Source: Shimia sp. (lineage in GTDB: Bacteria > Pseudomonadota > Alphaproteobacteria > Rhodobacterales > Rhodobacteraceae). Taken from it: a stretch of 64,000 nt of DNA. The DNA lies in NCBI GenBank assembly GCA_024224295.1, contig JAAENN010000262.1, forward strand, positions 1 to 64,000. Reading direction: 5' to 3'. Both the position numbers and the translations under genes were made by a program. The notes beneath the pieces were generated by a model. That model was not told the DNA's origin, did no database searches, and was given only the letters and a program-made list of their open reading frames with translations. Of this stretch, positions 1 to 64,000 are shown piece by piece. The first letter of the stretch is position 1. Each line of letters opens with the position of its first letter.

Positions 1-300
1 CCCGCCCTGCCTTTACCTTCGAAAGCGGCCTCGTCACGGTTCTCGGTGGCGGGGCCGTTAACCGTTTGAAATCCTCGTCGGTAAAGCGTCGGTATCGCGG
101 CTGTCTTGCGGAGGTGCATATTTTGGCACGCCAGCAGCGTTACGGAAGGTTTCCGGTGGTTAAAAAATGAGGCGTTTCCCCTGGTCGCCCGTGGCGGCTC
201 CCCCGAGGTACTTTGCGAAGGAAAAGGCAGGGCGGGGTTCTGGCGCTTCTTTTCGTCAAACCCTCGGTTCAGCGTTTTGCATAGGAGGGGGAAATGGCGG
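1..300. other. window edge, no confident gene
   Basis: No coding region with a convincing start lies here. Forward frame 3 is open from the window edge to a TGA at 168-170, so the 3' end of a gene lying to the left cannot be excluded, but its translation is not one I recognise and it crosses the repeat described separately. The rest looks like spacer beyond the terminator of the minus-strand transporter operon. Confidence 0.4.
54..148 (+). repeat. dispersed intergenic repeat, copy 1
   Basis: Positions 76-117 match 14652-14693 at 38 of 42 bases, centred on CGTCGGTATCGCGGCTGT followed by TTGCGGAGGTGC. Looser similarity continues to about 130, through TTGTGGCA-like bases. A GTTAAC palindrome sits at 57-62, as at the left side of the other copy, and a GTTACGG lies near 148. 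Both copies lie beyond gene 3' ends. The boundaries are a guess; only the 42-base core is firm. It may be a REP/BIME-like or miniature mobile element. Confidence 0.6.
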
Positions 301-336
301 AAAACACAAAGGGCAGCGCATTGTTTGGCGCTGCCC
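301..336 (-). terminator. rho-independent terminator of the glycerol transporter operon
   Basis: GGGCAGCGC (311-319) pairs perfectly with GCGCTGCCC (328-336) across an eight-base loop. Read on the minus strand the hairpin is followed by TTTGTGTTTT, the expected U-rich tail. It lies 25 bases beyond the stop of the last operon gene. Confidence 0.8.
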
Positions 337-360
337 CTTGGTCTTTTCTCAGCTATTGCG

Positions 361-639
361 TCAGACTTTCCAGAAGCAGAAGGTGCCCCAACACATTGCC
401 AAACCAAGTGGCCACCAGAGTGGTTCGCCCATCAGGCCCAGCCAGGCGAGAAAGATGAAGCTCCCCCCTAAACAGGTGAGGAACAGCCGGTCGCCTCGGG
501 TGGTGGTGAGGCCAAGCACACCTTTGCGCTCCGCCCCGCCGGGGTATTTGATCTCCAGCACAATCAGCAGGCCAATTGTGGAGAACAGGCAGATGAAAAT
601 TGCGGCCGTGGGCCAGGTCCATGCCATCCAGCTTAGCAT
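361..639 (-). CDS. DUF2160 small membrane protein of glycerol-type ABC transporter (GlpU-like)
   Basis: A 92-residue hydrophobic protein with three likely membrane helices (about residues 6-28, 52-70 and 72-90). It starts MLSWMAWTW, one base after the preceding permease stop, with a GGGGAG ribosome site inside the end of that gene. An upstream in-frame ATG would add 16 residues overlapping the permease, so I prefer the internal start. Proteins of this size and family accompany glpSTPQUV transporters in rhizobia and roseobacters. Their exact role is not established; a structural or accessory subunit of the membrane complex is the likeliest reading. Confidence 0.8.
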   Translation of the reverse strand: MLSWMAWTWPTAAIFICLFSTIGLLIVLEIKYPGGAERKGVLGLTTTRGDRLFLTCLGGSFIFLAWLGLMGEPLWWPLGLAMCWGTFCFWKV

Positions 640-640
640 A

Positions 641-1438
641 TCAAACTCTCCCCATCGCGAAGCCCTTCGCGATGTAGTTGCGGACAAAATAGATCACGAT
701 GGCGCCGGGGATGATGGTGAGCGTGCCGGCGGCGGCTAGTAGCCCCAGTTCATATCCCGCAGAAGAGGCGGTTTTGGTCATCGTGGCAGCGATGGGCTTG
801 GCGGCCACAGCTGTCAGGGTCTTGGCCAACAGCAACTCCACCCATGAGAACATGAAGCAGAAGAAGGCGGCCACGCCGACCCCGGCTTTGATCGTCGGGA
901 TGAAGATCGTCAGGAAGAAGCGTGGGAAGGAATAGCCGTCCACATAGGCGGTTTCGTCCAGTTCCTTTGGCACGCCGCCCATGAAGCCTTCCAAAATCCA
1001 AACGGCGAGCGGGATGTTGAAGAGACAATGCGCCAGCGCCACAGCGAGGTGGGTGTCAAACAGGCCCACCGCTGAATAAAGCTGAAAGAAGGGCAGGGCG
1101 AACACTGCCGCCGGAGCCATGCGGTTGGTCAACAGCCAGAAGAACAGCTGCTTGTCACCCAAAAAGCGGTAGCGACTGAAGGCGTAGGCTGCGGGCAGGG
1201 CCACCGCGATGGAGATCACAGTGTTCAGCGACACGTAGATGATCGAGTTGATGTAGCCCCAATACCATGTCGGATCGGTGAATATGGTGATGTAGGCTTC
1301 CAGCGTGAAGGTCTGTGGAAAGAGCGAAAACCCTGAGAGGATCTCGTTGGTGGTTTTGAAGCTCATCGCCACCAGCCAGTAGATCGGCAGCATGAGGAAG
1401 AAGATATAGAGGATGGGAACGAGTGATCTTTTACGCAT
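641..1438 (-). CDS. glpQ: ABC transporter permease, glycerol-type (GlpQ-like)
   Basis: A 265-residue inner-membrane permease of the MalG/UgpE type. It starts MRKRSLVPILYIFFLMLPIYW, a typical first helix, and has about six hydrophobic segments. The EAA cytoplasmic loop is visible around ELDETAYVDGYSFPRFF, where it would contact an ATPase subunit. It begins 11 bases after the companion permease ends, in the same operon. Substrate assignment to glycerol rests on the whole operon (two ATPases, two permeases, DUF2160 protein, large binding protein), which matches the rhizobial glp layout; other polyols are possible. Confidence 0.85.
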   Translation of the reverse strand: MRKRSLVPILYIFFLMLPIYWLVAMSFKTTNEILSGFSLFPQTFTLEAYITIFTDPTWYWGYINSIIYVSLNTVISIAVALPAAYAFSRYRFLGDKQLFFWLLTNRMAPAAVFALPFFQLYSAVGLFDTHLAVALAHCLFNIPLAVWILEGFMGGVPKELDETAYVDGYSFPRFFLTIFIPTIKAGVGVAAFFCFMFSWVELLLAKTLTAVAAKPIAATMTKTASSAGYELGLLAAAGTLTIIPGAIVIYFVRNYIAKGFAMGRV

Positions 1439-1449
1439 GATCGCTCTCC

Positions 1450-2313
1450 TTAGTTCAGGTCGTCTTTGGTCATCAGCGTGTAGAACAGCCAGGACACAAA
1501 GAGGGTGATTGCGAAGTAGATGAGGCTCATCGCGGCGGCGGGGCCGAGGTCAAACTGACCAAGCGCGATTTTCACCAGATCGATGGACAGGAGCGTGGTC
1601 GAGTTGCCCGGGCCACCTCCGGTCAGAACGAAGGGCTCGGTGTAGATGTTGAAGCTGTCCATGAAGCGCAGAAGGATGGCGATGGTCAGAACGTTCTTCA
1701 TCTTGGGCAATTGGATGTAGCGGAACACCGACCAATTGGAGGCACCGTCGATCTTGGCCGCCTGATAGTAGGCATCCGGGATCGAGACCAGACCTGCGTA
1801 AGCCAAAAGAACAACAAGCGAGGTCCAGTGCCACACATCCATGCCAATGATGGTTATCCATGCGGCGACGGGGTCCTGGGTCATGTCATAGTTGATGCCA
1901 AGCACATGGTTCAGGAAGTAGCCAAGCAAGCCAATGTCAGGCAGAGCGAAGATGTTCCACATCGCGCCAACCACGTTCCATGGGATCAGCATGGGCAGGG
2001 CCATTAGCACGAGGCAGACCGGCACCCAAAAACCTTGGCGTGGCATGGCAAGGGCGATGGCGATGCCCAGTGGCACTTCGATGATCAGAATCATGAAGGT
2101 GAAGAAGAATTGGCGGCCAAGTGCGGCATGGAACCGTTCGGAGCGTAGGATCTGTTCAAACCATGTGAGGCCTTCCCAGAAGAAGAGGTTGTCACCAAAG
2201 GTTTCTTGCACCGAGTAGTTGACCACTGTCATCATCGGGATGATGGCGTTGAAGGCCACAAGCAGCAGCACCGGGGCCACGAAGAACCAGGCTTTTTGGT
2301 TTTCGGTTTTCAT
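1450..2313 (-). CDS. glpP: ABC transporter permease, glycerol-type (GlpP-like)
   Basis: A 287-residue permease of the MalF/UgpA type with about six membrane helices, the first at residues 8-30 (AWFFVAPVLLLVAFN). The EAA-type loop reads IPDAYYQAAKIDGASNWSVFRYI near residues 175-197, and a conserved LTGGGPGNST segment follows at about 232. Its ATG overlaps the stop of the preceding ATPase gene by four bases, so the two are translationally coupled. With the neighbouring GlpQ-like permease it forms the transmembrane channel. Confidence 0.87.
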   Translation of the reverse strand: MKTENQKAWFFVAPVLLLVAFNAIIPMMTVVNYSVQETFGDNLFFWEGLTWFEQILRSERFHAALGRQFFFTFMILIIEVPLGIAIALAMPRQGFWVPVCLVLMALPMLIPWNVVGAMWNIFALPDIGLLGYFLNHVLGINYDMTQDPVAAWITIIGMDVWHWTSLVVLLAYAGLVSIPDAYYQAAKIDGASNWSVFRYIQLPKMKNVLTIAILLRFMDSFNIYTEPFVLTGGGPGNSTTLLSIDLVKIALGQFDLGPAAAMSLIYFAITLFVSWLFYTLMTKDDLN

Positions 2314-3401
2314 GCTGCGCTCTCCTTTTGCGCGGGCGTGGAGGCGATCCAGCCGTTGGCGTAGAGCCGGGTTTGGTGGGGCGTGAACTGCAGGTGCACT
2401 GTGTCGCCTGTGGCAGGCGGTGTGCCGTTGATCACTGCGGAGATTTTGGTGCCAGCAATCGTGACCTGCACCACCGCATGACGGCCCACATCAGAGACGC
2501 GCGTGACGGTGCCCGCGATGCCCGTGTCGCCAAGCGCCACAAATTCCGGGCGGATGCCGATTTCAAGGGTGCCTTCGACGCCATTTTGGATAGGGCCTTC
2601 GAGTACAATTGGCTGGCCGTTGAAGTGGGCCTGACCGTCTTTGATCTCGGCAGGCAGCACGTTCATGCCGGGGGAGCCGATGAAGTGGCCGACAAAGGTG
2701 TGGGCTGGGCGTTCAAACAGCTCTTCTGGTGTGCCGATCTGAACGACTTCGCCAAGCTGCATGACCACCACCTGATCCGCGAAGGTCAGGGCTTCGGTTT
2801 GGTCGTGGGTCACATAGATCATGGTGTGGGAGACGCGCTGGTGCAGCTCTTTGAGCTTGGTGCGCAGCTTCCACTTGAGGTGTGGGTCGATCACGGTGAG
2901 CGGTTCGTCAAACATGACGACGTTTACGTCATCGCGCACAAGGCCACGGCCCATGGAGATTTTCTGTTTGTTGTCAGGGGACAAGCCGGCGGCCTTGAGG
3001 TCCAGAATGTCGGTGACTTCCAGCATCTCGGCAATCTCGGCCACGCGTTTCTCGATGGTGGCTGGATCAACGCCGCGGTTCTTCAGAGGGAACGCGAGGT
3101 TCTGACGCACGGTCATCGTGTCGTAGATCACCGGGAACTGGAACACCTGCGCGATATCGCGTTGATCGGGGGGCAGTTTGGTGACGTCCTGACCGTCAAA
3201 CAGGATTTGGCCTTCGGACGGCTCCAATAGGCCTGAGATGATATTGAGAAGGGTGGACTTGCCACAGCCAGACGGGCCTAGCAGGGCATAAGCGCCGCCG
3301 TCTTGCCAATCCAGGTCGACTTCTTTGAGGGCAAAGTCATCCGGTCCCTTGGGATTGGGATAATAACTGTGCCGCAGGTTTTTGAGAGTGATTTTCGCCA
3401 T
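2310..3401 (-). CDS. glpT: ABC transporter ATP-binding protein (GlpT-like)
   Basis: A 363-residue MalK-type ATPase. Walker A is GPSGCGKST at residues 42-50, Walker B VVMFDE at 161-166, and the H-loop histidine is His199 in YVTHD. The signature motif is degenerate: LSPDNKQ at 140-146 instead of LSGGQ. A C-terminal OB-fold (TOBE-like) region from about 240 contacts the permeases. It follows the other ATPase gene by 13 bases and overlaps glpP by four. The two ATPases look like complementary halves of a heterodimer, because the other one keeps LSGGQ but has lost its H-loop histidine. Confidence 0.87.
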   Translation of the reverse strand: MAKITLKNLRHSYYPNPKGPDDFALKEVDLDWQDGGAYALLGPSGCGKSTLLNIISGLLEPSEGQILFDGQDVTKLPPDQRDIAQVFQFPVIYDTMTVRQNLAFPLKNRGVDPATIEKRVAEIAEMLEVTDILDLKAAGLSPDNKQKISMGRGLVRDDVNVVMFDEPLTVIDPHLKWKLRTKLKELHQRVSHTMIYVTHDQTEALTFADQVVVMQLGEVVQIGTPEELFERPAHTFVGHFIGSPGMNVLPAEIKDGQAHFNGQPIVLEGPIQNGVEGTLEIGIRPEFVALGDTGIAGTVTRVSDVGRHAVVQVTIAGTKISAVINGTPPATGDTVHLQFTPHQTRLYANGWIASTPAQKESAA

Positions 3402-3414
3402 TCTTTAATGCCCC

Positions 3415-4476
3415 TTAGCCGACGCGGGCGCCGTCGGGCGCGAAATAGAAACAGGTGGTGGGATCGAGGAAGAAGTCGTGATCTTCGCCAATCCGATAGG
3501 GATGGGTGCCATGGGCAAGGCTGACCCAGCTGTTGCCGTCAAATTCAAAGTGCGCCGAGCTTTCGGAGCCGGAGAGTTCAGTGACGCCGACATGGCCTGT
3601 GAGGGACAGGGACGCCCCTTCGTGATCTTGCGGCAGTACATGGTGAGGGCGCACGGCCATGACGTAGTCGCCATCCTTAAGGCCTGCGGCATCGCCGGAG
3701 GCGGTCCAGCTGAGCTCACCCAGGAACATCGCGTCGCCGCGTTTGGTGACGGGGGCATGGTTGATGGGGGGGTCTGAGAACACGCTAGCGGCGGTTAGAG
3801 ACGCCGGAGCGCGGTAGATGTCGGCGGTGGCGCCAAACTGTGCCACGTTGCCGTCGACCATGAGAGCGGTTTCGCCCCCCAGAAGCAGCGCTTCTTCCGG
3901 CTCTGATGTGGCATAGACCACCACAGCGCCGCGACCAGCAAAGAGTTCGGGCAGCTGTTCGCGCAGCTCTTCGCGCAGTTTGTAGTCGAGGTTGGCCAGC
4001 GGCTCGTCAAGGAACACAGCACGGCTTTCTTTGGCAATGGCACGGGCAAGGGCGCATCGCTGTTGCTGACCACCAGAGAGTTCGTGCGGGCGGCGCTGAA
4101 GCATGGGGCCAAGTTGCAGGATGTCGGCGGCTTCAGCGACGCGGTCGTTGATCTCGGATTTGGCCATGCCCGCCACTTTCAGAGGCGAGGCGATGTTTTC
4201 AAACACGGTCATATGCGGGTAGTTCACAAAGAACTGGTGCACGAGGCTGATCTTGCGTTTCTGGGTGGTGAGGGCGGTGACGTCTTCGCCCTCCATGAGG
4301 ATCTGACCGGAGGCAATCGGGTCGAGCCCCGCCATCATCTTAATCAGAGAAGTTTTGCCAGCGCCGGTTTCGCCCAGCAGCACGTTGAAGTGGCCTTTTC
4401 TCAACGTGAGGGTCGTGGGTTTGATGTGTGTCACACCTTGCACGACCTTTGTAATATTCTTTATTTCCAGTGCCAT
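3415..4476 (-). CDS. glpS: ABC transporter ATP-binding protein (GlpS-like)
   Basis: A 353-residue ATPase with Walker A GETGAGKT at 35-42, canonical signature LSGGQ at 133-137 and Walker B VFLDE at 154-158. Where the H-loop histidine should be the sequence reads YATSEP, giving Ser191. The C-terminal part is a TOBE-like domain. I chose the ATG at 4476 (MALEIKN), the usual family start; a longer upstream frame encodes low-complexity sequence that crosses the preceding hairpin region. It lies 142 bases after the binding-protein gene and runs into glpT. Confidence 0.86.
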   Translation of the reverse strand: MALEIKNITKVVQGVTHIKPTTLTLRKGHFNVLLGETGAGKTSLIKMMAGLDPIASGQILMEGEDVTALTTQKRKISLVHQFFVNYPHMTVFENIASPLKVAGMAKSEINDRVAEAADILQLGPMLQRRPHELSGGQQQRCALARAIAKESRAVFLDEPLANLDYKLREELREQLPELFAGRGAVVVYATSEPEEALLLGGETALMVDGNVAQFGATADIYRAPASLTAASVFSDPPINHAPVTKRGDAMFLGELSWTASGDAAGLKDGDYVMAVRPHHVLPQDHEGASLSLTGHVGVTELSGSESSAHFEFDGNSWVSLAHGTHPYRIGEDHDFFLDPTTCFYFAPDGARVG

Positions 4477-4546
4477 GGATGCACCTATTGATCCTTGTGT
4501 CGCCCTGTGGAGGAGGGGCCCTGTTGGTGAGGGAAGTGGGCAGGAT

Positions 4547-4575
4547 GGCCGGGGCTTTGTCAGAAAGCCCCGGCC
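4547..4575 (-). terminator. strong hairpin between binding-protein gene and ATPase genes
   Basis: GGCCGGGGCTTT (4547-4558) and AAAGCCCCGGCC (4564-4575) form a perfect 12-bp stem with a five-base loop. No U tract follows on the minus strand, so it is more likely a partial attenuator or 3'-end stabiliser of the glpV transcript than a full stop. Such elements commonly give more binding protein than ATPase. Confidence 0.6.
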
Positions 4576-4618
4576 TGTTCGACCAATCTCACGGGGAGTG
4601 AATGGTCTGGAGGAACGC

Positions 4619-6355
4619 TTAGTTCTTGTTCCAGCGGGCAACGAGGTCGTCGTAGTTGACGGTCTCACCCTGTGGCTTTTCGTTGTCCAGCTTTGGCTTT
4701 GCGCCGCCGTTGGCAAACCACCACTCCGCGTCTTTTTCTTCGTTCAGACGTGGGCCGCAGCCGCCGTAGACATTCTGAGCTTCGTCTGCGCGCTGCATAC
4801 GGGCCATAGTGATGTCCATTTCTTCGGCCAGACGGTTCATCGCTTCTTGCGGTGTAAAGGCACCGGAGTTCACGTCACCAATCTGCTGCCACCAGATTTG
4901 TGCCAGCTTTGGATAGTCCGGCACGTTTACGCCGGTTGGAGACCAAGCCACGCGATCAGGAGAGCGATAGAACTCGACCAGACCACCCAGTTTGGGGGCG
5001 CGTTCGGTGAAGCTTTCGTGGTTCACAGAGCTGTCACGGGTGAAGGTCAGACCCACGTGGGACTTTTTCACGTCAACCGTTTTGGAGGTCACGAACTGAG
5101 CATAGAGCCATGCGGCCTGTGCACGATCCGATGGGGTGGATTTCAGGAAGGTCCATGAGCCTACGTCCTGATAGCCAACCTTCTGACCTTCTTCCCAATA
5201 GGGGCCGTGTGGGCTTGGTGCCATACGCCACAATGGGTTGCCGTCGCCGTCTACGGTGTTGTTGCCTTCAGACTGCGGCTTTACCATGTCTGCGGTAAAG
5301 GCGGTGTACCAGAAGATCTGCTGGGCCACGTTGCCTTGTGCCAGAGCGGGCAGAGACTGGTAGAAGTCGTAAGACGCCGCACCGGGAGGGGCATAGTTGC
5401 GCAGCCATTCGTCCCATTTGCGGATCGCGTAGACCGCTGCTGGACCGTTGGCGGCACCACCGCGGGTGACAGATGCGCCAGCCGGGTTACAGGAGCCTTC
5501 TTCCATGCGGATGCCCCATTCGTCGATTGGCACACCGTTTGGTTCACCTTTGGAGCCCGCGCCAGCCATAGACAGCCATGCGTCGGTCATACGCCAGCCA
5601 AGGTCAGGCGCGCGTTTACCGTAGTCCATGTGACCGTAGATATCGACGCCGTCGATGTTCTTCACGTCTTTGGAGAAGAATTCGGCAATGTCTTCATAGG
5701 CGGACCAGTTTACAGGCACGCCAAGCTCGTAGCCATATTTGGCTTTGAAGGCGTCTTGCAGATCGGCGCGGTCAAACCAGTCTTTGCGGAACCAGTAGAG
5801 GTTCGCGAACTGCTGGTCTGGTAGCTGATACAGATCACCGTCCGGCCCGGTGGTGAACTGGGTTCCCATAAAGTCATCCAGATCGAGGGTCGGGGAGGTG
5901 GTTGCCGCCCAGTCGCCTGCCATTTGGTCGCTCAGGTTGTAGGCCAGTTGCAGACGGGAGTGAGTCCCGATCAGGTCGGAGTCGTTGACGTAGCCGTCAT
6001 AGAGGTTCCGCTTGGTTTGCATCTGTGTTTGCACAGCCTGCACCACTTCGCCCTCGCCGAGGATCTGGTGGTTGACCTTGATGCCGGTGATTTCTTCAAA
6101 GGCCTTGGTCAGAACTTCGGCCTCGTAACCGTGGGTCGGAATGCCTTCCGACAACACGTTGATTTCCATGCCCGCGTAGGGCTGCGCAGCGGAGATAAAC
6201 CACTGCATTTCGCCCATTTGCTCGTCTTTGGACAGCGAAGACGGCTGGAACTCTGCGTCGATCCAGCGCTTGGCTGCCGCTTCGTCGGCATAAAGCGAAT
6301 TTGTACCCGCAATCACGGCAGATGCCGCAACTGCGGAGATAAGATACTTACGCAT
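4619..6355 (-). CDS. glpV: ABC transporter periplasmic substrate-binding protein (GlpV-like)
   Basis: A 578-residue exported solute-binding protein. The N-terminus MRKYLISAVAASAVIAG ends in a probable signal-peptidase site after SLYA (residue 23). Its large size, well above ordinary sugar-binding proteins of about 420 residues, is characteristic of the binding protein paired with DUF2160-type glycerol transporters. It is the first gene of the operon, with a clear GGGAGG ribosome site and a promoter just upstream. In rhizobial glp operons the binding-protein gene comes last, so the order here differs. The ligand is inferred, not visible in the sequence. Confidence 0.87.
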   Translation of the reverse strand: MRKYLISAVAASAVIAGTNSLYADEAAAKRWIDAEFQPSSLSKDEQMGEMQWFISAAQPYAGMEINVLSEGIPTHGYEAEVLTKAFEEITGIKVNHQILGEGEVVQAVQTQMQTKRNLYDGYVNDSDLIGTHSRLQLAYNLSDQMAGDWAATTSPTLDLDDFMGTQFTTGPDGDLYQLPDQQFANLYWFRKDWFDRADLQDAFKAKYGYELGVPVNWSAYEDIAEFFSKDVKNIDGVDIYGHMDYGKRAPDLGWRMTDAWLSMAGAGSKGEPNGVPIDEWGIRMEEGSCNPAGASVTRGGAANGPAAVYAIRKWDEWLRNYAPPGAASYDFYQSLPALAQGNVAQQIFWYTAFTADMVKPQSEGNNTVDGDGNPLWRMAPSPHGPYWEEGQKVGYQDVGSWTFLKSTPSDRAQAAWLYAQFVTSKTVDVKKSHVGLTFTRDSSVNHESFTERAPKLGGLVEFYRSPDRVAWSPTGVNVPDYPKLAQIWWQQIGDVNSGAFTPQEAMNRLAEEMDITMARMQRADEAQNVYGGCGPRLNEEKDAEWWFANGGAKPKLDNEKPQGETVNYDDLVARWNKN

Positions 6356-6384
6356 CTTGTCCTCCCAATTGTTTGTAGACCAGC

Positions 6385-6413
6385 CTAGCAGACCGGATGC
6401 CTAAAGGTGTCAA
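6385..6413 (-). promoter_or_regulatory. probable promoter of the glycerol transporter operon
   Basis: On the minus strand a perfect TTGACA (complement of 6408-6413) is followed after 17 bases by TGCTAG (complement of 6385-6390). Transcription would start near 6378, leaving a leader of about 22 bases that carries GGGAGG before the glpV ATG. Confidence 0.6.
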
Positions 6414-6798
6414 ATGCGCTTTTTTCAGTCAACTAATATTTTAGTAGATTGAGGTTTTGGCTTTGATTTCTTTGTCTAACTGATTGCAAAATAATATAAA
6501 AACGAAAAATTTACGTGGCGAGAAATCTGCGGGTTTGGTTGATTTTGTTCAGAATTATCGATTTCGCGTATGTTCGCATTCTTCGGTTTTGTGCGAGAAT
6601 GCGCGTGGGCCATGGGGGAATCGGACCCGTATGTGGCGCCCCAAATTTCAAGAGCGCGGTTTGTATTGTCCCTGATGTAGAAACAGTTCGTCTAAAATTT
6701 TTGTTAACTGCTGTACGATTTTCACGGCAGGCTGAATTTTACTGGCACTATCTCCGATTACTTTTTCGAATTTCCGACAAAACCTGTGGGGGTAGTCT
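6414..6798. other. AT-rich intergenic region between divergent genes
   Basis: No gene is supported. An inverted repeat ACTAATATTTTAGT (6432-6445) lies just upstream of the -35 box of the transporter operon and could bind a regulator. The remainder is AT-rich and presumably carries the promoter of the rightward RTX gene, whose ribosome site is GTGGGGG near 6786-6792. Confidence 0.45.
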
Positions 6799-9700
6799 AT
6801 GTTTTTCTTGAGCGTCCTATTGCCATTGTTGGCAGGGCTCACCGCAGGCGTTGTTGATGTAACATCCCCTGCCGATGATGACACCGGTGACGGAACGCCG
6901 GACACACGTGATGACACGGTGACCGGCGGAGATGGATCGGCGGATACGCCGGCAGACACCACGGGAGAAGTGGTCCGAGACATTGAGGATATTCTGGACG
7001 ACCTGGGATTTGGCAGCGACGCACGGGGCGACGATCCGATCTTGGCCAACCCAGGTGAAGTGATCAACGGAACGGAAGGGGAAGACACACTTCTGGGCAC
7101 TGCACAGGATGACACGATGTCCGGGGGCGGGGGGAATGACCTTTTGGAAGGGGACGCCGGAAACGATCTCCTTGAAGGGGCGGCTGGAGATGATGTGATC
7201 TTTGGGCGGCATGGCGTCGATGTGGTCAGTGGCAATGACGGCAATGACCTTATCAAAGGTGGCAAAGGCGATGACTTTTTGTTTGGGGATGCCGGTGATG
7301 ACACTTTGATTGGGTCACCTGGCGACGATGTCTTGGTGGCCGGTAGCGGCTCTGACTACCTGCGTGGCGATCAAGGCGATGATTTGCTGATCGGTCTGGA
7401 TGATCTGTCGGAAGAGACCGCGCCGGACACTTTGCTTGGGGGCATTGGAAACGACCGATTGGTCGGGGACGATGGCGATGTTCTGACAGGCGGCGAAGGC
7501 GTAAACCGCTTTGGCGTGGTCGTTGGCGGTGCACCGGTTACGATCACTGATTTCGATCTGTTTCATCCGCCAGGTGCCGAACTGGCGACGGAGTTGTTGT
7601 CGTTGCTGGATGAAGATGGAGAGTTGATCCCAAGTTATGAAATCTTGGAGAATGGTGGCCGGCTCGAGGACATTGAGGACGGAACGGGGGTTAACCTGTT
7701 CTACAATGATCAACTGGTTGCGGTGATTCACGGGTATGAAGCGCAGGATTTCCGCGCGGACTCCAACTGGTTGGGCAATTTCTCTCCAGAGCTGTCTGGT
7801 CGTTTGGATGGGGATGACCTTCTCACCGGGGATGCCGGTGATGTCGTGCGCGATGACGATATACATGGCGGCCTTGGGGACGATACGCTGATTGGCGGCC
7901 TTGGGGCTGACACGTTGGATGGTGGTGCCGGTGATGACGTGATCAATACGGTGGACAGTGTTGCCAGTGCTGAGGGGCAAGATATTGCCTTGGGTGGTGA
8001 AGGCGACGATCATCTCACCGCAATGCCGGAGACATCCTTGCCGGGCAGGAAGGGCGAGATGCCTATGATATCTACGTGCCGACCGAGGACGGCATGGCCC
8101 CAGTGGAAATTTATGGCAACGAGTTCTCGACCGAAAACCAAGAGGTGGAGTTCTTGACGCTGCTCGGAGCGGATGGTGCGCCGTTGAGTGCGGCGGATGT
8201 GGCGGAAAATCTGGTGATCTATCAGGATGAGGGCGGCACTGACGCAATATTGGAGTATGACGGCCGAATGATGGCTGTGATGCACGGTATTGAGGCCAAC
8301 CTGATCCTCGATCAAACCCTGTGGATTGGCAACTTCAACCCGTCGCCAACCACCACTGTGGCGCCGACCGCTGGCGGCAATGATGCCACGCAGATGTCCA
8401 TGACGCTGCAGAGCTCGTCGGGGACGGGTATGGTCGTGTCTCAAGAGATGTTTGGCGCCAATGCAGTCTTTAGCGTGAACACGGAAATGGGCGTGCCGTT
8501 GGAAAACTATGTCGAAGGTGCGCGGGCGCTGGACATCCAGAACTTCCGCTTCCCGGCTGGTCAGGGGGATTCCTTAGATGGCGAAAATGAGGGCGTTGAC
8601 TGGCTCAATGTGATTGAGCTGGAAGAGAACGCAGACGGTGAGATGGTCCTGCGCGAAGAGGTGCGCAATGCGCTGGATGCGGCGATTGCGGCCCATGACA
8701 CGGGGACTGATGTGAAGGTCACTATGGTGATCGCGACCAAGCTCTATTCCATTGAGGAGTATGAAGCCAAATATGACGATATAGCCCGCTTTGCCGAAAT
8801 TATGGTGACAGACTATGCGGATCAGATTGAGGCGCTTGAGATTGGCAATGAGTATTGGGCCATTGGGGAGACCTCTTATGGCACCAAAGCTGACATTGCT
8901 GCTCGAGCATTGTCCGAAGGTATGGAACGGGCTGGAGTGTCGGAGGCTGATCAGCCAAGTATCATTGTGCAGATGGCGACGCCAAACGCGGGCAGTGAGT
9001 ACCATGTCTCTGTAGATGATCGGCCGTTTGGCGAGCGACGCGACGATGCCAATCAGCACATTATTGATTTCCTGTCTGAGGAGGCGAGAGAGGCAATCGA
9101 TGGCGTGGTGGAGCATTACTACTACCGCCGCGACTATGATGAGTTCACAGGAGATGGGGACGAACAGGGTTTTATTCCCAATGATTATGCCATTTGGGAA
9201 GCCAATTTTGACAAAGAGCTCGACCTGCACATCACCGAATGGAACATCCGCACCACCAATCTGGAGCAGAATGGCATTCGTTCTGCCGGTATTCTGCCGG
9301 AGATGATGGAATACATGGTCAGTTGGGGCGCGGATGCAGCGCACGGCTGGCCGGTGGTACACAACACCACCTCAATGTTGGCCGGAACACGTTCGGATAT
9401 GCCGATCCTCAATGAGGATGGCTGGGTGGTGAATTCGGTGCGCGGCGCGACCTTTGATGTGATGTCGTCTGAGTTGGTTGGCATGCAGCTGCTGGAGACC
9501 AACTTCTCTAACGATGATGGGCGTATGGAGGTTCAGGCATATTCGACCAGCAGCAAAGTTGTGGTGCAAGTGGCCTCGCGGACGGGCGAAGCGGTTGACC
9601 TGGATTTGGACCTGTCGAGTTTGGTCTCCGGGTTTGAAAATGCCTATGGTGTAAAGGTCGGGTATGATCGTTCTGCGGATAGCTCTGACGGGGTGTATCG

Positions 9701-10544
9701 GGATGATGGCGAATACATACAGGCCGAGAGCACCATCATCGACGGTGAGCCATACTACTTCAACGAATATGACGTTCGCGCGACTGTGACGGATGTGGCC
9801 GTGGACAGCGCGGATGTGAATTTGTCGCTGAACCCCTATGAGATGGTGCAACTGGTCTTTGAGTTTGCGCGTGAATCTCCGCCCCCCCCTGTTGAAGAGG
9901 GGCGCCTAGTTGAGGGTACCGAAGGTGATGATGAGATTGTCACTGAAGGTGGAAATGATTCCATCCTTGGTCTCGGTGGCAATGACAACATTATCGCCAA
10001 TGGTGGGTTTGACACAGTACGCGGTGGCGAAGGTAATGACCGCATTGAAGGGGGCAAACAGGATGACTTCATCTATGGCGATGAAGGGGACGACGCGCTT
10101 TACGGTCACGCAGGTGATGACAGCCTGAAAGCGGGCGAGGGCAATGACAGTCTCTCAGGCAATCAGGGGGCTGACACGCTTCTTGGTAAGGAGGGCAATG
10201 ATTTGCTCCGTGGGGGCGACGACAATGACACCATGAACGGCGGACAAGGCAATGACACGCTTAAGGGCGGCGCTGGGCGTGATACCCTGACCGGGTACAA
10301 TGGGGCGGACACCTTTGCCTTTGAGCTAGAGGACATGGTGGATGGAGACATCATCACCGACTTTGAGCCGGGTAAGGATGTGATCTCACTGGACTACGAT
10401 GACATCACCTCAATAGAGGATCTCACGATTTCCCAAGTGGAGCAGGGCATTGTGATCTATGTGGGAAATTATGGTGGGATGTTGCTACAGGGAGAGCTGA
10501 CGCTGGCGCAGGTGGCGGATCCACGGAATTTCCTCTTTACTTAA
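6799..10544 (+). pseudogene. RTX calcium-binding protein with embedded glycoside-hydrolase-like domain, frameshifted
   Basis: Two frames, 6799-8157 and the one ending at 10544, make one protein of about 1,248 residues once a single base is restored near 8021-8023 (GCAATG should continue as Ala-Asn-Ala-Gly-Asp). Visible in order: hydrophobic N-terminus, acidic linker, RTX nonapeptides (about 91-200), a middle region, more RTX repeats (about 345-407), then after the break a catalytic-looking domain and a C-terminal RTX block (nt 9910-10310). The catalytic-looking part has IGNEYW (Glu codon 8850) and ITEWN (Glu codon 9237), spaced 129 residues, as in clan GH-A retaining glycosidases. Such proteins leave the cell by type I secretion. 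Whether the break is real or an assembly error is unknown. Confidence 0.7.
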
Positions 10545-10635
10545 CAGGTGAGCGAACCGGCTTTCTTGTTGTGAGTGATAGCGATAAACACTTGTGTGGC
10601 TGTCCTTCTATGGGCGGATCTGACAAGGAGCCCGC

Positions 10636-11334
10636 ATGTCCTATTTGTTTTCACCGCCTGATGTATTTGTCATCCCTGTAGCTGGAGAGAGCGCTTCTTA
10701 TCCGGTGCGCCGTATTTTCTGTGTAGGGCGTAACTACGTGGCACATGCTGCGGAAATGGGCGGTGAGGTTGATCGAGAGGCGCCTTGGTATTTCACAAAA
10801 TCCGTGGCCCATGCGGTTCTGAGTGGCGCAGAGCTTCCGTATCCGGCTGGCACAGCGAACTACCATCACGAGATGGAACTGGCTTTCGCGCTGGGCGCGG
10901 AGGTGTTTGAAGCCAGTGAAGCGGAGGCCGCAGGGGCGATCTATTCTTATGGCTGTGCCTTGGATATGACCCGCCGGGATCGCCAGCAGGATGGCAAAGA
11001 CAATCGGCGGCCCTGGTCGCTTGGGAAAGACGTTGAAGGTTCCGCTGTATTCGCCGAGATGACCCGAGCAGAAGAGTTTGGCGCTTTGGCGGATCAACGC
11101 ATCGCGCTGGGCGTGAATGGGGAGCAGCGACAAGACGGGCGTTTGCGCGATATGGTTTGGTCACCGGTTGAAATCGTGATGCACCTTTCGAAGTTCTATC
11201 ACTTGGGGCCCGGTGACGTTGTGATGACCGGAACGCCGTCTGGTGTGGGGCCGGTGGCGGCCGAGGATGAGATTATTGGCACCATTGATGGGCTTGCACC
11301 GGTGAAACTGGCGTTGATGGTTACAAAAAGCTGA
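10636..11334 (+). CDS. fumarylacetoacetate hydrolase family protein (fumarylpyruvate-hydrolase-like)
   Basis: A 232-residue soluble enzyme of the FAH fold. Landmarks are FCVGRNYVAHAAEMG near residue 28, the metal-binding EME in HHEMELAFALG near 76-86, the QDGKDNRRPWSLGKD segment near 116, and the closing TGTPSGVGP near 197. The short single-domain length matches fumarylpyruvate or acylpyruvate hydrolases, which cut diketo acids made by aromatic ring cleavage. A good ribosome site (AAGGAG) precedes the ATG. It lies 66 bases before the reductive dehalogenase on the same strand and is probably cotranscribed, which suggests a job in halo-aromatic breakdown. The exact substrate is an inference. 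Confidence 0.85.
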   Translation: MSYLFSPPDVFVIPVAGESASYPVRRIFCVGRNYVAHAAEMGGEVDREAPWYFTKSVAHAVLSGAELPYPAGTANYHHEMELAFALGAEVFEASEAEAAGAIYSYGCALDMTRRDRQQDGKDNRRPWSLGKDVEGSAVFAEMTRAEEFGALADQRIALGVNGEQRQDGRLRDMVWSPVEIVMHLSKFYHLGPGDVVMTGTPSGVGPVAAEDEIIGTIDGLAPVKLALMVTKS

Positions 11335-11400
11335 GGTACTGAACGTGTTAAGAACTGTCGCGTCGGGGATGGCGCAGGCAGGCAAGCGCGAAGGAACATC

Positions 11401-14400
11401 ATGGGACTTAAGTTTTTTTCCGACAAGGCGCGGCCGGTTCACCTTGGCCCGTACCCAGTGGAACGACTGAAGCGGCAGGACACCGCCGCCTGGCGCAATG
11501 TGCCCGATGACCCTGTGTTGACCTTCCATCGACCGGAGCGACCCGAGAGCATTGTGAATGCTATGGGTGAGTTTCAGGCTATGATGGATGCGCTGCGCGA
11601 CGGGATGGTGAACGGCGTGCAGTCCGACATTCCAAGCGATCCTGTAGAGCGGGCCAACCACCTGAAGTCTTTCGGGTATTTCAATGATGCTTCGATTGTG
11701 GGTGTTGGGCCGTTGACGGATTCGGCGCGTCTGAAGGTGCCGCGGCGCAATCCGGATATCGACCGGCTAGCGGAGGCGCTGCGCACGCGGCAGATCAAGT
11801 CTCTCGCGGCTGGCATCGACCTGATCATGGCCGATCTCAAGGACAGCATGGAGATGCCGCCAAGCTCGATTGACGGTCATAAACATGCACTGGTGTTTTT
11901 GATTGAACACCACCGGGATCCAGAGCGCGGCGAGCCGGGCAGCGACTGGATCTTAGACGCGCAGGACCATCGCGCCTGCCTGCGGGCCACGGAAGTGGCC
12001 GTGGTGATTGCCAATTATATCAGGCTGTTGGGTTTTGGTGCCAAGGCGCATACGGCGACGTCCTCAGATGTGGATTTGGGTAAGGTGGCGCTGTCGGCTG
12101 GGCTTGTGTCTTGCGAAGACGGCACTTTGGTTGCGCCGTGGTTGGGGACACGCTTTGGCTTGGCGGTGATCACCACCGACATGGAGCTGGCCCATGATAG
12201 CGCGCTGGCACCGATGGCGGAGCAGCCGTGGTTTAAGACGCAGGGACCTGCGTGGTGGTTGGGCAAAGGATTTGCCAAATCGGCGATGAACCAAGACCCG
12301 TTCCGCAATCGGGACTATGTGAAAGGTGCGCAACCGTTTGAGCGGTTAAAGCGCGTGGAGACTCCCACAACGTACATCGATGAGGCCAATGTCGCGCGGG
12401 TGCCCAAACGTGCGGATATGTTTGCGCGGGTGCAGTTTGGCGATATGGGCAAATCGCTGCAGGACGCGGCCAAGGGGGGATACTACGTGCGCAAAGCCGC
12501 GCCGAGCATGGCGCAGCGGCGGGCTTTGGGCGCCTTTGTGCTGTTGCAGGATGGTGCAAGTGCGGATGTCAAAAAACCAACGGATTCAGAGCTTAATGCG
12601 GCGAACTTGAAAGCGGCGACCTACTTTCTGGGCGTGGATGCTGTTGGGTTGAGCCGATGTCCGGAGTGGGCGTGGTACAGCCATGACGCGACGGGCACGC
12701 CAATCAATCCGGTGCACGACAATGCGATCAGCATGATTGTGGATCAGGGGTATGAAACCATGGAGGGCGCCAGCGGGGATGACTGGATCAGCGTGGCGCA
12801 ATCGATGCGGGCTTACCTACGGTTTTCCTTGTTGGGCGGGGTGATTGCGCAGCAGATCCGCAACTTGGGCTACAAGGCCAAGGCGCATACTGTGATGGAC
12901 GGTGAGGTACTGCAGCCGCCTCTGTTGTTGCTGTCGGGGTTGGGAGAGGTGAGCCGGATTGGCGAAGTGATCCTGAACCCCTATCTGGGGCCGCGCCTGA
13001 AGTCCGGGGCGGTGACCACGGACATGCCGATGGATCACGACCAACCGATTGATTTTGGTCTGCAAAACTTCTGCGAGAACTGCAACAAATGTGCGCGGGA
13101 ATGTCCTTCCGGCGCGATCACGGCCGGCCCGAAGTTGATGTTCAACGGCTATGAGATTTGGAAGTCTGACAGCCAGAAATGTGCGACCTATCGGATTTCG
13201 ACGCCGGGTGGATCGATGTGTGGGCGGTGTATGAAGACCTGCCCCTGGAACCTTGAAGGGCTGTTTGCCGAGGCGCCGTTCCGCTGGGCGGCGAGCAATT
13301 TCCCGAGCCTTGCCAAACCTTTGGCCAAGTTGGACGACGCGGTCGGTAATGGCGGGCTGAACGACATCAAGAAATGGTGGTGGGATATTGAGCTTGAGGA
13401 AGACGGGGCCTATCGGCCCACGCAGCACCCGCTCAACCGGCGGGATTTGCAGAAAGATCTGGACCTGAAATACGAGGACCAAACGCTGGCGGTGTATCCG
13501 GCGGCGTTGGCGCCACATCCTTGGCCCTATCCGTTCCCGATGGACCGGGAGGCGGGGATTCAAGCCTATGAATCAATGGTTTCCGCCGATGAGTACAAGG
13601 TGCGAGTGGCCTCTGGCGATGACAGTGTGATTGACCGTTATGTGGTGCCGGACGCCGAGGATGCGCCGGTGTTGCAGGTGCAGATTTCGCATGTGGAGCC
13701 AATGACGGCGGATGTGACAAAGTATGAATTCCAGACCTTGGACGGTACGCCGTTGCCGGAATGGACCGCTGGTGGGCATCTGGACGTGTTGGTTGCGCCG
13801 GAGTTTTTGCGCCAGTACAGCATGTCGGGAGATCCTAAAGATCGGTCAAAGTATCAGATCGGTGTGTTGCGTGAAGACGAGGGGCGGGGCGGAAGTGCTT
13901 TCCTGCACAGGATTTTCCGCGAAGGTCGCAAGGTGTTTGTGTCCAAGCCGATCAACCATTTTGAGTTGGTCGAGGACGCGACCAAGAGCTTCCTGATGGG
14001 CGGTGGCATTGGCATCACGCCGATGATTGCCTTCGCGCATCGTTTGCATGACATGGGCCGTGATTTTGCATTGCATTATTCCGCGAGCCGTGAAGATGGA
14101 GCTGGATATATCAATGATCTCAAGGCGATGCCCTGGGCGGACAAGGTGGTGTTCCACTTCTCTGATAAAGGCTCACGGGCGGATTTGGATGCGGTACTTG
14201 GTGGCTATCAAGATGGGTGGCATGTGTACACCTGTGGGCCGGACCGGTTCATGGATGGTGTTATGCAGGCTGCAGAGCGTCAGGGCTTCCCAGACGAGGC
14301 GCGGCATTTGGAGTACTTCAATGTTCCAGAGCAGCCGGAGTATGAGAACTTTGAGTTCACTTTGAAGCTTAAGGATGGACGTGAACTTCTTGTTCCTGAA

Positions 14401-14613
14401 GATAAAATTGCCACTGACGTACTGCTCGAAAATGGCGTGCATGTGGATGTGAAATGTGCCGACGGGATTTGTGGTGTCTGCAAATGTGGGCTGGTGTCCG
14501 GTGAAGTGGAACATCGCGACTTTGTGCTGTCAAACAAGCAGCGGGAGACGTCGGTTATTCTCTGTCAGAGCCGCGCGAAAGAGGCCGGCGGGGTGATTGA
14601 AATCGACCTATAG
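11401..14613 (+). CDS. self-sufficient reductive dehalogenase fused to ferredoxin reductase (RdhA-NADPH type)
   Basis: A 1070-residue cytosolic fusion with no Tat signal. Residues 1-550 form a cobalamin-binding reductive dehalogenase region containing two related segments (compare IRLLGFGAKAHTAT near 207 with IRNLGYKAKAHTVMD near 487). The probable proton-donor tyrosine is Tyr426 in WAWYS. Two ferredoxin-type 4Fe-4S motifs follow: Cys558-561-564-568 and Cys594-607-610-614. Residues 755-960 are a phthalate-dioxygenase-reductase-like module with FMN motif RQYS (804-807) and nucleotide-binding GGGIGITP (867-874). A plant-type 2Fe-2S domain ends the protein (Cys1019, 1024, 1027, 1055). This is the architecture of oxygen-tolerant NADPH-fed dehalogenases such as that of Nitratireductor pacificus; substrates there are brominated phenols. 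Confidence 0.9.
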   Translation: MGLKFFSDKARPVHLGPYPVERLKRQDTAAWRNVPDDPVLTFHRPERPESIVNAMGEFQAMMDALRDGMVNGVQSDIPSDPVERANHLKSFGYFNDASIVGVGPLTDSARLKVPRRNPDIDRLAEALRTRQIKSLAAGIDLIMADLKDSMEMPPSSIDGHKHALVFLIEHHRDPERGEPGSDWILDAQDHRACLRATEVAVVIANYIRLLGFGAKAHTATSSDVDLGKVALSAGLVSCEDGTLVAPWLGTRFGLAVITTDMELAHDSALAPMAEQPWFKTQGPAWWLGKGFAKSAMNQDPFRNRDYVKGAQPFERLKRVETPTTYIDEANVARVPKRADMFARVQFGDMGKSLQDAAKGGYYVRKAAPSMAQRRALGAFVLLQDGASADVKKPTDSELNAANLKAATYFLGVDAVGLSRCPEWAWYSHDATGTPINPVHDNAISMIVDQGYETMEGASGDDWISVAQSMRAYLRFSLLGGVIAQQIRNLGYKAKAHTVMDGEVLQPPLLLLSGLGEVSRIGEVILNPYLGPRLKSGAVTTDMPMDHDQPIDFGLQNFCENCNKCARECPSGAITAGPKLMFNGYEIWKSDSQKCATYRISTPGGSMCGRCMKTCPWNLEGLFAEAPFRWAASNFPSLAKPLAKLDDAVGNGGLNDIKKWWWDIELEEDGAYRPTQHPLNRRDLQKDLDLKYEDQTLAVYPAALAPHPWPYPFPMDREAGIQAYESMVSADEYKVRVASGDDSVIDRYVVPDAEDAPVLQVQISHVEPMTADVTKYEFQTLDGTPLPEWTAGGHLDVLVAPEFLRQYSMSGDPKDRSKYQIGVLREDEGRGGSAFLHRIFREGRKVFVSKPINHFELVEDATKSFLMGGGIGITPMIAFAHRLHDMGRDFALHYSASREDGAGYINDLKAMPWADKVVFHFSDKGSRADLDAVLGGYQDGWHVYTCGPDRFMDGVMQAAERQGFPDEARHLEYFNVPEQPEYENFEFTLKLKDGRELLVPEDKIATDVLLENGVHVDVKCADGICGVCKCGLVSGEVEHRDFVLSNKQRETSVILCQSRAKEAGGVIEIDL

Positions 14614-14619
14614 GGCGGT

Positions 14620-14719
14620 CCGTTAACTGGCGAGAATACCGGCGTTTGGCACGTCGGTATTACGTCGGTATCGCGGCTGTTTTGCGGAGGTGCGAATTGT
14701 GGCAGTCGACAGGTTAACG
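14620..14719 (+). repeat. dispersed intergenic repeat, copy 2
   Basis: The core 14652-14693 matches 76-117 at 38 of 42 bases. GTTAAC palindromes lie at 14622-14627 and 14713-14718 and may mark the ends of a roughly 100-base unit. Within the unit CGTCGGTAT appears twice in tandem. It fills the gap between the convergent 3' ends of the dehalogenase and the MarC-family gene. Confidence 0.6.
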
Positions 14720-14732
14720 CGCCGACGCTTTT

Positions 14733-15365
14733 TTAGAGGGATCCCGTTTTGGCAATCTCAAGCGCGGCGCCGATCACGAGGTCGGCGGCAACGGATGCGA
14801 GGATCATGCCCATGACGCGGCTGACAATGGCGGCGCCGGAGTTGCCAATCAGACGGATGATTGGGCCTGCAGCCAGCATGCAGAGATAGGCAAACAGCAG
14901 GACGACAAGCATCACCACGGCGGTGATGGCCTGATCGGTGATCGCGACGGTGTTGTTGTCGGTCAACAGGACAATCGCGAGCATGGCGCCGGGGCTTGCC
15001 AAAGATGGTACAGCGAGCGGGAAGACGGCTGGTGAGGGTTTTTCGGCCAGCTCGGCGTCTGCGTCAGCGGCGTGTTTGTCGCTTTCTGGTTTGCTTTCGC
15101 CAAAGATCATGGTGAGGGCAAAGAGGAAGAGCACGATGCCACCCGCGACCTGAAACGACAGCAGGCTGATTCCGAGGCCGTCGATCAACAGTTGGCCGAA
15201 GATCAGGAAGAACATTAGAACGCCAGCGGAGACCGCCGCAGCCAGCAGTGCGGTTGTGCGGCGTTCCGGCGCGGTCATCGCAGCGGTCACGGCGATAAAT
15301 ACGGGGATGGTGCCGATGGGGTCGATCACAACCCAGAGGGTGACAAAGCGCTCAAACAAATCCAT
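14733..15365 (-). CDS. MarC family integral membrane protein
   Basis: A 210-residue protein with about six membrane helices. It has the family-typical start MDLFERFVTLWVVIDPIGTIPVF, an LFxFLIFGQ-like second helix, and the AGGIVLFLFALTMIFG segment near residue 75. A charged cytoplasmic loop at about 92-108 (ESKPESDKHAADADAE) is followed by PLAVPSLASPGAM. Members of this family (UPF0056) sit in the inner membrane; despite the name no role in multidrug resistance is established. It faces the dehalogenase gene tail to tail and stands alone on this strand. Confidence 0.88.
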   Translation of the reverse strand: MDLFERFVTLWVVIDPIGTIPVFIAVTAAMTAPERRTTALLAAAVSAGVLMFFLIFGQLLIDGLGISLLSFQVAGGIVLFLFALTMIFGESKPESDKHAADADAELAEKPSPAVFPLAVPSLASPGAMLAIVLLTDNNTVAITDQAITAVVMLVVLLFAYLCMLAAGPIIRLIGNSGAAIVSRVMGMILASVAADLVIGAALEIAKTGSL

Positions 15366-15451
15366 GAGGGCAGCCTAGGACGGATTGACGGGGAAGTCAT
15401 TACGGTTGTCGCGGGTGGCACGCCCGCCGCATGCGCGACGGGCGATGATTT

Positions 15452-16609
15452 TTAGCCAACCAAACGTTGGGTTTCACCCGCGATGATGCCTTCTTCGTCA
15501 GTGGGAATGACAAAGGCGGACAGGCGGCTGTCGGCGGTGGTGATACGGGAGGTTCCCGCAGTATTGGCCGCGTCGTCGAGATCAGCGCCAAGCCATGCGC
15601 AACCACGTAGGATGCGGGCGCGGATGGCGGCAGAGTTTTCCCCGATGCCACCGGTGAAGACCAGCGATCCAACGCCGCCCATGGAGGCGGCCAAGGCGCC
15701 GATTTTCTTGCAGGCCTGATAGACAAAGAGGTCCACGGCTTCGGCAGCTGCGGGGCTGTCAGAGGCGAGCAGGTCGCGCATGTCGGAGCTGATGTCGGAG
15801 ACGCCCAAGAGACCGGATTTTGTGCCCAACGTGTCTTCGATTTCCGCCACGGACATGCCGCGATCACGCAGCATGTGGAAGATCACACCTGGGTCGAGTT
15901 CGCCACAGCGGCGGCCCATGACCAGACCGTCAAGTGCAGTGTACCCCATGGTGGTGGCGACAGACTTCATGTTCTGCATGGCACACATCGAGGCGCCGTT
16001 GCCGAGATGGGCGACAATGACTTTGCCTTGAGGTTTGTCCAAGTGGTGCGGCAGCTGGGTGGAGATATAGTGGTAGCTCAGCCCGTGGAAGCCGTAGCGC
16101 AGCACGCCGTCGTCTGAGAAAGCGCGCGGGATGGCGAAGAGCTGCGCAATGCGGGGTTGGGTGCGGTGGAAGGCGGTGTCAAAGCAAGCAACCTGTGGGA
16201 TGTCAGGCCAGCGACGGGCAACAGCTTCGATGCCTGCGAGGTTGTGCGGCTGGTGACCGGGGGCCAGTGGGGCGAGGGTGCGCAGCTTGGCAATCACCGC
16301 GTCGGTGACCCGCGCAGGGGCGGCAAAGTCTTGACCGCCATGCACCACACGGTGCCCCGCGCCGATGATGCGCAGGTTGTCGGACAGACCTGCGATGTGG
16401 GTCAGCAGCCAGTCGAGAATTTCGGCGTGGGTGGCGGTGTCTGCCACCGGCACGTCGATGTGCTTTGCTCCGCCGTGGTATTGCGGATCCAGTCCAATGC
16501 GGTCGACTTGCCCATGTAATAACTGTTTAAGGTCAGCGCCATAGACGGCGTACTTGATAGAGGAGGAGCCTGCGTTCAGGATCAGAAAGGCGTCTTGTAT
16601 CGCTGCCAT
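15452..16609 (-). CDS. ackA: acetate kinase
   Basis: A 385-residue enzyme that interconverts acetyl phosphate plus ADP with acetate plus ATP. The hallmark NAGSSSIKYAVYG lies at residues 12-24, the substrate motif GHRVVHGG near 115, VACFDTAFH near 172, the ATP site AHLGNGASMCAM near 230, and FTGGIGENS near 330. The start overlaps the upstream pta stop by one base (TAATG), so the pair is coupled. A GC-rich inverted repeat (15421-15444) lies beyond the stop and may help end the transcript, though it has no U tract on this strand. Confidence 0.95.
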   Translation of the reverse strand: MAAIQDAFLILNAGSSSIKYAVYGADLKQLLHGQVDRIGLDPQYHGGAKHIDVPVADTATHAEILDWLLTHIAGLSDNLRIIGAGHRVVHGGQDFAAPARVTDAVIAKLRTLAPLAPGHQPHNLAGIEAVARRWPDIPQVACFDTAFHRTQPRIAQLFAIPRAFSDDGVLRYGFHGLSYHYISTQLPHHLDKPQGKVIVAHLGNGASMCAMQNMKSVATTMGYTALDGLVMGRRCGELDPGVIFHMLRDRGMSVAEIEDTLGTKSGLLGVSDISSDMRDLLASDSPAAAEAVDLFVYQACKKIGALAASMGGVGSLVFTGGIGENSAAIRARILRGCAWLGADLDDAANTAGTSRITTADSRLSAFVIPTDEEGIIAGETQRLVG

Positions 16610-17550
16610 TACATCAAGTCCCGGCCAAGGTTGTGGTGCACCATGAGTTGCGCCAAAGCGGCAGAGACCAGTCGAGAGAGCGTGCCGTCTGCGCGTGAGG
16701 TGAGCATGATCGGCACACGCGCGCCCAGCACGAGGCCAGCGCTGTCGGCACCGGCGAGGTACATCAGCTGTTTGGCGATCATATTGCCCGCCTCAAGGTC
16801 TGGCGCGACAAGGATGTCCGCTTCTCCGGGCACAGGAGACTTGATGCCTTTGGCGTCAGCCGCCTTGCGCGAAATGGCGTTGTCAAAGGCCAGCGGGCCG
16901 TCCAGAACTCCGCCTGTGATCTGGCCTCGGTCGGCCATTTTACAGAGCGCGGCGGCTTCGACCGTGGAAGGGATTTTGGGGGAGATGGTTTCCAGCGCGG
17001 AGAGAATGGCGACTTTCGGTTCATCCACGCCAATTGCGTGCGCCAGTTCGATGCTGTTTTGCACGATATCGGCTTTGACCATCAGATCAGGGAAGATATT
17101 GATGGCGGCGTCGGTGATTAGTAGCGGTTTGGGGTAGGTGGGCACGTCGAGCACAAAGACGTGGCTCATGCGGCGCTCGGTGCGCAGTCCGGTGACCTTA
17201 TCGACCACGGCACTCATGACCTCGTCGGTATGCAGCGCGCCTTTCATCAGGGCCTGGGCTTTGCCTTCGCGCACGAGACGCACGGCGGCCTGAGCGCTGG
17301 CGTGGCTGTGTTTGGCGTCAACGATTTCCAACCCGTCAATGTTGAGGCCTTCTTCCGCCGCAACGGATTTGATGCGGTCTTCGGGCCCCACCAGAATTGG
17401 GGTGATCAGGGTTTTGTCGCGGGCTTCCAGGGCGCCGATCAAGGAGGCGGCGTCACAGGGGTGCACAACAGCGGTGGCGATCGGGTCCAGCGGCGCGGTG
17501 GCGGCCAGCATGGCGTCAAAACTGTTCACGTGGGGGGCGGACTGTTCCAA
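16609..17550 (-). CDS. pta: phosphate acetyltransferase (phosphate acyltransferase family)
   Basis: A 313-residue enzyme matching the short phosphate acetyl/butyryltransferase family, exchanging CoA for phosphate on acetyl-CoA. Features include TAVVHPCDAASLIGALEA near residues 22-39, the GALHTDEVMSAV segment near 104, and the C-terminal GARVPIMLTSRAD near 283. The proposed start is TTG at 17550, with GGAG six bases upstream; an internal ATG 13 codons later is the alternative. It is translated just ahead of ackA, so the pair makes or uses acetyl phosphate. In roseobacters such a pair often serves C2-sulfonate or acetate metabolism, but no xsc gene is in this window. Confidence 0.85.
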   Translation of the reverse strand: MEQSAPHVNSFDAMLAATAPLDPIATAVVHPCDAASLIGALEARDKTLITPILVGPEDRIKSVAAEEGLNIDGLEIVDAKHSHASAQAAVRLVREGKAQALMKGALHTDEVMSAVVDKVTGLRTERRMSHVFVLDVPTYPKPLLITDAAINIFPDLMVKADIVQNSIELAHAIGVDEPKVAILSALETISPKIPSTVEAAALCKMADRGQITGGVLDGPLAFDNAISRKAADAKGIKSPVPGEADILVAPDLEAGNMIAKQLMYLAGADSAGLVLGARVPIMLTSRADGTLSRLVSAALAQLMVHHNLGRDLM

Positions 17551-17713
17551 GGGAGGCTCCAGTGCTCTGAGTGGTAATATGTTTGCGCGTTATCCTCCCA
17601 ATATGGAGCGCCCACTTTGATTCACAACAAAAATAGTGGGGAAAAGTCACACGGTGTGCGCAACCCAGCGTCAATGTGAGCGGAGCTATGTAAAGGTCTG
17701 AAATTCGGGAGAC

Positions 17714-18232
17714 TTAGGTGTTGGCGTCAAAGCAGCCGAAGTTAGATTGGGCAAAGACCAAGGGCTTGCCTTCACTGACCCAAAGGCGCTCGACCTGACC
17801 CACGACGATGTCGTGGTCGCCGCCATCGTGGACCGCATGGGTGCGGCATTCAAAACGGGCAAGGCAATCCGATAGCAGCGGCACTTGGTCGGCGTTGGTG
17901 TCATGTTGCAGATTGGCAAAGGGATCGCCGTTGCGGGCGAAGTCCATGGCCAAGGCGCTTTGATCGTCGCGCAGCATGTGGATGGCAAAATGACTGGCCC
18001 CGGCAAAGAACTGGTGGCGCTCGGAATTGCGGGCCGGGCACCAGAGCACCAGCGGCGGATCAAGCGACACAGAAGAGAAAGAATTGGCGGTCATGCCAAG
18101 CGGACCCTGCGGGGTCGGTACGGTGACAACGGTCACACCGGTGGCAAAGCAGCCCAGAGCGTCGCGAAAGCGGCGCTGGTTCTCAGCCGTTGGAGCAAAG
18201 GTTTCATCCGTCATGTGCAGGTTGTCTTTCAT
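17714..18232 (-). CDS. flavin reductase family protein
   Basis: A flavin-binding reductase of about 172 residues. It has the family core RRFRDALGCFATGVTVVTV near residues 20-40, GMTANSFSSVSLDPPLV near 50, and the C-terminal GQVERLWVSEGKPL. Members reduce FMN or FAD with NAD(P)H, often to feed a two-component monooxygenase, but no oxygenase partner is adjacent. I prefer the ATG at 18232 (MKDNLH) because AGGA lies eight bases upstream; an ATG three codons earlier and another six codons later are possible. It is transcribed away from the protease gene. Confidence 0.82.
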   Translation of the reverse strand: MKDNLHMTDETFAPTAENQRRFRDALGCFATGVTVVTVPTPQGPLGMTANSFSSVSLDPPLVLWCPARNSERHQFFAGASHFAIHMLRDDQSALAMDFARNGDPFANLQHDTNADQVPLLSDCLARFECRTHAVHDGGDHDIVVGQVERLWVSEGKPLVFAQSNFGCFDANT

Positions 18233-18241
18233 GTCGCGCAT

Positions 18242-18519
18242 CCTAGCGCAGCAATGGGCCTAAAATTGGGCGGGTGCAAGGGACAGTTTGCCCTGTCCGT
18301 GACTTCGCCTGAGGGATGTGGCCTTACGGCTGCTGGCTCTCCTTATATATATATCTGTTCTTACGCAAATGCCGCGCGGCTGGATTTCAGGGGTTGCCTT
18401 TTTTTGGACGCAAGTCGAACACCGCGTGCCCCAGAAACAGACCGTAAATGGCGCGGATTTGGTCCGAATGCTGCCGCAGATGCTTGTTCATGTGATGTCA
18501 AGGATTTGAGGGAGGCACC
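18242..18519. promoter_or_regulatory. divergent intergenic region
   Basis: Upstream region shared by the leftward flavin reductase and the rightward protease. It contains an eleven-base alternating TA run (18344-18354) that would melt easily, but I could not assign matched -35 and -10 boxes. The protease gene is preceded by a GGGAGG ribosome site. Confidence 0.35.
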
Positions 18520-19221
18520 ATGCGCGCCATTAGACTTATAGCCACACTTGCGATGCTGCTTCCGGGCGTTTTGCACGCTGAAGCAAACGTGACAGGGAAG
18601 CTGCCGGGTGAAGCGGCTGTTGGACGGCTGATGCTGAAAGGCAAGGCCATGTGTACCGGGGCGTTGATTTCGCCGGAATTGGTGCTGACTGCGGCGCATT
18701 GCCTGTATGATCCGCGCAACGGTAAGAAACTGCAGCCCAATCAGATGGAGTTTCAGGCTGGGTTGAAGCAAGGTAAAGCAAAAGCGGTGCGCAAAGTCTC
18801 GGCCGCTACAGCGCACCCTGACTACATCCACCGCCACAAAGGCAAAGCCCAGGTGGGAAGCGATATTGCGTTGTTGAAATTGGACAAACCGATCTCCACG
18901 CACTCTGTGCTTCCGATGCGGTACGGTGCCAGCCTGTCCAGTGGCGATATGCTTGGCGTGTTGAGCTACACCATCAGCAATCGCACAGATCCGATTTTGG
19001 AATATCCTTGTCGTGTTCTGGCCCGTCAACAGGACACGCTGGTGATGAGCTGTGAAGTGAATTTTGGCGCCTCTGGCGCGCCGGTTCTGGCGCTGACCAA
19101 TGGCAACAACCCTGCGGTGGTTTCTGTGGTCTCGGCCAAGGCTGCGATGGGCGGAAAGAATGTCTCTGTGGGGACGCTGTTGAGCGCAGACACGCTCCGG
19201 CAAATGATTGCTGGCGGGTAG
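18520..19221 (+). CDS. secreted trypsin-like serine protease (S1 family)
   Basis: A 233-residue exported protein with a signal peptide at about 1-22 (LLPGVLHA then EA). The chymotrypsin-fold triad is visible: His60 in LTAAHC, Asp115 in SDIALLKLD, and Ser185 in NFGASGAPV. The active-site motif is GASGAP rather than GDSGGP, a variant found in bacterial V8/trypsin-like proteins. The Cys45/Cys61 pair could form the usual disulfide near the histidine. It stands alone on the plus strand and ends at a strong terminator. The substrate is unknown. Confidence 0.85.
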   Translation: MRAIRLIATLAMLLPGVLHAEANVTGKLPGEAAVGRLMLKGKAMCTGALISPELVLTAAHCLYDPRNGKKLQPNQMEFQAGLKQGKAKAVRKVSAATAHPDYIHRHKGKAQVGSDIALLKLDKPISTHSVLPMRYGASLSSGDMLGVLSYTISNRTDPILEYPCRVLARQQDTLVMSCEVNFGASGAPVLALTNGNNPAVVSVVSAKAAMGGKNVSVGTLLSADTLRQMIAGG

Positions 19222-19253
19222 AGCCTCCTGCCCTGGCTTACTTGTCCAACTCT

Positions 19254-19279
19254 GGCGGCCCTCGGGCCGCCATTTTTTT
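19254..19279 (+). terminator. rho-independent terminator of the protease gene
   Basis: GGCGGCC (19254-19260) pairs with GGCCGCC (19265-19271) around a four-base loop, followed by a run of seven T (19273-19279). Confidence 0.9.
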
Positions 19280-19286
19280 GCGGAGA

Positions 19287-19790
19287 TCAAAGAATGTCAG
19301 GCAATTCCGTTTCAGGTGCAACGTCAGCAGGAACGAATTGGAAGCCGTCGCCAGCACTCTCCGGGGGATATTCGGTGAATACACCAAGGTAAGTTAGGTC
19401 CCTATAGAACCGCGAGGCGTTGTGGGCTTGGTTTTGCAACTCTGGTTGTTTCTCGCAGGATATGCGTTCAGTAATCTGGAACGTCAGGGGTGATGTTTTA
19501 AAACCAAAACAGCCCATTTGCCCTTCGTGAATAACATAGGTGCCTGAAACATGCCGATAGAGATGTGAGCCGCGCCACCATCCTGTGTCACCAATGAGGT
19601 CATGCTCGATCAGTTCGCCATTGTGGGATATGGCAATAGATCTGTGCCAATCACTGTGGATACCAAACATCGCTGTAAGCTCCATGGTGACAGTAAGCTT
19701 GTCCTCAGGTGTCGTACTAGCGCTGAATGAGGAAGGGTTGCAGCCCGCAATCAGGAAAACTGAAACAGTTGCAATAGTTTGCTTGATCAT
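19287..19790 (-). CDS. hypothetical lipoprotein
   Basis: A 167-residue protein with a lipoprotein signal: MIKQTIATVSVFLIAGC, lipobox IAGC with Cys17, followed by Asn, which in enteric bacteria favours outer-membrane sorting. After a Ser/Thr linker the mature part is about 130 residues of mixed strands with two further cysteines (Cys94 region and SCEK). I do not recognise a family. It lies nine bases beyond the start of the region's other minus-strand gene's stop and ends next to the protease terminator. Confidence 0.65.
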   Translation of the reverse strand: MIKQTIATVSVFLIAGCNPSSFSASTTPEDKLTVTMELTAMFGIHSDWHRSIAISHNGELIEHDLIGDTGWWRGSHLYRHVSGTYVIHEGQMGCFGFKTSPLTFQITERISCEKQPELQNQAHNASRFYRDLTYLGVFTEYPPESAGDGFQFVPADVAPETELPDIL

Positions 19791-19799
19791 CGTGGTAGA

Positions 19800-20405
19800 T
19801 TACCGACCAAACAGAAGGCGCAGACCGAGGGCAGACAGTACAATGGCGGCGGTTCGGTCGAGGTAAAGCTTGGCGCGCAGGTAGGCGTTGCGGGTTGTGG
19901 ATGTGCTCATGCCAAAGGCCAGCAGGCTGTAGAACACAAGCTCGATGGCCAAGTGGTTGGCAAAGACAAAGCCCTTTTGTGCCAGTGTCATGCCGGGGGG
20001 GAAGATCACCACCAGCACAGCAGCGGCAAACAACACCGACTTGGGATTCATGATCTGGATCGCGACACCTTGCCAGAAAGCGTGGCGAGCGGGTTTGACT
20101 TCGGAGGGGGCCAGCGGTTCACGCGCGCCTTTCCACATGCCGTAGGCGATGTAGAGCAGGTAGAGCGCGCCGATGGATTTCACGGCGACATAGGCCCAAG
20201 GGAAGACGGCGAAGATGGCTTCGAGACCCAAAAGCGCGGCCAACGTCCAGAGCGCGGCGACAAGTGCAAGGCCAGCGCCCACAGCGAGACCCGCGCGGCG
20301 CCCACCGGTGAGGGTGGTTTTCACGGAAATCAGGAAAGCGGGGCCGGGACTGGCAATTGCGGCCGCCAGCGCAAGGTTGAAGGTAAGGATATGGGTGAAG
20401 TCCAT
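19800..20405 (-). CDS. LysE family translocator
   Basis: A 201-residue inner-membrane exporter with about six helices. Family motifs are AAIASPGPAFLISVKTTLTGGRRAG near residues 15-39 and QIMNPKSVLFAAAV near 118. LysE/RhtB proteins export amino acids or related small solutes; the substrate here cannot be told. The ATG at 20405 is preceded by AAGGAG, so a longer upstream frame is rejected. It reads towards the lipoprotein gene with a nine-base gap, so the two may share a transcript. Confidence 0.88.
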   Translation of the reverse strand: MDFTHILTFNLALAAAIASPGPAFLISVKTTLTGGRRAGLAVGAGLALVAALWTLAALLGLEAIFAVFPWAYVAVKSIGALYLLYIAYGMWKGAREPLAPSEVKPARHAFWQGVAIQIMNPKSVLFAAAVLVVIFPPGMTLAQKGFVFANHLAIELVFYSLLAFGMSTSTTRNAYLRAKLYLDRTAAIVLSALGLRLLFGR

Positions 20406-20628
20406 GGGACGCAGCTCCTTTTGCAGTGCTTTAGACGTACGGGAGGGCGCGGGCCAAGTCACGGCATAGTTGCGGGGAAAAGAGGTGTGGCGCGGGCAGT
20501 GCTGATAAATTGCGCGGCAGGAATGTGGCGGGGACTGTGAGGTTGATAAGGCGCACGAAATAGTAGCGATCGGCACCGAATGACCCTGCCAATAGACCAA
20601 CGCCCTATGTGCGGCGCGGAAGGTATTT

Positions 20629-20657
20629 GGGCCTCAGCTGCGCATCATCTGAGGCCC
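20629..20657 (-). terminator. hairpin after the GGDEF gene
   Basis: GGGCCTCAG (20629-20637) pairs perfectly with CTGAGGCCC (20649-20657) across an eleven-base loop, seven bases beyond the stop of the minus-strand gene. The downstream minus-strand bases are not U-rich, so termination may be partial. Confidence 0.55.
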
Positions 20658-20663
20658 GAGCGG

Positions 20664-21599
20664 CTATTCCCCAATTGCAGCCGCGTTTTTGACTTTGAAA
20701 GGTATCTTGACCCCACCTTCTACTGCGACTTGGTTGCGGCCGGAATTTTTTGCGACATAAAGCAACGCGTCTGCGCGCTTGAGTAGGGCTGCGGCATCGC
20801 TGGCGTGTTCGCAAATCTCGGTGAGTCCGATACTGACCGTTAAGCGAATTTTGTGTGCGTCCGCTGTAATTTCACTTGATTGGATGGTTGAACGTAAGCG
20901 TTCACATGCAGCATATGCGCCGAGCAAGTCCGTGTCGGGAAAGACCAGAGCAAATTCTTCGCCACCCAAGCGACCAACAAGGTCAATGGAGCGGAATTCG
21001 CGGATCAGCATCCGGGACAGTTGTTGCAGGGTCTTGTCGCCAGCATCGTGGCCGTAGGTGTCATTGATGCGCTTGAAATGATCTACATCGAGCATTGCAA
21101 CCGACATTGGCACCCCGTTTTTCCGGGCGTTCTCAAATTGAGTTTCCAGTGTTTTCAGGAAGGGACGTCGGTTTGAAACCTGGGTCAACGGGTCCGTGTT
21201 CGCCTCGATCTGAAGGAGTTCATAGGCTTTGGTCAGCTCGCGTATGCTCAAGATGCCAATGAGCTTCCCGTTTTCGAGCACGGGCATATGCCGGATCGCG
21301 TTTTCGTTCATGAGGTGCAGCAGGTAGGTGACTTCGTCGTCTGGGCTGCACGAAATGACCGAGCAGGTCATCACGTCTGACACCAATTCGTCTGCGGCCT
21401 TTGGGTCGCAACTTGCCACAACGGGTAGGAGATCCCTTTCAGAGATAATCCCAACCAGTGTGTTGGTTTCGTCGGTCACCACTAAGGCACCAAGTTTCAG
21501 ATCGATCAACACATTGGCAGCTTGCCGAAGCGTCGATTGTGGTCGAATACCCTCAACCTTGTTGGTTTTTTTTGCTTTTAATAACTGAGATACTTTCAC
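20664..21599 (-). CDS. diguanylate cyclase with two CBS domains
   Basis: A 311-residue soluble protein. Two CBS domains fill about residues 8-60 and 72-128 and would bind an adenine nucleotide. A GGDEF domain follows (136-300) with intact GGEEF at 212-216 and an RxxD inhibitory site (RSID, 203-206) exactly five residues before it, so it should make cyclic di-GMP under product feedback. The start is GTG, with AGGGGG upstream. No EAL domain is present. It lies downstream of the adhesin/type I secretion genes on the same strand but separated by the MFS gene and a 197-base gap, so it probably has its own promoter. A link to adhesion is plausible but inferred. Confidence 0.9.
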   Translation of the reverse strand: MKVSQLLKAKKTNKVEGIRPQSTLRQAANVLIDLKLGALVVTDETNTLVGIISERDLLPVVASCDPKAADELVSDVMTCSVISCSPDDEVTYLLHLMNENAIRHMPVLENGKLIGILSIRELTKAYELLQIEANTDPLTQVSNRRPFLKTLETQFENARKNGVPMSVAMLDVDHFKRINDTYGHDAGDKTLQQLSRMLIREFRSIDLVGRLGGEEFALVFPDTDLLGAYAACERLRSTIQSSEITADAHKIRLTVSIGLTEICEHASDAAALLKRADALLYVAKNSGRNQVAVEGGVKIPFKVKNAAAIGE

Positions 21600-21796
21600 C
21601 CTAAATGCCCCCTGAGCAACCGTACGTAGTGAGGGAGCATTAAGTGGAGAGCGGTTAAAAGGTTCTTTCCCTATACATGTTTGGTTGTGAAATTTTTACT
21701 CAACTATCAATGGTTTGCGACTCAAACAAAAGTCAGGTTGGGGACAAAACGGTTGGGCGAGTGCGCGCTTCAAACAGTGGTATTCTACTGCGTCCG

Positions 21797-23086
21797 TTAC
21801 TGCCTTTGCGTCGTCACGCGTTTCACCAACACCAAACATAGCACCGCGGCCAAGAGCAGAAACACTGCGCCGAGGCTCCATGCTACCGGGGTGCTGTGGA
21901 CCTCTGCGACGGACCCCACGAGGAGAAGGCCCAATGCGGCGCCGAGTTGTTGGATCAGGGATCGTAGGGACAGCAGTGTCGAGCGTTGATGATCCTCGAC
22001 GCAGCGATGCAGGATGCTGCTGGCTGGTGTTTCGCAGATGCCGAGGCAGATTGAATACAGGATGAAGACGGCTGCAAAGGCGAGGATGTGGCCTTGCAGA
22101 GCCAATATGATTTGGACGGCTGCGAGGCAAGTGAAGGAGGCTGCGAGCGTCTTTGCGTGGTGGCGTTTGAAGAGCTTGCTGACATGGGGCGATAGCGAAG
22201 CGCCGAAAGCGATGGCAAAGAAGTAGGTCGCGGTCAGAGCGCCGATGGCGGTGTTTGCGTAGGTGTCTTCCAGCATGGGTTTTGCAAAGGTAGGCCAGAG
22301 CACCTCGACCGGATTGGTGGCCATGATGAAGAAGGCCAGCGCGGCCAAGAGCAGGGAGAGTGTGGGGTGTTTGAGCGCAAGCAGACCGGCGTCCTTGATC
22401 ACCAGTGGCACGTTGGCAAAGCCATGCTTCAGGGCGCCGGTGCTCTTGGGGCGGGGGGGCTCGATAATGGCGGTTTTAGTAAAGGCAAACACACCGAACA
22501 TCACGATAAAACTAGCGGCATAAGAAACGTCATATGCGCTGAAACCAAGGCCTTGCGCATAGGGGCCGAGGATGTCTGGGAGAAGCCCACCGAGGATTGC
22601 GCCTATGGCCAAGCCGATGGCATTGGCGGATTGTGCCTTGGCGAGCGCGGGTTGCACATCCACACTTGGCGCGGCGGCCTTGAAGGTTTCGACAAACCAC
22701 GCGTCCAGCGTTCCGGACCGAAGGGCGCGACCAAAGCCGATGAAGGCAAAGGACAGGGCGAGCACGTAGAAATCACCGGTGGAGAGAAAAAGCGCGAGGG
22801 AGATCAGGCTGGCAATGATGGCGGTGAGGAAGACCGGTTTTCGTCCAATGCAGTCGGCCAAGCCGCCGAAGGGGAGCTCCATTGTCATGGTGGTGATCGA
22901 GTAGACCCCAAAGAGCAGCGAGATTTGGAAGAGGTCCATGCCGCGATCAGTGAGGGCCAGTGCGACAATGGCCACCGTCAAGCCCATCGCAAAACGGTCC
23001 AAGAACTGGTGGATTTGGAACACCCGAATGTGCCGTTGCGCCGAGGCGGGGAGTGCAGAGAAAGAGAACGCGGTTTCTGTGGCCAT
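21797..23086 (-). CDS. MFS transporter
   Basis: A 429-residue major facilitator with about twelve helices. The diagnostic loop between helices 2 and 3 reads GGLADCIGRKPVFL near residues 73-86, with RFAMGLTVAIVALAL forming helix 1. Its ATG lies 61 bases after the HlyD-type gene on the same strand, so it may be the last gene of the secretion operon or separate. The N-terminal segment before helix 1 (about 30 residues) is cytoplasmic. The substrate is not predictable; drug or metabolite efflux is the usual guess for this subtype. Confidence 0.85.
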   Translation of the reverse strand: MATETAFSFSALPASAQRHIRVFQIHQFLDRFAMGLTVAIVALALTDRGMDLFQISLLFGVYSITTMTMELPFGGLADCIGRKPVFLTAIIASLISLALFLSTGDFYVLALSFAFIGFGRALRSGTLDAWFVETFKAAAPSVDVQPALAKAQSANAIGLAIGAILGGLLPDILGPYAQGLGFSAYDVSYAASFIVMFGVFAFTKTAIIEPPRPKSTGALKHGFANVPLVIKDAGLLALKHPTLSLLLAALAFFIMATNPVEVLWPTFAKPMLEDTYANTAIGALTATYFFAIAFGASLSPHVSKLFKRHHAKTLAASFTCLAAVQIILALQGHILAFAAVFILYSICLGICETPASSILHRCVEDHQRSTLLSLRSLIQQLGAALGLLLVGSVAEVHSTPVAWSLGAVFLLLAAVLCLVLVKRVTTQRQ

Positions 23087-23146
23087 GGGGGCACTTTCGA
23101 CGTTGCAAACACCTATCGCAATAGCTCGGTGTGGCAGAGATCGCGT

Positions 23147-24328
23147 TTAAGGCTCGCGAAAGGCCTCTTTGCTCTTGTAGAGCGGCTTCATCAAGTAGCG
23201 CAGGACAGTTTTGGAGCCGGTGTGCAGTTCGACCGTGGCGCGCATGCCGGGGCGGATTTCGATGGCTTTTTGGCGCTCGGTCAGCGCGTCGGCGTTCACG
23301 TTCACGGTGACTTTGTAGTAGGGCGGCGCAGATGGATCGCGTTCGTCCTCGAATGTGTCCGCAGAGATGAAATCCACTTTGCCCTTGAGGGAGCCATAGA
23401 TGGTGTAGTCATAGGCGGAGAGCTTAATGGAGGCGTCTTGGCCGGGCTCGACGTTTGCGATGTTTTCCGGGCGGACCTGAGCCTCGACAAAGAGTTCTTC
23501 ACCCAAAGGGATGATTTCAAAGATTTCTTCGCCGGGGCGCACAACGCCGCCGATGGTGGTCACGGCGAGGTTGTTGACGATGCCGCGCATAGGCGCGGTG
23601 ATGACTGTGCGAGAGAGTTGGTCTTGCGCGAGGCGCATTTCTTGGCGCAGCGAGGTGATCTCTTTCAGGGTCTCGGAGTATTCTTCAGCGAGCGTCAGCT
23701 CGGCTTGCGTAAGAATGTCCATGTAGCGAATTTCGGCCTCGGAGGCTTTCTCGCGGGCCTTGTTGACCTCCAAGAGGGCGACAAACTCTTTCTTGTAGAG
23801 GCGCTCCATGTTGGAGAGTTCTTCCTGGGCCTGTTCGAGCTGGGTGAAGGCGCCTTCGCGGCGGCTATCGATATCGGTCTGGCGGGCTTCGATCAGGGCT
23901 TTTTCAGAGGCCAGAATGCGTGGGGCGCGGGTGGCGAGGGCCTCGGGTACGTCAAATTCAAACTGGCCGTCGATCTCGGCCTCAAGGCGCAGGCGACGTA
24001 GTTCCAGCGCGTCGATCTGATCTTGTAGATCGTCAAAGGCGGAGCGGAAACGAGTGTCGCTGAGAGTGGCGAGGATTTGGCCGGATTCAACAAGGTCGCC
24101 TTGTTTGACGGCGAGGTCGGCGAGGATGCCGCCTTCGAGGTTCTGTACCGATTGAGAGCGGGAAGAGGACACGACTTGGCCGTCTGCGCGCACAATTTCG
24201 TCGACCCAGGCAAAGGCGGCCCAGATGACAAACAGCCCAACTGCGACGGCAATCAGGCGGATGGTCAGGCGGGAGGCTTTGAGTTGCTCATCAAGACCGG
24301 TTTCGTTGTCAAACTCGGATGCGGTCAT
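23147..24328 (-). CDS. HlyD family type I secretion membrane-fusion protein
   Basis: A 393-residue periplasmic adaptor with one N-terminal membrane helix (about 22-42), a lipoyl-type domain (QNLEGGILADLAVKQGDLVESGQ, 62-84), a long helical hairpin at about 100-240, and the second lipoyl half with the HlyD signature near PMRGIVNNLAVTTIGGVVRPGEEI. The ATG at 24328 overlaps the ATPase stop by four bases. With the neighbouring ABC and TolC genes it makes a complete type I secretion channel of the LapC kind. Confidence 0.93.
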   Translation of the reverse strand: MTASEFDNETGLDEQLKASRLTIRLIAVAVGLFVIWAAFAWVDEIVRADGQVVSSSRSQSVQNLEGGILADLAVKQGDLVESGQILATLSDTRFRSAFDDLQDQIDALELRRLRLEAEIDGQFEFDVPEALATRAPRILASEKALIEARQTDIDSRREGAFTQLEQAQEELSNMERLYKKEFVALLEVNKAREKASEAEIRYMDILTQAELTLAEEYSETLKEITSLRQEMRLAQDQLSRTVITAPMRGIVNNLAVTTIGGVVRPGEEIFEIIPLGEELFVEAQVRPENIANVEPGQDASIKLSAYDYTIYGSLKGKVDFISADTFEDERDPSAPPYYKVTVNVNADALTERQKAIEIRPGMRATVELHTGSKTVLRYLMKPLYKSKEAFREP

Positions 24329-26646
24329 CCTGTTGCGCCTTCGGCGAGGTGCGCGAGGACTTGTTCGCGCGGCCCATCCACCACAAGGCGGCCGTTTTGC
24401 AGGATCAACGTGCGGGTAGAGAGCGCCAAGATGGGGGTGCGGTGTGTGGCGATGAGGGCGGTGCGGCCCTCGAGCCATGTCGACAGGCGGCTGACCAACG
24501 TGCGTTCCAGTGTTTGGTCGAGCGCGGCGGTGGGCTCATCCAGCAGCACGATGCTGGGATTTTGCAGCCACAGGCGGGCCCAACCGATGGATTGACGCTG
24601 GCCGATCGACAGGCCTTCGCCGCCGTCACGGATTTGCAAATCCAACCCCTGCGGGTGGTTGCGCAGGAAGGGGCCGAGGCCCGCAAAATCGAGCGCCTGC
24701 ATCAGGCGGTCATCGTCGCGTTCGAGCTGCGTCAGGTTGAGGTTATCGCGCAGGGAACCGGCAAAAAGGCGCACGTCCTGGCTGAGGTAGCCGATGTTGC
24801 GGCGGATGTCGCGTTGGTCGATCTGGCCCATGTCTGTGCCGTCAAGCAGCACGCGGCCTTTGGTGGGGCCATAAAGACCAGCCATGAGCTTCAGCAATGT
24901 GGATTTACCGGAGCCGTTGGCACCCAAAATGGTGACTCGTTGACCGGGTTTAATGACCACGCCGGGCACATCAAGGGAGGCGCCGCTGTCTTCGTCATAA
25001 GCAAAGGACAGCTCGCGCAGTTCAAACTGGCCTTCGAGTTTCTCGCGGCGCAGGTATTTGCGTTCGCCGTCTTTCTCTTGCTCAGAAAGGGCAATGGCAT
25101 CAAGGCTTTCCAGAGCGCCTTTGACGTTGGACCAGCGGGCCAGAGTGCCAGCAAATTGGGTTAGTGGTGCCAAGGTGCGCGAGGTGAGGATGCCGCAGGC
25201 AATAATAGTTCCGACGGTGAACTCGCCAGCAAACACCAGATAGGTGCCGATCACCACGGTGGCGATGTAGGTCATCTGCTGCACGCCCTGAGACCAGTAA
25301 GTCAGGGCGGAGCTGAGGCGGCGCTGTTCGGCGGAGGAATGGCTGGAGACGGCGTTGAGTTCATCCCAGAGGCGCAGCACGCGGTCTTCGCCGCGTTGGG
25401 TTTTGACGGTGTCGAGCTCGGTAATGACCTCTTGCAGCAGGCGGCCCACTTTGGCCGAAGCGCCTTGGGTTTCGCGTGACAGGTTGATCATGCGTTTTTG
25501 CAAGACATAGGCCGGGAGCACCATGAGGACGCCGCCAAACATCAGTACCCAGACGAGGTTGCCTGCGATTGAGGCCACCAGCGCGAGGAAGATGAAGATA
25601 AACGGCATGTCCGCCAGCACCGAGATGGTGGTGGAGGTGAAGAAGTCACGCACGGCGCCGAAGTCACGCATCGCGGCAAACAGGCCGGATGGGGGCAGGG
25701 GGCGGCGGTCTGAGCGCATGCCCAGCAGGCGCTTCATCAGGCGATGCTGGATAGAGAGTTCCATGCGGCGGCCTGCGGCGTCGCTCATTTTTGCGCGGGC
25801 GAGTTTGAGCAGCCCTTCGAGGCCAATGGCGAAGATTGCGCCGACGGCAAGCACCCAAAGGGTGGCCTGAGACTGGTGTGGGATGACGCGGTCGTAGACT
25901 TGCAGCGAGAAGAGGGCGACGGCGACGGCCAGTAGGTTCGCAACCAGCGAGCCCAACATGATCTCGCCCATGTGGCGGCGGTACTTGGTGAACTCGCCCC
26001 AGAACCAGTGGCCCGACATGCCGTCCGCGATCTGCGGCACGTGGCGTTCGGCCAGTTGACGCAGAGAGACTTTGGCCCGCAGGGCAGTGCCGGAGAAAAA
26101 CGGCTCGAATTCGGTGACCGGCACTTCGGCGCGGTTGTCCGCGCAGCTGTCATCATAGACGTAGAGCGTGTCTTCGTCCTGAGAGAGGACCAGAATGGCC
26201 TGACCGTTGTTCATCATCGCCACGGCAGGCCACGCGGCCGGGGTAACCTTCATCTTGTGATGAATTTTGGGCTCAACACCTGCATGGGCGAGCGCGCCAG
26301 ACAGCGCTTTGATCGAGACATCGCCCGGCGCGTTGGTCCACATGTGTTCGGCCACGTCAGTGACCGGCACGTCTACACCGTTGAGTGAGGCCAATGTGGA
26401 GATCAGCGTAGCGCGGTGTTGAATGCGGGTGGCTGTGGCCTCAACCAGATCATGGATTGCGTCAGCGGGGGCGGTTGCAGGTTTTGGTTGCGCGGGAACC
26501 GCGACGGTTTTTGGTGTGATTTGAGCCACTTGCGGGGGAGCAGGCGTTTGGGCAGGCGCGGGCGTTTGATTGGCGGGTTTGGACGACTTTACCGCAGCAA
26601 TGGAGAGCACCACAGGTGCTTTGCCTTTGGGGGTCCCGTCGCTCAA
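24325..26646 (-). CDS. type I secretion ABC permease/ATPase (LapB-like)
   Basis: A 773-residue exporter. A Pro/Ala-rich stretch (25-65) precedes a C39-peptidase-like domain at about 70-190 that lacks the catalytic cysteine, as in LapB/RTX exporters. A six-helix membrane domain (about 215-500) and an ATPase follow, with Walker A GANGSGKST, signature LSIGQ and Walker B IVLLDE. Its ATG overlaps the TolC gene by four bases and its stop overlaps hlyD. The likely cargo is the adhesin encoded first in the operon; other RTX proteins such as that at 6.8-10.5 kb could also use it. Confidence 0.93.
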   Translation of the reverse strand: MSDGTPKGKAPVVLSIAAVKSSKPANQTPAPAQTPAPPQVAQITPKTVAVPAQPKPATAPADAIHDLVEATATRIQHRATLISTLASLNGVDVPVTDVAEHMWTNAPGDVSIKALSGALAHAGVEPKIHHKMKVTPAAWPAVAMMNNGQAILVLSQDEDTLYVYDDSCADNRAEVPVTEFEPFFSGTALRAKVSLRQLAERHVPQIADGMSGHWFWGEFTKYRRHMGEIMLGSLVANLLAVAVALFSLQVYDRVIPHQSQATLWVLAVGAIFAIGLEGLLKLARAKMSDAAGRRMELSIQHRLMKRLLGMRSDRRPLPPSGLFAAMRDFGAVRDFFTSTTISVLADMPFIFIFLALVASIAGNLVWVLMFGGVLMVLPAYVLQKRMINLSRETQGASAKVGRLLQEVITELDTVKTQRGEDRVLRLWDELNAVSSHSSAEQRRLSSALTYWSQGVQQMTYIATVVIGTYLVFAGEFTVGTIIACGILTSRTLAPLTQFAGTLARWSNVKGALESLDAIALSEQEKDGERKYLRREKLEGQFELRELSFAYDEDSGASLDVPGVVIKPGQRVTILGANGSGKSTLLKLMAGLYGPTKGRVLLDGTDMGQIDQRDIRRNIGYLSQDVRLFAGSLRDNLNLTQLERDDDRLMQALDFAGLGPFLRNHPQGLDLQIRDGGEGLSIGQRQSIGWARLWLQNPSIVLLDEPTAALDQTLERTLVSRLSTWLEGRTALIATHRTPILALSTRTLILQNGRLVVDGPREQVLAHLAEGATG

Positions 26647-27998
26647 ATCGCGTCTCCGTCTGCCAGTAGGCCCAGATCGCGGGCGAGTTCCAGTTGCGCC
26701 AGCAGCTTGTCGTATTTGGCGTCGACGCCGTCAAGGGAACGCAGCACGGATTGTTCGTAAACATCGACCACTTCGAGCACAGAGCGTTGTCCGGCGCGGA
26801 ACTGCGCCTCAAACAGCTTGTAGGTGTCGCGGCCTTCGCGAGCGAGTTGGTTGGCTTCACGTTCCTGCCGTTCCAGACTCTGGATGTTGCTTTCCAGGCG
26901 TTTGCGGTCACGTGCGCCATCTTCGCGGGCTTCGTCCACCTGACGGGCGGCGATGTCTTTGGAGGCCTCAATAGCTTTCAGGCGGTCGCCGGTGCCAAGG
27001 CCCAGGCCAACGTCATTGGAGATGTTCAGACCCGCGCTGTTGCCTTTGTTGGTGGTGCGGGCCGACGCCTTAAGACCGGGCAATTGCGCGGCGCGTTCCA
27101 CAGTAGCCTGCGCGACAGAGCGTTCGGCTTCGGCGCGGGCGCGCAGCACGTCCAGAGGTTCGACCGCCGGATAAGACTGCACGGAGAGGGAGGACACAGG
27201 TTTCAGCGTGAAAGCCGTGCCGGTCATGGCTTTGAGTTCGGCCAGCGCGGTGCCTGCGCTTTCAGAGGCGGTTTCGCTTTTGGTTTCCAACGTCTGGATC
27301 TTAGTGCGGACCATGCGAAGGTCGCCCTTGTTGGAGACACCGCCATCGACACGGCCCTTAACGATACGCTCAAAGTGATGCAGTTGGGCGAGGCCTTTGT
27401 TGCCGACGTGTGCTTTCTCTTGGCCGCGTAAGCCTTTGATATAGAGCGCTAAAGCGATATAGCTGCGTTCGTTCAGATCTTCAGAAAGGGTGACTGCGGC
27501 GACCTCGACATCGGCCGCGGCATATTCCCGTTCGGCTTTTTTGCGGCCATGATCAAACAGAACTTGTTCAAACACCAGGCCGGCGATCACGTCGCTGAGC
27601 GTATTAAGGGAGATTTCCGGGCTAAGTGTAGGAAGCCAGTTTTTGTTTTCGGCCTGTGCCCGCAGTTTGGCGGTTTGCAGTTGCGCCTCCGCAGAGCGGC
27701 GTGAGGATGTCAAAGCCACGTCGGCCACGTTCCCCATTGTGCTGTCGGTTGGAATGACCGAACGGCGGGCCAGAAGTGTGGTGAGGATTTCGCTTTGGGT
27801 TTTTGCGTCCGCGTCCTGCTCAAAGCTGGTGCGTTTGCTCACTTCAGCGGCAGGCTCGGCCCCTTCGGGTTTGGCCTTCAGCAGACCCAGAGGCTTGCTT
27901 ATGTCTGGCAGGTGCTCGCTCATATTGGCCATGCAGCCGCTCAGGAGCGTGGCGCCCAAAAGTAAAGGCAGGCTGGATGTCAGTGAGCGGCGGGACAT
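26643..27998 (-). CDS. TolC family outer-membrane channel lipoprotein
   Basis: A 451-residue outer-membrane efflux protein. It begins with a lipoprotein signal, LLGATLLSGC, giving Cys22. The rest is long alpha-helical coiled-coil sequence with internal duplication (compare SRRSAEAQLQTAKLRAQAENKNWLPTLS near 100 with AEAERSVAQATVERAAQLPGLKASA near 300), the TolC pattern. It begins 66 bases after the adhesin stop, past a strong hairpin, and overlaps the ABC gene by four bases. It supplies the outer-membrane duct of the type I system. Confidence 0.9.
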   Translation of the reverse strand: MSRRSLTSSLPLLLGATLLSGCMANMSEHLPDISKPLGLLKAKPEGAEPAAEVSKRTSFEQDADAKTQSEILTTLLARRSVIPTDSTMGNVADVALTSSRRSAEAQLQTAKLRAQAENKNWLPTLSPEISLNTLSDVIAGLVFEQVLFDHGRKKAEREYAAADVEVAAVTLSEDLNERSYIALALYIKGLRGQEKAHVGNKGLAQLHHFERIVKGRVDGGVSNKGDLRMVRTKIQTLETKSETASESAGTALAELKAMTGTAFTLKPVSSLSVQSYPAVEPLDVLRARAEAERSVAQATVERAAQLPGLKASARTTNKGNSAGLNISNDVGLGLGTGDRLKAIEASKDIAARQVDEAREDGARDRKRLESNIQSLERQEREANQLAREGRDTYKLFEAQFRAGQRSVLEVVDVYEQSVLRSLDGVDAKYDKLLAQLELARDLGLLADGDAI

Positions 27999-28033
27999 AG
28001 TGGCAGCGGTAATCCGGAGCTAGAAAGGTGCAA

Positions 28034-28054
28034 GGGGCGGCCTGTGGCCGCCCC
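28034..28054 (-). terminator. hairpin between adhesin and secretion genes
   Basis: GGGGCGGCC (28034-28042) and GGCCGCCCC (28046-28054) form a perfect nine-bp stem with a three-base loop, ten bases beyond the adhesin stop. The following minus-strand bases are only weakly U-rich, so read-through into the TolC, ABC and HlyD genes is expected. Confidence 0.65.
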
Positions 28055-28063
28055 AAACGATCA

Positions 28064-31000
28064 TCAGATGATGACGTTGATGTCTTGGTCAACGATCAGG
28101 GTCACGCCGTCATTGCCGACGGTGTAGACGTCGTAGGACTCGCCCTCGATGTCTACGGTCTGGTTGGTCTTGGTCGCATCTGAAACCGTGATCTGATCAT
28201 CCGCGCCACCATGGATCGTGAGCGTGTCAGAGGTGTCTGACATGTCTTTGATCTGTGCTTCGGTCAGGGTCAGATTTGCGTCAGAGGCATAGTCCAGCTC
28301 GATGCCTTCGATGTTGAAGTTGCCGGCCGCGGCGTGTCCGATGGATCCGGCGTTGCCAACGTTGTCATCCAGTACCAGTAGCGTGTCGGACTGGTTGCCG
28401 GCGTTGTCGGTCGACGCGATCACCAGGTGGGTGCCGTCTGAGGCTTCTGGATTGAGCACGAAGAGCGATTGGTCGCCGCCAAGAGGAACCTCAGTAGTGG
28501 CCAGCTCCGACGTGGTACCGTTTTGATGTAGCGCGTGGATTTCATAGTCTTGCGCTTCGGTGTTGAGCGACACAGAGGTGACATCGTCATCTGCGAAAGT
28601 GACCGATTGCACCACAGGGTTCGTGATTTCGGTGTCGACTTGGAAGTCTGCGGATGCTGTCGCGGTGTTGCCTGCTGCGTCCGTCACCGAAAGGGTGGCG
28701 TTTGCAGTATAGGTGCCCTCAGCCAATGCGCCATTTTCGTAAGTGACAAACCAGTTCCCAGATGCGTCAGACGTGGTGCTGCGCACCACACCATCCACGG
28801 TGACAACCACTGCGGAGTTTGGCTCCGTTGTGCCTTCCAAAACCACACCGCCTTGCATCTGTGCGGCGTTCACCGGTGCGGCAAAGACGCCTGCGGACAA
28901 GTCCACGTTGATGGAGGTGGACGTGTCGACACGAACCGTCGATGTTGCTGTGGCGGTGTTGCCCGCGGTGTCCGTTGCTGTGACAGTCACTGGCGCGTCG
29001 TATTCGCCCTGCGGAATGTCAGCTGCGGTAAAGTTGGCAACCCAGGTGCCGTTCGCCGCGGCTGTGACCGTGCGGGAGGCACCTGCGATTTGGACAACCA
29101 AAGTGCTGCCTGCATCCGCGGTGCCGGTAAGGCTTAGGCCGCCGGCAACCTCAGCGGCGTTGGCGATGTTGTCGCCACCCGCCTGATTGGCATCAATCGC
29201 GGCAGACAGCTCTGTGTCCACCGAGACTGTGGAGGTGGTGGTCGCGGTGTTGCCTGCGGTATCGGTTGCGGTGATTGAGACCGTGCTGTCGTAGGTGCCC
29301 TGCGGAATGTCTGCCGCGGTAAATGTGGCAGCCCAGGTTCCGTTGGCAGCAGCAGTGACGGTGTGTGTCACGCCTTCCATCGTTACCGAGACTGAGGCGC
29401 CGGGTTCTGCGGTGCCGGTCAGCGTAAAGCCACCGGTGACCTCAGTTGCGTTGGCAGTGTTGTCGCCGCCAAGTTGGGAAGCATCAAACCCTACAGACGT
29501 TTCAGTGTCCACGCGGAAGCTGTCAGATGTGGTGGTGACATTGCCAGCCAGATCGGTTGCAGTAACTGACACGGTGGAGTCATAGGTCCCCTGTGGGATT
29601 TCCCCAGCGGCAAAAGTGGCCGACCAAGTGCCATCGCCTGCGGCGGTCACAGTGTGGGTGACGCCCTCAACGGTGACGGCCACAGAGGAGCCCGCTTCGG
29701 CTGTGCCGGTTAAGTTCAGGCTTGCAGCCGCCTCGGCGGCGTTCACGATGTCATCGCCTGCAATCGGGGCCGTGATGGTCGCGAGACCGTCGGTGTCGAT
29801 TTGTACAGCGAAGGTTTCCGTGTGGCTGTTTCCGGCCAGATCGGTCGCGGTGATAGACACAGTGCTATCGTAGGTGCCGGTGCCGATGGCGGAAGCATCA
29901 AAGGCTGAAGACCAAGTGCCGTCGCCTGCCACGGTGACAGTCTGAGTCACGCCTTCGAATTGGATTGAAAGCGATGATCCAGGCTCACCGGTGCCAGAAA
30001 GTACAACGCCATCAGCCGCTTCCGCGGCGTTGATGATGTTGTCGCCTTCTACTGTACCCATGGCGACACCAGGGGCAATTGTGTCAACCTGCAGAGTGTC
30101 GGTCACGGTGGTGACGTTGCCACGTGTGTCCGTGGAGGTGATGGTAATGTCGGTTGTATATTCGCCGGTGGCTAAGGCTGTGGAATCAAAGGTCACGGAC
30201 CATGTGCCATCGTCGAGAACGGTGGTGGTTTGTGTTGTGCCGTCAATTTCCACTGTCAAAGATGCACCCGCTTCGCCGGTGCCGCTGATGACGTGGCCAG
30301 TGGTGTGCTCTTCTTCGTTAACTATGTCACCGGTGGAAACCGTGCCATCCATTACAGATACATCAGGAGGTGTCGTGTCGATGTCCACTGACGGGCCGTC
30401 TAGGTCATGCACGACGCCTGCCGGAGATTCTACAGTTACGGCAACATCATAGGCACCGTCATCGGGTAGGCCGGCCGGATCAAACACGACCTCATAGGTT
30501 CCGTCATCCCCGATCACACCTGTGCCGGTTTCGTCGCCGATTGTCACGGTGACGGTAGAGCCAGGCTCGCCGGTACCAGTGATTGTTACGCTGTCGTCGC
30601 CAGTGCCGCCAACTTCGCGCGGCACATCCGCATCATCAACCGTGGGGATGGCTTCTCCACCGCCGCCACCGCCGCCACCAATGCCGGTGGCCACAACCGC
30701 CGCACCGCCTGCGCCGAGCAAACGAGGGACCAAACCTGCCAGCGGCGCCGCCAGAGGGGCAACCACAGGCTCCACGCGCTCCAGGTCCAGAAACGTGAGT
30801 TGGTCGTATTCGCTCCATTTATCGGTCATGGAGACAGTGTCATACTGCGCAAAATACTGATCGTTGATTGGGTCTCCAAGCTCCACCATCTGCACCTGAC
30901 CATCTTTGGACAGAAGCAACTCGCGCTCATCGTCGGTGAAGTAATTTTCGAGGGTGATGGTCTCGCCATTCACCAGATGGATCACCAGGTCACCGCCGTC

Positions 31001-31150
31001 ATTCACATAACCAGCCACTTCCGCAGGGGTCAGGTTTAAGGAGATGTGCGAAGCATGCTGTGAGCTGATGGTGCCATTGGCGGCTTCAGTTGTTTGGCCG
31101 CGTACAACAACTCCGTCCGTACCGCGGACGGCATAACTATAACTACTCAT
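28064..31150 (-). CDS. large surface adhesin with Ig-like repeats (BapA/LapA type)
   Basis: A 1028-residue protein. Residues 1-130 match the BapA-type prefix (VRGTDGVVVRGQT, then a strand-rich domain ending in LTFLDLERVEP). A Leu/Ala segment and an eight-glycine hinge (about 132-165) follow. Seven tandem Ig-like domains of about 95 residues occupy roughly 180-870, each with GTGEPGS or GTAEAGS, DGTW and TATDxAGN motifs. A further partial repeat and a C-terminal beta-rich domain (from about 930, LTEAQIKDMSDTSDTL) complete it. No classical signal peptide is present; export would use the adjacent type I system via the C-terminus. It is much shorter than LapA. Confidence 0.88.
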   Translation of the reverse strand: MSSYSYAVRGTDGVVVRGQTTEAANGTISSQHASHISLNLTPAEVAGYVNDGGDLVIHLVNGETITLENYFTDDERELLLSKDGQVQMVELGDPINDQYFAQYDTVSMTDKWSEYDQLTFLDLERVEPVVAPLAAPLAGLVPRLLGAGGAAVVATGIGGGGGGGGEAIPTVDDADVPREVGGTGDDSVTITGTGEPGSTVTVTIGDETGTGVIGDDGTYEVVFDPAGLPDDGAYDVAVTVESPAGVVHDLDGPSVDIDTTPPDVSVMDGTVSTGDIVNEEEHTTGHVISGTGEAGASLTVEIDGTTQTTTVLDDGTWSVTFDSTALATGEYTTDITITSTDTRGNVTTVTDTLQVDTIAPGVAMGTVEGDNIINAAEAADGVVLSGTGEPGSSLSIQFEGVTQTVTVAGDGTWSSAFDASAIGTGTYDSTVSITATDLAGNSHTETFAVQIDTDGLATITAPIAGDDIVNAAEAAASLNLTGTAEAGSSVAVTVEGVTHTVTAAGDGTWSATFAAGEIPQGTYDSTVSVTATDLAGNVTTTSDSFRVDTETSVGFDASQLGGDNTANATEVTGGFTLTGTAEPGASVSVTMEGVTHTVTAAANGTWAATFTAADIPQGTYDSTVSITATDTAGNTATTTSTVSVDTELSAAIDANQAGGDNIANAAEVAGGLSLTGTADAGSTLVVQIAGASRTVTAAANGTWVANFTAADIPQGEYDAPVTVTATDTAGNTATATSTVRVDTSTSINVDLSAGVFAAPVNAAQMQGGVVLEGTTEPNSAVVVTVDGVVRSTTSDASGNWFVTYENGALAEGTYTANATLSVTDAAGNTATASADFQVDTEITNPVVQSVTFADDDVTSVSLNTEAQDYEIHALHQNGTTSELATTEVPLGGDQSLFVLNPEASDGTHLVIASTDNAGNQSDTLLVLDDNVGNAGSIGHAAAGNFNIEGIELDYASDANLTLTEAQIKDMSDTSDTLTIHGGADDQITVSDATKTNQTVDIEGESYDVYTVGNDGVTLIVDQDINVII

Positions 31151-31203
31151 GAATATTACCGCTCTAGGTTGTTCAGGCTTATGCCCTTGTTTAGTTTGAA
31201 ACT

Positions 31204-31232
31204 ACTATAGGTGTGACGGGTGCGTAAGCCAA
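31204..31232 (-). promoter_or_regulatory. probable promoter of the adhesin operon
   Basis: On the minus strand TTGGCT (complement of 31227-31232) is followed after 17 bases by TATAGT (complement of 31204-31209), giving a leader of about 48 bases before the adhesin ATG. Confidence 0.5.
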
Positions 31233-31969
31233 TCACTTTTTTGCCACATTTTGTTAAAACTAAGGGGTTTCGTAGTTTTTTGACAACGGTTTGGTTGGAG
31301 CTTGTCTAAGCCCCAATGATGCTTTGGCAAAAAGCGGAGTGGCTCGTTGTTTACGCAAGCTTTGGTGTTTCTCGAACGCGCAGGTTGCACAAATTGTGGT
31401 TGAATTGTGGCGGTGTGACTGGAGGCGATGTCCGCCCCTTTTTGGGGAATTCTAACAACTCAGGGTAGATTTGTGCGGTCCGAATAAGGTGGGTTTGGAA
31501 TGCTTTTGGGAGGTCTTCGCAATTGAAGGTGTCGGCGGTTTTGTTTCCGCTGTGGAGAGTTACGAATTGTTGGCGGAAAATAGCCAATTGACGAGCTGCG
31601 ACAAAATCGGGTGAACCTCTTGAAATCTAAGTTTCTGAATAAAATAAGAAAAACCCGAAAATGGCGGCACGTGGTGAACAAAGTGCCGCGGCTGAACTTG
31701 CGACAATCTTTGACTGTCGGCTTATCACGCAAAAAAGCGCTTATTCTCGGCCAAAATCAGCCGGTTGGCGGGTTTGTCATTTGGATGTGAGCGGCATAGA
31801 CGCCAAGGGGTCTTTGATCGTTTTTCTGTGTCGGGATGGCGCAAAAGGGAATTGAAAGCCTGTCAAAAGCGATCTGAGACACGTGAGTGGATATCAAAGT
31901 TCGGGTTGGTCGTTCGACCTAACGTTGATGCAATCAATCCCCAAGCAATGGGGAAAATGGAGTAAGGCT
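31233..31969. other. long AT-rich divergent intergenic region
   Basis: About 740 bases without a supported gene between the leftward adhesin promoter and the rightward porin. Short open frames are present on both strands but lack ribosome sites and family resemblance. A small hairpin (GCGGCAC 31664-31670 with GTGCCGC 31683-31689) is visible. The porin's GGAG ribosome site is at 31959-31962. A long regulatory region or a small RNA is possible. Confidence 0.4.
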
Positions 31970-33088
31970 ATGATTGGATTGAAACAATCTGTTTTGGTTG
32001 CCCCTGCGGCCCTGGTCGTGGGCAGTGTTGCCATGACGTCCACAGCTGCGGCTGAGGACGGGTTTCGGTTTTATGGTTTTTTGAACGGAGCTGTGACCAG
32101 TGTGGATGATGGTGTGCAGAGTCGCAATGAGTTCAGCGACAACAGCAACGCACCAAGCCGGATCGGCGCATGGTATGAAATGGGTACCGCAAGCGGCACT
32201 CTGAAGTTCAATTTCGAGACTGCCTTGGGTTTGCGCGGTACGTCCAGCCTGAGCGCAACATCAAGTGATGACTTCTTTGATTGGGACAAGACGGATCTGC
32301 GGAAATTTGAAGCGATCTACGAAACCGAGCGTTTTGGTACCGTTTACCTCGGTCAGGGCTCGATGGCGTCTGATGGGATTTCCGGTGGTACGGATATGTC
32401 AGGTACGGATTTGAGCGGGACGGTGGCGATTGCCGATACCGCGGGTGGATTTGCATTCCAGCCCACCGGTGGCGGCGCGGCGGGTCCAACAATTGGTGAC
32501 GTGTTCAAAGACTTCGACGGAAGCCGCAAGGGCCGAGTGCGGTACGATACGCCAAGCTTTGGCGGTTTTGTCGTGTCGGCTTCTGCCGGGACTGAGATCC
32601 TGAAGGACAATGACGACACCAATTTCTATGACGTGGCGTTGCGGTACGGCAATGATTTTGGCGACACCGCCTTCAAGGCGACGCTGGCCTATGCGCAGAC
32701 CGATGGGGCCTCAGATGACTCCAAGTCAGTTTTGGGGTCGGTTGGCGCGTTGCACAATCCGACTGGGATCAGCGGAACGTTGACGGTCGGGCAAAGTGAT
32801 CGAGATAGCGGTCTGAAAAGTGATTACGTCTACGCAAAGGTTGGGTTGCAGCGCGATTGGTTCGCGATGGGACGTACGCATTTGTCGGTTGATGCCTATC
32901 GCGGTAATGACATGTTTGATGCCGCTGGTGATAAATCCGTCGCTTATGGTTTCGAGGCCGTGCAGAAGATCGACAATGCCAATGTGGATTTGTTCTTCAG
33001 CTACCACCAACATGGGTATGATGTGAACACCGGCACCACCTATAACGATGTGGATGCCTATATGCTTGGTGCGCGCTGGAGTTTCTAA
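31970..33088 (+). CDS. porin-like outer-membrane beta-barrel protein (copy 1)
   Basis: A 372-residue exported protein. The signal peptide ends near TAAAEDG (residue 27-28), and mature sequence begins FRFYGFLNGAV. It shows alternating amphipathic strands throughout and ends in ARWSF, the C-terminal aromatic residue required for outer-membrane assembly. I chose the ATG at 31970 (MIGLKQS) with GGAG eight bases upstream rather than the upstream frame. It is paralogous to the next gene, sharing NNSNAPSR-like, FKFNFETALGLRGxSSLS and GRxRYDxPxFG segments. Solute specificity is unknown. A strong terminator follows. Confidence 0.82.
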   Translation: MIGLKQSVLVAPAALVVGSVAMTSTAAAEDGFRFYGFLNGAVTSVDDGVQSRNEFSDNSNAPSRIGAWYEMGTASGTLKFNFETALGLRGTSSLSATSSDDFFDWDKTDLRKFEAIYETERFGTVYLGQGSMASDGISGGTDMSGTDLSGTVAIADTAGGFAFQPTGGGAAGPTIGDVFKDFDGSRKGRVRYDTPSFGGFVVSASAGTEILKDNDDTNFYDVALRYGNDFGDTAFKATLAYAQTDGASDDSKSVLGSVGALHNPTGISGTLTVGQSDRDSGLKSDYVYAKVGLQRDWFAMGRTHLSVDAYRGNDMFDAAGDKSVAYGFEAVQKIDNANVDLFFSYHQHGYDVNTGTTYNDVDAYMLGARWSF

Positions 33089-33113
33089 GCGCACACACTA
33101 GAATTTGTTACAG

Positions 33114-33142
33114 AAGGGCGGCCGATTGAGCCGCCCTTTTTT
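33114..33142 (+). terminator. rho-independent terminator of porin copy 1
   Basis: AAGGGCGGC (33114-33122) pairs with GCCGCCCTT (33130-33138), and T residues continue to 33142. Confidence 0.88.
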
Positions 33143-33392
33143 GTGTGGTGCGTTTGTTGGTCAGGGCAAGGGTGATGTTGCGATACCCAAAAACGTGGTA
33201 GGGTATAGACATGGCTGGCGGATCTGGTGTTACAGGTCGTAAAGCGTCGGTCACTGATTTGAATTTTTGCGGTATTGCGCCGCTCGTATGCGCTGAATTT
33301 GATGGCGACAAAGTTGAAGCAAATTCTCCTGCGCGGATGACTATTGTAGATTTTATTTCGGCGGCTGTGCTGCCGGTTTGGGAGGCATTGTG
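33143..33392 (+). other. inter-porin region with a doubtful 60-codon frame
   Basis: A frame at 33211-33393 starts with ATG and ends in a TGA that overlaps the porin ATG by one base (TGATG), which would permit coupling. It encodes 60 residues unlike anything I know, has no good ribosome site, and could equally be leader DNA. A TATAGA box lies at 33204-33209, just before it. I do not annotate it as a gene. Confidence 0.3.
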
Positions 33393-34511
33393 ATGAAGGA
33401 TTGGATACGTCAAAGAAGTGTGGTGGCCTTGAGCGTGGGCCTGATGGCAGGTATTGGGGGCACCGGCGCCCTTGCACAAGACAACAACGCGCGGTTTTAC
33501 GGGTTCTTCAACCTGATCGTGACCAGCACGGATGATGGATTTGAGACCAACACGCAGGTGGTGGACAACTCCAATGCCCCCAGCCGTTTCGGTTTGTGGT
33601 GGGAGACGCCGTTAGGGCAGGGTACATTCAAGTTCAACTTTGAAACCGCGCTTGGCTTGCGCGGGTCGTCTTCGCTTAGCATGACAAACAAAGAGCCGGA
33701 TTTTGTGGATTACTCGCGCACCAGCCTGCGGAAAGTCGATTTCAGCTGGGGCGGGGACTTCGGCACATTTTCCATCGGTCAGGGCAGTATGGCCGCTGAT
33801 GGAATGACGGGGGCGGACGCCTCCGGGACCGGGGTTATTTCTACCTCTGCCGTGGCCGATGTGTCAGGCGGATACACGTTTCGTGTGAGCGGAACAGGGA
33901 CTCCCGGCCCGACAGTTGGGGCTGTGTTCAATGACTTTGACGGTGGTCGCTTGGGACGTATCCGGTATGACTCGCCCACGTTTGGCTCTGGGTTTTCTGT
34001 CGGGGCCTCGGTTGGCGAGAATATCCTTGTGTCCGGAAATGATGACATCAATTACGATCTGGCGCTGCGGTATTCCCGGGAAAACGGGGGGATGAAGTAC
34101 GACGCGCGCTTAGGCGGGCTTTGGGTGGATGGCCGTAATGGCAATGCTGACAACACGGCTGTGGTTGGGTCGTTCAGTGTCTTGCACGCGAGCACTGGGA
34201 TCAACGGCAAGATCGGTGCGGGGTGGCGCGACAACAGCGGTTTGGACAGCAACTATGTGTATACCAAGCTCGGCATTCGGCGCGATTGGTGGCAGGCTGG
34301 GGTAACCCGTCTGTCGGCGGATTTCTTTTGGGGCAACGACAGTGTTTTGGTGGGGGATGACGGATTTACCTGGGGTCTTCAAGCGACACAGGTGATCGAA
34401 AATGCCAATGCGGAACTGTATTTGGCTTACCGTCAGCACAGCTACAGCCAGCCCGGTGTGAGTTTTGAAGATGTAGGGGCTTGGGCCTTTGGTGGGCGCT
34501 GGTTCTGGTAG
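33393..34511 (+). CDS. porin-like outer-membrane beta-barrel protein (copy 2)
   Basis: A 372-residue exported protein, exactly as long as the preceding paralogue. The signal peptide ends near GALAQDNN (about residue 28) and the mature part starts ARFYGFFNLIV. It ends in GGRWFW with an aromatic terminal residue. The ATG at 33393 has GGGAGG seven bases upstream; a TTG 15 bases earlier would lie over that ribosome site. Conserved blocks with copy 1 include the N-terminal strand, the FNFETALGLRG block, FSIGQGSMAADGM, and the final strand. A tandem duplication is the simplest explanation. Confidence 0.82.
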   Translation: MKDWIRQRSVVALSVGLMAGIGGTGALAQDNNARFYGFFNLIVTSTDDGFETNTQVVDNSNAPSRFGLWWETPLGQGTFKFNFETALGLRGSSSLSMTNKEPDFVDYSRTSLRKVDFSWGGDFGTFSIGQGSMAADGMTGADASGTGVISTSAVADVSGGYTFRVSGTGTPGPTVGAVFNDFDGGRLGRIRYDSPTFGSGFSVGASVGENILVSGNDDINYDLALRYSRENGGMKYDARLGGLWVDGRNGNADNTAVVGSFSVLHASTGINGKIGAGWRDNSGLDSNYVYTKLGIRRDWWQAGVTRLSADFFWGNDSVLVGDDGFTWGLQATQVIENANAELYLAYRQHSYSQPGVSFEDVGAWAFGGRWFW

Positions 34512-34688
34512 CATCAAGAGGCGTGCGATTGCGCCAAGATTTAAATGCTTTGATGCCGCGCGCAGATGCCAGCATTTTTGGCGCCTTTGCCCTTGCGCCG
34601 GGGCGCGCGGAGCACTAGAAGAGCACAAATTTTTCTCGACAGCGCGCGGACTCATTGTGCCGCGCGCCGCTACTTATGGGGATACCCG

Positions 34689-36023
34689 ATGCAGGTTACT
34701 GAAACGCTGAACGAAGGTCTAAAGCGCGGCTACACCATCAAGGTGGAGGCTTCCGAGCTTGAGGCAACTGTAAACGACAAGCTAAAAGAAGCGCAGCCGG
34801 AAATCGAAATGAAAGGTTTCCGCAAAGGCAAAGTGCCAATGCCGCTTCTGAAAAAGCAGTTTGGCGAGCGCCTGATGGGCGAAGCGATGCAGGAAACCAT
34901 CGACGGTGCGATGAACAAGCACTTTGAAGACTCTGGTGACCGCCCTGCACTTCAGCCAAAAGTCGAAATGAAAGACGGCGAAAACTGGAAGCCTGGCAAC
35001 GACGTTGAAGTCGAGATGTCCTATGAGGCGCTTCCAGAGATCCCAGAAGTTGACCTGAAAGGCATCAAGCTGGAGAAAATGGTTGTGAAAGCAGCCGAAG
35101 CGGATGTTGACGAAGCGCTGGCCAACCTGGCCGAAACCGCGCAGGACTTCAAAGCCCGCAAAAAAGGTTCCAAAGCCAAAGACGGCGACCAGGTTGTTAT
35201 GGACTTCGTTGGCCGTATCGACGGCGAAGCGTTTGACGGCGGTGCCGGCGAAGAGTTCCCACTGGTGCTGGGCTCCGGTCAGTTCATCCCTGGCTTTGAA
35301 GAGCAGCTGGTGGGTGTGAAAGCCGAAGAAGAAAAAGACGTGACCGTAAACTTCCCAGAAGAGTACGGCGCTGAAAACTTGGCTGGCAAAGAAGCTGTGT
35401 TCTCTTGCGTCATCAAAGACGTGAAAGAGCCGGTTGCCGCAGAAATCAACGACGAGCTGGCCACCAAATTTGGTGCTGAAGACCTCGCCGGTCTGAAAAC
35501 TCAGGTTTCTGAACGTCTGGAAGGCGAATACGCTGGTGCGGCCCGTGCCGTAACCAAGCGTGCACTGCTTGACGCGCTGGATGATCTGGTGTCCTTCGAT
35601 CTGCCACCATCCTTGGTGGAAGCTGAAGCAGGCCAGATTGCGCACCAGCTGTGGCACGAAGAAAACCCTGAGGTGGAAGGCCACGACCACCCAGAGATCG
35701 AGCCAACTGACGAGCACAACACGCTGGCCGAACGCCGCGTGCGTTTGGGTCTGCTGCTGGCAGAACTTGGTCAGAAGGCAGAGGTTGAAGTGACCGACGC
35801 CGAGATGACCCAAGCGATCATGAACCAGGCACGTCAGTACCCGGGTCAAGAGCGTCAGTTCTTTGAGTTCATCCAGCAGAACCAGCAGATGCAGCAGCAG
35901 CTGCGCGCGCCGATCTTTGAAGACAAAGTTGTCGACTATGTCTTCGAACTGGCTGAGATGACTGAAAAAGAGGTCTCCAAAGACGACCTGCAGAAAGCCG
36001 TAGAGGCACTGGACGACGAATAA
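34689..36023 (+). CDS. tig: trigger factor, ribosome-associated chaperone
   Basis: A 444-residue peptidyl-prolyl isomerase that binds nascent chains at the ribosome exit. The ribosome-docking signature GFRKGKVP is at about residues 42-49 in the N-terminal domain. The FKBP-like domain spans about 155-245 ([21 protein letters not shown], then [16 protein letters not shown]). The helical C-terminal chaperone domain fills the rest and ends in [17 protein letters not shown]. The ATG at 34689 (MQVTETL) is the family start. It carries its own terminator. ClpP and Lon, often its neighbours elsewhere, are not here. Confidence 0.97.
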
Positions 36024-36053
36024 GTCCAATACCCCAGTTACTGGGACAGTGAG

Positions 36054-36084
36054 AGGCCGCTCCGGATTGGGGCGGCCTTTTTTG
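36054..36084 (+). terminator. rho-independent terminator of tig
   Basis: AGGCCGC (36054-36060) pairs with GCGGCCT (36072-36078), followed by T residues to 36084. Confidence 0.85.
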
Positions 36085-36163
36085 TTTGGGTGGTGACGGT
36101 GCGGCAGAGTTGACCTTGTTGCGCTTCGTGGTTTGCTTGTCCTCAAGTGAGTGAGGAGCACCT

Positions 36164-36577
36164 ATGGGATACACAACGTTCGACAAAGCCGGATATGACG
36201 CGTTTAAGGCCAATGATCGCGAAGGGCCGGTTCATATGCTGAACCTGGTCAAGCTGCGCGATAAAGCGGAATACGCAGATGGGCGCCAGGCCACCGGGGT
36301 GCAAGCCTACGCGGCGTATGGGCGTGAGAGTGCGGCGACCTTTGCCAAGCTCGGCGGCAAGATCATCTGGCGCGGTGAGATGGAGCAGATGCTGATCGGC
36401 CCCGAGAAGCAGTGGGACCTGTGTTTTATTGCAGAGTATCCGAGCGTGGCGGCTTTTGCGTCGATGCATAAGTACCCGGAATATCGTGCAGCGGTGGCGC
36501 ATCGCCAAGCGGCGGTGGCGGACAGCCGGTTGATCCGGATGGCGCCCAAGGATTTGGGTGGAAACTTTGGTGAATGA
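36164..36577 (+). CDS. DUF1330 domain-containing protein
   Basis: A 137-residue soluble protein with a ferredoxin-like (dimeric alpha-beta barrel) pattern. The family region spans GPVHMLNLVKLRDKA near residue 22, YGRESAATFAKLGGKIIWRGE near 51, and FIAEYPSVAAFASMHKYPEYRAAVAHRQAAVADSRLI at the C-terminal end. Function of DUF1330 proteins is not known. AGTGAGGAG precedes the ATG. The gene is monocistronic, with a shared terminator facing the HlyD-type gene. Confidence 0.85.
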   Translation: MGYTTFDKAGYDAFKANDREGPVHMLNLVKLRDKAEYADGRQATGVQAYAAYGRESAATFAKLGGKIIWRGEMEQMLIGPEKQWDLCFIAEYPSVAAFASMHKYPEYRAAVAHRQAAVADSRLIRMAPKDLGGNFGE

Positions 36578-36578
36578 A

Positions 36579-36607
36579 AAAAGCCCCGGCGATTTGCCGG
36601 AGCTTTT
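36579..36607. terminator. bidirectional rho-independent terminator
   Basis: AAAAGC-C-CCGGC (36579-36590) pairs with GCCGG-A-GCTTTT (36596-36607) with one internal mismatch. A and T runs on either side let it serve both the DUF1330 gene and the leftward HlyD-type gene. Confidence 0.8.
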
Positions 36608-36619
36608 CATTCACAGGGT

Positions 36620-37855
36620 TCAGTGATGCCCTGAGAACACCAAGAGGCGGAAGGGCATCATGATGGCGCGGAAGCGTAAGATCAGCGCGTGGGCGTAGCC
36701 GACGGTGTCGATAACATGTAGGGCGACAAATTCACCGGTGCCGATGTCGGGATCTTGCAGGCGCTCGTGGTTGTTGGTGTAGGCGTTGACCTCACATTTG
36801 CTGCCGGGCGGCAGGTGGTCGGTGCCGCCTTCATAGAGCGGTTCCATATAGGCAATCACCGTGCCGGGCTGGCGGTCATTTTGTGGGTCGCGCAGCGTGT
36901 CGGTCGGGCGGATTTGGCCTGAGGGGATCACGTCTTGAATTTCCACAATCACCATGGGGGTGACGCGCATGGGGCTGGAAATACAGGACATTTCTGCAAG
37001 CATACCCGGGTGTAGAATTTGCGCGGTTAGCTGGCTGAATCCGGCCTGGAAGCGGCCACGTCCAGTGTCGGCGGGCACCAGAATGCCTGCAGGACGCAGG
37101 ATCGGGTTGATGTAGTCGCCGACGCGCAGGTCAAATTGCTCGATACGGCCAGTTTGACCGGCATAGATACTCATTTTATCAAGCTCAACTTCCGCTTGGT
37201 GCAGCGCGGCGCGGGCACTGTCCTTCTGCGCAGGAAGTTGGATTTCTACGCGGTGTTTGGCAGATTCTGCGGCAGAATGCGCGGCATCCACGGCGGCAAG
37301 CCGTTCTTGGATCAGGTTTTCAAGCCGCTCCACTTCGCGCACCGTCACGGCGGGGGAGTTTTCCTGATAGAGCGTGTTCTTTCGCTCGAATTCGTCTTTG
37401 GTTTGTTCAAAGGCCGCTTCGGCGGCGTCGAGATTGGCTTGGGCGACGCGCAGGTCATCGCGGGCCAAGAGCTCTCCGGCGTCGACTTCGACCATAGCCG
37501 CGCGGGCGGTGGCGACGGCGGCACGTTGCCGGCTGTCGTCCAGACGGAAGATCAAATCGCCTTCTGTGACATCCTGATTGTTTTCTACATTCACTTCAAC
37601 CACACGGCCGGAGAGCTCCGGCAGGATGGTCACTGTGCGGAAATACGAGGACGCGCTGGTGGTAGATGGGTGGAAATAGAAGATCAGTGTGATCAGACTG
37701 ACGGTGAGAATGAAACATGCGCTGAGGCCGTAGCGTAGCTCGTACCACATGGAGAACAGGGTGATGTCTTGTCCCAAGCGTTTGCCCTGCCAATAGCGGC
37801 GGAACAGAAAATCTGGGAAGATGGTGAGCATGGAACAGGCGAGGAATTCCAACAT
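36620..37855 (-). CDS. HlyD family efflux membrane-fusion protein
   Basis: A 411-residue inner-membrane-anchored adaptor. A membrane helix lies at about 44-62 (SACFILTVSLITLIFYF) after a cytoplasmic stretch. The first lipoyl half (VTILPELSGRVVEVNVENNQDVTEGDLIF, about 75-103) is followed by a coiled-coil hairpin (110-235) and the second half with QTGRIEQFDLRVGDYI. It is paired, three bases apart, with a small membrane protein gene upstream. This arrangement resembles EmrA/AaeA-type pumps that work with small DUF1656-like or similar subunits, but no transporter subunit is encoded nearby. Confidence 0.85.
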   Translation of the reverse strand: MLEFLACSMLTIFPDFLFRRYWQGKRLGQDITLFSMWYELRYGLSACFILTVSLITLIFYFHPSTTSASSYFRTVTILPELSGRVVEVNVENNQDVTEGDLIFRLDDSRQRAAVATARAAMVEVDAGELLARDDLRVAQANLDAAEAAFEQTKDEFERKNTLYQENSPAVTVREVERLENLIQERLAAVDAAHSAAESAKHRVEIQLPAQKDSARAALHQAEVELDKMSIYAGQTGRIEQFDLRVGDYINPILRPAGILVPADTGRGRFQAGFSQLTAQILHPGMLAEMSCISSPMRVTPMVIVEIQDVIPSGQIRPTDTLRDPQNDRQPGTVIAYMEPLYEGGTDHLPPGSKCEVNAYTNNHERLQDPDIGTGEFVALHVIDTVGYAHALILRFRAIMMPFRLLVFSGHH

Positions 37856-37858
37856 GGG

Positions 37859-38302
37859 TTAGGCCTCCGCGTCTTTGGTTGGGGCTGGTGCTGGTGCTTC
37901 GACTTGGGGCGCCGGGGCTTGGGCCACAGGCTCGGCGACGGGTTGCGGCGCAGCCTTGAGGCGGTCGAGCGCATCGGCGATGCGTTGCAATGGCGTCTCG
38001 TAATCCGGGATTTGGACAAGCGCCAGCAAGAGAGCAGCCACCCAATAAAGGTTGTTGTGCGTGAAGAGCGCGATGAGGGCGAGCACGCCGACCATTTGCA
38101 GCTGATTGGCACCAACTTTGTGGGCAAGCTTTTCCGGCAGAGAATGCAGGTGCAGGAAGAAGGTGGTGATGATGAACACCATGACGGCGACAAAGATCGC
38201 GACGTTGGTCATCATCGGGTCGCCGCCGGTGCCGTCAGAAATGAAGCTCGGCAGGTGGTGGGGGGCTAAAGGGTGCAGGGTTGCTGCGGGTTCGGAGCTC
38301 AC
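37859..38302 (-). CDS. small membrane protein paired with HlyD-type adaptor
   Basis: A 147-residue protein. Two to three helices lie at about 31-50 (TNVAIFVAVMVFIITTFFLHL) and 66-95 (LQMVGVLALIALFTHNNLYWVAALLLAL). A cytoplasmic-looking tail rich in Ala, Pro and Glu follows (PVAEPVAQAPAPQVEAPAPAP). The gene ends three bases before the HlyD-type gene and is surely cotranscribed. I do not recognise a named family; a partner subunit of the adaptor is inferred from the pairing only. Confidence 0.7.
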   Translation of the reverse strand: MSSEPAATLHPLAPHHLPSFISDGTGGDPMMTNVAIFVAVMVFIITTFFLHLHSLPEKLAHKVGANQLQMVGVLALIALFTHNNLYWVAALLLALVQIPDYETPLQRIADALDRLKAAPQPVAEPVAQAPAPQVEAPAPAPTKDAEA

Positions 38303-38372
38303 GAAGGGGCCTCAATAACTGGTCAAAATCTGACATCAGAATAGAGAGGCTCAGGTGGACTGCCAAGTCCAC

Positions 38373-38846
38373 TTAGGGGCGCAGACCGGTTTCTTTCAAC
38401 AATCCTGCAGCCTTGGCTTCGGGGTAGTAGCCTTTGGCATAGAGGAAAACAGAGCGGTCATAGTTGCCTTCGGCGACCATATAGGCTCCGCGTAGGTATT
38501 TCACCGCATAGGTGAGGTTGGTTTCCGCGTCCAGAAGGCCCTCGCGCCCACCGGTGTAGCCCATGCCGCGTGCAGTGGGCAGTTGGATCTGCATGAGGCC
38601 TATGTTGGGGCCGTTGGTGGCCCAAGGGCGGTGGGTGCTTTCGCGGATAATGACGCGTTGCACCAGATCGCGGGGCACCTCGTAGTGATCGGCCCATTTG
38701 TTGATCAGCGCGCGCAGCTCCGAGGTTTCGTTTGGGTAAAGCGGCGGGTCAAAAGGGGAGGTTGTGGGTTCTGAGTGGCCGCAGGCAGACAAGGACAGGC
38801 TTGCCAGCATAAACAAGACGGTGCGGCGGGTGAAAATCTGCGACAT
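38373..38846 (-). CDS. lytic transglycosylase, SLT-domain lipoprotein
   Basis: A 157-residue murein-cleaving enzyme. The lipoprotein signal reads LASLSLSAC with Cys22. The catalytic motif is Glu69 in VIIRESTHRPW, followed by GPNIGLMQIQLPTARGMGY (79-97), the goose-lysozyme-like SLT core, and AVKYLRGAY. The ATG at 38846 has AGGAGG four to five bases upstream; a longer in-frame extension is discarded. It probably remodels peptidoglycan from the outer or inner membrane surface. It is monocistronic. Confidence 0.88.
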   Translation of the reverse strand: MSQIFTRRTVLFMLASLSLSACGHSEPTTSPFDPPLYPNETSELRALINKWADHYEVPRDLVQRVIIRESTHRPWATNGPNIGLMQIQLPTARGMGYTGGREGLLDAETNLTYAVKYLRGAYMVAEGNYDRSVFLYAKGYYPEAKAAGLLKETGLRP

Positions 38847-38940
38847 AGGGCCTCCTGACGGTCGTGGCGTCAGTATGGCTTTTACACCTCTGAAGGGAAG
38901 GGCATCCGCACGGATGCGCGGTATCTTGCGGATGGACAAA

Positions 38941-38975
38941 GAAAAAGCCGCGCCCAGGTGCACCCGGACGCGGCT
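38941..38975 (-). terminator. rho-independent terminator of the rpsF-rpsR-rplI operon
   Basis: AGCCGCG (38946-38952) pairs with CGCGGCT (38969-38975). On the minus strand the stem is followed by TTTTTC. Confidence 0.85.
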
Positions 38976-39000
38976 CTGCGACTTCTTCGCGGTGAAGCGC

Positions 39001-39624
39001 TTACTGCTCTTCGGCAGGCGCTTCTTCTGCTTCGGAGGCTTCCGGAGCAAAATCGTCGTCGTCAGAGGCTGCAGCGCCGATATCGTCGAACAATTCGGCG
39101 ATTTCGAATTCTGCTTCAGCTTCTGCTTCCGCGGCCAGTTCCTGGATGGACTTGCCGGAGGCCTGAAGCTCTGCTTCTTCCTCAGAGCGCGCCACGTTCA
39201 GGTCGATGGTCACGTCGACTTCTGGGTGCAGCAGTACGTGTACGGCGTGCAGGCCCAGGTCTTTGATCGGCTTGGCCAGAACAACCTGTTTCTTGTCCAC
39301 AGTGAAGCCAGCGGCGGTCGCTGCATCAGCGGCGTCACGGGTGGTGACGGAGCCATACAGAGCGCCAGCGTCAGAGGCGGAGCGAATCACGATGAACTGC
39401 TGTCCGTCGAGTTTCTCTGCCAGCGCGGCGGCTTCGGCTTTGGTTTCCAGGTTGCGTGCTTCGAGCTGCGCTTTTTGCGCTTCGAAGGAGGCGATGTTGG
39501 ACTTGGAAGCGGTCAGTGCTTTGCCCTGAGGCAGCAGGAAGTTACGGGCATAGCCCGGCTTCACATCAACAACTTCGCCCATTTGGCCCAGCTTGGCCAC
39601 TCGTTCCAGAAGGATAACTTGCAT
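39001..39624 (-). CDS. rplI: 50S ribosomal protein L9
   Basis: A 207-residue ribosomal protein. The N-terminal L9 motif is complete ([36 protein letters not shown]), followed by the connecting helix and the C-terminal domain to about residue 150. About 55 extra residues, very acidic and Ala/Glu-rich ([20 protein letters not shown]), follow. Such tails are frequent in alphaproteobacterial L9, whereas the classical protein has about 150 residues. It is the last gene of the operon, 12 bases after rpsR. Confidence 0.97.
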
Positions 39625-39636
39625 ATCAGTCTCTCC

Positions 39637-39864
39637 TTACTTCACGGCGTATGGAAGCAGTGCGAGGAAGCGTGCGCGTTTGATGGCACGGCTCAGCTCA
39701 CGCTGTTTCTTTGCGGACACAGCTGTGATGCGCGAAGGCACAATTTTGCCACGCTCAGAGATGTAGCGTTGCAGCAGCTTGGTGTCTTTGTAGTCGATTT
39801 TTGGCGCGTTCTCACCCGAGAAAGGGCAGACTTTGCGACGGCGGAAAAATGGTTTTGCAGCCAT
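39637..39864 (-). CDS. rpsR: 30S ribosomal protein S18
   Basis: A 75-residue protein of normal length. The family core is visible: [50 protein letters not shown]. It binds S6 on the small-subunit platform. The gene lies between rpsF and rplI with short gaps (25 and 12 bases), the usual bacterial order. Confidence 0.98.
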
Positions 39865-39889
39865 AACTTAATGTCCTCTCTTAAGGTGA

Positions 39890-40246
39890 TTAGTTGCGGC
39901 GTTCGCGACGGTTGTCACGCTCGTCACGCTTCTGCATCTGAACCGACGGACCTTCAGGGTGCGCGTCAACTTTGATGGTCAGAACGCGCATCACGTCATC
40001 ATGCAAGCGCATCAGGCGTTCCATTTCCTGAACCGCGCTGGAAGGTGCGTCGGTCTTCAGAAAGGCGTAGTGGCCTTTGCGGTTCTTGTTGATTTTGTAG
40101 GCCATGGTCTTAACGCCCCAGTACTCGCTTTCAACAACGGAACCGCCGTTGTCAGAAAGAACGGTGCTGAAGTGCTCAACGAGGCTTTCGGCTTGCGCGT
40201 TGGACAGGTCCTGGCGCGAGATGAAAACATGCTCATACAGTGGCAT
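39890..40246 (-). CDS. rpsF: 30S ribosomal protein S6
   Basis: A 118-residue protein. It has the S6 pattern MPLYEHVFISRQDLSNAQAESLVEH, then YWGVKTMAYKINKNRKGHYAFLK near residue 43 and MRLHDDVMRVLTIKVD near 78. The C-terminus is basic and Arg-rich. It heads the S6-S18-L9 operon; GGAG precedes the ATG. Its leader of about 100 bases is long enough for the S6:S18 autoregulatory leader known in other bacteria. Confidence 0.97.
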   Translation of the reverse strand: MPLYEHVFISRQDLSNAQAESLVEHFSTVLSDNGGSVVESEYWGVKTMAYKINKNRKGHYAFLKTDAPSSAVQEMERLMRLHDDVMRVLTIKVDAHPEGPSVQMQKRDERDNRRERRN

Positions 40247-40354
40247 GTGCTCTCCATTAAATTATAGGCGCATTTCAAAGAGCGGGGTTTCTCAGTCCTT
40301 CTGCCCCCACCCACGAGAGACTGCGCGGTTCAAACTTTTGCAAAAGGATGGCGC

Positions 40355-40382
40355 TGTATAGCCGAATTTGGGGGGAGCGCAA
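40355..40382 (-). promoter_or_regulatory. probable promoter of the rpsF operon
   Basis: On the minus strand TTGCGC (complement of 40377-40382) precedes TATACA (complement of 40355-40360) by 16 bases that include a six-C run. A leader of about 100 bases separates it from the rpsF ATG. Confidence 0.6.
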
Positions 40383-40579
40383 GCCTTGTGTGGAAGGGGC
40401 ATCGAGGTTTTTGAAAACGCCGATTCGCCGCGTGAAAGTTCCGACATCTCCAGACAAAAGGGCACGAGGTTTTCCTCAATCCGCCGTATTCCTGCCCGAT
40501 TTCAAACCGAAGGTCTGAGCATCCGGTGGAGAAGCCGTTGGACTAAAGGCCGAGAGAGGCCGAGTGGGAGAGTGGGATT
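40383..40579. other. remainder of divergent intergenic region
   Basis: Together with the rpsF leader this gap spans 333 bases. No gene is visible. It should hold the promoter of the rightward hypothetical membrane protein, whose GGGAGAG ribosome site is near 40566-40572. Confidence 0.4.
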
Positions 40580-41074
40580 ATGGTGGCACTGACCAGTTTT
40601 GCAGATGGTACACGGTCTTGTGTGACGCGGGTGGAGGGCAAGCGACCGTCGCTTTCTGTACGTGCGTCTTCAGCGGTGTTTGGCTTTGCTTTTATTCTTG
40701 CAGGTGTGGGGCTTTGGTTGATGCCGGGCTTGGATCTGACGCCAACGATTCTGCTGGCGAAGATGGGAGTGTCTATCCTTTTGGTGACCGGTGGTGTGGG
40801 CATGACCCAGATCGCGACGGACAAGCCGCGCAAGGAGTTGCACTTTGATGAGCGCAACGAGCAGCTGTTGGTGTATGAAGGTCTGCCTCGGGGCCGCAAG
40901 CACGTGCTTCAAGCAATTAACTATGAGGATATTGGCCGTGTCGACGTCAGCGATTCTGCGCTGGAGGTGATGGACGCGGCGGGCGAAACCCTGGTCGCGC
41001 TGCCGATTGATGGCAATCACGCGCGCTTGGATGCGATCGCGCAGCTGCGCAGTCAGTCGATTTTGCCAAGCTGA
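40580..41074 (+). CDS. hypothetical membrane protein
   Basis: A 164-residue protein. Two helices, at about 31-48 (SAVFGFAFILAGVGLWLM) and 60-77 (MGVSILLVTGGVGMTQIA), form a hairpin. A soluble C-terminal domain of about 85 residues follows, starting KPRKELHFDERNEQLLVYE, with a beta-rich pattern resembling a membrane-proximal PH-like fold. The family is not one I can name, though similar proteins occur in roseobacters. GGGAGAG precedes the ATG, and a perfect terminator follows, so the gene is monocistronic. Confidence 0.7.
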   Translation: MVALTSFADGTRSCVTRVEGKRPSLSVRASSAVFGFAFILAGVGLWLMPGLDLTPTILLAKMGVSILLVTGGVGMTQIATDKPRKELHFDERNEQLLVYEGLPRGRKHVLQAINYEDIGRVDVSDSALEVMDAAGETLVALPIDGNHARLDAIAQLRSQSILPS

Positions 41075-41100
41075 GCAAAAGCTTGCTCAAACGGTGCGTA

Positions 41101-41126
41101 AGGCCGCCTAGGGGCGGCCTTTTTTG
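41101..41126 (+). terminator. rho-independent terminator
   Basis: AGGCCGCC (41101-41108) pairs perfectly with GGCGGCCT (41113-41120) around a TAGG loop, then a T run. Confidence 0.9.
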
Positions 41127-41247
41127 TTTAGATCACGCGATTGTTCACCATTGCACAGAATATGTGGGTTTACTGCGAATTGCCGCACAGCGTTGAATAG
41201 GCACATTGGTTCTATCAGAAATGAATCTTGGCCTCAGGAGACACCCA

Positions 41248-41829
41248 ATGAAACGTACCCTTCTTGCCGCTGGCTTTGCCTTTGCTGCCGCTGCTGCCAC
41301 TTCCGCTGTTGCGGCACCGGAAAAATACATGCTGGACGCCAGCCACAGCCAGATTGTTTTTAACTACAACCACCTCGGTTTCTCCACCACCTGGGGCATG
41401 TTCTCCGGTTTTGAAGGTGAGATCAAGTTTGACCAGGAAGATCCGACCAACAGCTCTGTGTCAGTTTCTATGCCTGCGAGCTCCATGTTCACTGGTTGGG
41501 AAAAGCGCGATGCGCACCTGCTAAGCGCAGATTTCCTTGGCAAAGTGGAAAACGGTACCGTGAGCTTTACGTCCACCGGCGTAGAAGTGACCGGAGACAA
41601 CACAGCGCTGATCACTGGTGATCTGTCGCTGAATGGCGTGACCAAATCGGTGGTTTTGGATGCGAAACTGAACGCGGCGCAGGAGCACCCGATGGCCAAG
41701 AAACCATGGGCCGGGTTTGACGCGACCACAACCTTGCTACGCAGCGACTTTGACGCAGGTAATTTTGCGCCTTTCGTAAGCGACGAAGTTCAGATTCAGA
41801 TTTCTGTTGAGGCGATGAAGGCTGAGTAA
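41248..41829 (+). CDS. YceI family periplasmic protein
   Basis: A 193-residue exported protein. The signal peptide ends near ATSAVAAPEK (about residue 22). The mature lipocalin-like YceI fold is recognised by YMLDASHSQIVFNYNHLGFSTTWGMFSGFEGEI, then DAHLLSADFLG and the C-terminal GFDATTTLLRSDFDAG. These proteins bind isoprenoid-like lipids or quinones in the periplasm. The ATG at 41248 has CAGGAG upstream. A second YceI domain, fused to cytochrome b561, is encoded 1.3 kb away on the other strand. Confidence 0.9.
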   Translation: MKRTLLAAGFAFAAAAATSAVAAPEKYMLDASHSQIVFNYNHLGFSTTWGMFSGFEGEIKFDQEDPTNSSVSVSMPASSMFTGWEKRDAHLLSADFLGKVENGTVSFTSTGVEVTGDNTALITGDLSLNGVTKSVVLDAKLNAAQEHPMAKKPWAGFDATTTLLRSDFDAGNFAPFVSDEVQIQISVEAMKAE

Positions 41830-41856
41830 GTCTTTGCGCCCATCACTCACGGAAGA

Positions 41857-41882
41857 GGGTCGCCGGGAGGCGGCCCTTTTTT
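41857..41882 (+). terminator. rho-independent terminator of the YceI gene
   Basis: GGGTCGCC (41857-41864) pairs with GGCGGCCC (41869-41876), one G-U pair, followed by six T. Confidence 0.88.
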
Positions 41883-41889
41883 GTGGAGC

Positions 41890-42615
41890 TCAGACGTGCT
41901 GGCCGCCATTTATCTCAATTTCTGTACCAGTGACATAGGTCGATTGATCAGAGCACAGATAGTAGATCACATCTGCCACCTCGGACGGTTGGCCGAGGCG
42001 TTTCATGGGCAAGCCGTTCACAATTTTGTCTGTGCCCGGCGACAGGATGGCTGTTTCCACTTCACCCGGCGCGATGGCGTTTACGCGGACGCCCAGGGGG
42101 CCGAAGTCATGGGCCATTTCGCGGGTGAGGGCGGCAAGGGCCGCCTTGGAGGTGGCATAGGCTGCACCGGCAAAAGGATGCACGCGGGAGCCAGCAATGG
42201 AGGTGACATTCACGATCGAGCCTTTGGCTGCGGCCAGTTCATCGCGCAGCCCGCGGGCGAGAATGACAGAGGAAAAGAAATTCACGTGGAAGACTTTGCC
42301 CCAGTCCATGAGGTCGGTGGTGAAGGTGTTGAGGCGCTCTCCATTGGGGCCTTTGGGTGAAATGCCGGCGTTATTGGCGAGGCCGTGCAGCGGGCCGTCA
42401 AGCCGTTCGCGGATCAGTTCCACTGCGTTGATTGCGTCGGCGGGGTCGCTGAGGTCGAGCTGAATGTGGTTTTTCTCGCCTTCCGGCCACGGGCAGCGTG
42501 GATCAAAGGGGTGGCGGGAACAGGTCAGGACGCGCCAGCCTTCTTGCGAGAAACGCTTGACGGTGGCGTGGCCGATGCCCCGGCTGGCGCCGGTGAGGAG
42601 GAGCGTTTTCTGCAT
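41890..42615 (-). CDS. SDR family NAD(P)-dependent oxidoreductase
   Basis: A 241-residue short-chain dehydrogenase. The nucleotide-binding motif TGASRGIG lies at residues 8-15, NNAG near 85, the catalytic Ser in VTSIAGS near 137, and the Tyr-Lys pair in AYATSKAAL near 151-155. The C-terminus EIEINGGQHV is typical. It is classed with 3-oxoacyl-ACP-reductase-like SDRs, but lies apart from the fab cluster and its substrate is unknown. The ATG at 42615 (MQKTLLLTG) is preceded by GAGG. Confidence 0.87.
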   Translation of the reverse strand: MQKTLLLTGASRGIGHATVKRFSQEGWRVLTCSRHPFDPRCPWPEGEKNHIQLDLSDPADAINAVELIRERLDGPLHGLANNAGISPKGPNGERLNTFTTDLMDWGKVFHVNFFSSVILARGLRDELAAAKGSIVNVTSIAGSRVHPFAGAAYATSKAALAALTREMAHDFGPLGVRVNAIAPGEVETAILSPGTDKIVNGLPMKRLGQPSEVADVIYYLCSDQSTYVTGTEIEINGGQHV

Positions 42616-42705
42616 TTGGAGAAACCTCAATAAATGTGAAGGGCTTAGTGCTGACGCAACCGTAGTCTCACGTACTGGAATGGCAAGCGGGTGACGGGAC
42701 TTCAA

Positions 42706-42734
42706 ACAAAAAAGCCGCCCGGTTGGGCGGCTTT
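42706..42734 (-). terminator. rho-independent terminator of the 68-codon gene
   Basis: AAAGCCGCCC (42711-42720) and GGGCGGCTTT (42725-42734) form a ten-bp stem with a four-base loop, followed on the minus strand by TTTGT. Confidence 0.85.
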
Positions 42735-42753
42735 GTCCCTGCAGATTGAATGG

Positions 42754-42960
42754 CTAGGGCGTCATCTTGCTTTGTATAGCGATGTCCAAAGTGTCGTTGT
42801 TGATGTCCATAATGCCTTCAACTTCGATATTGGCCGCGGTGTTGTCGGTCAGTGTATCGATGATCTGATCCTCGAGGCCGCCGTCTACGAAATATGTGTA
42901 GAAAGCTTGGGCAACTTCATCTGATCCGTCACCCACAAATGTGACTGTCACTTTCTTCAT
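42754..42960 (-). CDS. small hypothetical protein
   Basis: A 68-residue acidic, soluble protein beginning MKKVTVTFVGDGSDEVAQAFYTYFVDGGLEDQ. It has no signal peptide and no cysteine. AAGGA lies eight bases before the ATG and a strong terminator follows the stop, which together make it a credible gene; a longer upstream frame lacks support. The pattern of a strand, a helix and two strands suggests a compact fold. No family recognised. Confidence 0.65.
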   Translation of the reverse strand: MKKVTVTFVGDGSDEVAQAFYTYFVDGGLEDQIIDTLTDNTAANIEVEGIMDINNDTLDIAIQSKMTP

Positions 42961-43060
42961 AGAAAAAATCCTTGTTTGCAAAAACGAACGAAACCGAGAG
43001 TTTCGTGCCGGGATGTGAACACATTGGGTTTCTTGGGTGCAAATGAAACTTGTGTGTAAA

Positions 43061-43081
43061 GGCCCTCCATGTTGGAGGGCC
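43061..43081 (-). terminator. hairpin after the b561-YceI fusion gene
   Basis: GGCCCTCC (43061-43068) pairs perfectly with GGAGGGCC (43074-43081) around a five-base loop, followed on the minus strand by TTTACACA. The U tract is weak. Confidence 0.65.
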
Positions 43082-43098
43082 ACTCGTGTTTTGTTGCC

Positions 43099-44298
43099 TT
43101 ATTCGCCTCGTGTCGCTGTCAACGCGACGTTCACATCCACGCCGAATCCCAGTGAGCTTTCGTCGGTCATGTCATCACCGATGTGAAAGGCGCGGCGATC
43201 CAGAGATATGGTGCCGGTCATGTCTGCGGAGTTGCCGCCGAGTGTTAACTCAAAGGGCAGGTCGATGGGGACGGCATGCCCGTTGATGGTCAACTCGCCT
43301 TTGGCCAAGTAGCCGGTCTCTGCGGGTAGTAGGTCAGCGACGTAGGTTGCCGTCGGGAATGCGGTGGCGTTGAGGTAGTCGGCACCCAGAGCCTGATCAG
43401 TGACAGAGCCAAGGGTGAGGGAGCCAATGGCGATGGTCACGGTGACGGAGCCGTGTGTGCCGTCGGTGGGGTCTTCGTTAAACGCAATTTCTGCGGTCCA
43501 GTCCGCGAAGGTGCCTGTGACTTCCGCGCCAAACTGTTGCACAGCGATGTCCAGCGTGCCGGATTGGACCTGCCATTCGGAGGACACCTCGGCGAGGGCG
43601 GCGGTTTCGGCGCGGTCCTCGGTTGCAAACAGCCCAGCGTTGGCGCCAATCACCAAGGCTAGGGCCCAGACGGCCAGCGCGGTAAGGGCAGGACGTAGGT
43701 GGCCGGGTTGGTCGGAAGGCGGCTCTGGCAGATCGGTGTGGCCGGGCAACATGCGTTGCAGGGTTTTGTCGCGGTCAATGATGAAGTGTTTAAGAGCGCC
43801 GCCGATATGGGCCAGCAACGTCAGGACGAGAACGACCACAAAGAGGAAGTGCGCACCGCCAAGGATAGCTGCGACGGTCGGGTCCTTGGGTACGAAGAAC
43901 AGGGATTGGCCGAACGGCCACCAAATGGGGGCGAAGCCGGTGGTGGCAGCGTGATGGGTCCAGCCGGTCAACGGCACGAGCACCATGGAGCCATAGAGCA
44001 CCCAATGGGCGGTTTCAGCAGCCCAAGCTTCTAGGCCGTGGTCGCCGTTAAGCAGTTTAGGACGCGGTTGGCTAAAGGCCCAGAGAATGCGCAAAGCCGC
44101 AATGAAAAACGCGGTAAGACCCACTGTTTTGTGCAAAGAAAAAAGTGTGGCTTTGAAAGCAAGCTGCGCGCTGTCTTCATAAGGCGCTCGGTAGGCGATA
44201 AATCCAAGGATCAGTGCGGAAATAATCAGAAGAGCGGTGAGCCAGTGAAAGGTCTTGGCGACGGAGCCGTAGCGGATAGCTGTGTTGCTGCGGGGCAT
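43099..44298 (-). CDS. cytochrome b561 fused to YceI domain
   Basis: A 399-residue fusion. Residues 1-180 are a four-helix cytochrome b561 with likely haem ligands among His18 (FHWL), His56, His150 and His164. After a Pro-rich link and a fifth helix (about 203-222), residues 235-399 form a YceI domain (SGTLDIAVQQFGAEVTGTFADWTAEI, then ALGADYLNATAFPTATY and FGVDVNVALTATRGE) placed in the periplasm. It likely passes electrons between quinone and a lipid or quinone bound by the YceI part. The ATG at 44298 has AGAGG upstream. Confidence 0.88.
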   Translation of the reverse strand: MPRSNTAIRYGSVAKTFHWLTALLIISALILGFIAYRAPYEDSAQLAFKATLFSLHKTVGLTAFFIAALRILWAFSQPRPKLLNGDHGLEAWAAETAHWVLYGSMVLVPLTGWTHHAATTGFAPIWWPFGQSLFFVPKDPTVAAILGGAHFLFVVVLVLTLLAHIGGALKHFIIDRDKTLQRMLPGHTDLPEPPSDQPGHLRPALTALAVWALALVIGANAGLFATEDRAETAALAEVSSEWQVQSGTLDIAVQQFGAEVTGTFADWTAEIAFNEDPTDGTHGSVTVTIAIGSLTLGSVTDQALGADYLNATAFPTATYVADLLPAETGYLAKGELTINGHAVPIDLPFELTLGGNSADMTGTISLDRRAFHIGDDMTDESSLGFGVDVNVALTATRGE

Positions 44299-44523
44299 GA
44301 TAAACCTCTTGAAAGTGTTGCGTAGACTTTGGAGGCTGCGGCGGTGCATGGCAACTGGCGGTGATGCACCCGACTTGTGCGCCGATGCGCAGTGAGGTGG
44401 GGTTTCGGCGGTTTATTGCGCGTTGGTGCGGTGGTCTGCGAAAAGCGGTCAAGGCTCTATAGACGTTGCGTGCGGATACCGTGCGCGTTATTCCGGGCGA
44501 AAGAAAAATTAGGGGAGCCGATC
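44299..44523. promoter_or_regulatory. divergent intergenic region
   Basis: Separates the leftward b561-YceI gene from the rightward fab cluster and must contain both promoters. I could not pick matched boxes with confidence. The fabD ribosome site GGGGAG lies at 44512-44517. Confidence 0.35.
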
Positions 44524-45462
44524 ATGAGGCGTGCATTTGTATTTCCGGGGCAGGGTGCTCAGACCATTGGTATGGGTAAGGCATTGGCCGATGCGTACCC
44601 TGAGGCCAAAGCCGTGTTTGACGAAGTTGACGCTGCTCTGGGGGAAAAACTCAGCACGCTGATTTGGGAAGGTGACCAGGACGAGTTAACCCTGACGCGC
44701 AATGCGCAGCCTGCGCTGATGACAACGTCTCTGGCCGCGATGAAAGCTCTGGAAGCGGAAGGCGTGACCATTGAAGCGGCGGCTTGCGTGGCAGGACATT
44801 CACTTGGCGAGTATTCTGCACTGGCCGCGGCCGGTGCATTGAGCATTGCGGACGCAGCGCGTTTGCTGCGCACTCGTGGTGAAGCGATGCAAGCGGCTGT
44901 GCCTGTCGGTGTTGGTGCAATGGCAGCTATTTTGGGCTTGGATTTTACCGCTGTGAAAGAGGTTGCCGATGAGGCAGCTCAAGGTGAAGTCTGTCAGGCT
45001 GCTAACGATAATGATCCCACGCAAGTTGTGGTATCCGGTCACAAAGCAGCTGTGGAACGCGCAGCTGAGATTGCCAAAGCAAAAGGTGCGCGGCGCGCCG
45101 TTATGTTGCCGGTGAGTGCGCCTTTCCACTGTGCGTTGATGCAGCCTGCTGCTGATGTCATGGAAACCGCATTGGCGGGCGTGGATATTGTCAAGCCAGC
45201 GGTTCCGGTTGTGGCCAATGTCATTGCCGAAGGGGCGAATGATCCAAGCGAACTTCGCAAGCTGTTGGTGGAGCAGGTGACCGGGTCTGTGCGCTGGCGC
45301 GAATCGGTGCTGCACATGGGCTCGCACGACATCACAGAGTTCTGGGAAATTGGCGCGGGCAAAGCCTTGTCCGGCATGATCCGCAAAATTGACCGTGGCA
45401 ACGCTGTGCGGGCCGTGGGCACGCCTGAAGATGTGAAAGCGGCGGTGGAGAGCCTGTCTTGA
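44524..45462 (+). CDS. fabD: malonyl-CoA:ACP transacylase
   Basis: A 312-residue enzyme that loads malonyl groups onto acyl carrier protein. The motif FVFPGQGAQTIGMG is at residues 5-18, the catalytic serine in GHSLGEYSA near 90-98, the histidine in SAPFHCALM near 199-207, and GAGKALSGM near 279. The ATG at 44524 (MRRAFVFPG) is chosen over a longer frame because GGGGAG precedes it. It is the first gene of a fatty acid synthesis cluster. Confidence 0.97.
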   Translation: MRRAFVFPGQGAQTIGMGKALADAYPEAKAVFDEVDAALGEKLSTLIWEGDQDELTLTRNAQPALMTTSLAAMKALEAEGVTIEAAACVAGHSLGEYSALAAAGALSIADAARLLRTRGEAMQAAVPVGVGAMAAILGLDFTAVKEVADEAAQGEVCQAANDNDPTQVVVSGHKAAVERAAEIAKAKGARRAVMLPVSAPFHCALMQPAADVMETALAGVDIVKPAVPVVANVIAEGANDPSELRKLLVEQVTGSVRWRESVLHMGSHDITEFWEIGAGKALSGMIRKIDRGNAVRAVGTPEDVKAAVESLS

Positions 45463-46067
45463 TCCGACGCTTTGTTGCAGTTTGTGGTGCCGCGGCCCTT
45501 GGGGCGGCGGTGCTTGCAGGCTGTGTTCAGTTGGAGGTGGCCTATCTGAATGCCACCGACACCATTGCGTTTGAGGCGGACGGTCTTGACCTGCTGGTGA
45601 ATGGTACACTGAACAGTCGCAGTCTCGCGGCGTTTGAGCAGGCCATGACGGAGAACCCGGATGTGACGCGGTTGGTTTTGTTGGAGGTTCCGGGGTCGGT
45701 GGACGACGAGGTGAACTTGCAGTTAGGCCATCGTGTGCGGGATTTGGGATTGGATACTCATGTGACGGCGGAGAGTGAGATCCACTCCGGTGGATCAGAT
45801 CTGTTTTTAGCCGGTGTTGAGCGTAGCATGGAAGACGGTGCGATCATCGGCGTTCATAGCTGGGCTGTTGGTAACCTGCAGGGGCGAGATCTGCCTAAAA
45901 CGGATCCGGAACACGCAGCATATGTGAGCTACACAACGCGGATGCTGGGCAGTGACGCGTTTTATTGGTTCACCCTAGAGGCGGCGCCGGTGGAAGAAAC
46001 CCACGTTATGAGCGCTGCAGAGATTGCAAAATATGGGCTTTTGACACAGCCTGTAGTGAAAAACTGA
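45459..46067 (+). CDS. ClpP/crotonase-like lipoprotein (COG3904-like), inserted in fab cluster
   Basis: A 202-residue protein with a lipoprotein signal (VLAGC, Cys22). The rest resembles periplasmic ClpP-fold proteins: a GTLNSRSLAAFEQAM-like strand-helix at about 49-63, LVLLEVPGSVDDEV near 72-85, a candidate nucleophile Ser113 in HSGGSDLFLAG, and His133 in GVHSW. The start is TTG, overlapping the fabD stop as TTGA, with GGAG nearby. No known role in fatty acid synthesis; its place between fabD and fabG implies coexpression. The family name is a judgement by motif only. Confidence 0.65.
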   Translation: MIRRFVAVCGAAALGAAVLAGCVQLEVAYLNATDTIAFEADGLDLLVNGTLNSRSLAAFEQAMTENPDVTRLVLLEVPGSVDDEVNLQLGHRVRDLGLDTHVTAESEIHSGGSDLFLAGVERSMEDGAIIGVHSWAVGNLQGRDLPKTDPEHAAYVSYTTRMLGSDAFYWFTLEAAPVEETHVMSAAEIAKYGLLTQPVVKN

Positions 46068-46078
46068 GAGAGACAAAT

Positions 46079-46816
46079 ATGTTTGATCTGACTGGAAAAA
46101 CCGCACTGGTCACCGGTGCATCAGGTGGCATTGGTGGCGCAATTGCCAAAGCTCTTCATGCCGCGGGCGCAACTGTTGGCCTGTCTGGCACCCGTGTAGA
46201 GCCGCTTGAGGCGTTGGCGGCAGAGCTGGGCGAGCGCGCGCATGTGCTGCCTTGTAACCTGAGTGATGCGGCGGCTGTTGATGCACTGCCAAAACAGGCC
46301 ATTGAGGCCATGGGCAGTGTCGATATCCTAGTGAACAACGCCGGTATCACACGTGACCAGATTTTCATGCGTATGTCGGACGATGAATGGCAGAACGTGA
46401 TTGACGTGAACCTGACCAGCGCGATGCGTCTGTGCCGTGGCGTGATGCGTCCGATGATGAAGGCGCGTTGGGGTCGGATCATCAATGTGAGCTCGATTGT
46501 TGGGGCGACAGGTAATCCGGGTCAAGTGAACTATGCTGCCTCTAAGGCAGGCTTGGTTGGAATGACAAAATCGATTGCTTATGAAGTTGCGAGCCGTGGC
46601 ATCACCGCCAATGCGGTTGCACCGGGTTTCATTGCCACAGCGATGACCGATAAACTGAACGACGACCAAAAAGAGACCATCAACAAGCAGATTCCTGCGG
46701 CGCGCATGGGCTCATCTGAGGAGATCGCAGCGGCGGTTCTCTATCTCGCCAGCCCGGAGGCGGGTTATGTAACTGGCTCCACCTTGCATGTGAACGGCGG
46801 TATGGCCATGTTGTAA
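46079..46816 (+). CDS. fabG: 3-oxoacyl-ACP reductase
   Basis: A 245-residue SDR enzyme reducing 3-oxoacyl-ACP with NADPH. TGASGGIGGAIA is at residues 13-24, NNAGITRDQIFMRMSDDEW near 85-103 (a FabG-specific stretch), the catalytic Ser in NVSSIVG near 137, and YAASKAG at 150-156. The C-terminus TLHVNGGMAML is canonical. The ATG at 46079 follows GAGAGAG. It sits 11 bases after the ClpP-like gene and ahead of acpP. Confidence 0.97.
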   Translation: MFDLTGKTALVTGASGGIGGAIAKALHAAGATVGLSGTRVEPLEALAAELGERAHVLPCNLSDAAAVDALPKQAIEAMGSVDILVNNAGITRDQIFMRMSDDEWQNVIDVNLTSAMRLCRGVMRPMMKARWGRIINVSSIVGATGNPGQVNYAASKAGLVGMTKSIAYEVASRGITANAVAPGFIATAMTDKLNDDQKETINKQIPAARMGSSEEIAAAVLYLASPEAGYVTGSTLHVNGGMAML

Positions 46817-46865
46817 GCCTTGGCGGCGTCCTTTGGGGCGCCGCAATTGTCGCTGGGGAAAGCGT

Positions 46866-46894
46866 TTGCGTTGTGAAGCGGATGTGCTATAGGC
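46866..46894 (+). promoter_or_regulatory. possible promoter of acpP
   Basis: TTGCGT (46866-46871) and TATAGG (46889-46894) are separated by 17 bases. The leader to the acpP ATG would be about 145 bases, which would let acyl carrier protein be made at a higher level than the preceding genes. Confidence 0.4.
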
Positions 46895-47045
46895 GGCGAG
46901 TATTTTCCGGGTGCCTTGAGGGGTGGACGGAGACCTTCCGGTTTAGCCGGATCAAAACCGTCCCGATTTGGGGCACAAATCAGACCTGCCCCGGTGGGTG
47001 GGAGTTCAAACGGGCCGAGATGCCCAAGACGAATGAGGAATTGAC

Positions 47046-47279
47046 ATGAGCGACGTCGCAGACCGCGTAAAAAAGATCGTTGTAGAGCACCTTGGTGTGG
47101 AAGAAGATAAAGTTGTTGAAGCAGCTTCCTTCATTGACGATCTTGGCGCAGACAGCCTCGACACCGTGGAACTGGTTATGGCTTTTGAAGAAGAGTTTGG
47201 AATCGAAATTCCAGACGATGCAGCCGAAACCATCCAGACCTTCGGCGACGCCGTGAAGTTCATCTCCGAAGCTTCCTAA
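47046..47279 (+). CDS. acpP: acyl carrier protein
   Basis: A 77-residue acidic carrier of normal length. The phosphopantetheine site is Ser37 in [12 protein letters not shown], and helix I contains [17 protein letters not shown]. All enzymes of the cluster act on it. It lies 229 bases after fabG with its own likely promoter, and a terminator follows. Confidence 0.98.
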
Positions 47280-47318
47280 GCTGGAGATCCTGCAATTTGC
47301 AGGTAAGCGAGAATATCA

Positions 47319-47350
47319 AACGTCCGTCTCTTAGGTGAGGCGGGCGTTTT
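47319..47350 (+). terminator. rho-independent terminator of acpP
   Basis: AACGTCCGTCTC (47319-47330) pairs with GAGGCGGGCGTT (47337-47348) with two G-U pairs, then TTTT overlapping the stem end. Confidence 0.75.
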
Positions 47351-47505
47351 GCGTTGATGGTAGCGGGTCGTCTGCTGCAAGGAAAATGGCCTGAAACTGG
47401 GCGCAGAAGCGCGCAACGGGTCACACTGCGGGACCGCCGCTCTTGCCCCTTAGGGGTGAAGCGAGGTAAGAACCCGCAAAAGACTTCTGAGGAAGGGCAT
47501 AGAAA

Positions 47506-48765
47506 ATGCGTCGTGTTGTTGTCACCGGGCTTGGGCTCGTTACTCCTTTGGCTTCTGGTGTGGAAGAAAGTTGGACTCGTATTTTGGACGGACAGTCCGG
47601 TGCGGGCACTATCACCCGATTTAATCCTGAGCGTGTCACCACCAAATATGCCTGTGAGGTGCCTTATGGCGATGGTACCGATGGCACATTTAACCCAGAC
47701 GATTGGATGGCGCCAAAAGAGCGTCGTAAAGTGGACGACTTCATACTTTATGGTGCTGCGGCGTCTCAGATGGCTGTGGAAGACAGTGGCTGGATGCCAG
47801 AAGATACCGAGTCGCTGGAACGTACTGGTGTGATGATTGGCTCTGGCATCGGTGGTCTGCAGTCGATTGAACAAACCACGCTGTTGATGGCTGAAAAAGG
47901 CCCGCGTCGTGTGTCTCCGTTCTTTATCCCTGGCGCGCTGATTAACCTGATCTCTGGTCAAGTGAGCATCAAATACGGCTTCAAAGGTCCAAACCACTCG
48001 GTTGTGACCGCCTGTTCCACTGGCGCGCACGCGATTGGTGACGCGGCTCGTTTGATTGCGTCTGATGACGCGGACGTCATGGTAGCCGGTGGCGGTGAAG
48101 CGGCGATCTGTGAGATTGGCATCGCGGGATTCAACGCCTGTAAAGCACTGTCGACCGGTTGTGCAGACGATCCAACCAAAGCCAGCCGTCCCTATGATGC
48201 GGACCGTGACGGCTTTGTCATGGGCGAGGGTGCGGGCATTGTCGTGCTGGAAGAATATGAGCACGCTAAAGCGCGTGGTGCAAAGATCTACGCCGAAGTT
48301 CTGGGTTATGGTCTGTCTGGTGATGCGTATCACATCACCGCGCCGTCCGAGACTGGCGAAGGGGGCGAGCGCTCAATGCGGGCTGCGCTGAAAAAGGCGG
48401 GTCTTGAGCCAAAAGACATCGACTACATCAACGCACATGGTACCTCGACGATGGCCGATACTATCGAATTGGGTGCGGTTGAGCGTATGTTGGGTGAGCA
48501 CGCCGGTAAGGTGACTATGTCTTCGACCAAATCGATGACCGGCCACCTGTTGGGCGCGGCGGGTGCGATTGAGGCGATCTTCTCGATCCTCGCAATCCGT
48601 GACCAAGTGGCTCCACCAACCATCAATCTCGACAACCAAGCGGTGGAAACGCCGATTGATCTGGCGCCAAACAAGAAAGTTGAGCGCGAAATCAATGTCG
48701 CGCTGTCCAACAGCTTTGGCTTTGGCGGCACGAATGCGTCCGTTATCTTTGGAAAGGTTGATTAA
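47506..48765 (+). CDS. fabF: 3-oxoacyl-ACP synthase II
   Basis: A 419-residue condensing enzyme that elongates acyl-ACP. The catalytic cysteine lies in VTACSTGAHAIGDAARLI near residue 169, and the two histidines in NAHGTSTMADTIE near 311 and STKSMTGHLLGAAGAIE near 347. The GFGGTNAS motif is near 407. GAGGAAGGG precedes the ATG. Its stop overlaps the mltG start by one base (TAATG). Confidence 0.97.
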   Translation: MRRVVVTGLGLVTPLASGVEESWTRILDGQSGAGTITRFNPERVTTKYACEVPYGDGTDGTFNPDDWMAPKERRKVDDFILYGAAASQMAVEDSGWMPEDTESLERTGVMIGSGIGGLQSIEQTTLLMAEKGPRRVSPFFIPGALINLISGQVSIKYGFKGPNHSVVTACSTGAHAIGDAARLIASDDADVMVAGGGEAAICEIGIAGFNACKALSTGCADDPTKASRPYDADRDGFVMGEGAGIVVLEEYEHAKARGAKIYAEVLGYGLSGDAYHITAPSETGEGGERSMRAALKKAGLEPKDIDYINAHGTSTMADTIELGAVERMLGEHAGKVTMSSTKSMTGHLLGAAGAIEAIFSILAIRDQVAPPTINLDNQAVETPIDLAPNKKVEREINVALSNSFGFGGTNASVIFGKVD

Positions 48766-49916
48766 TGTGGCGCGCAGTTGCGTCTAACGCACTCACTCTA
48801 CTTATCGTGGCGCTCTTCCTGCTGGGGGGCGTCATCCTTTTTGGGCAGTCGACCTACCGCGCGGAAGGGCCTTTGAACGAGCCTGTATGCGTACGGGTAC
48901 AGCCCGGCTCCAACATGAGCCGCGTGTCGCAAGATCTTGAAGACAAGGGCGCAATTGCCAGCGGAACTTTGTTCCGTTTGGGCGCGGATTATTCTGACAA
49001 GGCTGACAAGCTGAAGGCTGGTGCCTTCTTAGTGCCGCAGGGCGCGTCGATGGAAGAGATTGTCGACATCGTCACCCGTGGTGGTGCAAGCACCTGTGGT
49101 ACGGAAGTCGTGTATCGCATTGGCGTAACACGCAAGACTGTGCAGGTGCGTGAGCTTGATCCGGCGACAGGAAGCTTTGTGGAAGTGGCCGCGTTCAACC
49201 CGGCTGAGGACGAGGCGCCTGCGGATTATACCCGTGTGCGTGGCGAGGCGGATACGCGCTATCGCATTGCCGTGGCCGAAGGTGTGACCAGCTGGCAGGT
49301 GATGGACACGCTCAACAGCATTGAGTTGCTCAGTGGGGAGATTGAGCGGCCTGAAGAGGGCGCGTTGGCACCGGACAGCTATGAGGTCCGTGTCGGCGAC
49401 AGCCGTCAGAGCGTCATTGACAGGATGCAGGATGCACAGGAGATTCTTGTGTCGGCGGCTTGGGAAAGCCGGGCAGACGGGCTTCCGCTCAGTTCACCGG
49501 AAGAGTTGTTGATCCTTGCGTCGATCATTGAAAAAGAGACGGGTGTTGCGGAAGAGCGGCGTCAGGTGGCCAGTGTATTCACCAACCGTTTGAACCAAGG
49601 TATGCGCTTGCAGACCGATCCGACGGTTATTTATGGCGTGACTGAAGGTGTGGGTGTTCTGGGACGTGGCTTGCGCCAAAGCGAGTTGCGGCGTGAGACC
49701 CCTTGGAACACCTATGTGATTGAGGGGCTGCCGCCGACACCAATTGCCAATCCGGGCCGTGCCAGCCTGGAAGCAGCGGCTGATCCTGATACGACGCCAT
49801 ATATCTTCTTTGTGGCGGATGGCACGGGGGGCCACGCTTTTGCTGAGACTTTGGCCGAACACAATCAAAACGTTGCTGCCTGGCGCAAGATTGAAGCGGA
49901 GCGGGCCAACCAGTAA
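48765..49916 (+). CDS. mltG: endolytic murein transglycosylase MltG
   Basis: A 383-residue protein of the YceG family. One N-terminal membrane helix lies at about 8-27. The catalytic Glu is in LLILASIIEKETGVAEER (the second Glu of IIEKE, near 254), followed by VFTNRLNQGMRLQTDPTVIYG and WNTYVIEGLPPTPIANPG. It cuts nascent glycan strands at the inner membrane and so sets their length. It is translationally coupled to fabF, a pairing common in bacteria. Confidence 0.95.
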   Translation: MWRAVASNALTLLIVALFLLGGVILFGQSTYRAEGPLNEPVCVRVQPGSNMSRVSQDLEDKGAIASGTLFRLGADYSDKADKLKAGAFLVPQGASMEEIVDIVTRGGASTCGTEVVYRIGVTRKTVQVRELDPATGSFVEVAAFNPAEDEAPADYTRVRGEADTRYRIAVAEGVTSWQVMDTLNSIELLSGEIERPEEGALAPDSYEVRVGDSRQSVIDRMQDAQEILVSAAWESRADGLPLSSPEELLILASIIEKETGVAEERRQVASVFTNRLNQGMRLQTDPTVIYGVTEGVGVLGRGLRQSELRRETPWNTYVIEGLPPTPIANPGRASLEAAADPDTTPYIFFVADGTGGHAFAETLAEHNQNVAAWRKIEAERANQ

Positions 49917-49939
49917 TCTGGTGGATATCGGAAACATCA

Positions 49940-49972
49940 AACGCGGCGCTCTCGGGCGTCGCGTTTTGTTTT
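49940..49972 (+). terminator. rho-independent terminator of the fabF-mltG transcript
   Basis: AACGCGGCGC (49940-49949) pairs with GCGTCGCGTT (49956-49965) with one G-U pair, followed by TTGTTTT. Confidence 0.82.
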
Positions 49973-49989
49973 GGCTGATACTGGGGTCG

Positions 49990-50148
49990 TTAGTTCGGTA
50001 GCACTTCAACCAGAATTTTTGCAGGCAGTTGAAACGTCGAGCTGGCGCTGTCGGAGGCAGGGCCTGCTTGCACTGTGCCAAAGAAGCAGGCGGCGGCAAG
50101 CGACAGTCTGATAGGCCAGGACGGCGTAGTATTGGTAGCAATACGCAT
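49990..50148 (-). CDS. small exported protein, 52 residues
   Basis: A 52-codon frame with an evident signal peptide: basic start MRIATNTT, hydrophobic LSLAAACFFGTV, and a cleavage site after VQA (residue 28). The mature peptide would be about 24 residues (GPASDSASSTFQ, then LPAKILVEVLP) with no cysteine. AAGGG lies about eight to ten bases before the ATG. It points away from the GTA cluster and towards the mltG terminator. No family recognised; it could be chance, but the signal-peptide pattern with a ribosome site argues for a gene. Confidence 0.45.
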   Translation of the reverse strand: MRIATNTTPSWPIRLSLAAACFFGTVQAGPASDSASSTFQLPAKILVEVLPN

Positions 50149-50451
50149 CGTGGTCACCCTTTATTCATCCAACTTAATCTAGCCATAGAAAGGTTTAGTT
50201 TGTGATAAGGGCGCAATTGGGGCAGCAGAGAACTGGAATTGAAACAATGCGTTTCACCACCAGGCAACAGTTGCGGTCTTTGGTTTAATTATTTGAAAAC
50301 ATTTATAATATTGATTTTCACTACAGTTTTGTGCTAGCTTTTTTTGGCTGGACCCATGCGGAAAATCGCCTAACCGGTTTGAATTTGAGTGTGAAAATTT
50401 GTGTGGGGCTTGTGCGGAGGGGCAACTGCGCATGAGAGGCATAGAGCGGCT
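50149..50451 (+). promoter_or_regulatory. AT-rich upstream region of the GTA cluster
   Basis: A strongly AT-rich block (50279-50345) contrasts with the GC-rich surroundings. TTGATT (50311-50316) and TAGCTT (50335-50340), 18 bases apart, could be promoter boxes for the rightward GTA genes. In Rhodobacter capsulatus GTA transcription from this place needs the activator GafA; no gafA gene is in the window. No gene is visible in the stretch. Confidence 0.4.
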
Positions 50452-50778
50452 ATGACAGAACATTTCACGCCTTCGGGTGGACGCGTACTAGACCAAGAAT
50501 TAGACGCGCTGCAACTTATGTTGCGGCGGGTGACGGGCGAGCTGGAGCGGATGAAAATTGCGTTGCAACGTGACGGGCCGTCAGCCACCGCAGCGGGGCG
50601 GCGGGTCTTGGCCGAGGTACGGCAGTGCATGCGATTGGCGCTATTGGTGGAGAGAGACATTGACCAGCGCACCGCAAAAGGCAATTCAGCAGGATACTCA
50701 CAGCTTAATCTCGACGCCGCGCGATCTTCGATCGGGCGCCGCTTGGATCGCCTCCGAACCGCGCGCAGTACAGAGTGA
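50452..50778 (+). CDS. GTA small terminase (gp1)
   Basis: A 108-residue protein with helical content (VLDQELDALQLMLRRVTGELERMKIALQR, then RRVLAEVRQCMRLALLVERDIDQR). Size and position match the first gene of the Rhodobacter capsulatus GTA cluster, whose product acts as small terminase. The ATG at 50452 (MTEHFTPSGG) is chosen; a GTG further up has no support. The gene overlaps the large terminase frame. Assignment leans on position, since the sequence itself is poorly conserved. Confidence 0.75.
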   Translation: MTEHFTPSGGRVLDQELDALQLMLRRVTGELERMKIALQRDGPSATAAGRRVLAEVRQCMRLALLVERDIDQRTAKGNSAGYSQLNLDAARSSIGRRLDRLRTARSTE

Positions 50779-52069
50779 GTTTTTGGACAGCCTGACGGAG
50801 GGGGAGCTTTTGGCGCTCCCCTTTTTGTTTGAGTTCTGGGCTATGCCGCATCAGTTGCCGCCAGAAGGTAACTGGAAGACCTGGGTGATCCTTGGTGGGC
50901 GCGGGGCGGGTAAGACGCGGGCCGGGGCCGAATGGGTGCGGTCGATGGTGGAGGGGGCCAGACCGCTGGATGCGGGGCGCGCACGGCGGGTGGCTTTGGT
51001 GGGTGAAACCATTGATCAAGTGCGTGAGGTGATGATTTTTGGCGAAAGTGGCTTGATAGCCTGTGCGCCGCCTGATCGACGACCAGTTTGGGAGGCGGGG
51101 CGGCGGCGATTGGTATGGCCGAATGGTGCGGTGGCGCAGGCGTTTTCAGCGCATGACCCGGAGAGCCTACGCGGACCTCAATTTGATGCAGCTTGGGTCG
51201 ATGAGCTGGCGAAATGGCGCAACGGGCAGGAGACCTGGGACATGTTGCAGTTTGCGCTGAGGTTGGGGGAGAACCCGCGCCAGGTGGTGACCACGACGCC
51301 GCGCAATGTGGATGTGTTGAAGCGATTGTTGACGGCGACAACAACAGTGCAGACCAGCGCGCCTACGCAGGCCAATCGCGCCAATCTCGCGGAGAGTTTT
51401 TTGGCGGAAGTCGAGGCGCGTTATACAGGCACACGGTTGGGCCGGCAGGAGCTTGAGGGCGTTTTGATGGAGGACGCCGAAGGGGCTCTCTGGACACGGG
51501 CGCAATTGGATGGGTTGCGATGTGAGGACCTGCAGGAGATGGACCGGATTGTGGTGGCGGTGGACCCGCCGGTGACTGGTCATGCGGGCAGTGATGAATG
51601 CGGGATAGTTGTGGTTGGCGCGGTCACAAAAGGTCCAGTGCAAGACTGGCGCGCCTACGTGTTGGATGACGTGTCAGTGCGGGCCGCCACACCAGATGCC
51701 TGGGCGCGTGTGGCGTTGACGGCGATGGAGACCTGGGGGGCAGAACGCCTTGTGGCGGAGGTCAACCAAGGCGGCGATCTGGTGCAGCCGGTGATCAATC
51801 AGGTGGACCCGCTGGTGCCCTTTAAGGCGGTGCGGGCCACACGAGGCAAGGTGGCGCGGGCGGAGCCAGTGGCTGCGCTTTATGAACAGGGGCGGATTTT
51901 ACATCGAGCTGGGCTTGGTGATTTGGAAGATCAGATGTGCCTGATGACAGCGCAGGGCTTCGTGGGGGCAGGTAGTCCGGATCGTGTGGATGCACTGGTT
52001 TGGGCCTTGCATGAATTGATCGTGGAACCGTCCGCCCATTGGCGCCGCCCGCGGTTGCGTGAGCTGTAA
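50660..52069 (+). CDS. GTA large terminase (gp2)
   Basis: A packaging motor of about 469 residues. Walker A is GGRGAGKTRAGAEW (about 76-89 from the proposed start), Walker B lies in FDAAWVDELAKW, and the nuclease domain begins near DRIVVAVDPPVTGHAGSDECGI with acidic residues Asp and Asp. I propose the TTG at 50660 because GGAG stands seven bases upstream, within gp1; later alternative starts near 50783 or the ATG at 50842 cannot be excluded. It packs host DNA into the particle at no specific site. Confidence 0.88.
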   Translation: MTSAPQKAIQQDTHSLISTPRDLRSGAAWIASEPRAVQSEFLDSLTEGELLALPFLFEFWAMPHQLPPEGNWKTWVILGGRGAGKTRAGAEWVRSMVEGARPLDAGRARRVALVGETIDQVREVMIFGESGLIACAPPDRRPVWEAGRRRLVWPNGAVAQAFSAHDPESLRGPQFDAAWVDELAKWRNGQETWDMLQFALRLGENPRQVVTTTPRNVDVLKRLLTATTTVQTSAPTQANRANLAESFLAEVEARYTGTRLGRQELEGVLMEDAEGALWTRAQLDGLRCEDLQEMDRIVVAVDPPVTGHAGSDECGIVVVGAVTKGPVQDWRAYVLDDVSVRAATPDAWARVALTAMETWGAERLVAEVNQGGDLVQPVINQVDPLVPFKAVRATRGKVARAEPVAALYEQGRILHRAGLGDLEDQMCLMTAQGFVGAGSPDRVDALVWALHELIVEPSAHWRRPRLREL

Positions 52070-52200
52070 GGCAACAGCTGCGCGCGGTTAGAACGCTTCA
52101 ATTTAAGAAAAATCCTTCAGAACTGTTTTTGTCCAAAGCGGACAGAATGAGATGAGCAGGTCGCCAGAGAGGTGACGCAGAGATCCGGGAGCGGCAGAGC

Positions 52201-53385
52201 ATGCTAGGGAAGTTTTTGCATAAGAAGGCCCCAGAGGCGGCGCCTCAGGCGAAGGCCAGTGCGACAGGCAAGGTGGTGGCCTATCACAGCGCCGGTCGTG
52301 TGGCCTGGAGCCCGCGTGATACGGTGTCGCTGACCCGTACGGGGTTCGCTGCCAATCCTGTGGGTTTTCGCGCAGTGCGGATGATTGCCGAGGCGGCTGC
52401 AGCCCTTCCACTGGTGTTGCAGGATCAGCGCCAGCGGTTTGAGACCCATCCGATGTTGAAGCTTTTGACCGCGCCTAACGGGGGGCAGGGGCAGGCGGAG
52501 CTGCTTGAGGCGTTGTACGGCCAGATATTGCTTTCTGGTGATGGCTATGTCGAAGCCGTCGGCGGCGACTTAGGGGCGCCAGTGGAACTGCATGTGTTGC
52601 GCTCGGATCGTATGAGTGTTGTGCCCGGCGCGGACGGTTGGCCTGTGGGGTATGAGTATGCGGTGGGAGCGCGCAAACATAAGTTTGCGGTGGGGGAGAT
52701 TTCACCGATTTGCCATATCAAGACGTTTCATCCGCAGGACGATCATTACGGGCTGTCTCCGATGCAGGCGGCGGCCATGGCGATGGACGTGCACAACAGT
52801 GCCTCTCGTTGGTCCAAGGCTCTGTTAGACAATGCCGCAAGGCCTTCGGGGGCGATTGTGTATCGCGGTCAAGACGGACAAGGCAGCCTATCAGCAGATC
52901 AATATGACCGATTGGTAAGCGAGATGGAGAGCCATCACCAAGGCGCGCGCAATGCGGGACGTCCGATGTTGCTGGAAGGTGGGCTGGATTGGAAGCCAAT
53001 GGGGTTCTCACCGAGCGATATGGAGTTTCACAAGACCAAGGACGCTGCGGCGCGCGAGATTGCCCTGGCCTTTGGGGTGCCGCCGATGCTGCTCGGAATC
53101 CCGGGCGATGCGACCTATGCGAATTACCAAGAGGCCAACCGGGCGTTTTACCGGCTGACCGTGCTGCCGCTGGCGGCCAGGGTCACGGCAGCGATGGGCA
53201 CTTGGCTGGCAAAACATGTTGGCGAAGAGGTTACACTGAAGCCGGATTTAGATCAGGTGCCGGCCTTGGCCACTGAGCGGGACGCGCAATGGGCGCGGGT
53301 GGCAGGGGCTGACTTCCTGTCGGATTCAGAGAAGCGACGATTGCTTGGTTTGCCAGCGCAGTCGGACGAGGGCGCGCATGGGTGA
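52201..53385 (+). CDS. GTA portal protein (gp3, HK97 family)
   Basis: A 394-residue portal. The HK97-type core shows NPVGFRAVRMIAEAAAALPLVL near residue 42, NGGQGQAELLEALYGQILLSGDGYVEAV near 93, the YGLSPMQAAAMAMDVHN segment near 183, and the conserved IPGDATYANYQEANRAFYRLTVLPLAARV near 300. It forms the ring through which DNA enters the head. The stop overlaps the next gene. Confidence 0.93.
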   Translation: MLGKFLHKKAPEAAPQAKASATGKVVAYHSAGRVAWSPRDTVSLTRTGFAANPVGFRAVRMIAEAAAALPLVLQDQRQRFETHPMLKLLTAPNGGQGQAELLEALYGQILLSGDGYVEAVGGDLGAPVELHVLRSDRMSVVPGADGWPVGYEYAVGARKHKFAVGEISPICHIKTFHPQDDHYGLSPMQAAAMAMDVHNSASRWSKALLDNAARPSGAIVYRGQDGQGSLSADQYDRLVSEMESHHQGARNAGRPMLLEGGLDWKPMGFSPSDMEFHKTKDAAAREIALAFGVPPMLLGIPGDATYANYQEANRAFYRLTVLPLAARVTAAMGTWLAKHVGEEVTLKPDLDQVPALATERDAQWARVAGADFLSDSEKRRLLGLPAQSDEGAHG

Positions 53386-53605
53386 TCCGCGATACGGTTT
53401 CGAGAGTTTTGACTGCGCGCCGGGCCTGCGGCTTGAAGCGCATGAGAGGGTGGCGAAGTTGCAGTTTGAGAGTTTGAACCGGCGTTTGGACAAGATCGAG
53501 CAGTTGATTGAGCGGTTAGAGCGGCGGTTGTGGCTAACGGTGTATGGTGTTGTCGGGGTGATCCTGGCGCAGGCGTTTCAGTCGATTTTAGATGTGACGC
53601 CATGA
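53378..53605 (+). CDS. GTA small protein gp3.5
   Basis: A 75-residue protein between portal and protease genes. It has a helical segment (RVAKLQFESLNRRLDKIEQLIERLERRLWL) running into a hydrophobic helix (LTVYGVVGVILAQAFQSIL), so it may be membrane associated. The ATG overlaps the end of the portal gene and its stop overlaps the first possible protease start. Orthologous small genes are annotated at this position in roseobacter GTA clusters; the role is unknown. Confidence 0.75.
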   Translation: MGDPRYGFESFDCAPGLRLEAHERVAKLQFESLNRRLDKIEQLIERLERRLWLTVYGVVGVILAQAFQSILDVTP

Positions 53606-53619
53606 GTGAGGAGTGTGTG

Positions 53620-54165
53620 ATGCAAGACAGCGGGTTAGAGCGGAAATTTGCACGATTTGGCGACGGATTGAACGTCGAAGACGGGCAGGTGATCAGCGGG
53701 TATGCGAGCCTGTTTGGTGCAGCGGATCGTGGTGGCGACATTGTACAAAAAGGAGCCTATGGCGCGTCTTTGGAGCGACTGTCCAAAGAGGGGCGGCAGG
53801 TGAAGATGCTGTGGCAGCATGATCCGGCGCAACCCATCGGTCTTTGGGAAGAGGTGCGCGAAGATAGCCGTGGACTTTGGGTCAAAGGGCGGTTGCTGGA
53901 CAATGTGGCCAAGGGGCGCGAAGCGGCAGCCCTGATAGCAGCGGGTGCAATTGAAGGCTTGTCGATTGGCTACCGCACCAAGAAAGCCAGCAAAAATACA
54001 AAGGGCCAGCGGCTCTTGACGGAACTGGAGCTTTGGGAGGTGTCGCTTGTGACCTTTCCGATGCTGCCCAGTGCGCGGGTAACCGCGAAGGAGGACGCTT
54101 TTCTGCCCTTGCGGGAAGCGGCGGCCTATCTGCGGAGCATCAGCCGCGGGATGGTGGCGCAGTAA
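53620..54165 (+). CDS. GTA prohead protease (gp4, HK97 family)
   Basis: A protease of about 181 residues that trims the capsid protein. The family core is visible: ISGYASLFGAADRGGDIVQKGAYGASL, the conserved MLWQHDPAQPIGLWEEVRED with its histidine (about residue 68), GAIEGLSIGYRTKKA, and LELWEVSLVTFPM. I prefer the ATG at 53620 (MQDSGLE), which has GGAG seven bases upstream; an ATG at 53602 overlapping the gp3.5 stop is the alternative. Confidence 0.9.
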   Translation: MQDSGLERKFARFGDGLNVEDGQVISGYASLFGAADRGGDIVQKGAYGASLERLSKEGRQVKMLWQHDPAQPIGLWEEVREDSRGLWVKGRLLDNVAKGREAAALIAAGAIEGLSIGYRTKKASKNTKGQRLLTELELWEVSLVTFPMLPSARVTAKEDAFLPLREAAAYLRSISRGMVAQ

Positions 54166-54190
54166 GCGCCAGAACAAAAACGGGAAGTCA

Positions 54191-55369
54191 GTGATGAATA
54201 AGACCGAGACAGAGTCTCGGATCGGGGAAGGCGTGTCTCCGGTCCAGGAAATAAAATCTGCTGTGGCAGAGTTCGCAAGCAGTTTCAATGCCTTTCGAGG
54301 TGACATTCACGCGGAATTCAAACAACAGAAAGAGCGATTGACCATGCTTGAACGCAAATCGACACAGGCGGCACGGCCGCATTTGGCGGCGGCAACGGAC
54401 TTTGATGCGCCACATCAGAAAGCTTTCGATGCCTATCTACGCTCTGGCGAAGATGATGGGTTGCGTGGCTTGGAGCTTGAAGGCAAAGCCATGTCCACTG
54501 CTGTGAACAGCGATGGCGGCTTTCTGGTGGATCCTCAGACCGCAGAGACCATCAAGTCGGTACTAAACAGCACTGCCAGCATCCGTGGGATTGCCAATGT
54601 AGTGACTGTGGAGGCGGGCTCCTATGATGTGCTGATCGACAGTTCGGAAACCGGAGCGGGCTGGTTTTATGATGCCACGGCGACCACCGAGACCGGCACG
54701 CCGACTATTGAGCGCATTGCCATTCCACTGCATGAGCTGTCGGCGTTGCCAAAGGCGTCTCAGCGGTTGTTGGATGACAGCGCGTTTGACATTGAGGCGT
54801 GGCTGGCAGGGCGCATTGCCGACAAATTCGCACGGGCGGAGGCCGCGGCCTTTATCACGGGAGATGGTGTCGATAAGCCAACCGGTATTCTAACGCATAC
54901 GGCGGTGGATGATGCCAGCTGGAGCTGGGGTAATATCGGGTATGTGGTCACAGGCGTAGACGGAGATTTCAACGGCGGGGATGCGCTGGTGGATCTGGTT
55001 TATGCGTTGGGGGCGCAATACCGCGCCAATGGCAGTTTTGTGATGAATTCCAAAACGGCTGGTGCGGTGCGAAAGCTGAAAGACGCGGACGGACGCTTCC
55101 TGTGGTCTGATGGATTGGCAGCGGGCGAGCCTGCGAGGTTGCTTGGTTATCCGGTGCTGATTGCAGAAGACATGCCAGATATTGCGAGCGGTGCGGATGC
55201 CATAGCCTTTGGCGATTTTCGGCCGGTTACACCGTGGCAGAGCGGCCGGACCTGCGCGTGTTGCGCGACCCGTTCAGCGCCAAGCCACATGTGCTGTTCT
55301 ATGCGACCAAGCGTATTGGTGGCGATGTCAGTGACTTTGCCGCGATCAAGCTGCTGCGCTTTGCGGTGA
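54191..55369 (+). CDS. GTA major capsid protein (gp5, HK97 family), C-terminus frameshifted
   Basis: As written this encodes 392 residues: an N-terminal helical scaffold region (to about 80) and the HK97 shell domain, including NSDGGFLVDPQTAETI, ETGAGWFYDATATTETGTPTIERIAIPLHELSALPKASQRLLDD and ITGDGVDKPTGIL. From about residue 344 (after AIAFGDFR) the frame yields a Cys- and Ser-rich tail unlike any capsid. Restoring one base at 55225-55227 (CCGGTT to CCGGGTT) gives YTVAERPDLRVLRDPFSAK and runs to KLLRFAVS with a stop at 55372-55374, the expected C-terminus. So this is a one-base deletion, real or an assembly error. Confidence 0.9.
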   Translation: MMNKTETESRIGEGVSPVQEIKSAVAEFASSFNAFRGDIHAEFKQQKERLTMLERKSTQAARPHLAAATDFDAPHQKAFDAYLRSGEDDGLRGLELEGKAMSTAVNSDGGFLVDPQTAETIKSVLNSTASIRGIANVVTVEAGSYDVLIDSSETGAGWFYDATATTETGTPTIERIAIPLHELSALPKASQRLLDDSAFDIEAWLAGRIADKFARAEAAAFITGDGVDKPTGILTHTAVDDASWSWGNIGYVVTGVDGDFNGGDALVDLVYALGAQYRANGSFVMNSKTAGAVRKLKDADGRFLWSDGLAAGEPARLLGYPVLIAEDMPDIASGADAIAFGDFRPVTPWQSGRTCACCATRSAPSHMCCSMRPSVLVAMSVTLPRSSCCALR

Positions 55370-55374
55370 GCTGA

Positions 55375-55514
55375 TTTCCTGGGTGGGTGGGGCGCGCGAG
55401 CGCCATCATCCGGGCGCGCGTCGGACTACGCACGTTGTCTGGCTTACCCCCTCCGTTAAAGCGACGTGAGGACGCGCGCCCAACAAAGACCATCGAGAGT
55501 TTTGGAGTTGTTCC
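55375..55514. other. gap between GTA capsid and connector genes
   Basis: About 140 bases without a gene. It contains a GC-rich stretch with two copies of GGGCGCGCG-like sequence near 55390-55420 that could fold, perhaps uncoupling the abundant capsid message from later genes, but pairing is not extensive. Confidence 0.3.
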
Positions 55515-56114
55515 ATGATGTTAGTCGAAGAGACCTCGGTGCCAACGGAGGCACTGCCGGTTCAAGAGTTTCGAGATCACCTGCGGTTAGGAAGCGGGTT
55601 TTCCGACGATACGTTGCAGGACAGCGTTTTGGAAAGCTATTTGCGCGCAGCAATCAGTGCGGTGGAGGCGCGCACCGGAAAAGTCATGTTTCAACAGACT
55701 TTTGGTTGGAAGGTTTACGGGTGGCGTGACAGTGCCGCCAATACCCTGCCGGTGGCGCCGGTGTCTGAGGTTTTGGAAGTGACGCTAGAAGATGCGCAAG
55801 AGACTGTGGTTTCGGTGGCTTCCAGCGCTTACCGATTGATCAGTGATGCGCATGCGCCGGGTTTGAGGGGCGTCTCTGGGGCATTGCCGCGTATTCCAAA
55901 TGACGGAAGTGCCACTGTGCGGTTTGTTGCGGGATATGGCACGGAGTGGTCTCACAGTCCTGCAGATATGCGTCAAGCGGTGCTGTTGTTGGCTGCGCAT
56001 TACTATGAGTTCCGGCACGAAACAAATTTGAGTGAAGGGTGCATGCCATTTGGCGTGGTTAGTCTGTTGGAACGCTACCGTCCACTGCGTTTGGGCGCGG
56101 GAGCAATGTCATGA
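55515..56114 (+). CDS. GTA head-tail connector protein (gp6)
   Basis: A 199-residue protein. The N-terminal helical pattern EFRDHLRLGSGFSDDTLQDSVLESYLRAAISAVEARTGKV matches the phage gp6-like adaptor, and the later ADMRQAVLLLAAHYYEFRHE helix is also typical. The insert between the two helical parts is longer than in many phages, as in other GTA gp6. It starts with tandem ATG codons and its stop overlaps gp7. Confidence 0.87.
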   Translation: MMLVEETSVPTEALPVQEFRDHLRLGSGFSDDTLQDSVLESYLRAAISAVEARTGKVMFQQTFGWKVYGWRDSAANTLPVAPVSEVLEVTLEDAQETVVSVASSAYRLISDAHAPGLRGVSGALPRIPNDGSATVRFVAGYGTEWSHSPADMRQAVLLLAAHYYEFRHETNLSEGCMPFGVVSLLERYRPLRLGAGAMS

Positions 56115-56452
56115 CTGGCGCGGTGACATTGTCGCGGCGCTTGTTGCTTGAGCGTCCCTTAGCAACACCGGACGGGGCGGGTGGATTTGTGCAGACCTGG
56201 GAAACACTGGGCACGGTTTGGGCCGAAGTGGTGACGCGTAGCGGGCGTGCAACAGATGGCGGGGTTATGTCGCTGGCGGGGGCCAAGTATCGGATCACTT
56301 TGCGGGGGGCGCCATGGGGCGCGGCACAGCGGCCAACGTCAGAGTGTCGGTTCCGAGAGGGCGATCGGGTTTTTGCCATTGAGGCGGTGACGGAAAAGGA
56401 CGGGCACGGCCGGTATCTGGTCTGTCACGCCACAGAAGAGGTGGCATCATGA
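56111..56452 (+). CDS. GTA head-closure protein (gp7)
   Basis: A 113-residue beta-rich protein. Recognisable are RRLLLERPLATPDGAGGFVQTWETLGTVWAEV (head-tail adaptor family) and KYRITLRGAPWGAAQRPTSECRFREGDRVFAIEAVTEKDGHGRYLVC. It overlaps both neighbours by four bases. It closes the head after packaging and links to the tail. Confidence 0.87.
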   Translation: MTGAVTLSRRLLLERPLATPDGAGGFVQTWETLGTVWAEVVTRSGRATDGGVMSLAGAKYRITLRGAPWGAAQRPTSECRFREGDRVFAIEAVTEKDGHGRYLVCHATEEVAS

Positions 56453-56865
56453 GTTACGGGGTAGGTGCGGCGTTGCAGGAGGCTGTTTTTGGCGCGTTGG
56501 AGACGGATGTTTCCCTCAATACCTTGGTTGGTAACGATATATTTGATCAGCTACCAGTCGGTAAGGTGCCAGATTTGTTTGTGTCGATCGGGCCGGAAAC
56601 CGTGTTGGATCGTTCAGATAAGGATGTGGGCGGTGCAGAGCATAGATTTGTGGTGTCCGTGATTGGCGACGCCAGCGGATTTTCCAGGGTGAAGGCCGCT
56701 GCGGCTGCTGTGAGCGACGTTCTTATCGGCTTGGATGCCAGTCTGAGCCGGGGGCGGTTGGTTTATCTGCGGTTTGACCGGGCGGTGGTGAAACGGGACG
56801 GGCGCAAGAACCTGCGCCGGGTGGATCTGCGCTTTGTTGCGCGGGTGGAAGATAATCATATCTAG
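56449..56865 (+). CDS. GTA tail terminator, DUF3168 (gp8)
   Basis: A 138-residue protein with the DUF3168 pattern: ALQEAVFGALETDVSLNTLVGNDIFDQLP at the start, PDLFVSIGPETVLDRSD, then HRFVVSVIGDASGFSRVKAAAAAVSDVL and a C-terminal strand YLRFDRAVVKRDGRKNLRRVDLRFVARVE. In phages these proteins end the tail tube at the head side. Confidence 0.88.
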   Translation: MSYGVGAALQEAVFGALETDVSLNTLVGNDIFDQLPVGKVPDLFVSIGPETVLDRSDKDVGGAEHRFVVSVIGDASGFSRVKAAAAAVSDVLIGLDASLSRGRLVYLRFDRAVVKRDGRKNLRRVDLRFVARVEDNHI

Positions 56866-56879
56866 TTTGGAGAGACACC

Positions 56880-57293
56880 ATGGGTGCGCAAAACGGCAAA
56901 GACCTATTGATCAAGGTGGATTTGACCGGCGACGGGCAGTTTGAAACCGTGGCGGGGCTACGTGCGACGCGGATCAGTTTCAACGCAGAAAGCGTCGATG
57001 TGACGTCGCTGGAAAGTCAGGGCGGGTGGCGTGAGCTGCTGGCCGGGGCGGGGGTGAAGTCTGCGGGCATTAGCGGATCTGGTGTGTTTAAGGATTCCAA
57101 CACGGATGAACGCGCACGGCAGATTTTCTTTGATGGGGAAACACCGGATTTTCAGGTGATCATTCCTGATTTTGGCATCGTTGAGGGTGCGTTTCAGATC
57201 ACATCAATTGAGTACGCGGGAAGTCACAACGGCGAAGCAACCTACGAGATGGCGATGGCCAGTGCTGGGGCGCTGACCTTCACGGCGGTGTGA
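56880..57293 (+). CDS. GTA major tail protein (gp9)
   Basis: A 137-residue tube protein. It starts MGAQNGKDLLIKVDLTGDGQFETVAGLRATRISFNAESVDVTS and includes GWRELLAGAGVKSAGISGSGVFKDSNTDERARQIFFDG and the closing SHNGEATYEMAMASAGALTFTAV, all typical of TP901-1-type major tail proteins. GGAGAGAC precedes the ATG. Confidence 0.92.
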   Translation: MGAQNGKDLLIKVDLTGDGQFETVAGLRATRISFNAESVDVTSLESQGGWRELLAGAGVKSAGISGSGVFKDSNTDERARQIFFDGETPDFQVIIPDFGIVEGAFQITSIEYAGSHNGEATYEMAMASAGALTFTAV

Positions 57294-57631
57294 GCATGGC
57301 CAATCCCTATGCTGGTGAGGTGGCGCTGACGATTGATGGTCGGCGGTACGTGTTGAAGTTGACGCTTGGCGCGTTGGCCGAGTTGGAGGCGGGGTTGGGG
57401 GAAGAGACCCTTGTTGCGTTGATTGGCCGGTTTGAAAGTGGCGGTTTTGCCTCGCGGGATGTGTTGGCGTTGATCGTGGCTGGGCTGCGGGGCGGCGGTT
57501 GGCAGGGGGATGCAAAAGACCTCATGCAGACCGAGATCAATGGCGGAGCTCTCGAGGCCGCGAAGGTCGCGGCTCAGTTGTTGGTGCGGGCGTTTGGCCC
57601 GATAGGCGTGTCGGACGATGGCCCGGTTTGA
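57290..57631 (+). CDS. GTA gp10, tail assembly protein
   Basis: A 113-residue protein (GTG start overlapping the gp9 stop as GTGA; an ATG two codons later, MANPYAGE, is an alternative). GTA family traits: GEVALTIDGRRYVLKLTLGALAELEAGLGEETLVALIGRF followed by ALIVAGLRGGGW. In GTAs and tailed phages the pair gp10/gp10.1 probably acts as tail assembly chaperones for the tape measure. Confidence 0.85.
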   Translation: MSMANPYAGEVALTIDGRRYVLKLTLGALAELEAGLGEETLVALIGRFESGGFASRDVLALIVAGLRGGGWQGDAKDLMQTEINGGALEAAKVAAQLLVRAFGPIGVSDDGPV

Positions 57632-57818
57632 TTGGCCCGTGTTGCTGCAGGCCGGAGTACATGGACTGGGCCTGAAACCAGCAGAGTTCTGGCAGCTCAC
57701 CCCGGCAGAGTTTGCGTTGATGTTGAAGCCCTCGGGGGCGCAGAGGATGACGCGGTCCGGGTTTGAAAGCTTGATGGCTGCATATCCCGACACAGAGGAA
57801 GGATCACGGCATGGATGA
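57618..57818 (+). CDS. GTA gp10.1, tail assembly chaperone
   Basis: A 66-residue protein. Its family traits are LGLKPAEFWQLTPAEFALML and the closing RMTRSGFESLMAAYP. It overlaps gp10 by 14 bases and the tape measure gene by eight. Small proteins of this kind, often annotated as phage tail assembly chaperones, lie here in all known alphaproteobacterial GTA clusters. Confidence 0.85.
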   Translation: MARFDWPVLLQAGVHGLGLKPAEFWQLTPAEFALMLKPSGAQRMTRSGFESLMAAYPDTEEGSRHG

Positions 57819-58464
57819 TTTGGACGCCTTTGAAGGGCAAGTGGACGCGCTGGAAGTGAGCCTAGGGCAAGCGACCGCAATGGTGGCCGACTTTGACGGT
57901 GAATTGCGTCGTATGCAACAGGCGCTGGACGCAACCGGACAGGATGTGGCCTCTCTTGAGAAGGGTATTAGTCGCGGGCTGCGCAAGGCATTTGACGGAT
58001 TGGTGTTTGACGGCATGAAGCTATCGGATGCACTGGAGCGTTTAGCGCAGAGCATGATTGATGCAGCTTACCGGGGCGCGTTGAAACCGGTCACTGATCA
58101 GATCGGGCAAGTGGTGTCTTCTGGGATTGGCGGATTGATGGGCGATCTGCTGCCGTTCGCCGACGGTGGAGCATTCACGCAGGGACGGGTGTTGCCCTTT
58201 GCCAATGGCGGCGTGGTCAGCGGGCCGGTTAGTTTTCCGATGCGTGGTGGACGCGGATTGATGGGAGAAGCCGGTCCGGAAGCGATTTTACCACTCTCAC
58301 GTGGGGTCGACGGGAAGTTGGGCGTACGCAGTCAGGCGAGCAGTGGTTCGGTACAGGTGGTGATGAATGTCACCACGCCGGATGTTGAAGGTTTCCGTCG
58401 GTCTCAAGGACAGATTGCCACGCAAATGAGCCGCGCCTTGGGACGGGCTCAGCGCAATCGATAG
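57811..58464 (+). CDS. GTA tail tape measure protein (gp11)
   Basis: A 217-residue protein, short as expected for GTA tails. An N-terminal helical region (DDLDAFEGQVDALEVSLGQATAMVADFDGELRRMQQAL) leads to the family-typical Gly-rich part FADGGAFTQGRVLPFANGGVVSGPVSFPMRGGRGLMGEAGPEAILPL near residues 110-155. It sets tail length and may enter the target envelope. Confidence 0.9.
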   Translation: MDDLDAFEGQVDALEVSLGQATAMVADFDGELRRMQQALDATGQDVASLEKGISRGLRKAFDGLVFDGMKLSDALERLAQSMIDAAYRGALKPVTDQIGQVVSSGIGGLMGDLLPFADGGAFTQGRVLPFANGGVVSGPVSFPMRGGRGLMGEAGPEAILPLSRGVDGKLGVRSQASSGSVQVVMNVTTPDVEGFRRSQGQIATQMSRALGRAQRNR

Positions 58465-58473
58465 GAGGTGAGC

Positions 58474-59106
58474 ATGAGTTTTCACGAGGTCAGATTCCCG
58501 GCTACATTGAGTTTTGGCTCTGTGGGTGGCCCACAGCGGCGTACGGAGGTCGTAACGCTCGTCAACGGGTTTGAAGAACGCAACACACCCTGGGCGCATT
58601 CTCGTCGTCGGTATGATGCGGGGGTTGGTATGCGGTCTTTGGATGACGTCGAAACTTTGATTGCGTTTTTTGAAGCGCGCCGCGGACAATTGCATGGGTT
58701 TCGCTGGAAAGATTGGTCCGATTTTAAGTCAAGTACAGCATCGCAAGATGTGGACTACCGTGATCAGGTGATTGCGCAGGGGGACGATGTTACTTTCGGG
58801 TTCCAGTTGGCGAAGACTTATCATTCGGGTCCACATAGCTACGAACGGCCCATTCGCAAGCCAGTCCAGGGCTCCGTTCAGGTTGGCCTCGGGGGCGACG
58901 CATTAGTGGAAGGGGTGGACTATGAGGTCGACCTAGCTAGTGGAGTTGTGACTTTTGCGCATCCTCCCAATCAGGGAACTGAGATCACGGCCGGTTTTGA
59001 GTTTGATGTGCCAGTACGCTTTGACGCGGACAGTATTCAAACCAGTGTGGCGAGTTTTAAAGCAGGCGATCTGCCAAATGTTCCGGTGATTGAGGTGCGT
59101 GTCTAA
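58474..59106 (+). CDS. GTA distal tail protein, DUF2460 (gp12)
   Basis: A 210-residue protein. DUF2460 traits include FHEVRFPATLSFGSVGGPQRRTEVVTLVNGFEERNTPWAHSRRRYD and ALIAFFEARRGQLHGFRWKDWSDFKS-like sequence near residue 58. The ATG at 58474 is chosen because AGGAGG lies seven bases upstream. Its stop overlaps gp13 by one base (TAATG). Confidence 0.9.
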   Translation: MSFHEVRFPATLSFGSVGGPQRRTEVVTLVNGFEERNTPWAHSRRRYDAGVGMRSLDDVETLIAFFEARRGQLHGFRWKDWSDFKSSTASQDVDYRDQVIAQGDDVTFGFQLAKTYHSGPHSYERPIRKPVQGSVQVGLGGDALVEGVDYEVDLASGVVTFAHPPNQGTEITAGFEFDVPVRFDADSIQTSVASFKAGDLPNVPVIEVRV

Positions 59107-59993
59107 TGGCATTTCAAGAGCAGTTGTTGGAACACCTCCCAAGTGGAGAGACTACGGTGGCCAGGGCTTGGGGGATCACCCGTAAAGATGGGGCAAAGCT
59201 GGGATTTACTGATCACGATGAAGATTTCGAATTTGAAGGTTTTGCCTTTCGCGCGGCCACCGGATTGAGCGCAAGCGCGATTGAACAAGGTACCGGACTG
59301 TCTGTCGACAATGCTGAAGCGGTAGGGCTTCTTAGTGATGCCTCTGTAACGGATACGGACATTGAGGCCGGGCGTATGGATGGTGCTGAGGTGGTTGCGT
59401 GGTTGGTGAATTGGACAAATACTTCAGAACGCAATGTAGTTTTTCGCGGTTCTATCGGCGAGATCCGTCGTTCAGGTGGGGCTTTTGTCGCCGAGTTACG
59501 TGGCTTGGCTGAAGCCTTGAATACGCCGCGTGGGCGTGTGTATCAGCGTCCGTGTAGCGCCGTGCTTGGTGACGCATCCTGCGGATTTGATGTTGCGGCA
59601 GCCGGCTATCAGGTTCAGATCTCCGTTGAGGCTGTGAAGGATCAACGCATTTTTGATGTGGTCGGTCTGCAAGAATTCGAAGTGGGGTGGTTTGCCCGAG
59701 GTCAGTTGCAGGTTACTTCCGGTGCGGCGGATGGTCTTCGAGGTTTGATCAAACGTGATTGGGGGCCTGAGGCAGGCTTAAGACGCATAGAGTTATGGGA
59801 GGAGTTGCCGGCTGATGTCGCGTCTGGAGATATGATCCAGTTGACCGCAGGCTGCGACAAGAGGTTTTCAACTTGCCTGTACAAGTTTCTAAATGAAAAT
59901 AACTTTCAAGGTTTCCCCGATATTCCTGGTGAGGACTGGGTAACCAGTTACCCGAGCAAAAACAGCGGAAACACTGGCGGGAGTCTCAGATGA
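59106..59993 (+). CDS. GTA tail hub protein, DUF2163 (gp13)
   Basis: A 295-residue protein. DUF2163 features are TTVARAWGITRKDGAKLGFTDHDEDFEFEGFAFRAATG near residues 16-53, RGRVYQRPCSAVLGDASCGFD near 142, and the Cys-containing closing part TAGCDKRFSTCLYKFLNENNFQGFPDIPG. The four conserved cysteines (148, 156, 258, 264 approximately) bind an iron-sulfur cluster in the structurally known GTA homologue. It overlaps gp14 by four bases. Confidence 0.9.
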   Translation: MAFQEQLLEHLPSGETTVARAWGITRKDGAKLGFTDHDEDFEFEGFAFRAATGLSASAIEQGTGLSVDNAEAVGLLSDASVTDTDIEAGRMDGAEVVAWLVNWTNTSERNVVFRGSIGEIRRSGGAFVAELRGLAEALNTPRGRVYQRPCSAVLGDASCGFDVAAAGYQVQISVEAVKDQRIFDVVGLQEFEVGWFARGQLQVTSGAADGLRGLIKRDWGPEAGLRRIELWEELPADVASGDMIQLTAGCDKRFSTCLYKFLNENNFQGFPDIPGEDWVTSYPSKNSGNTGGSLR

Positions 59994-60436
59994 TTAGTGT
60001 ATGGTCACAGCAGGTGGTGGCTGAAGCGCGCCGTTGGATTGGGACGCCTTATTTTCATCAGGCCAGTTGTCAGGGTGCTGGCACAGATTGTCTCGGCCTT
60101 ATTCGAGGCGTTTGGCGCCAATTATACGGTGCAGAACCCGAGAATGCGCCGGCCTATACCCAAGATTGGTCGGAGGCACATGGCGTAGAGTCACTTTGGG
60201 ACGCAGCAGGCCGTCATTTGCGTCCAAAGCCAGTTTCTCACGAGCAATCTGGAGACGTACTTTTGTTTCGCATGAAATCTGGTGCGTTGGCCAAACACTT
60301 GGGCATCGCAGCGCAGGTTGGCGCGAGGGCTAGTTTTATTCATGCTTATAGCGGGCATGCTGTGGTCGAAAGCCCTTTGAGCCTCCCTTGGAAGCGGCGG
60401 ATCGTGGCGCGGTTCGAATTTCCTGATCACTTCTGA
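59990..60436 (+). CDS. GTA NlpC/P60 cell-wall peptidase (gp14)
   Basis: A 148-residue hydrolase. Catalytic Cys34 lies in GTDCLGLIRGVW, and the histidine in AKHLGIAAQV near 102. A WIGTPYFHQAS segment precedes the Cys. It cuts peptidoglycan of the recipient and sits at the tail tip between gp13 and the large gp15. Confidence 0.92.
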   Translation: MISVWSQQVVAEARRWIGTPYFHQASCQGAGTDCLGLIRGVWRQLYGAEPENAPAYTQDWSEAHGVESLWDAAGRHLRPKPVSHEQSGDVLLFRMKSGALAKHLGIAAQVGARASFIHAYSGHAVVESPLSLPWKRRIVARFEFPDHF

Positions 60437-60459
60437 ATGCAAGTAGGGGACAGAACGGA

Positions 60460-63400
60460 ATGGCGACAGTAATTTTGGCGGCTGCAGGGGCAGCAATCGG
60501 CGGGACAGTAGGCGGCGGATTAGCCGGAGTGTCTTCGGTGGCAATTGGACGGTTGGCGGGGGCCACACTTGGCCGTGTTATTGATCAGGGCCTTATGGGG
60601 GCGGGATCGGACGTGGTCGAAACCGGGAAGCTGGATCGATTTCGACTCACTGGATCGGCGGAAGGGGCAGCACAAACGCGGGTGTTTGGCAGGATGCGGG
60701 TCGCCGGTCAGGTGATTTGGGCCACGCGATTTACTGAGACCGTAACTGAGAGTGGTGGTGGAAAGGGCGCGCCCTCCCAGCCAACAACGAGGAGTTATAG
60801 TTATTCAGTGTCTCTGGCTATAGCGCTTTGCGAAGGGGAGATCCTCCGTGTTGGGCGTGTTTGGGCGGACGGTATGGAGATTGGTCGTGAAGACCTGCCA
60901 ATGCGGGTGTATACCGGCACGTCCGATCAGTTACCGGATCCGAAAATGGAGGCTGTGGAAGGTGCAGGAGCTGTGCCAGCCTATCGTGGAACGGCCTATG
61001 TGGTGATCGAAGACCTGCAGTTGGAGCGATTTGGCAATCGGGTACCGCAATTCAACTTTGAAGTGGTGCGGGCCACTCCGAAGGGCGTGTCCGAGCGGGA
61101 TTCCGATTACAGCGAAAGTGTGCGGGCTGTGGCTTTGATGCCGGGTACAGGAGAGTACGCTCTCGCAACTACACCAGTGTATTCATCTCCTGAACCTGGC
61201 GAAACGCGATGTGCTAATGAGCACACTCCGTCGGGGCTGACAGACTTTGTGACTTCGTTTCAGGATCTTCAAGAGGAGCTTCCGAATTGCGGTGCAACCT
61301 CTTTGGTAGTGAGTTGGTTTGGGGACGATTTGCGAGCAAACATGTGCCAGCTGCGCCCCAAAGTTGAGAATGTCGACGTTGATGGGGACAATATGCCGTG
61401 GCGGGTTTCCGGCTTGTCGCGCGTCGAGGCACAGGCCGTCGCGCAATTGGAGGGACGGCCGGTTTATGGCGGCACGCCTACCGACACAGCCGTGGTACAG
61501 GCGATCAGGCATATGGCGGCTACAGGCACGGAAGTGACCTTTTATCCCTTTATTCTGATGGATCAGATGGCAGGAAATGGCTTGCCTAATCCCTGGAGCG
61601 ATGCGGAGGATCAGCCTGTTTTGCCGTGGCGGGGGAGGATCACCAGTTCTGTCGCCTTCGGTAGGGAGGGAAGTCCAAACGGCACTGCGCAAGCAGACGC
61701 AGAAGTCGCGGCATTTTTTGGCACGGCAACAGCAGCAGATTTTTCAGTGGCTGAAGATGAGGTGCATTACACAGGGCCTGAGGAATGGTCCTACCGACGA
61801 TTCATCCTGCACTATGCAGCATTGTGTGTGGCGGCAGGGGGGATTGAAGCTTTCTGCATCGGGTCAGAAATGCGGGGATTGACGCAGATCCGCGGAGCGT
61901 CAGGGTTTCCAGCGGTTACGGCGCTCAAAAAGCTTGCTCAGGAAGTACGCGCATTGCTTGGGTCTGGGGTCAAAATTGGCTATGCGGCAGATTGGTCTGA
62001 GTACTTTGGATTTCACCCACAAGACGGAACCGGAGACGTTTACTTTCACTTGGATCCGCTTTGGTCTGATCCGGAAATCGATTTTGTTGGCATTGACAAC
62101 TATATGCCGCTTTCCGACTGGCGAGACGGTCATGCGCATCTGGATGCCCAAGAATGGGACGGTTCTCAGGACGCGTCATATTTGGCGGCAAATATTGCTG
62201 GTGGGGAAGGGTTTGATTGGTACTACCATTCGCAAAGTGCAAGAGAGGCGCAAATTCGTACGGCGATTGAGGATGCGGCCTATCAGGAACCGTGGGTGTT
62301 TCGGTACAAGGATATTAAAAGCTGGTGGGGCAAAGCCCATCACGACCGTATTGGTGGAGTGCGTCAGGAAACACCTACAGGCTGGGAACCTGGGTCCAAG
62401 CCGATCTGGTTCACAGAAGTTGGCTGCGCAGCCATTGATAAGGGCAGCAATCAACCGAACGTCTTTTTAGACCCGAAGTCATCAGAGTCCGCGTCGCCAT
62501 TTTTCTCCAACGGATTGCGGGAGGATGAGGTGCAGCAACGCTATTACCAAGCGCTTTACCGGCATTTTGGTGACGCAGTACACAATCCTGAATCCGACGT
62601 CTACGACGGGTCTATGGTGGATCGAGATCGTATGTTTGCATGGGCTTGGGACGCGCGACCCTTTCCTGCCTTTCCCAACGAGCGGGAGATTTGGAGTGAT
62701 GGTGAAAACTATGCGAAGGGGCATTGGATCAACGGCCGGGTTTCCAACAGGACGTTGGCATCGGTGGTCGCGGAGATTTGTCAGGCTGCAGGAGTGGCGG
62801 CGTTTGATGTATCCGGGCTGCGAGGTGTGGTGCGTGGATTTGTGCAAAGCGAGGTTTCAGACGGACGTGCCGCGCTTCAACCTCTTATGTTGCGTCACGG
62901 CTTTGATGTGATCGAACGCGAAGGCGTGTTGAAATTTGTGATGCGTGGAGGGCATGAAACTGCGGTTTTGGCTATAGATGACCTTGCTGTTTCCGGCGAG
63001 GTTGAAGGTGACTTTGAGTTAAATCGCCAAGCAGATGCCGAATTGGCAGGGCGCGTACGGCTGAACTTTGTACTTGCTGAGAGCGAGTTTGATGCCGTGT
63101 CAGAAGAAGCCATTTTACATGATGAGGCCACCTTTGGGGTGGCACAAAGTGAAACCGAAGAAATGATGACGAGGGGCGAGGGACGACAAACCGTGGAGCG
63201 TTGGCTCGCGGAAGCTCGTGTGGCGCGGGATCGCGTAAAGCTGGCTCTTCCACTTAGCCGACTTGATATTGGTGCCGGTGACATTGTCGAGATGAATACC
63301 TCTTCTGGGCGTCTGCAGAGCTTTCGCATGGAGCGTATAACGCAGCAAAGCGCACAGCTTCTTGAGGGAGCTCGCATAGAACCGCGTATTTATGAAGCGA

Positions 63401-64000
63401 TGGAAATTGGCGAAGATGCCATCAGGAGCAATGGATTTGTTGCGCCGGTACCGGTGCAAAGCTTGTTTCTCGATGTGCCCTTGATGACCGGCGAAGAAGT
63501 TCCACATGCACCACATATCGCGATAAGCGGGCGCCCTTGGCCAGGAAGTGCGGCTGTCTACCTGAGCGATCAAGACGAGGATTACTCGATCAACAGGTTG
63601 GTCGAACGTGCTGCGGTGATTGGCCTGACAGAAAACGCGCTGTTACGTGCGGGGACGGGCCGTTGGGATGTAGGGTCTCCAATTCAGGTGCGTTTGTTGG
63701 ATGGTGCCTTGTCCAGTGTCTCAACGGCGGACGTGTTGAATGGCAAGAACCTTGCGTTTATCGGGTCTGGACAGCCGGATGATTGGGAAGCGATTCAATT
63801 TCAGAACGCAGACCTGATCGGTGATAGACGTTATGCTGTTTTCCAAAGGTTGCGTGGGCAGTTGGGCACAGACGCAATGGTGCCAGATGTTTGGCCGTCA
63901 GGCAGTTGGTTTGTGTTGATGTCGCCCAATGTGGTGCAGCTGCCTCTAAACAGGCAAAAGCGTGGGTATTCCCAACATCTGCGCGTCGGTCCGGCTCAAC
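60460..64000 (+). CDS. GTA baseplate/host-specificity megatron protein (gp15), cut by window end
   Basis: Open for 1180 codons with no stop to the end of the window; the family length is about 1,300 residues, so only the C-terminus is missing. A hydrophobic Gly/Ala-rich start (MATVILAAAGAAIGGTVGG) leads to a tail domain and then a TIM-barrel GTA domain (about residues 410-690) with acidic candidates Glu470 in IGSEMRGL and Glu653 in WFTEVGC, followed by tail-fibre-like sequence (NGLREDEVQQRYYQALYRHFGD and beyond). It is thought to form the adsorption tip and may bind cell-surface glycans. Start: ATG 60460. Confidence 0.9.
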   Translation, partial: MATVILAAAGAAIGGTVGGGLAGVSSVAIGRLAGATLGRVIDQGLMGAGSDVVETGKLDRFRLTGSAEGAAQTRVFGRMRVAGQVIWATRFTETVTESGGGKGAPSQPTTRSYSYSVSLAIALCEGEILRVGRVWADGMEIGREDLPMRVYTGTSDQLPDPKMEAVEGAGAVPAYRGTAYVVIEDLQLERFGNRVPQFNFEVVRATPKGVSERDSDYSESVRAVALMPGTGEYALATTPVYSSPEPGETRCANEHTPSGLTDFVTSFQDLQEELPNCGATSLVVSWFGDDLRANMCQLRPKVENVDVDGDNMPWRVSGLSRVEAQAVAQLEGRPVYGGTPTDTAVVQAIRHMAATGTEVTFYPFILMDQMAGNGLPNPWSDAEDQPVLPWRGRITSSVAFGREGSPNGTAQADAEVAAFFGTATAADFSVAEDEVHYTGPEEWSYRRFILHYAALCVAAGGIEAFCIGSEMRGLTQIRGASGFPAVTALKKLAQEVRALLGSGVKIGYAADWSEYFGFHPQDGTGDVYFHLDPLWSDPEIDFVGIDNYMPLSDWRDGHAHLDAQEWDGSQDASYLAANIAGGEGFDWYYHSQSAREAQIRTAIEDAAYQEPWVFRYKDIKSWWGKAHHDRIGGVRQETPTGWEPGSKPIWFTEVGCAAIDKGSNQPNVFLDPKSSESASPFFSNGLREDEVQQRYYQALYRHFGDAVHNPESDVYDGSMVDRDRMFAWAWDARPFPAFPNEREIWSDGENYAKGHWINGRVSNRTLASVVAEICQAAGVAAFDVSGLRGVVRGFVQSEVSDGRAALQPLMLRHGFDVIEREGVLKFVMRGGHETAVLAIDDLAVSGEVEGDFELNRQADAELAGRVRLNFVLAESEFDAVSEEAILHDEATFGVAQSETEEMMTRGEGRQTVERWLAEARVARDRVKLALPLSRLDIGAGDIVEMNTSSGRLQSFRMERITQQSAQLLEGARIEPRIYEAMEIGEDAIRSNGFVAPVPVQSLFLDVPLMTGEEVPHAPHIAISGRPWPGSAAVYLSDQDEDYSINRLVERAAVIGLTENALLRAGTGRWDVGSPIQVRLLDGALSSVSTADVLNGKNLAFIGSGQPDDWEAIQFQNADLIGDRRYAVFQRLRGQLGTDAMVPDVWPSGSWFVLMSPNVVQLPLNRQKRGYSQHLRVGPAQ

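Follow-up and report, generated by a model that had tools for sequence, protein, structure and literature searches.

The rdhA locus and its product

The window analysed here, the whole stretch of 64,000 nucleotides of Shimia sp. DNA, contains a complete open reading frame, running from ATG to stop, for a 1070-residue protein referred to below as RdhA (Table 1). A ribosome-binding-like AAGGA lies 5 bases before the start, and the GC content of the gene is 0.578, against 0.572 for the window. Its neighbours are a gene of the FAA hydrolase family and one for a MarC-family membrane protein; no pobA, Lig or sulfatase gene is found beside rdhA in the window, and a MarR gene is also absent there.

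Table 1 Features of the rdhA locus, in window coordinates.
Feature	Position	Strand	Basis or remark
FAA-hydrolase-family gene	10636..11334	+	66 bp upstream of rdhA, same strand
rdhA, self-sufficient catabolic reductive dehalogenase	11401..14613	+	1070-aa ORF
Vestigial first copy of cobalamin-binding half	11638..12198	+	weak second TIGR02486 match, 40.4 bits
Catalytic cobalamin and two 4Fe-4S half	12712..13347	+	main TIGR02486 match, 162.9 bits, over cut-off
Further active-site codons	Phe341 (12421), Ser468 (12802), Met469 (12805), Lys534 (13000), Arg598 (13192)	+	
Tyr472, proposed proton donor (NpRdhA Tyr426)	12814..12816	+	alignment, 45/45
First 4Fe-4S motif, C558-x2-C-x2-C-x3-C568	13072..13104	+	45/45 rows
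Second 4Fe-4S ligands, C594 and C607-x2-C-x3-C614	13180..13242	+	45/45 rows
FMN/NAD(P)H reductase domain, phthalate-dioxygenase-reductase type	13669..14325	+	aa 757-975
2Fe-2S ferredoxin domain	14377..14580	+	aa 993-1060; PF00111, 35.7 bits, cut-off 21

The product is a catabolic reductive dehalogenase, made up of a vestigial first half and a catalytic B12 half, fused with a phthalate-dioxygenase-reductase module. The initial annotation had assigned a cobalamin dehalogenase module, two 4Fe-4S motifs, an FMN/NAD(P)H reductase and a 2Fe-2S domain to one polypeptide, and our searches agree: TIGR02486, the NCBIfam reductive dehalogenase model, matches in two stretches with 201.1 bits (cut-off 160.35), both 4Fe-4S motifs, the reductase and the 2Fe-2S domain are present, and Pfam likewise matched the 4Fe-4S and 2Fe-2S domains. 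TIGR02486 was chosen as the search model because the PF13486 profile matched neither this protein nor the controls. By sequence, the best match among solved structures is NpRdhA of Nitratireductor pacificus (4ras, 6zxu; E ~1e-153), which spans residues 159 to ~730 and a first stretch up to residue 106, while the reductase end (residues 757-1067) is matched by phthalate dioxygenase reductase 2pia (E 6.5e-51); the flavin of this domain is presumably FMN, not FAD. The AlphaFold model of the protein aligns with NpRdhA residues 3-697 and is weak precisely around the cofactors. Inspection of the sequence found no twin arginine before residue 115, and hence no Tat motif, as annotated; respiratory enzymes of the PceA and CprA type, in contrast, carry a Tat signal peptide. 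A neighbouring gene for the RdhB membrane anchor is a further trait of that type.

Conservation was assessed in an alignment of 45 proteins, comprising the window protein and those of 26 named genome loci, 5 plasmid loci and 13 further genome loci, with NpRdhA positions transferred through the sequence alignment of NpRdhA with the window protein. The six active-site residues of NpRdhA, F291, S422, M423, Y426, K488 and R552, correspond to F341, S468, M469, Y472, K534 and R598, and all are invariant (45/45). The catalytic Tyr/Lys pair thus aligns as predicted. The proton donor had been placed at Tyr426, which holds in NpRdhA numbering; in the window protein the proposed donor is Tyr472, and residue 426, also an invariant tyrosine, lies in the motif WAWYSHD away from it. 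Roles for Y426, K488 and R552 are described in the available text of PMC7565698, and roles of active-site residues also in that of PMC10463259. All eight 4Fe-4S cysteines are invariant in the 45 rows, as are cysteines 1019, 1024, 1027 and 1055 of the 2Fe-2S domain; C1029 varies, and so does the residue aligned with NpRdhA A419 (V 37, C 5, S 2, T 1).

Distribution and characterised relatives

The TIGR02486 search found no second RdhA in the Shimia genome itself, where one weak match of 29 bits is presumably QueG. Most of the nearest named relatives are Shimia proteins, 83-96% identical, and one unassigned Rhodobacteraceae MAG carries an RdhA 97% identical to that of the window; together with the reductase fusion, these relatives bear out the description of a catabolic, self-sufficient enzyme in a roseobacter. 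Across 295 genomes (294 genera) of the family, 169 match the window protein at E 1e-30, many via the reductase alone, and the RdhA part is present in 112, tallied by hand from the matching rows. Since 112 of 295 genomes carry RdhA, the earlier view of such enzymes as rare was abandoned; the accessible part of PMC13101508 likewise describes bhbA homologues as widely distributed across the Roseobacter clade. That more than a third of the genera sampled carry the gene bears on what such dehalogenases do in aerobic marine bacteria. In plasmid records searched by tblastn, 8 of 9 matches hold a full-length rdhA, the hosts being Ruegeria, Tritonibacter (2), Jannaschia, Yoonia, Aminobacter, Nitratireductor and Comamonas. 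No rdhA was found in viral contigs, and carriage by phages was rejected, the seven matching phage records being matched in the reductase module only.

In a quick maximum-likelihood tree of 47 rows, rooted by choice on NpRdhA and L036, whose placement is unsure because both sit on long branches, the window protein groups with Shimia at a support of 100. BhbA and the Nitratireductor OM-1 protein are set apart there from every other fusion; a phylogeny with the Comamonas and Nitratireductor enzymes had been proposed initially.

End to end, BhbA of Comamonas sp. 7D-2 (plasmid pBHB) is 48.7% identical to the window protein, with the same architecture and the same active-site residues; it differs in its conjugative plasmid, its position beside ligA and related genes, and its separate clade. 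A functional precedent comes from Jhaorihella thermophila, a roseobacter. The enzyme of this marine bacterium, JtRdhA (WP_104007082), was reported in 2023 to perform NADPH-driven debromination, in air too, with 3,5-dibromo-4-hydroxybenzoate and 3-bromo-4-hydroxyphenylacetate as best substrates (PMC10463259). According to the available text of that report, iodophenols are also accepted, the chlorinated analogues tested were inhibitory and none was turned over, most catabolic enzymes have the reductase domain, and the catabolic tree includes Ruegeria, Tropicibacter and Pseudovibrio members. By this description, JtRdhA shares with the window protein its domain order, reductase fusion, duplicated cobalamin domain, key residues and lack of a Tat signal, whereas host, gene context and possibly substrate range differ. 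NpRdhA, as described in the text available, is without the fused reductase. Ros_A3X954 of Roseobacter sp. MED193, which debrominates 2,6-dibromophenol and is reported to be highly oxygen-sensitive, resembles the window protein in its roseobacter origin and absence of a Tat signal; its 4Fe-4S motifs lie at 283-345 rather than 558-614, and the accessible part of the report describes no reductase domain (PMC13101508).

Gene neighbourhoods of rdhA in relatives

We compared 112 family-level loci over ~8 kb on either side where contigs allow. The neighbourhoods vary and none is common to the 112, so that a conserved family-wide operon was rejected. The gene most often next to rdhA encodes a MarR-type regulator, placed at rank -1 in 15 of the 112 loci by profile search; among genes upstream of rdhA, MarR_2 matches 13 of the 45 that are co-directional and 3 of the 52 that are divergent. 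In three of the 112 loci, rdhA has pobA, encoding 4-hydroxybenzoate hydroxylase, less than 400 bp away, once convergent (247 bp), once divergent (362 bp) and once co-directional (90 bp), against ~0.05 copies expected within 500 bp in the 86 genomes with both genes, a Poisson figure that assumes genes spread evenly over a genome of 4.1 Mb. The remaining 109 have no pobA or pcaH in the available stretch, some of which end at contig ends. Either gene is near rdhA in 5 of 85 named and plasmid loci (L051, which is BhbA, L053, L068 with pcaH, L102 and L124), with pobA again within 400 bp in L102 and L124. On the BhbA plasmid pobA lies 2.3 kb from rdhA and on the Nitratireductor OM-1 plasmid 3.4 kb, and both plasmids carry Lig-type genes.

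A sulfatase gene stands upstream of, and co-directional with, rdhA in 8 of 80 named loci (L103, L106, L109, L110, L124, L125, L132 and L134). These represent about four lineages, as L106, L124 and L134 make up, together with L119, a single clade (support 100) in the RdhA tree, and L110, L125 and L132 are all Aliiroseovarius. The sulfatase resembles the Silicibacter pomeroyi structure 4upl (E 1.4e-233 for the L109 copy, 2e-218 for the L106 copy). In the family-level set of 112 loci, a close copy with the same orientation is found in L151, L188 and L213; L151 and L188 are apparently the same genomes as L103 and L106. L049 has a copy (58%) on the strand opposite to rdhA. The nearest distances between the two genes are 183 bp (G064), 1.6 kb (G137), 2.9 kb (G251), 5.2 kb (G176) and 7.8 kb (G081), where even placement under the same assumptions predicts ~0.43 copies within 8 kb.

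Three of these loci are laid out as follows. L124, from a Nitratireductor MAG, has sulfatase, short-chain dehydrogenase, rdhA and pobA in this order; the first pair is 17 bases apart, the second overlaps by 4, and the third is separated by 49 bases, counted to the longest frame. L106 (HIMB11) has sulfatase, metallohydrolase, TRAP-type transporter genes, dehydrogenase and rdhA, the metallohydrolase carrying the Pfam alkylsulfatase dimerisation domain. L134, a Paracoccaceae MAG, starts with LigA, LigB, a Gfo/Idh-type dehydrogenase (weak match), sulfatase, metallohydrolase, dehydrogenase and rdhA, and continues with a PIG-L protein, LigK, 4-oxalomesaconate tautomerase and an amidohydrolase. Its LigA, LigB, LigK and tautomerase, all over NCBIfam cut-offs, constitute a protocatechuate 4,5-cleavage set; the nearest solved structures to its metallohydrolase are the YjcS and SdsA1 alkylsulfatases, and the dehydrogenase next to rdhA most resembles coniferyl-alcohol dehydrogenase, its 227.9 bits falling short of the cut-off (242). 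Since the sulfatase and the metallohydrolase near rdhA pass no NCBIfam cut-off, their aryl and alkyl specificities are putative.

The sulfatase and RdhA also co-occur. Scored by a single-protein search at E 1e-120 in the 295 family genomes, the sulfatase is present in 82 of the 112 genomes with RdhA and in 54 of the remaining 183, an odds ratio of 6.5 (P 2e-13) that ignores phylogeny and genome size. The controls, scored in the same way, gave 2.3 for PobA (86/112 against 108/183) and 2.1 for the choline sulfatase BetC (94/112 against 130/183), and stratification by both left the sulfatase at 5.6. A copy at least 70% identical is found in 40 genomes, 30 of them with RdhA; the other ten, scored as lacking it, include G160, which has a fragment. 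At E 1e-120 no such sulfatase is present in the genome of the window or in its genus neighbour G210.

Predicted reaction and natural substrates

The window gene is an ortholog of a known enzyme type, JtRdhA having already been characterised. By analogy with such enzymes, its product is very probably a cobalamin enzyme that uses NADPH to remove bromine reductively from ortho-bromophenolic compounds. Full-length homology to BhbA, domain homology to NpRdhA and the invariant catalytic residues and cysteines argue for this assignment, as do the activity of JtRdhA, the CobN, PobA and PcaH of the genome and the pobA genes close to rdhA in some relatives. Against it stand the lack of pobA, Lig and sulfatase genes beside rdhA in the window, the 109 of 112 family-level loci with neither pobA nor pcaH in the stretch available, the weakness of the AlphaFold model around the cofactors, and the 26 of the 112 RdhA genomes of the family set that are without PobA at E 1e-150. 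Homology to JtRdhA and BhbA also favours organobromine as the likely target, in keeping with the initial annotation. Domain make-up and residues are seen directly in the protein, and NpRdhA and JtRdhA provide the model for cofactors, electron path and chemistry. NADPH would reduce the FMN of the C-terminal reductase, from which electrons would travel singly, via the 2Fe-2S domain and then both 4Fe-4S clusters, to cobalamin. The cobalt would meet the substrate bromine, with Ser468, Lys534 and Arg598 holding the phenol oxygen, and Tyr472, with Lys534, would protonate the ring carbon as bromide departs. Oxygen tolerance is likewise predicted from JtRdhA and NpRdhA; Ros_A3X954, which also has no Tat signal, is reported to be highly sensitive to oxygen. 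A debrominated product of the 4-hydroxybenzoate type could then undergo ordinary ring cleavage through PobA and protocatechuate dioxygenase. The genome encodes CobN (cobalamin synthesis), PobA and PcaH, all over their cut-offs, with the PobA gene beside the PcaH gene on contig C118, away from rdhA.

The physiological substrate can be proposed from homology and from the gene neighbourhoods of some relatives, which point to concrete candidate substrates in nature for aerobic marine dehalogenases. Bromo-hydroxybenzoates are the best supported, and sulfated bromophenols are the boldest reading that the data allow. Linkage and co-occurrence with the sulfatase suggest natural sulfated bromophenols as RdhA substrates in some roseobacters. 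More tentatively, as a possibility that we consider less likely than not, RdhA of marine alphaproteobacteria may carry out the dehalogenation in a widespread but so far undescribed route feeding on lanosol-disulfate-type bromophenols; Shimia would have retained the RdhA reaction and would use compounds already desulfated. An aryl-type sulfatase and an alkylsulfatase would strip sulfate from the ring and the benzyl position, the side chain would be oxidised by an alcohol dehydrogenase, RdhA would take off bromine, and the ring would open via PobA or protocatechuate 4,5-cleavage. Lanosol-4,7-disulfate is listed among isolates from the red alga Vertebrata lanosa in the available text of PMC9322897. 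Its degradation would need two sulfatase types, a benzylic-type dehydrogenase, a debrominase and protocatechuate cleavage, a set that would match the putative enzymes of these neighbourhoods. Our literature searches, mostly outside subscription journals, found nothing joining lanosol with a reductive dehalogenase and, by title and start of abstract, nothing that links red-algal bromophenols with bacteria, a sulfatase and a dehalogenase. In PMC10919026, on macroalgal halogen metabolism, the accessible main text uses neither rdhA nor debromin nor the term reductive dehalogenase. If true, this route would be a sink for algal organobromine, and one that the literature searched does not describe.

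The same neighbourhoods could be read as detoxification instead of feeding, with toxic bromophenols of algae or sponges dehalogenated under MarR-type regulators and no obligate downstream pathway. Phenol sensing is common in the MarR family, a MarR-type regulator is the commonest neighbour, and rdhA mostly stands alone, in surroundings that differ between loci; the adjoining pobA, Lig, transporter and sulfatase genes of some relatives, however, point to carbon use, and the window rdhA has no MarR gene beside it, so that we consider this explanation rather unlikely. Still less probable, in our judgement distinctly so, is that debromination is incidental to other reductive chemistry, such as the dehalogenation of chlorinated or iodinated phenols or the cleavage of non-halogen C-X bonds. 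The variable A419 position and the acceptance of iodophenols by JtRdhA would fit, but the phenol- and halide-binding residues are kept, and JtRdhA turned over none of the chlorinated analogues tested, according to the available text (PMC10463259).

An unlikely alternative specific to Shimia is a two-gene operon, in which debromination would feed ring cleavage and the upstream FAA hydrolase would split an acylpyruvate-type product, so that the substrate may not be a 4-hydroxybenzoate. The 66 bp gap on the same strand is consistent with such an operon, as are the best PDB matches of the hydrolase, which are FAA-family and putative fumarylpyruvate hydrolases, and its retention upstream in 11 of 14 loci with RdhA at about 82% identity or more. 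Among the 80 named loci, these 11 have it within 150 bp upstream, each with an RdhA at least 82.9% identical. Two close relatives, L059 (Shimia marina) and L064, however, have no such gene upstream, in L065 it is 6.5 kb away, and specificity in the FAA family is hard to call from sequence. We rejected the hydrolase as a family-wide partner of rdhA, as it is rarely nearby beyond the genus: 5 of the 112 family-level loci have a homologue no more than four genes away, two of these five being from the genus of the window. Gentisate cleavage was also rejected as the downstream route, which weighs against the operon, since the genome yielded no gentisate dioxygenase; a homogentisate dioxygenase is present.

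Genes and variants at rdhA loci of relatives

Of 106 loci compared, with some genomes counted twice, 19-25 carry molybdenum hydroxylase genes, identified by Pfam, directly downstream of rdhA, the reductive dehalogenase-reductase fusion gene. The RdhA proteins encoded at these loci are 74.7-79.8% identical, and the representative locus is that of a Ruegeria. The arrangement possibly provides a second hydroxylation route.

One RdhA of 733 aa, about 37-42% identical, lacks the reductase and in this is like NpRdhA of Nitratireductor pacificus; it comes from a small and incomplete genome (G033) of the same family as the window. At two further loci (L162 and L217), in genomes given as 99% complete, RdhA is split over two frames, which reflects either decay or sequencing errors. 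RdhA proteins with 69-71% identity were also found in metagenome-assembled genomes labelled Flavobacteriales and Granulosicoccaceae (L120 and L127), a distribution due to transfer beyond Alphaproteobacteria or to binning errors.

Other gene groups in the window

The row of terminase, portal and capsid genes in the window appears to be a gene transfer agent cluster of the kind usual in Rhodobacterales. The BapA-prefix/Ig-like repeat protein is probably a large adhesin, exported by a type I secretion system that the transporter and efflux genes beside it would encode. In the window, the calcium-binding (RTX-repeat) protein is split over two frames of 452 and 822 aa that overlap, whereas its counterpart in Shimia marina (L059) is a single frame of 1248 aa; the split in the window reflects either a frameshift or an error of sequencing.

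Coordinates of the features described
Feature	Location	Basis
Molybdenum hydroxylase genes (CoxM, CoxS, CoxL type)	L089 13310-17175, and further loci	Pfam
NpRdhA-like RdhA	L036 3480-5681	
Consecutive terminase large subunit, portal, capsid, DUF2460 and phiJL001 gp84-type genes	window 50558-59993	Pfam
BapA-prefix/Ig-like repeat protein (1028 aa), adjoined by HlyD-type, ABC transporter and outer-membrane efflux genes	window 23147-31150	
Split RTX-repeat gene	window 6799-10544
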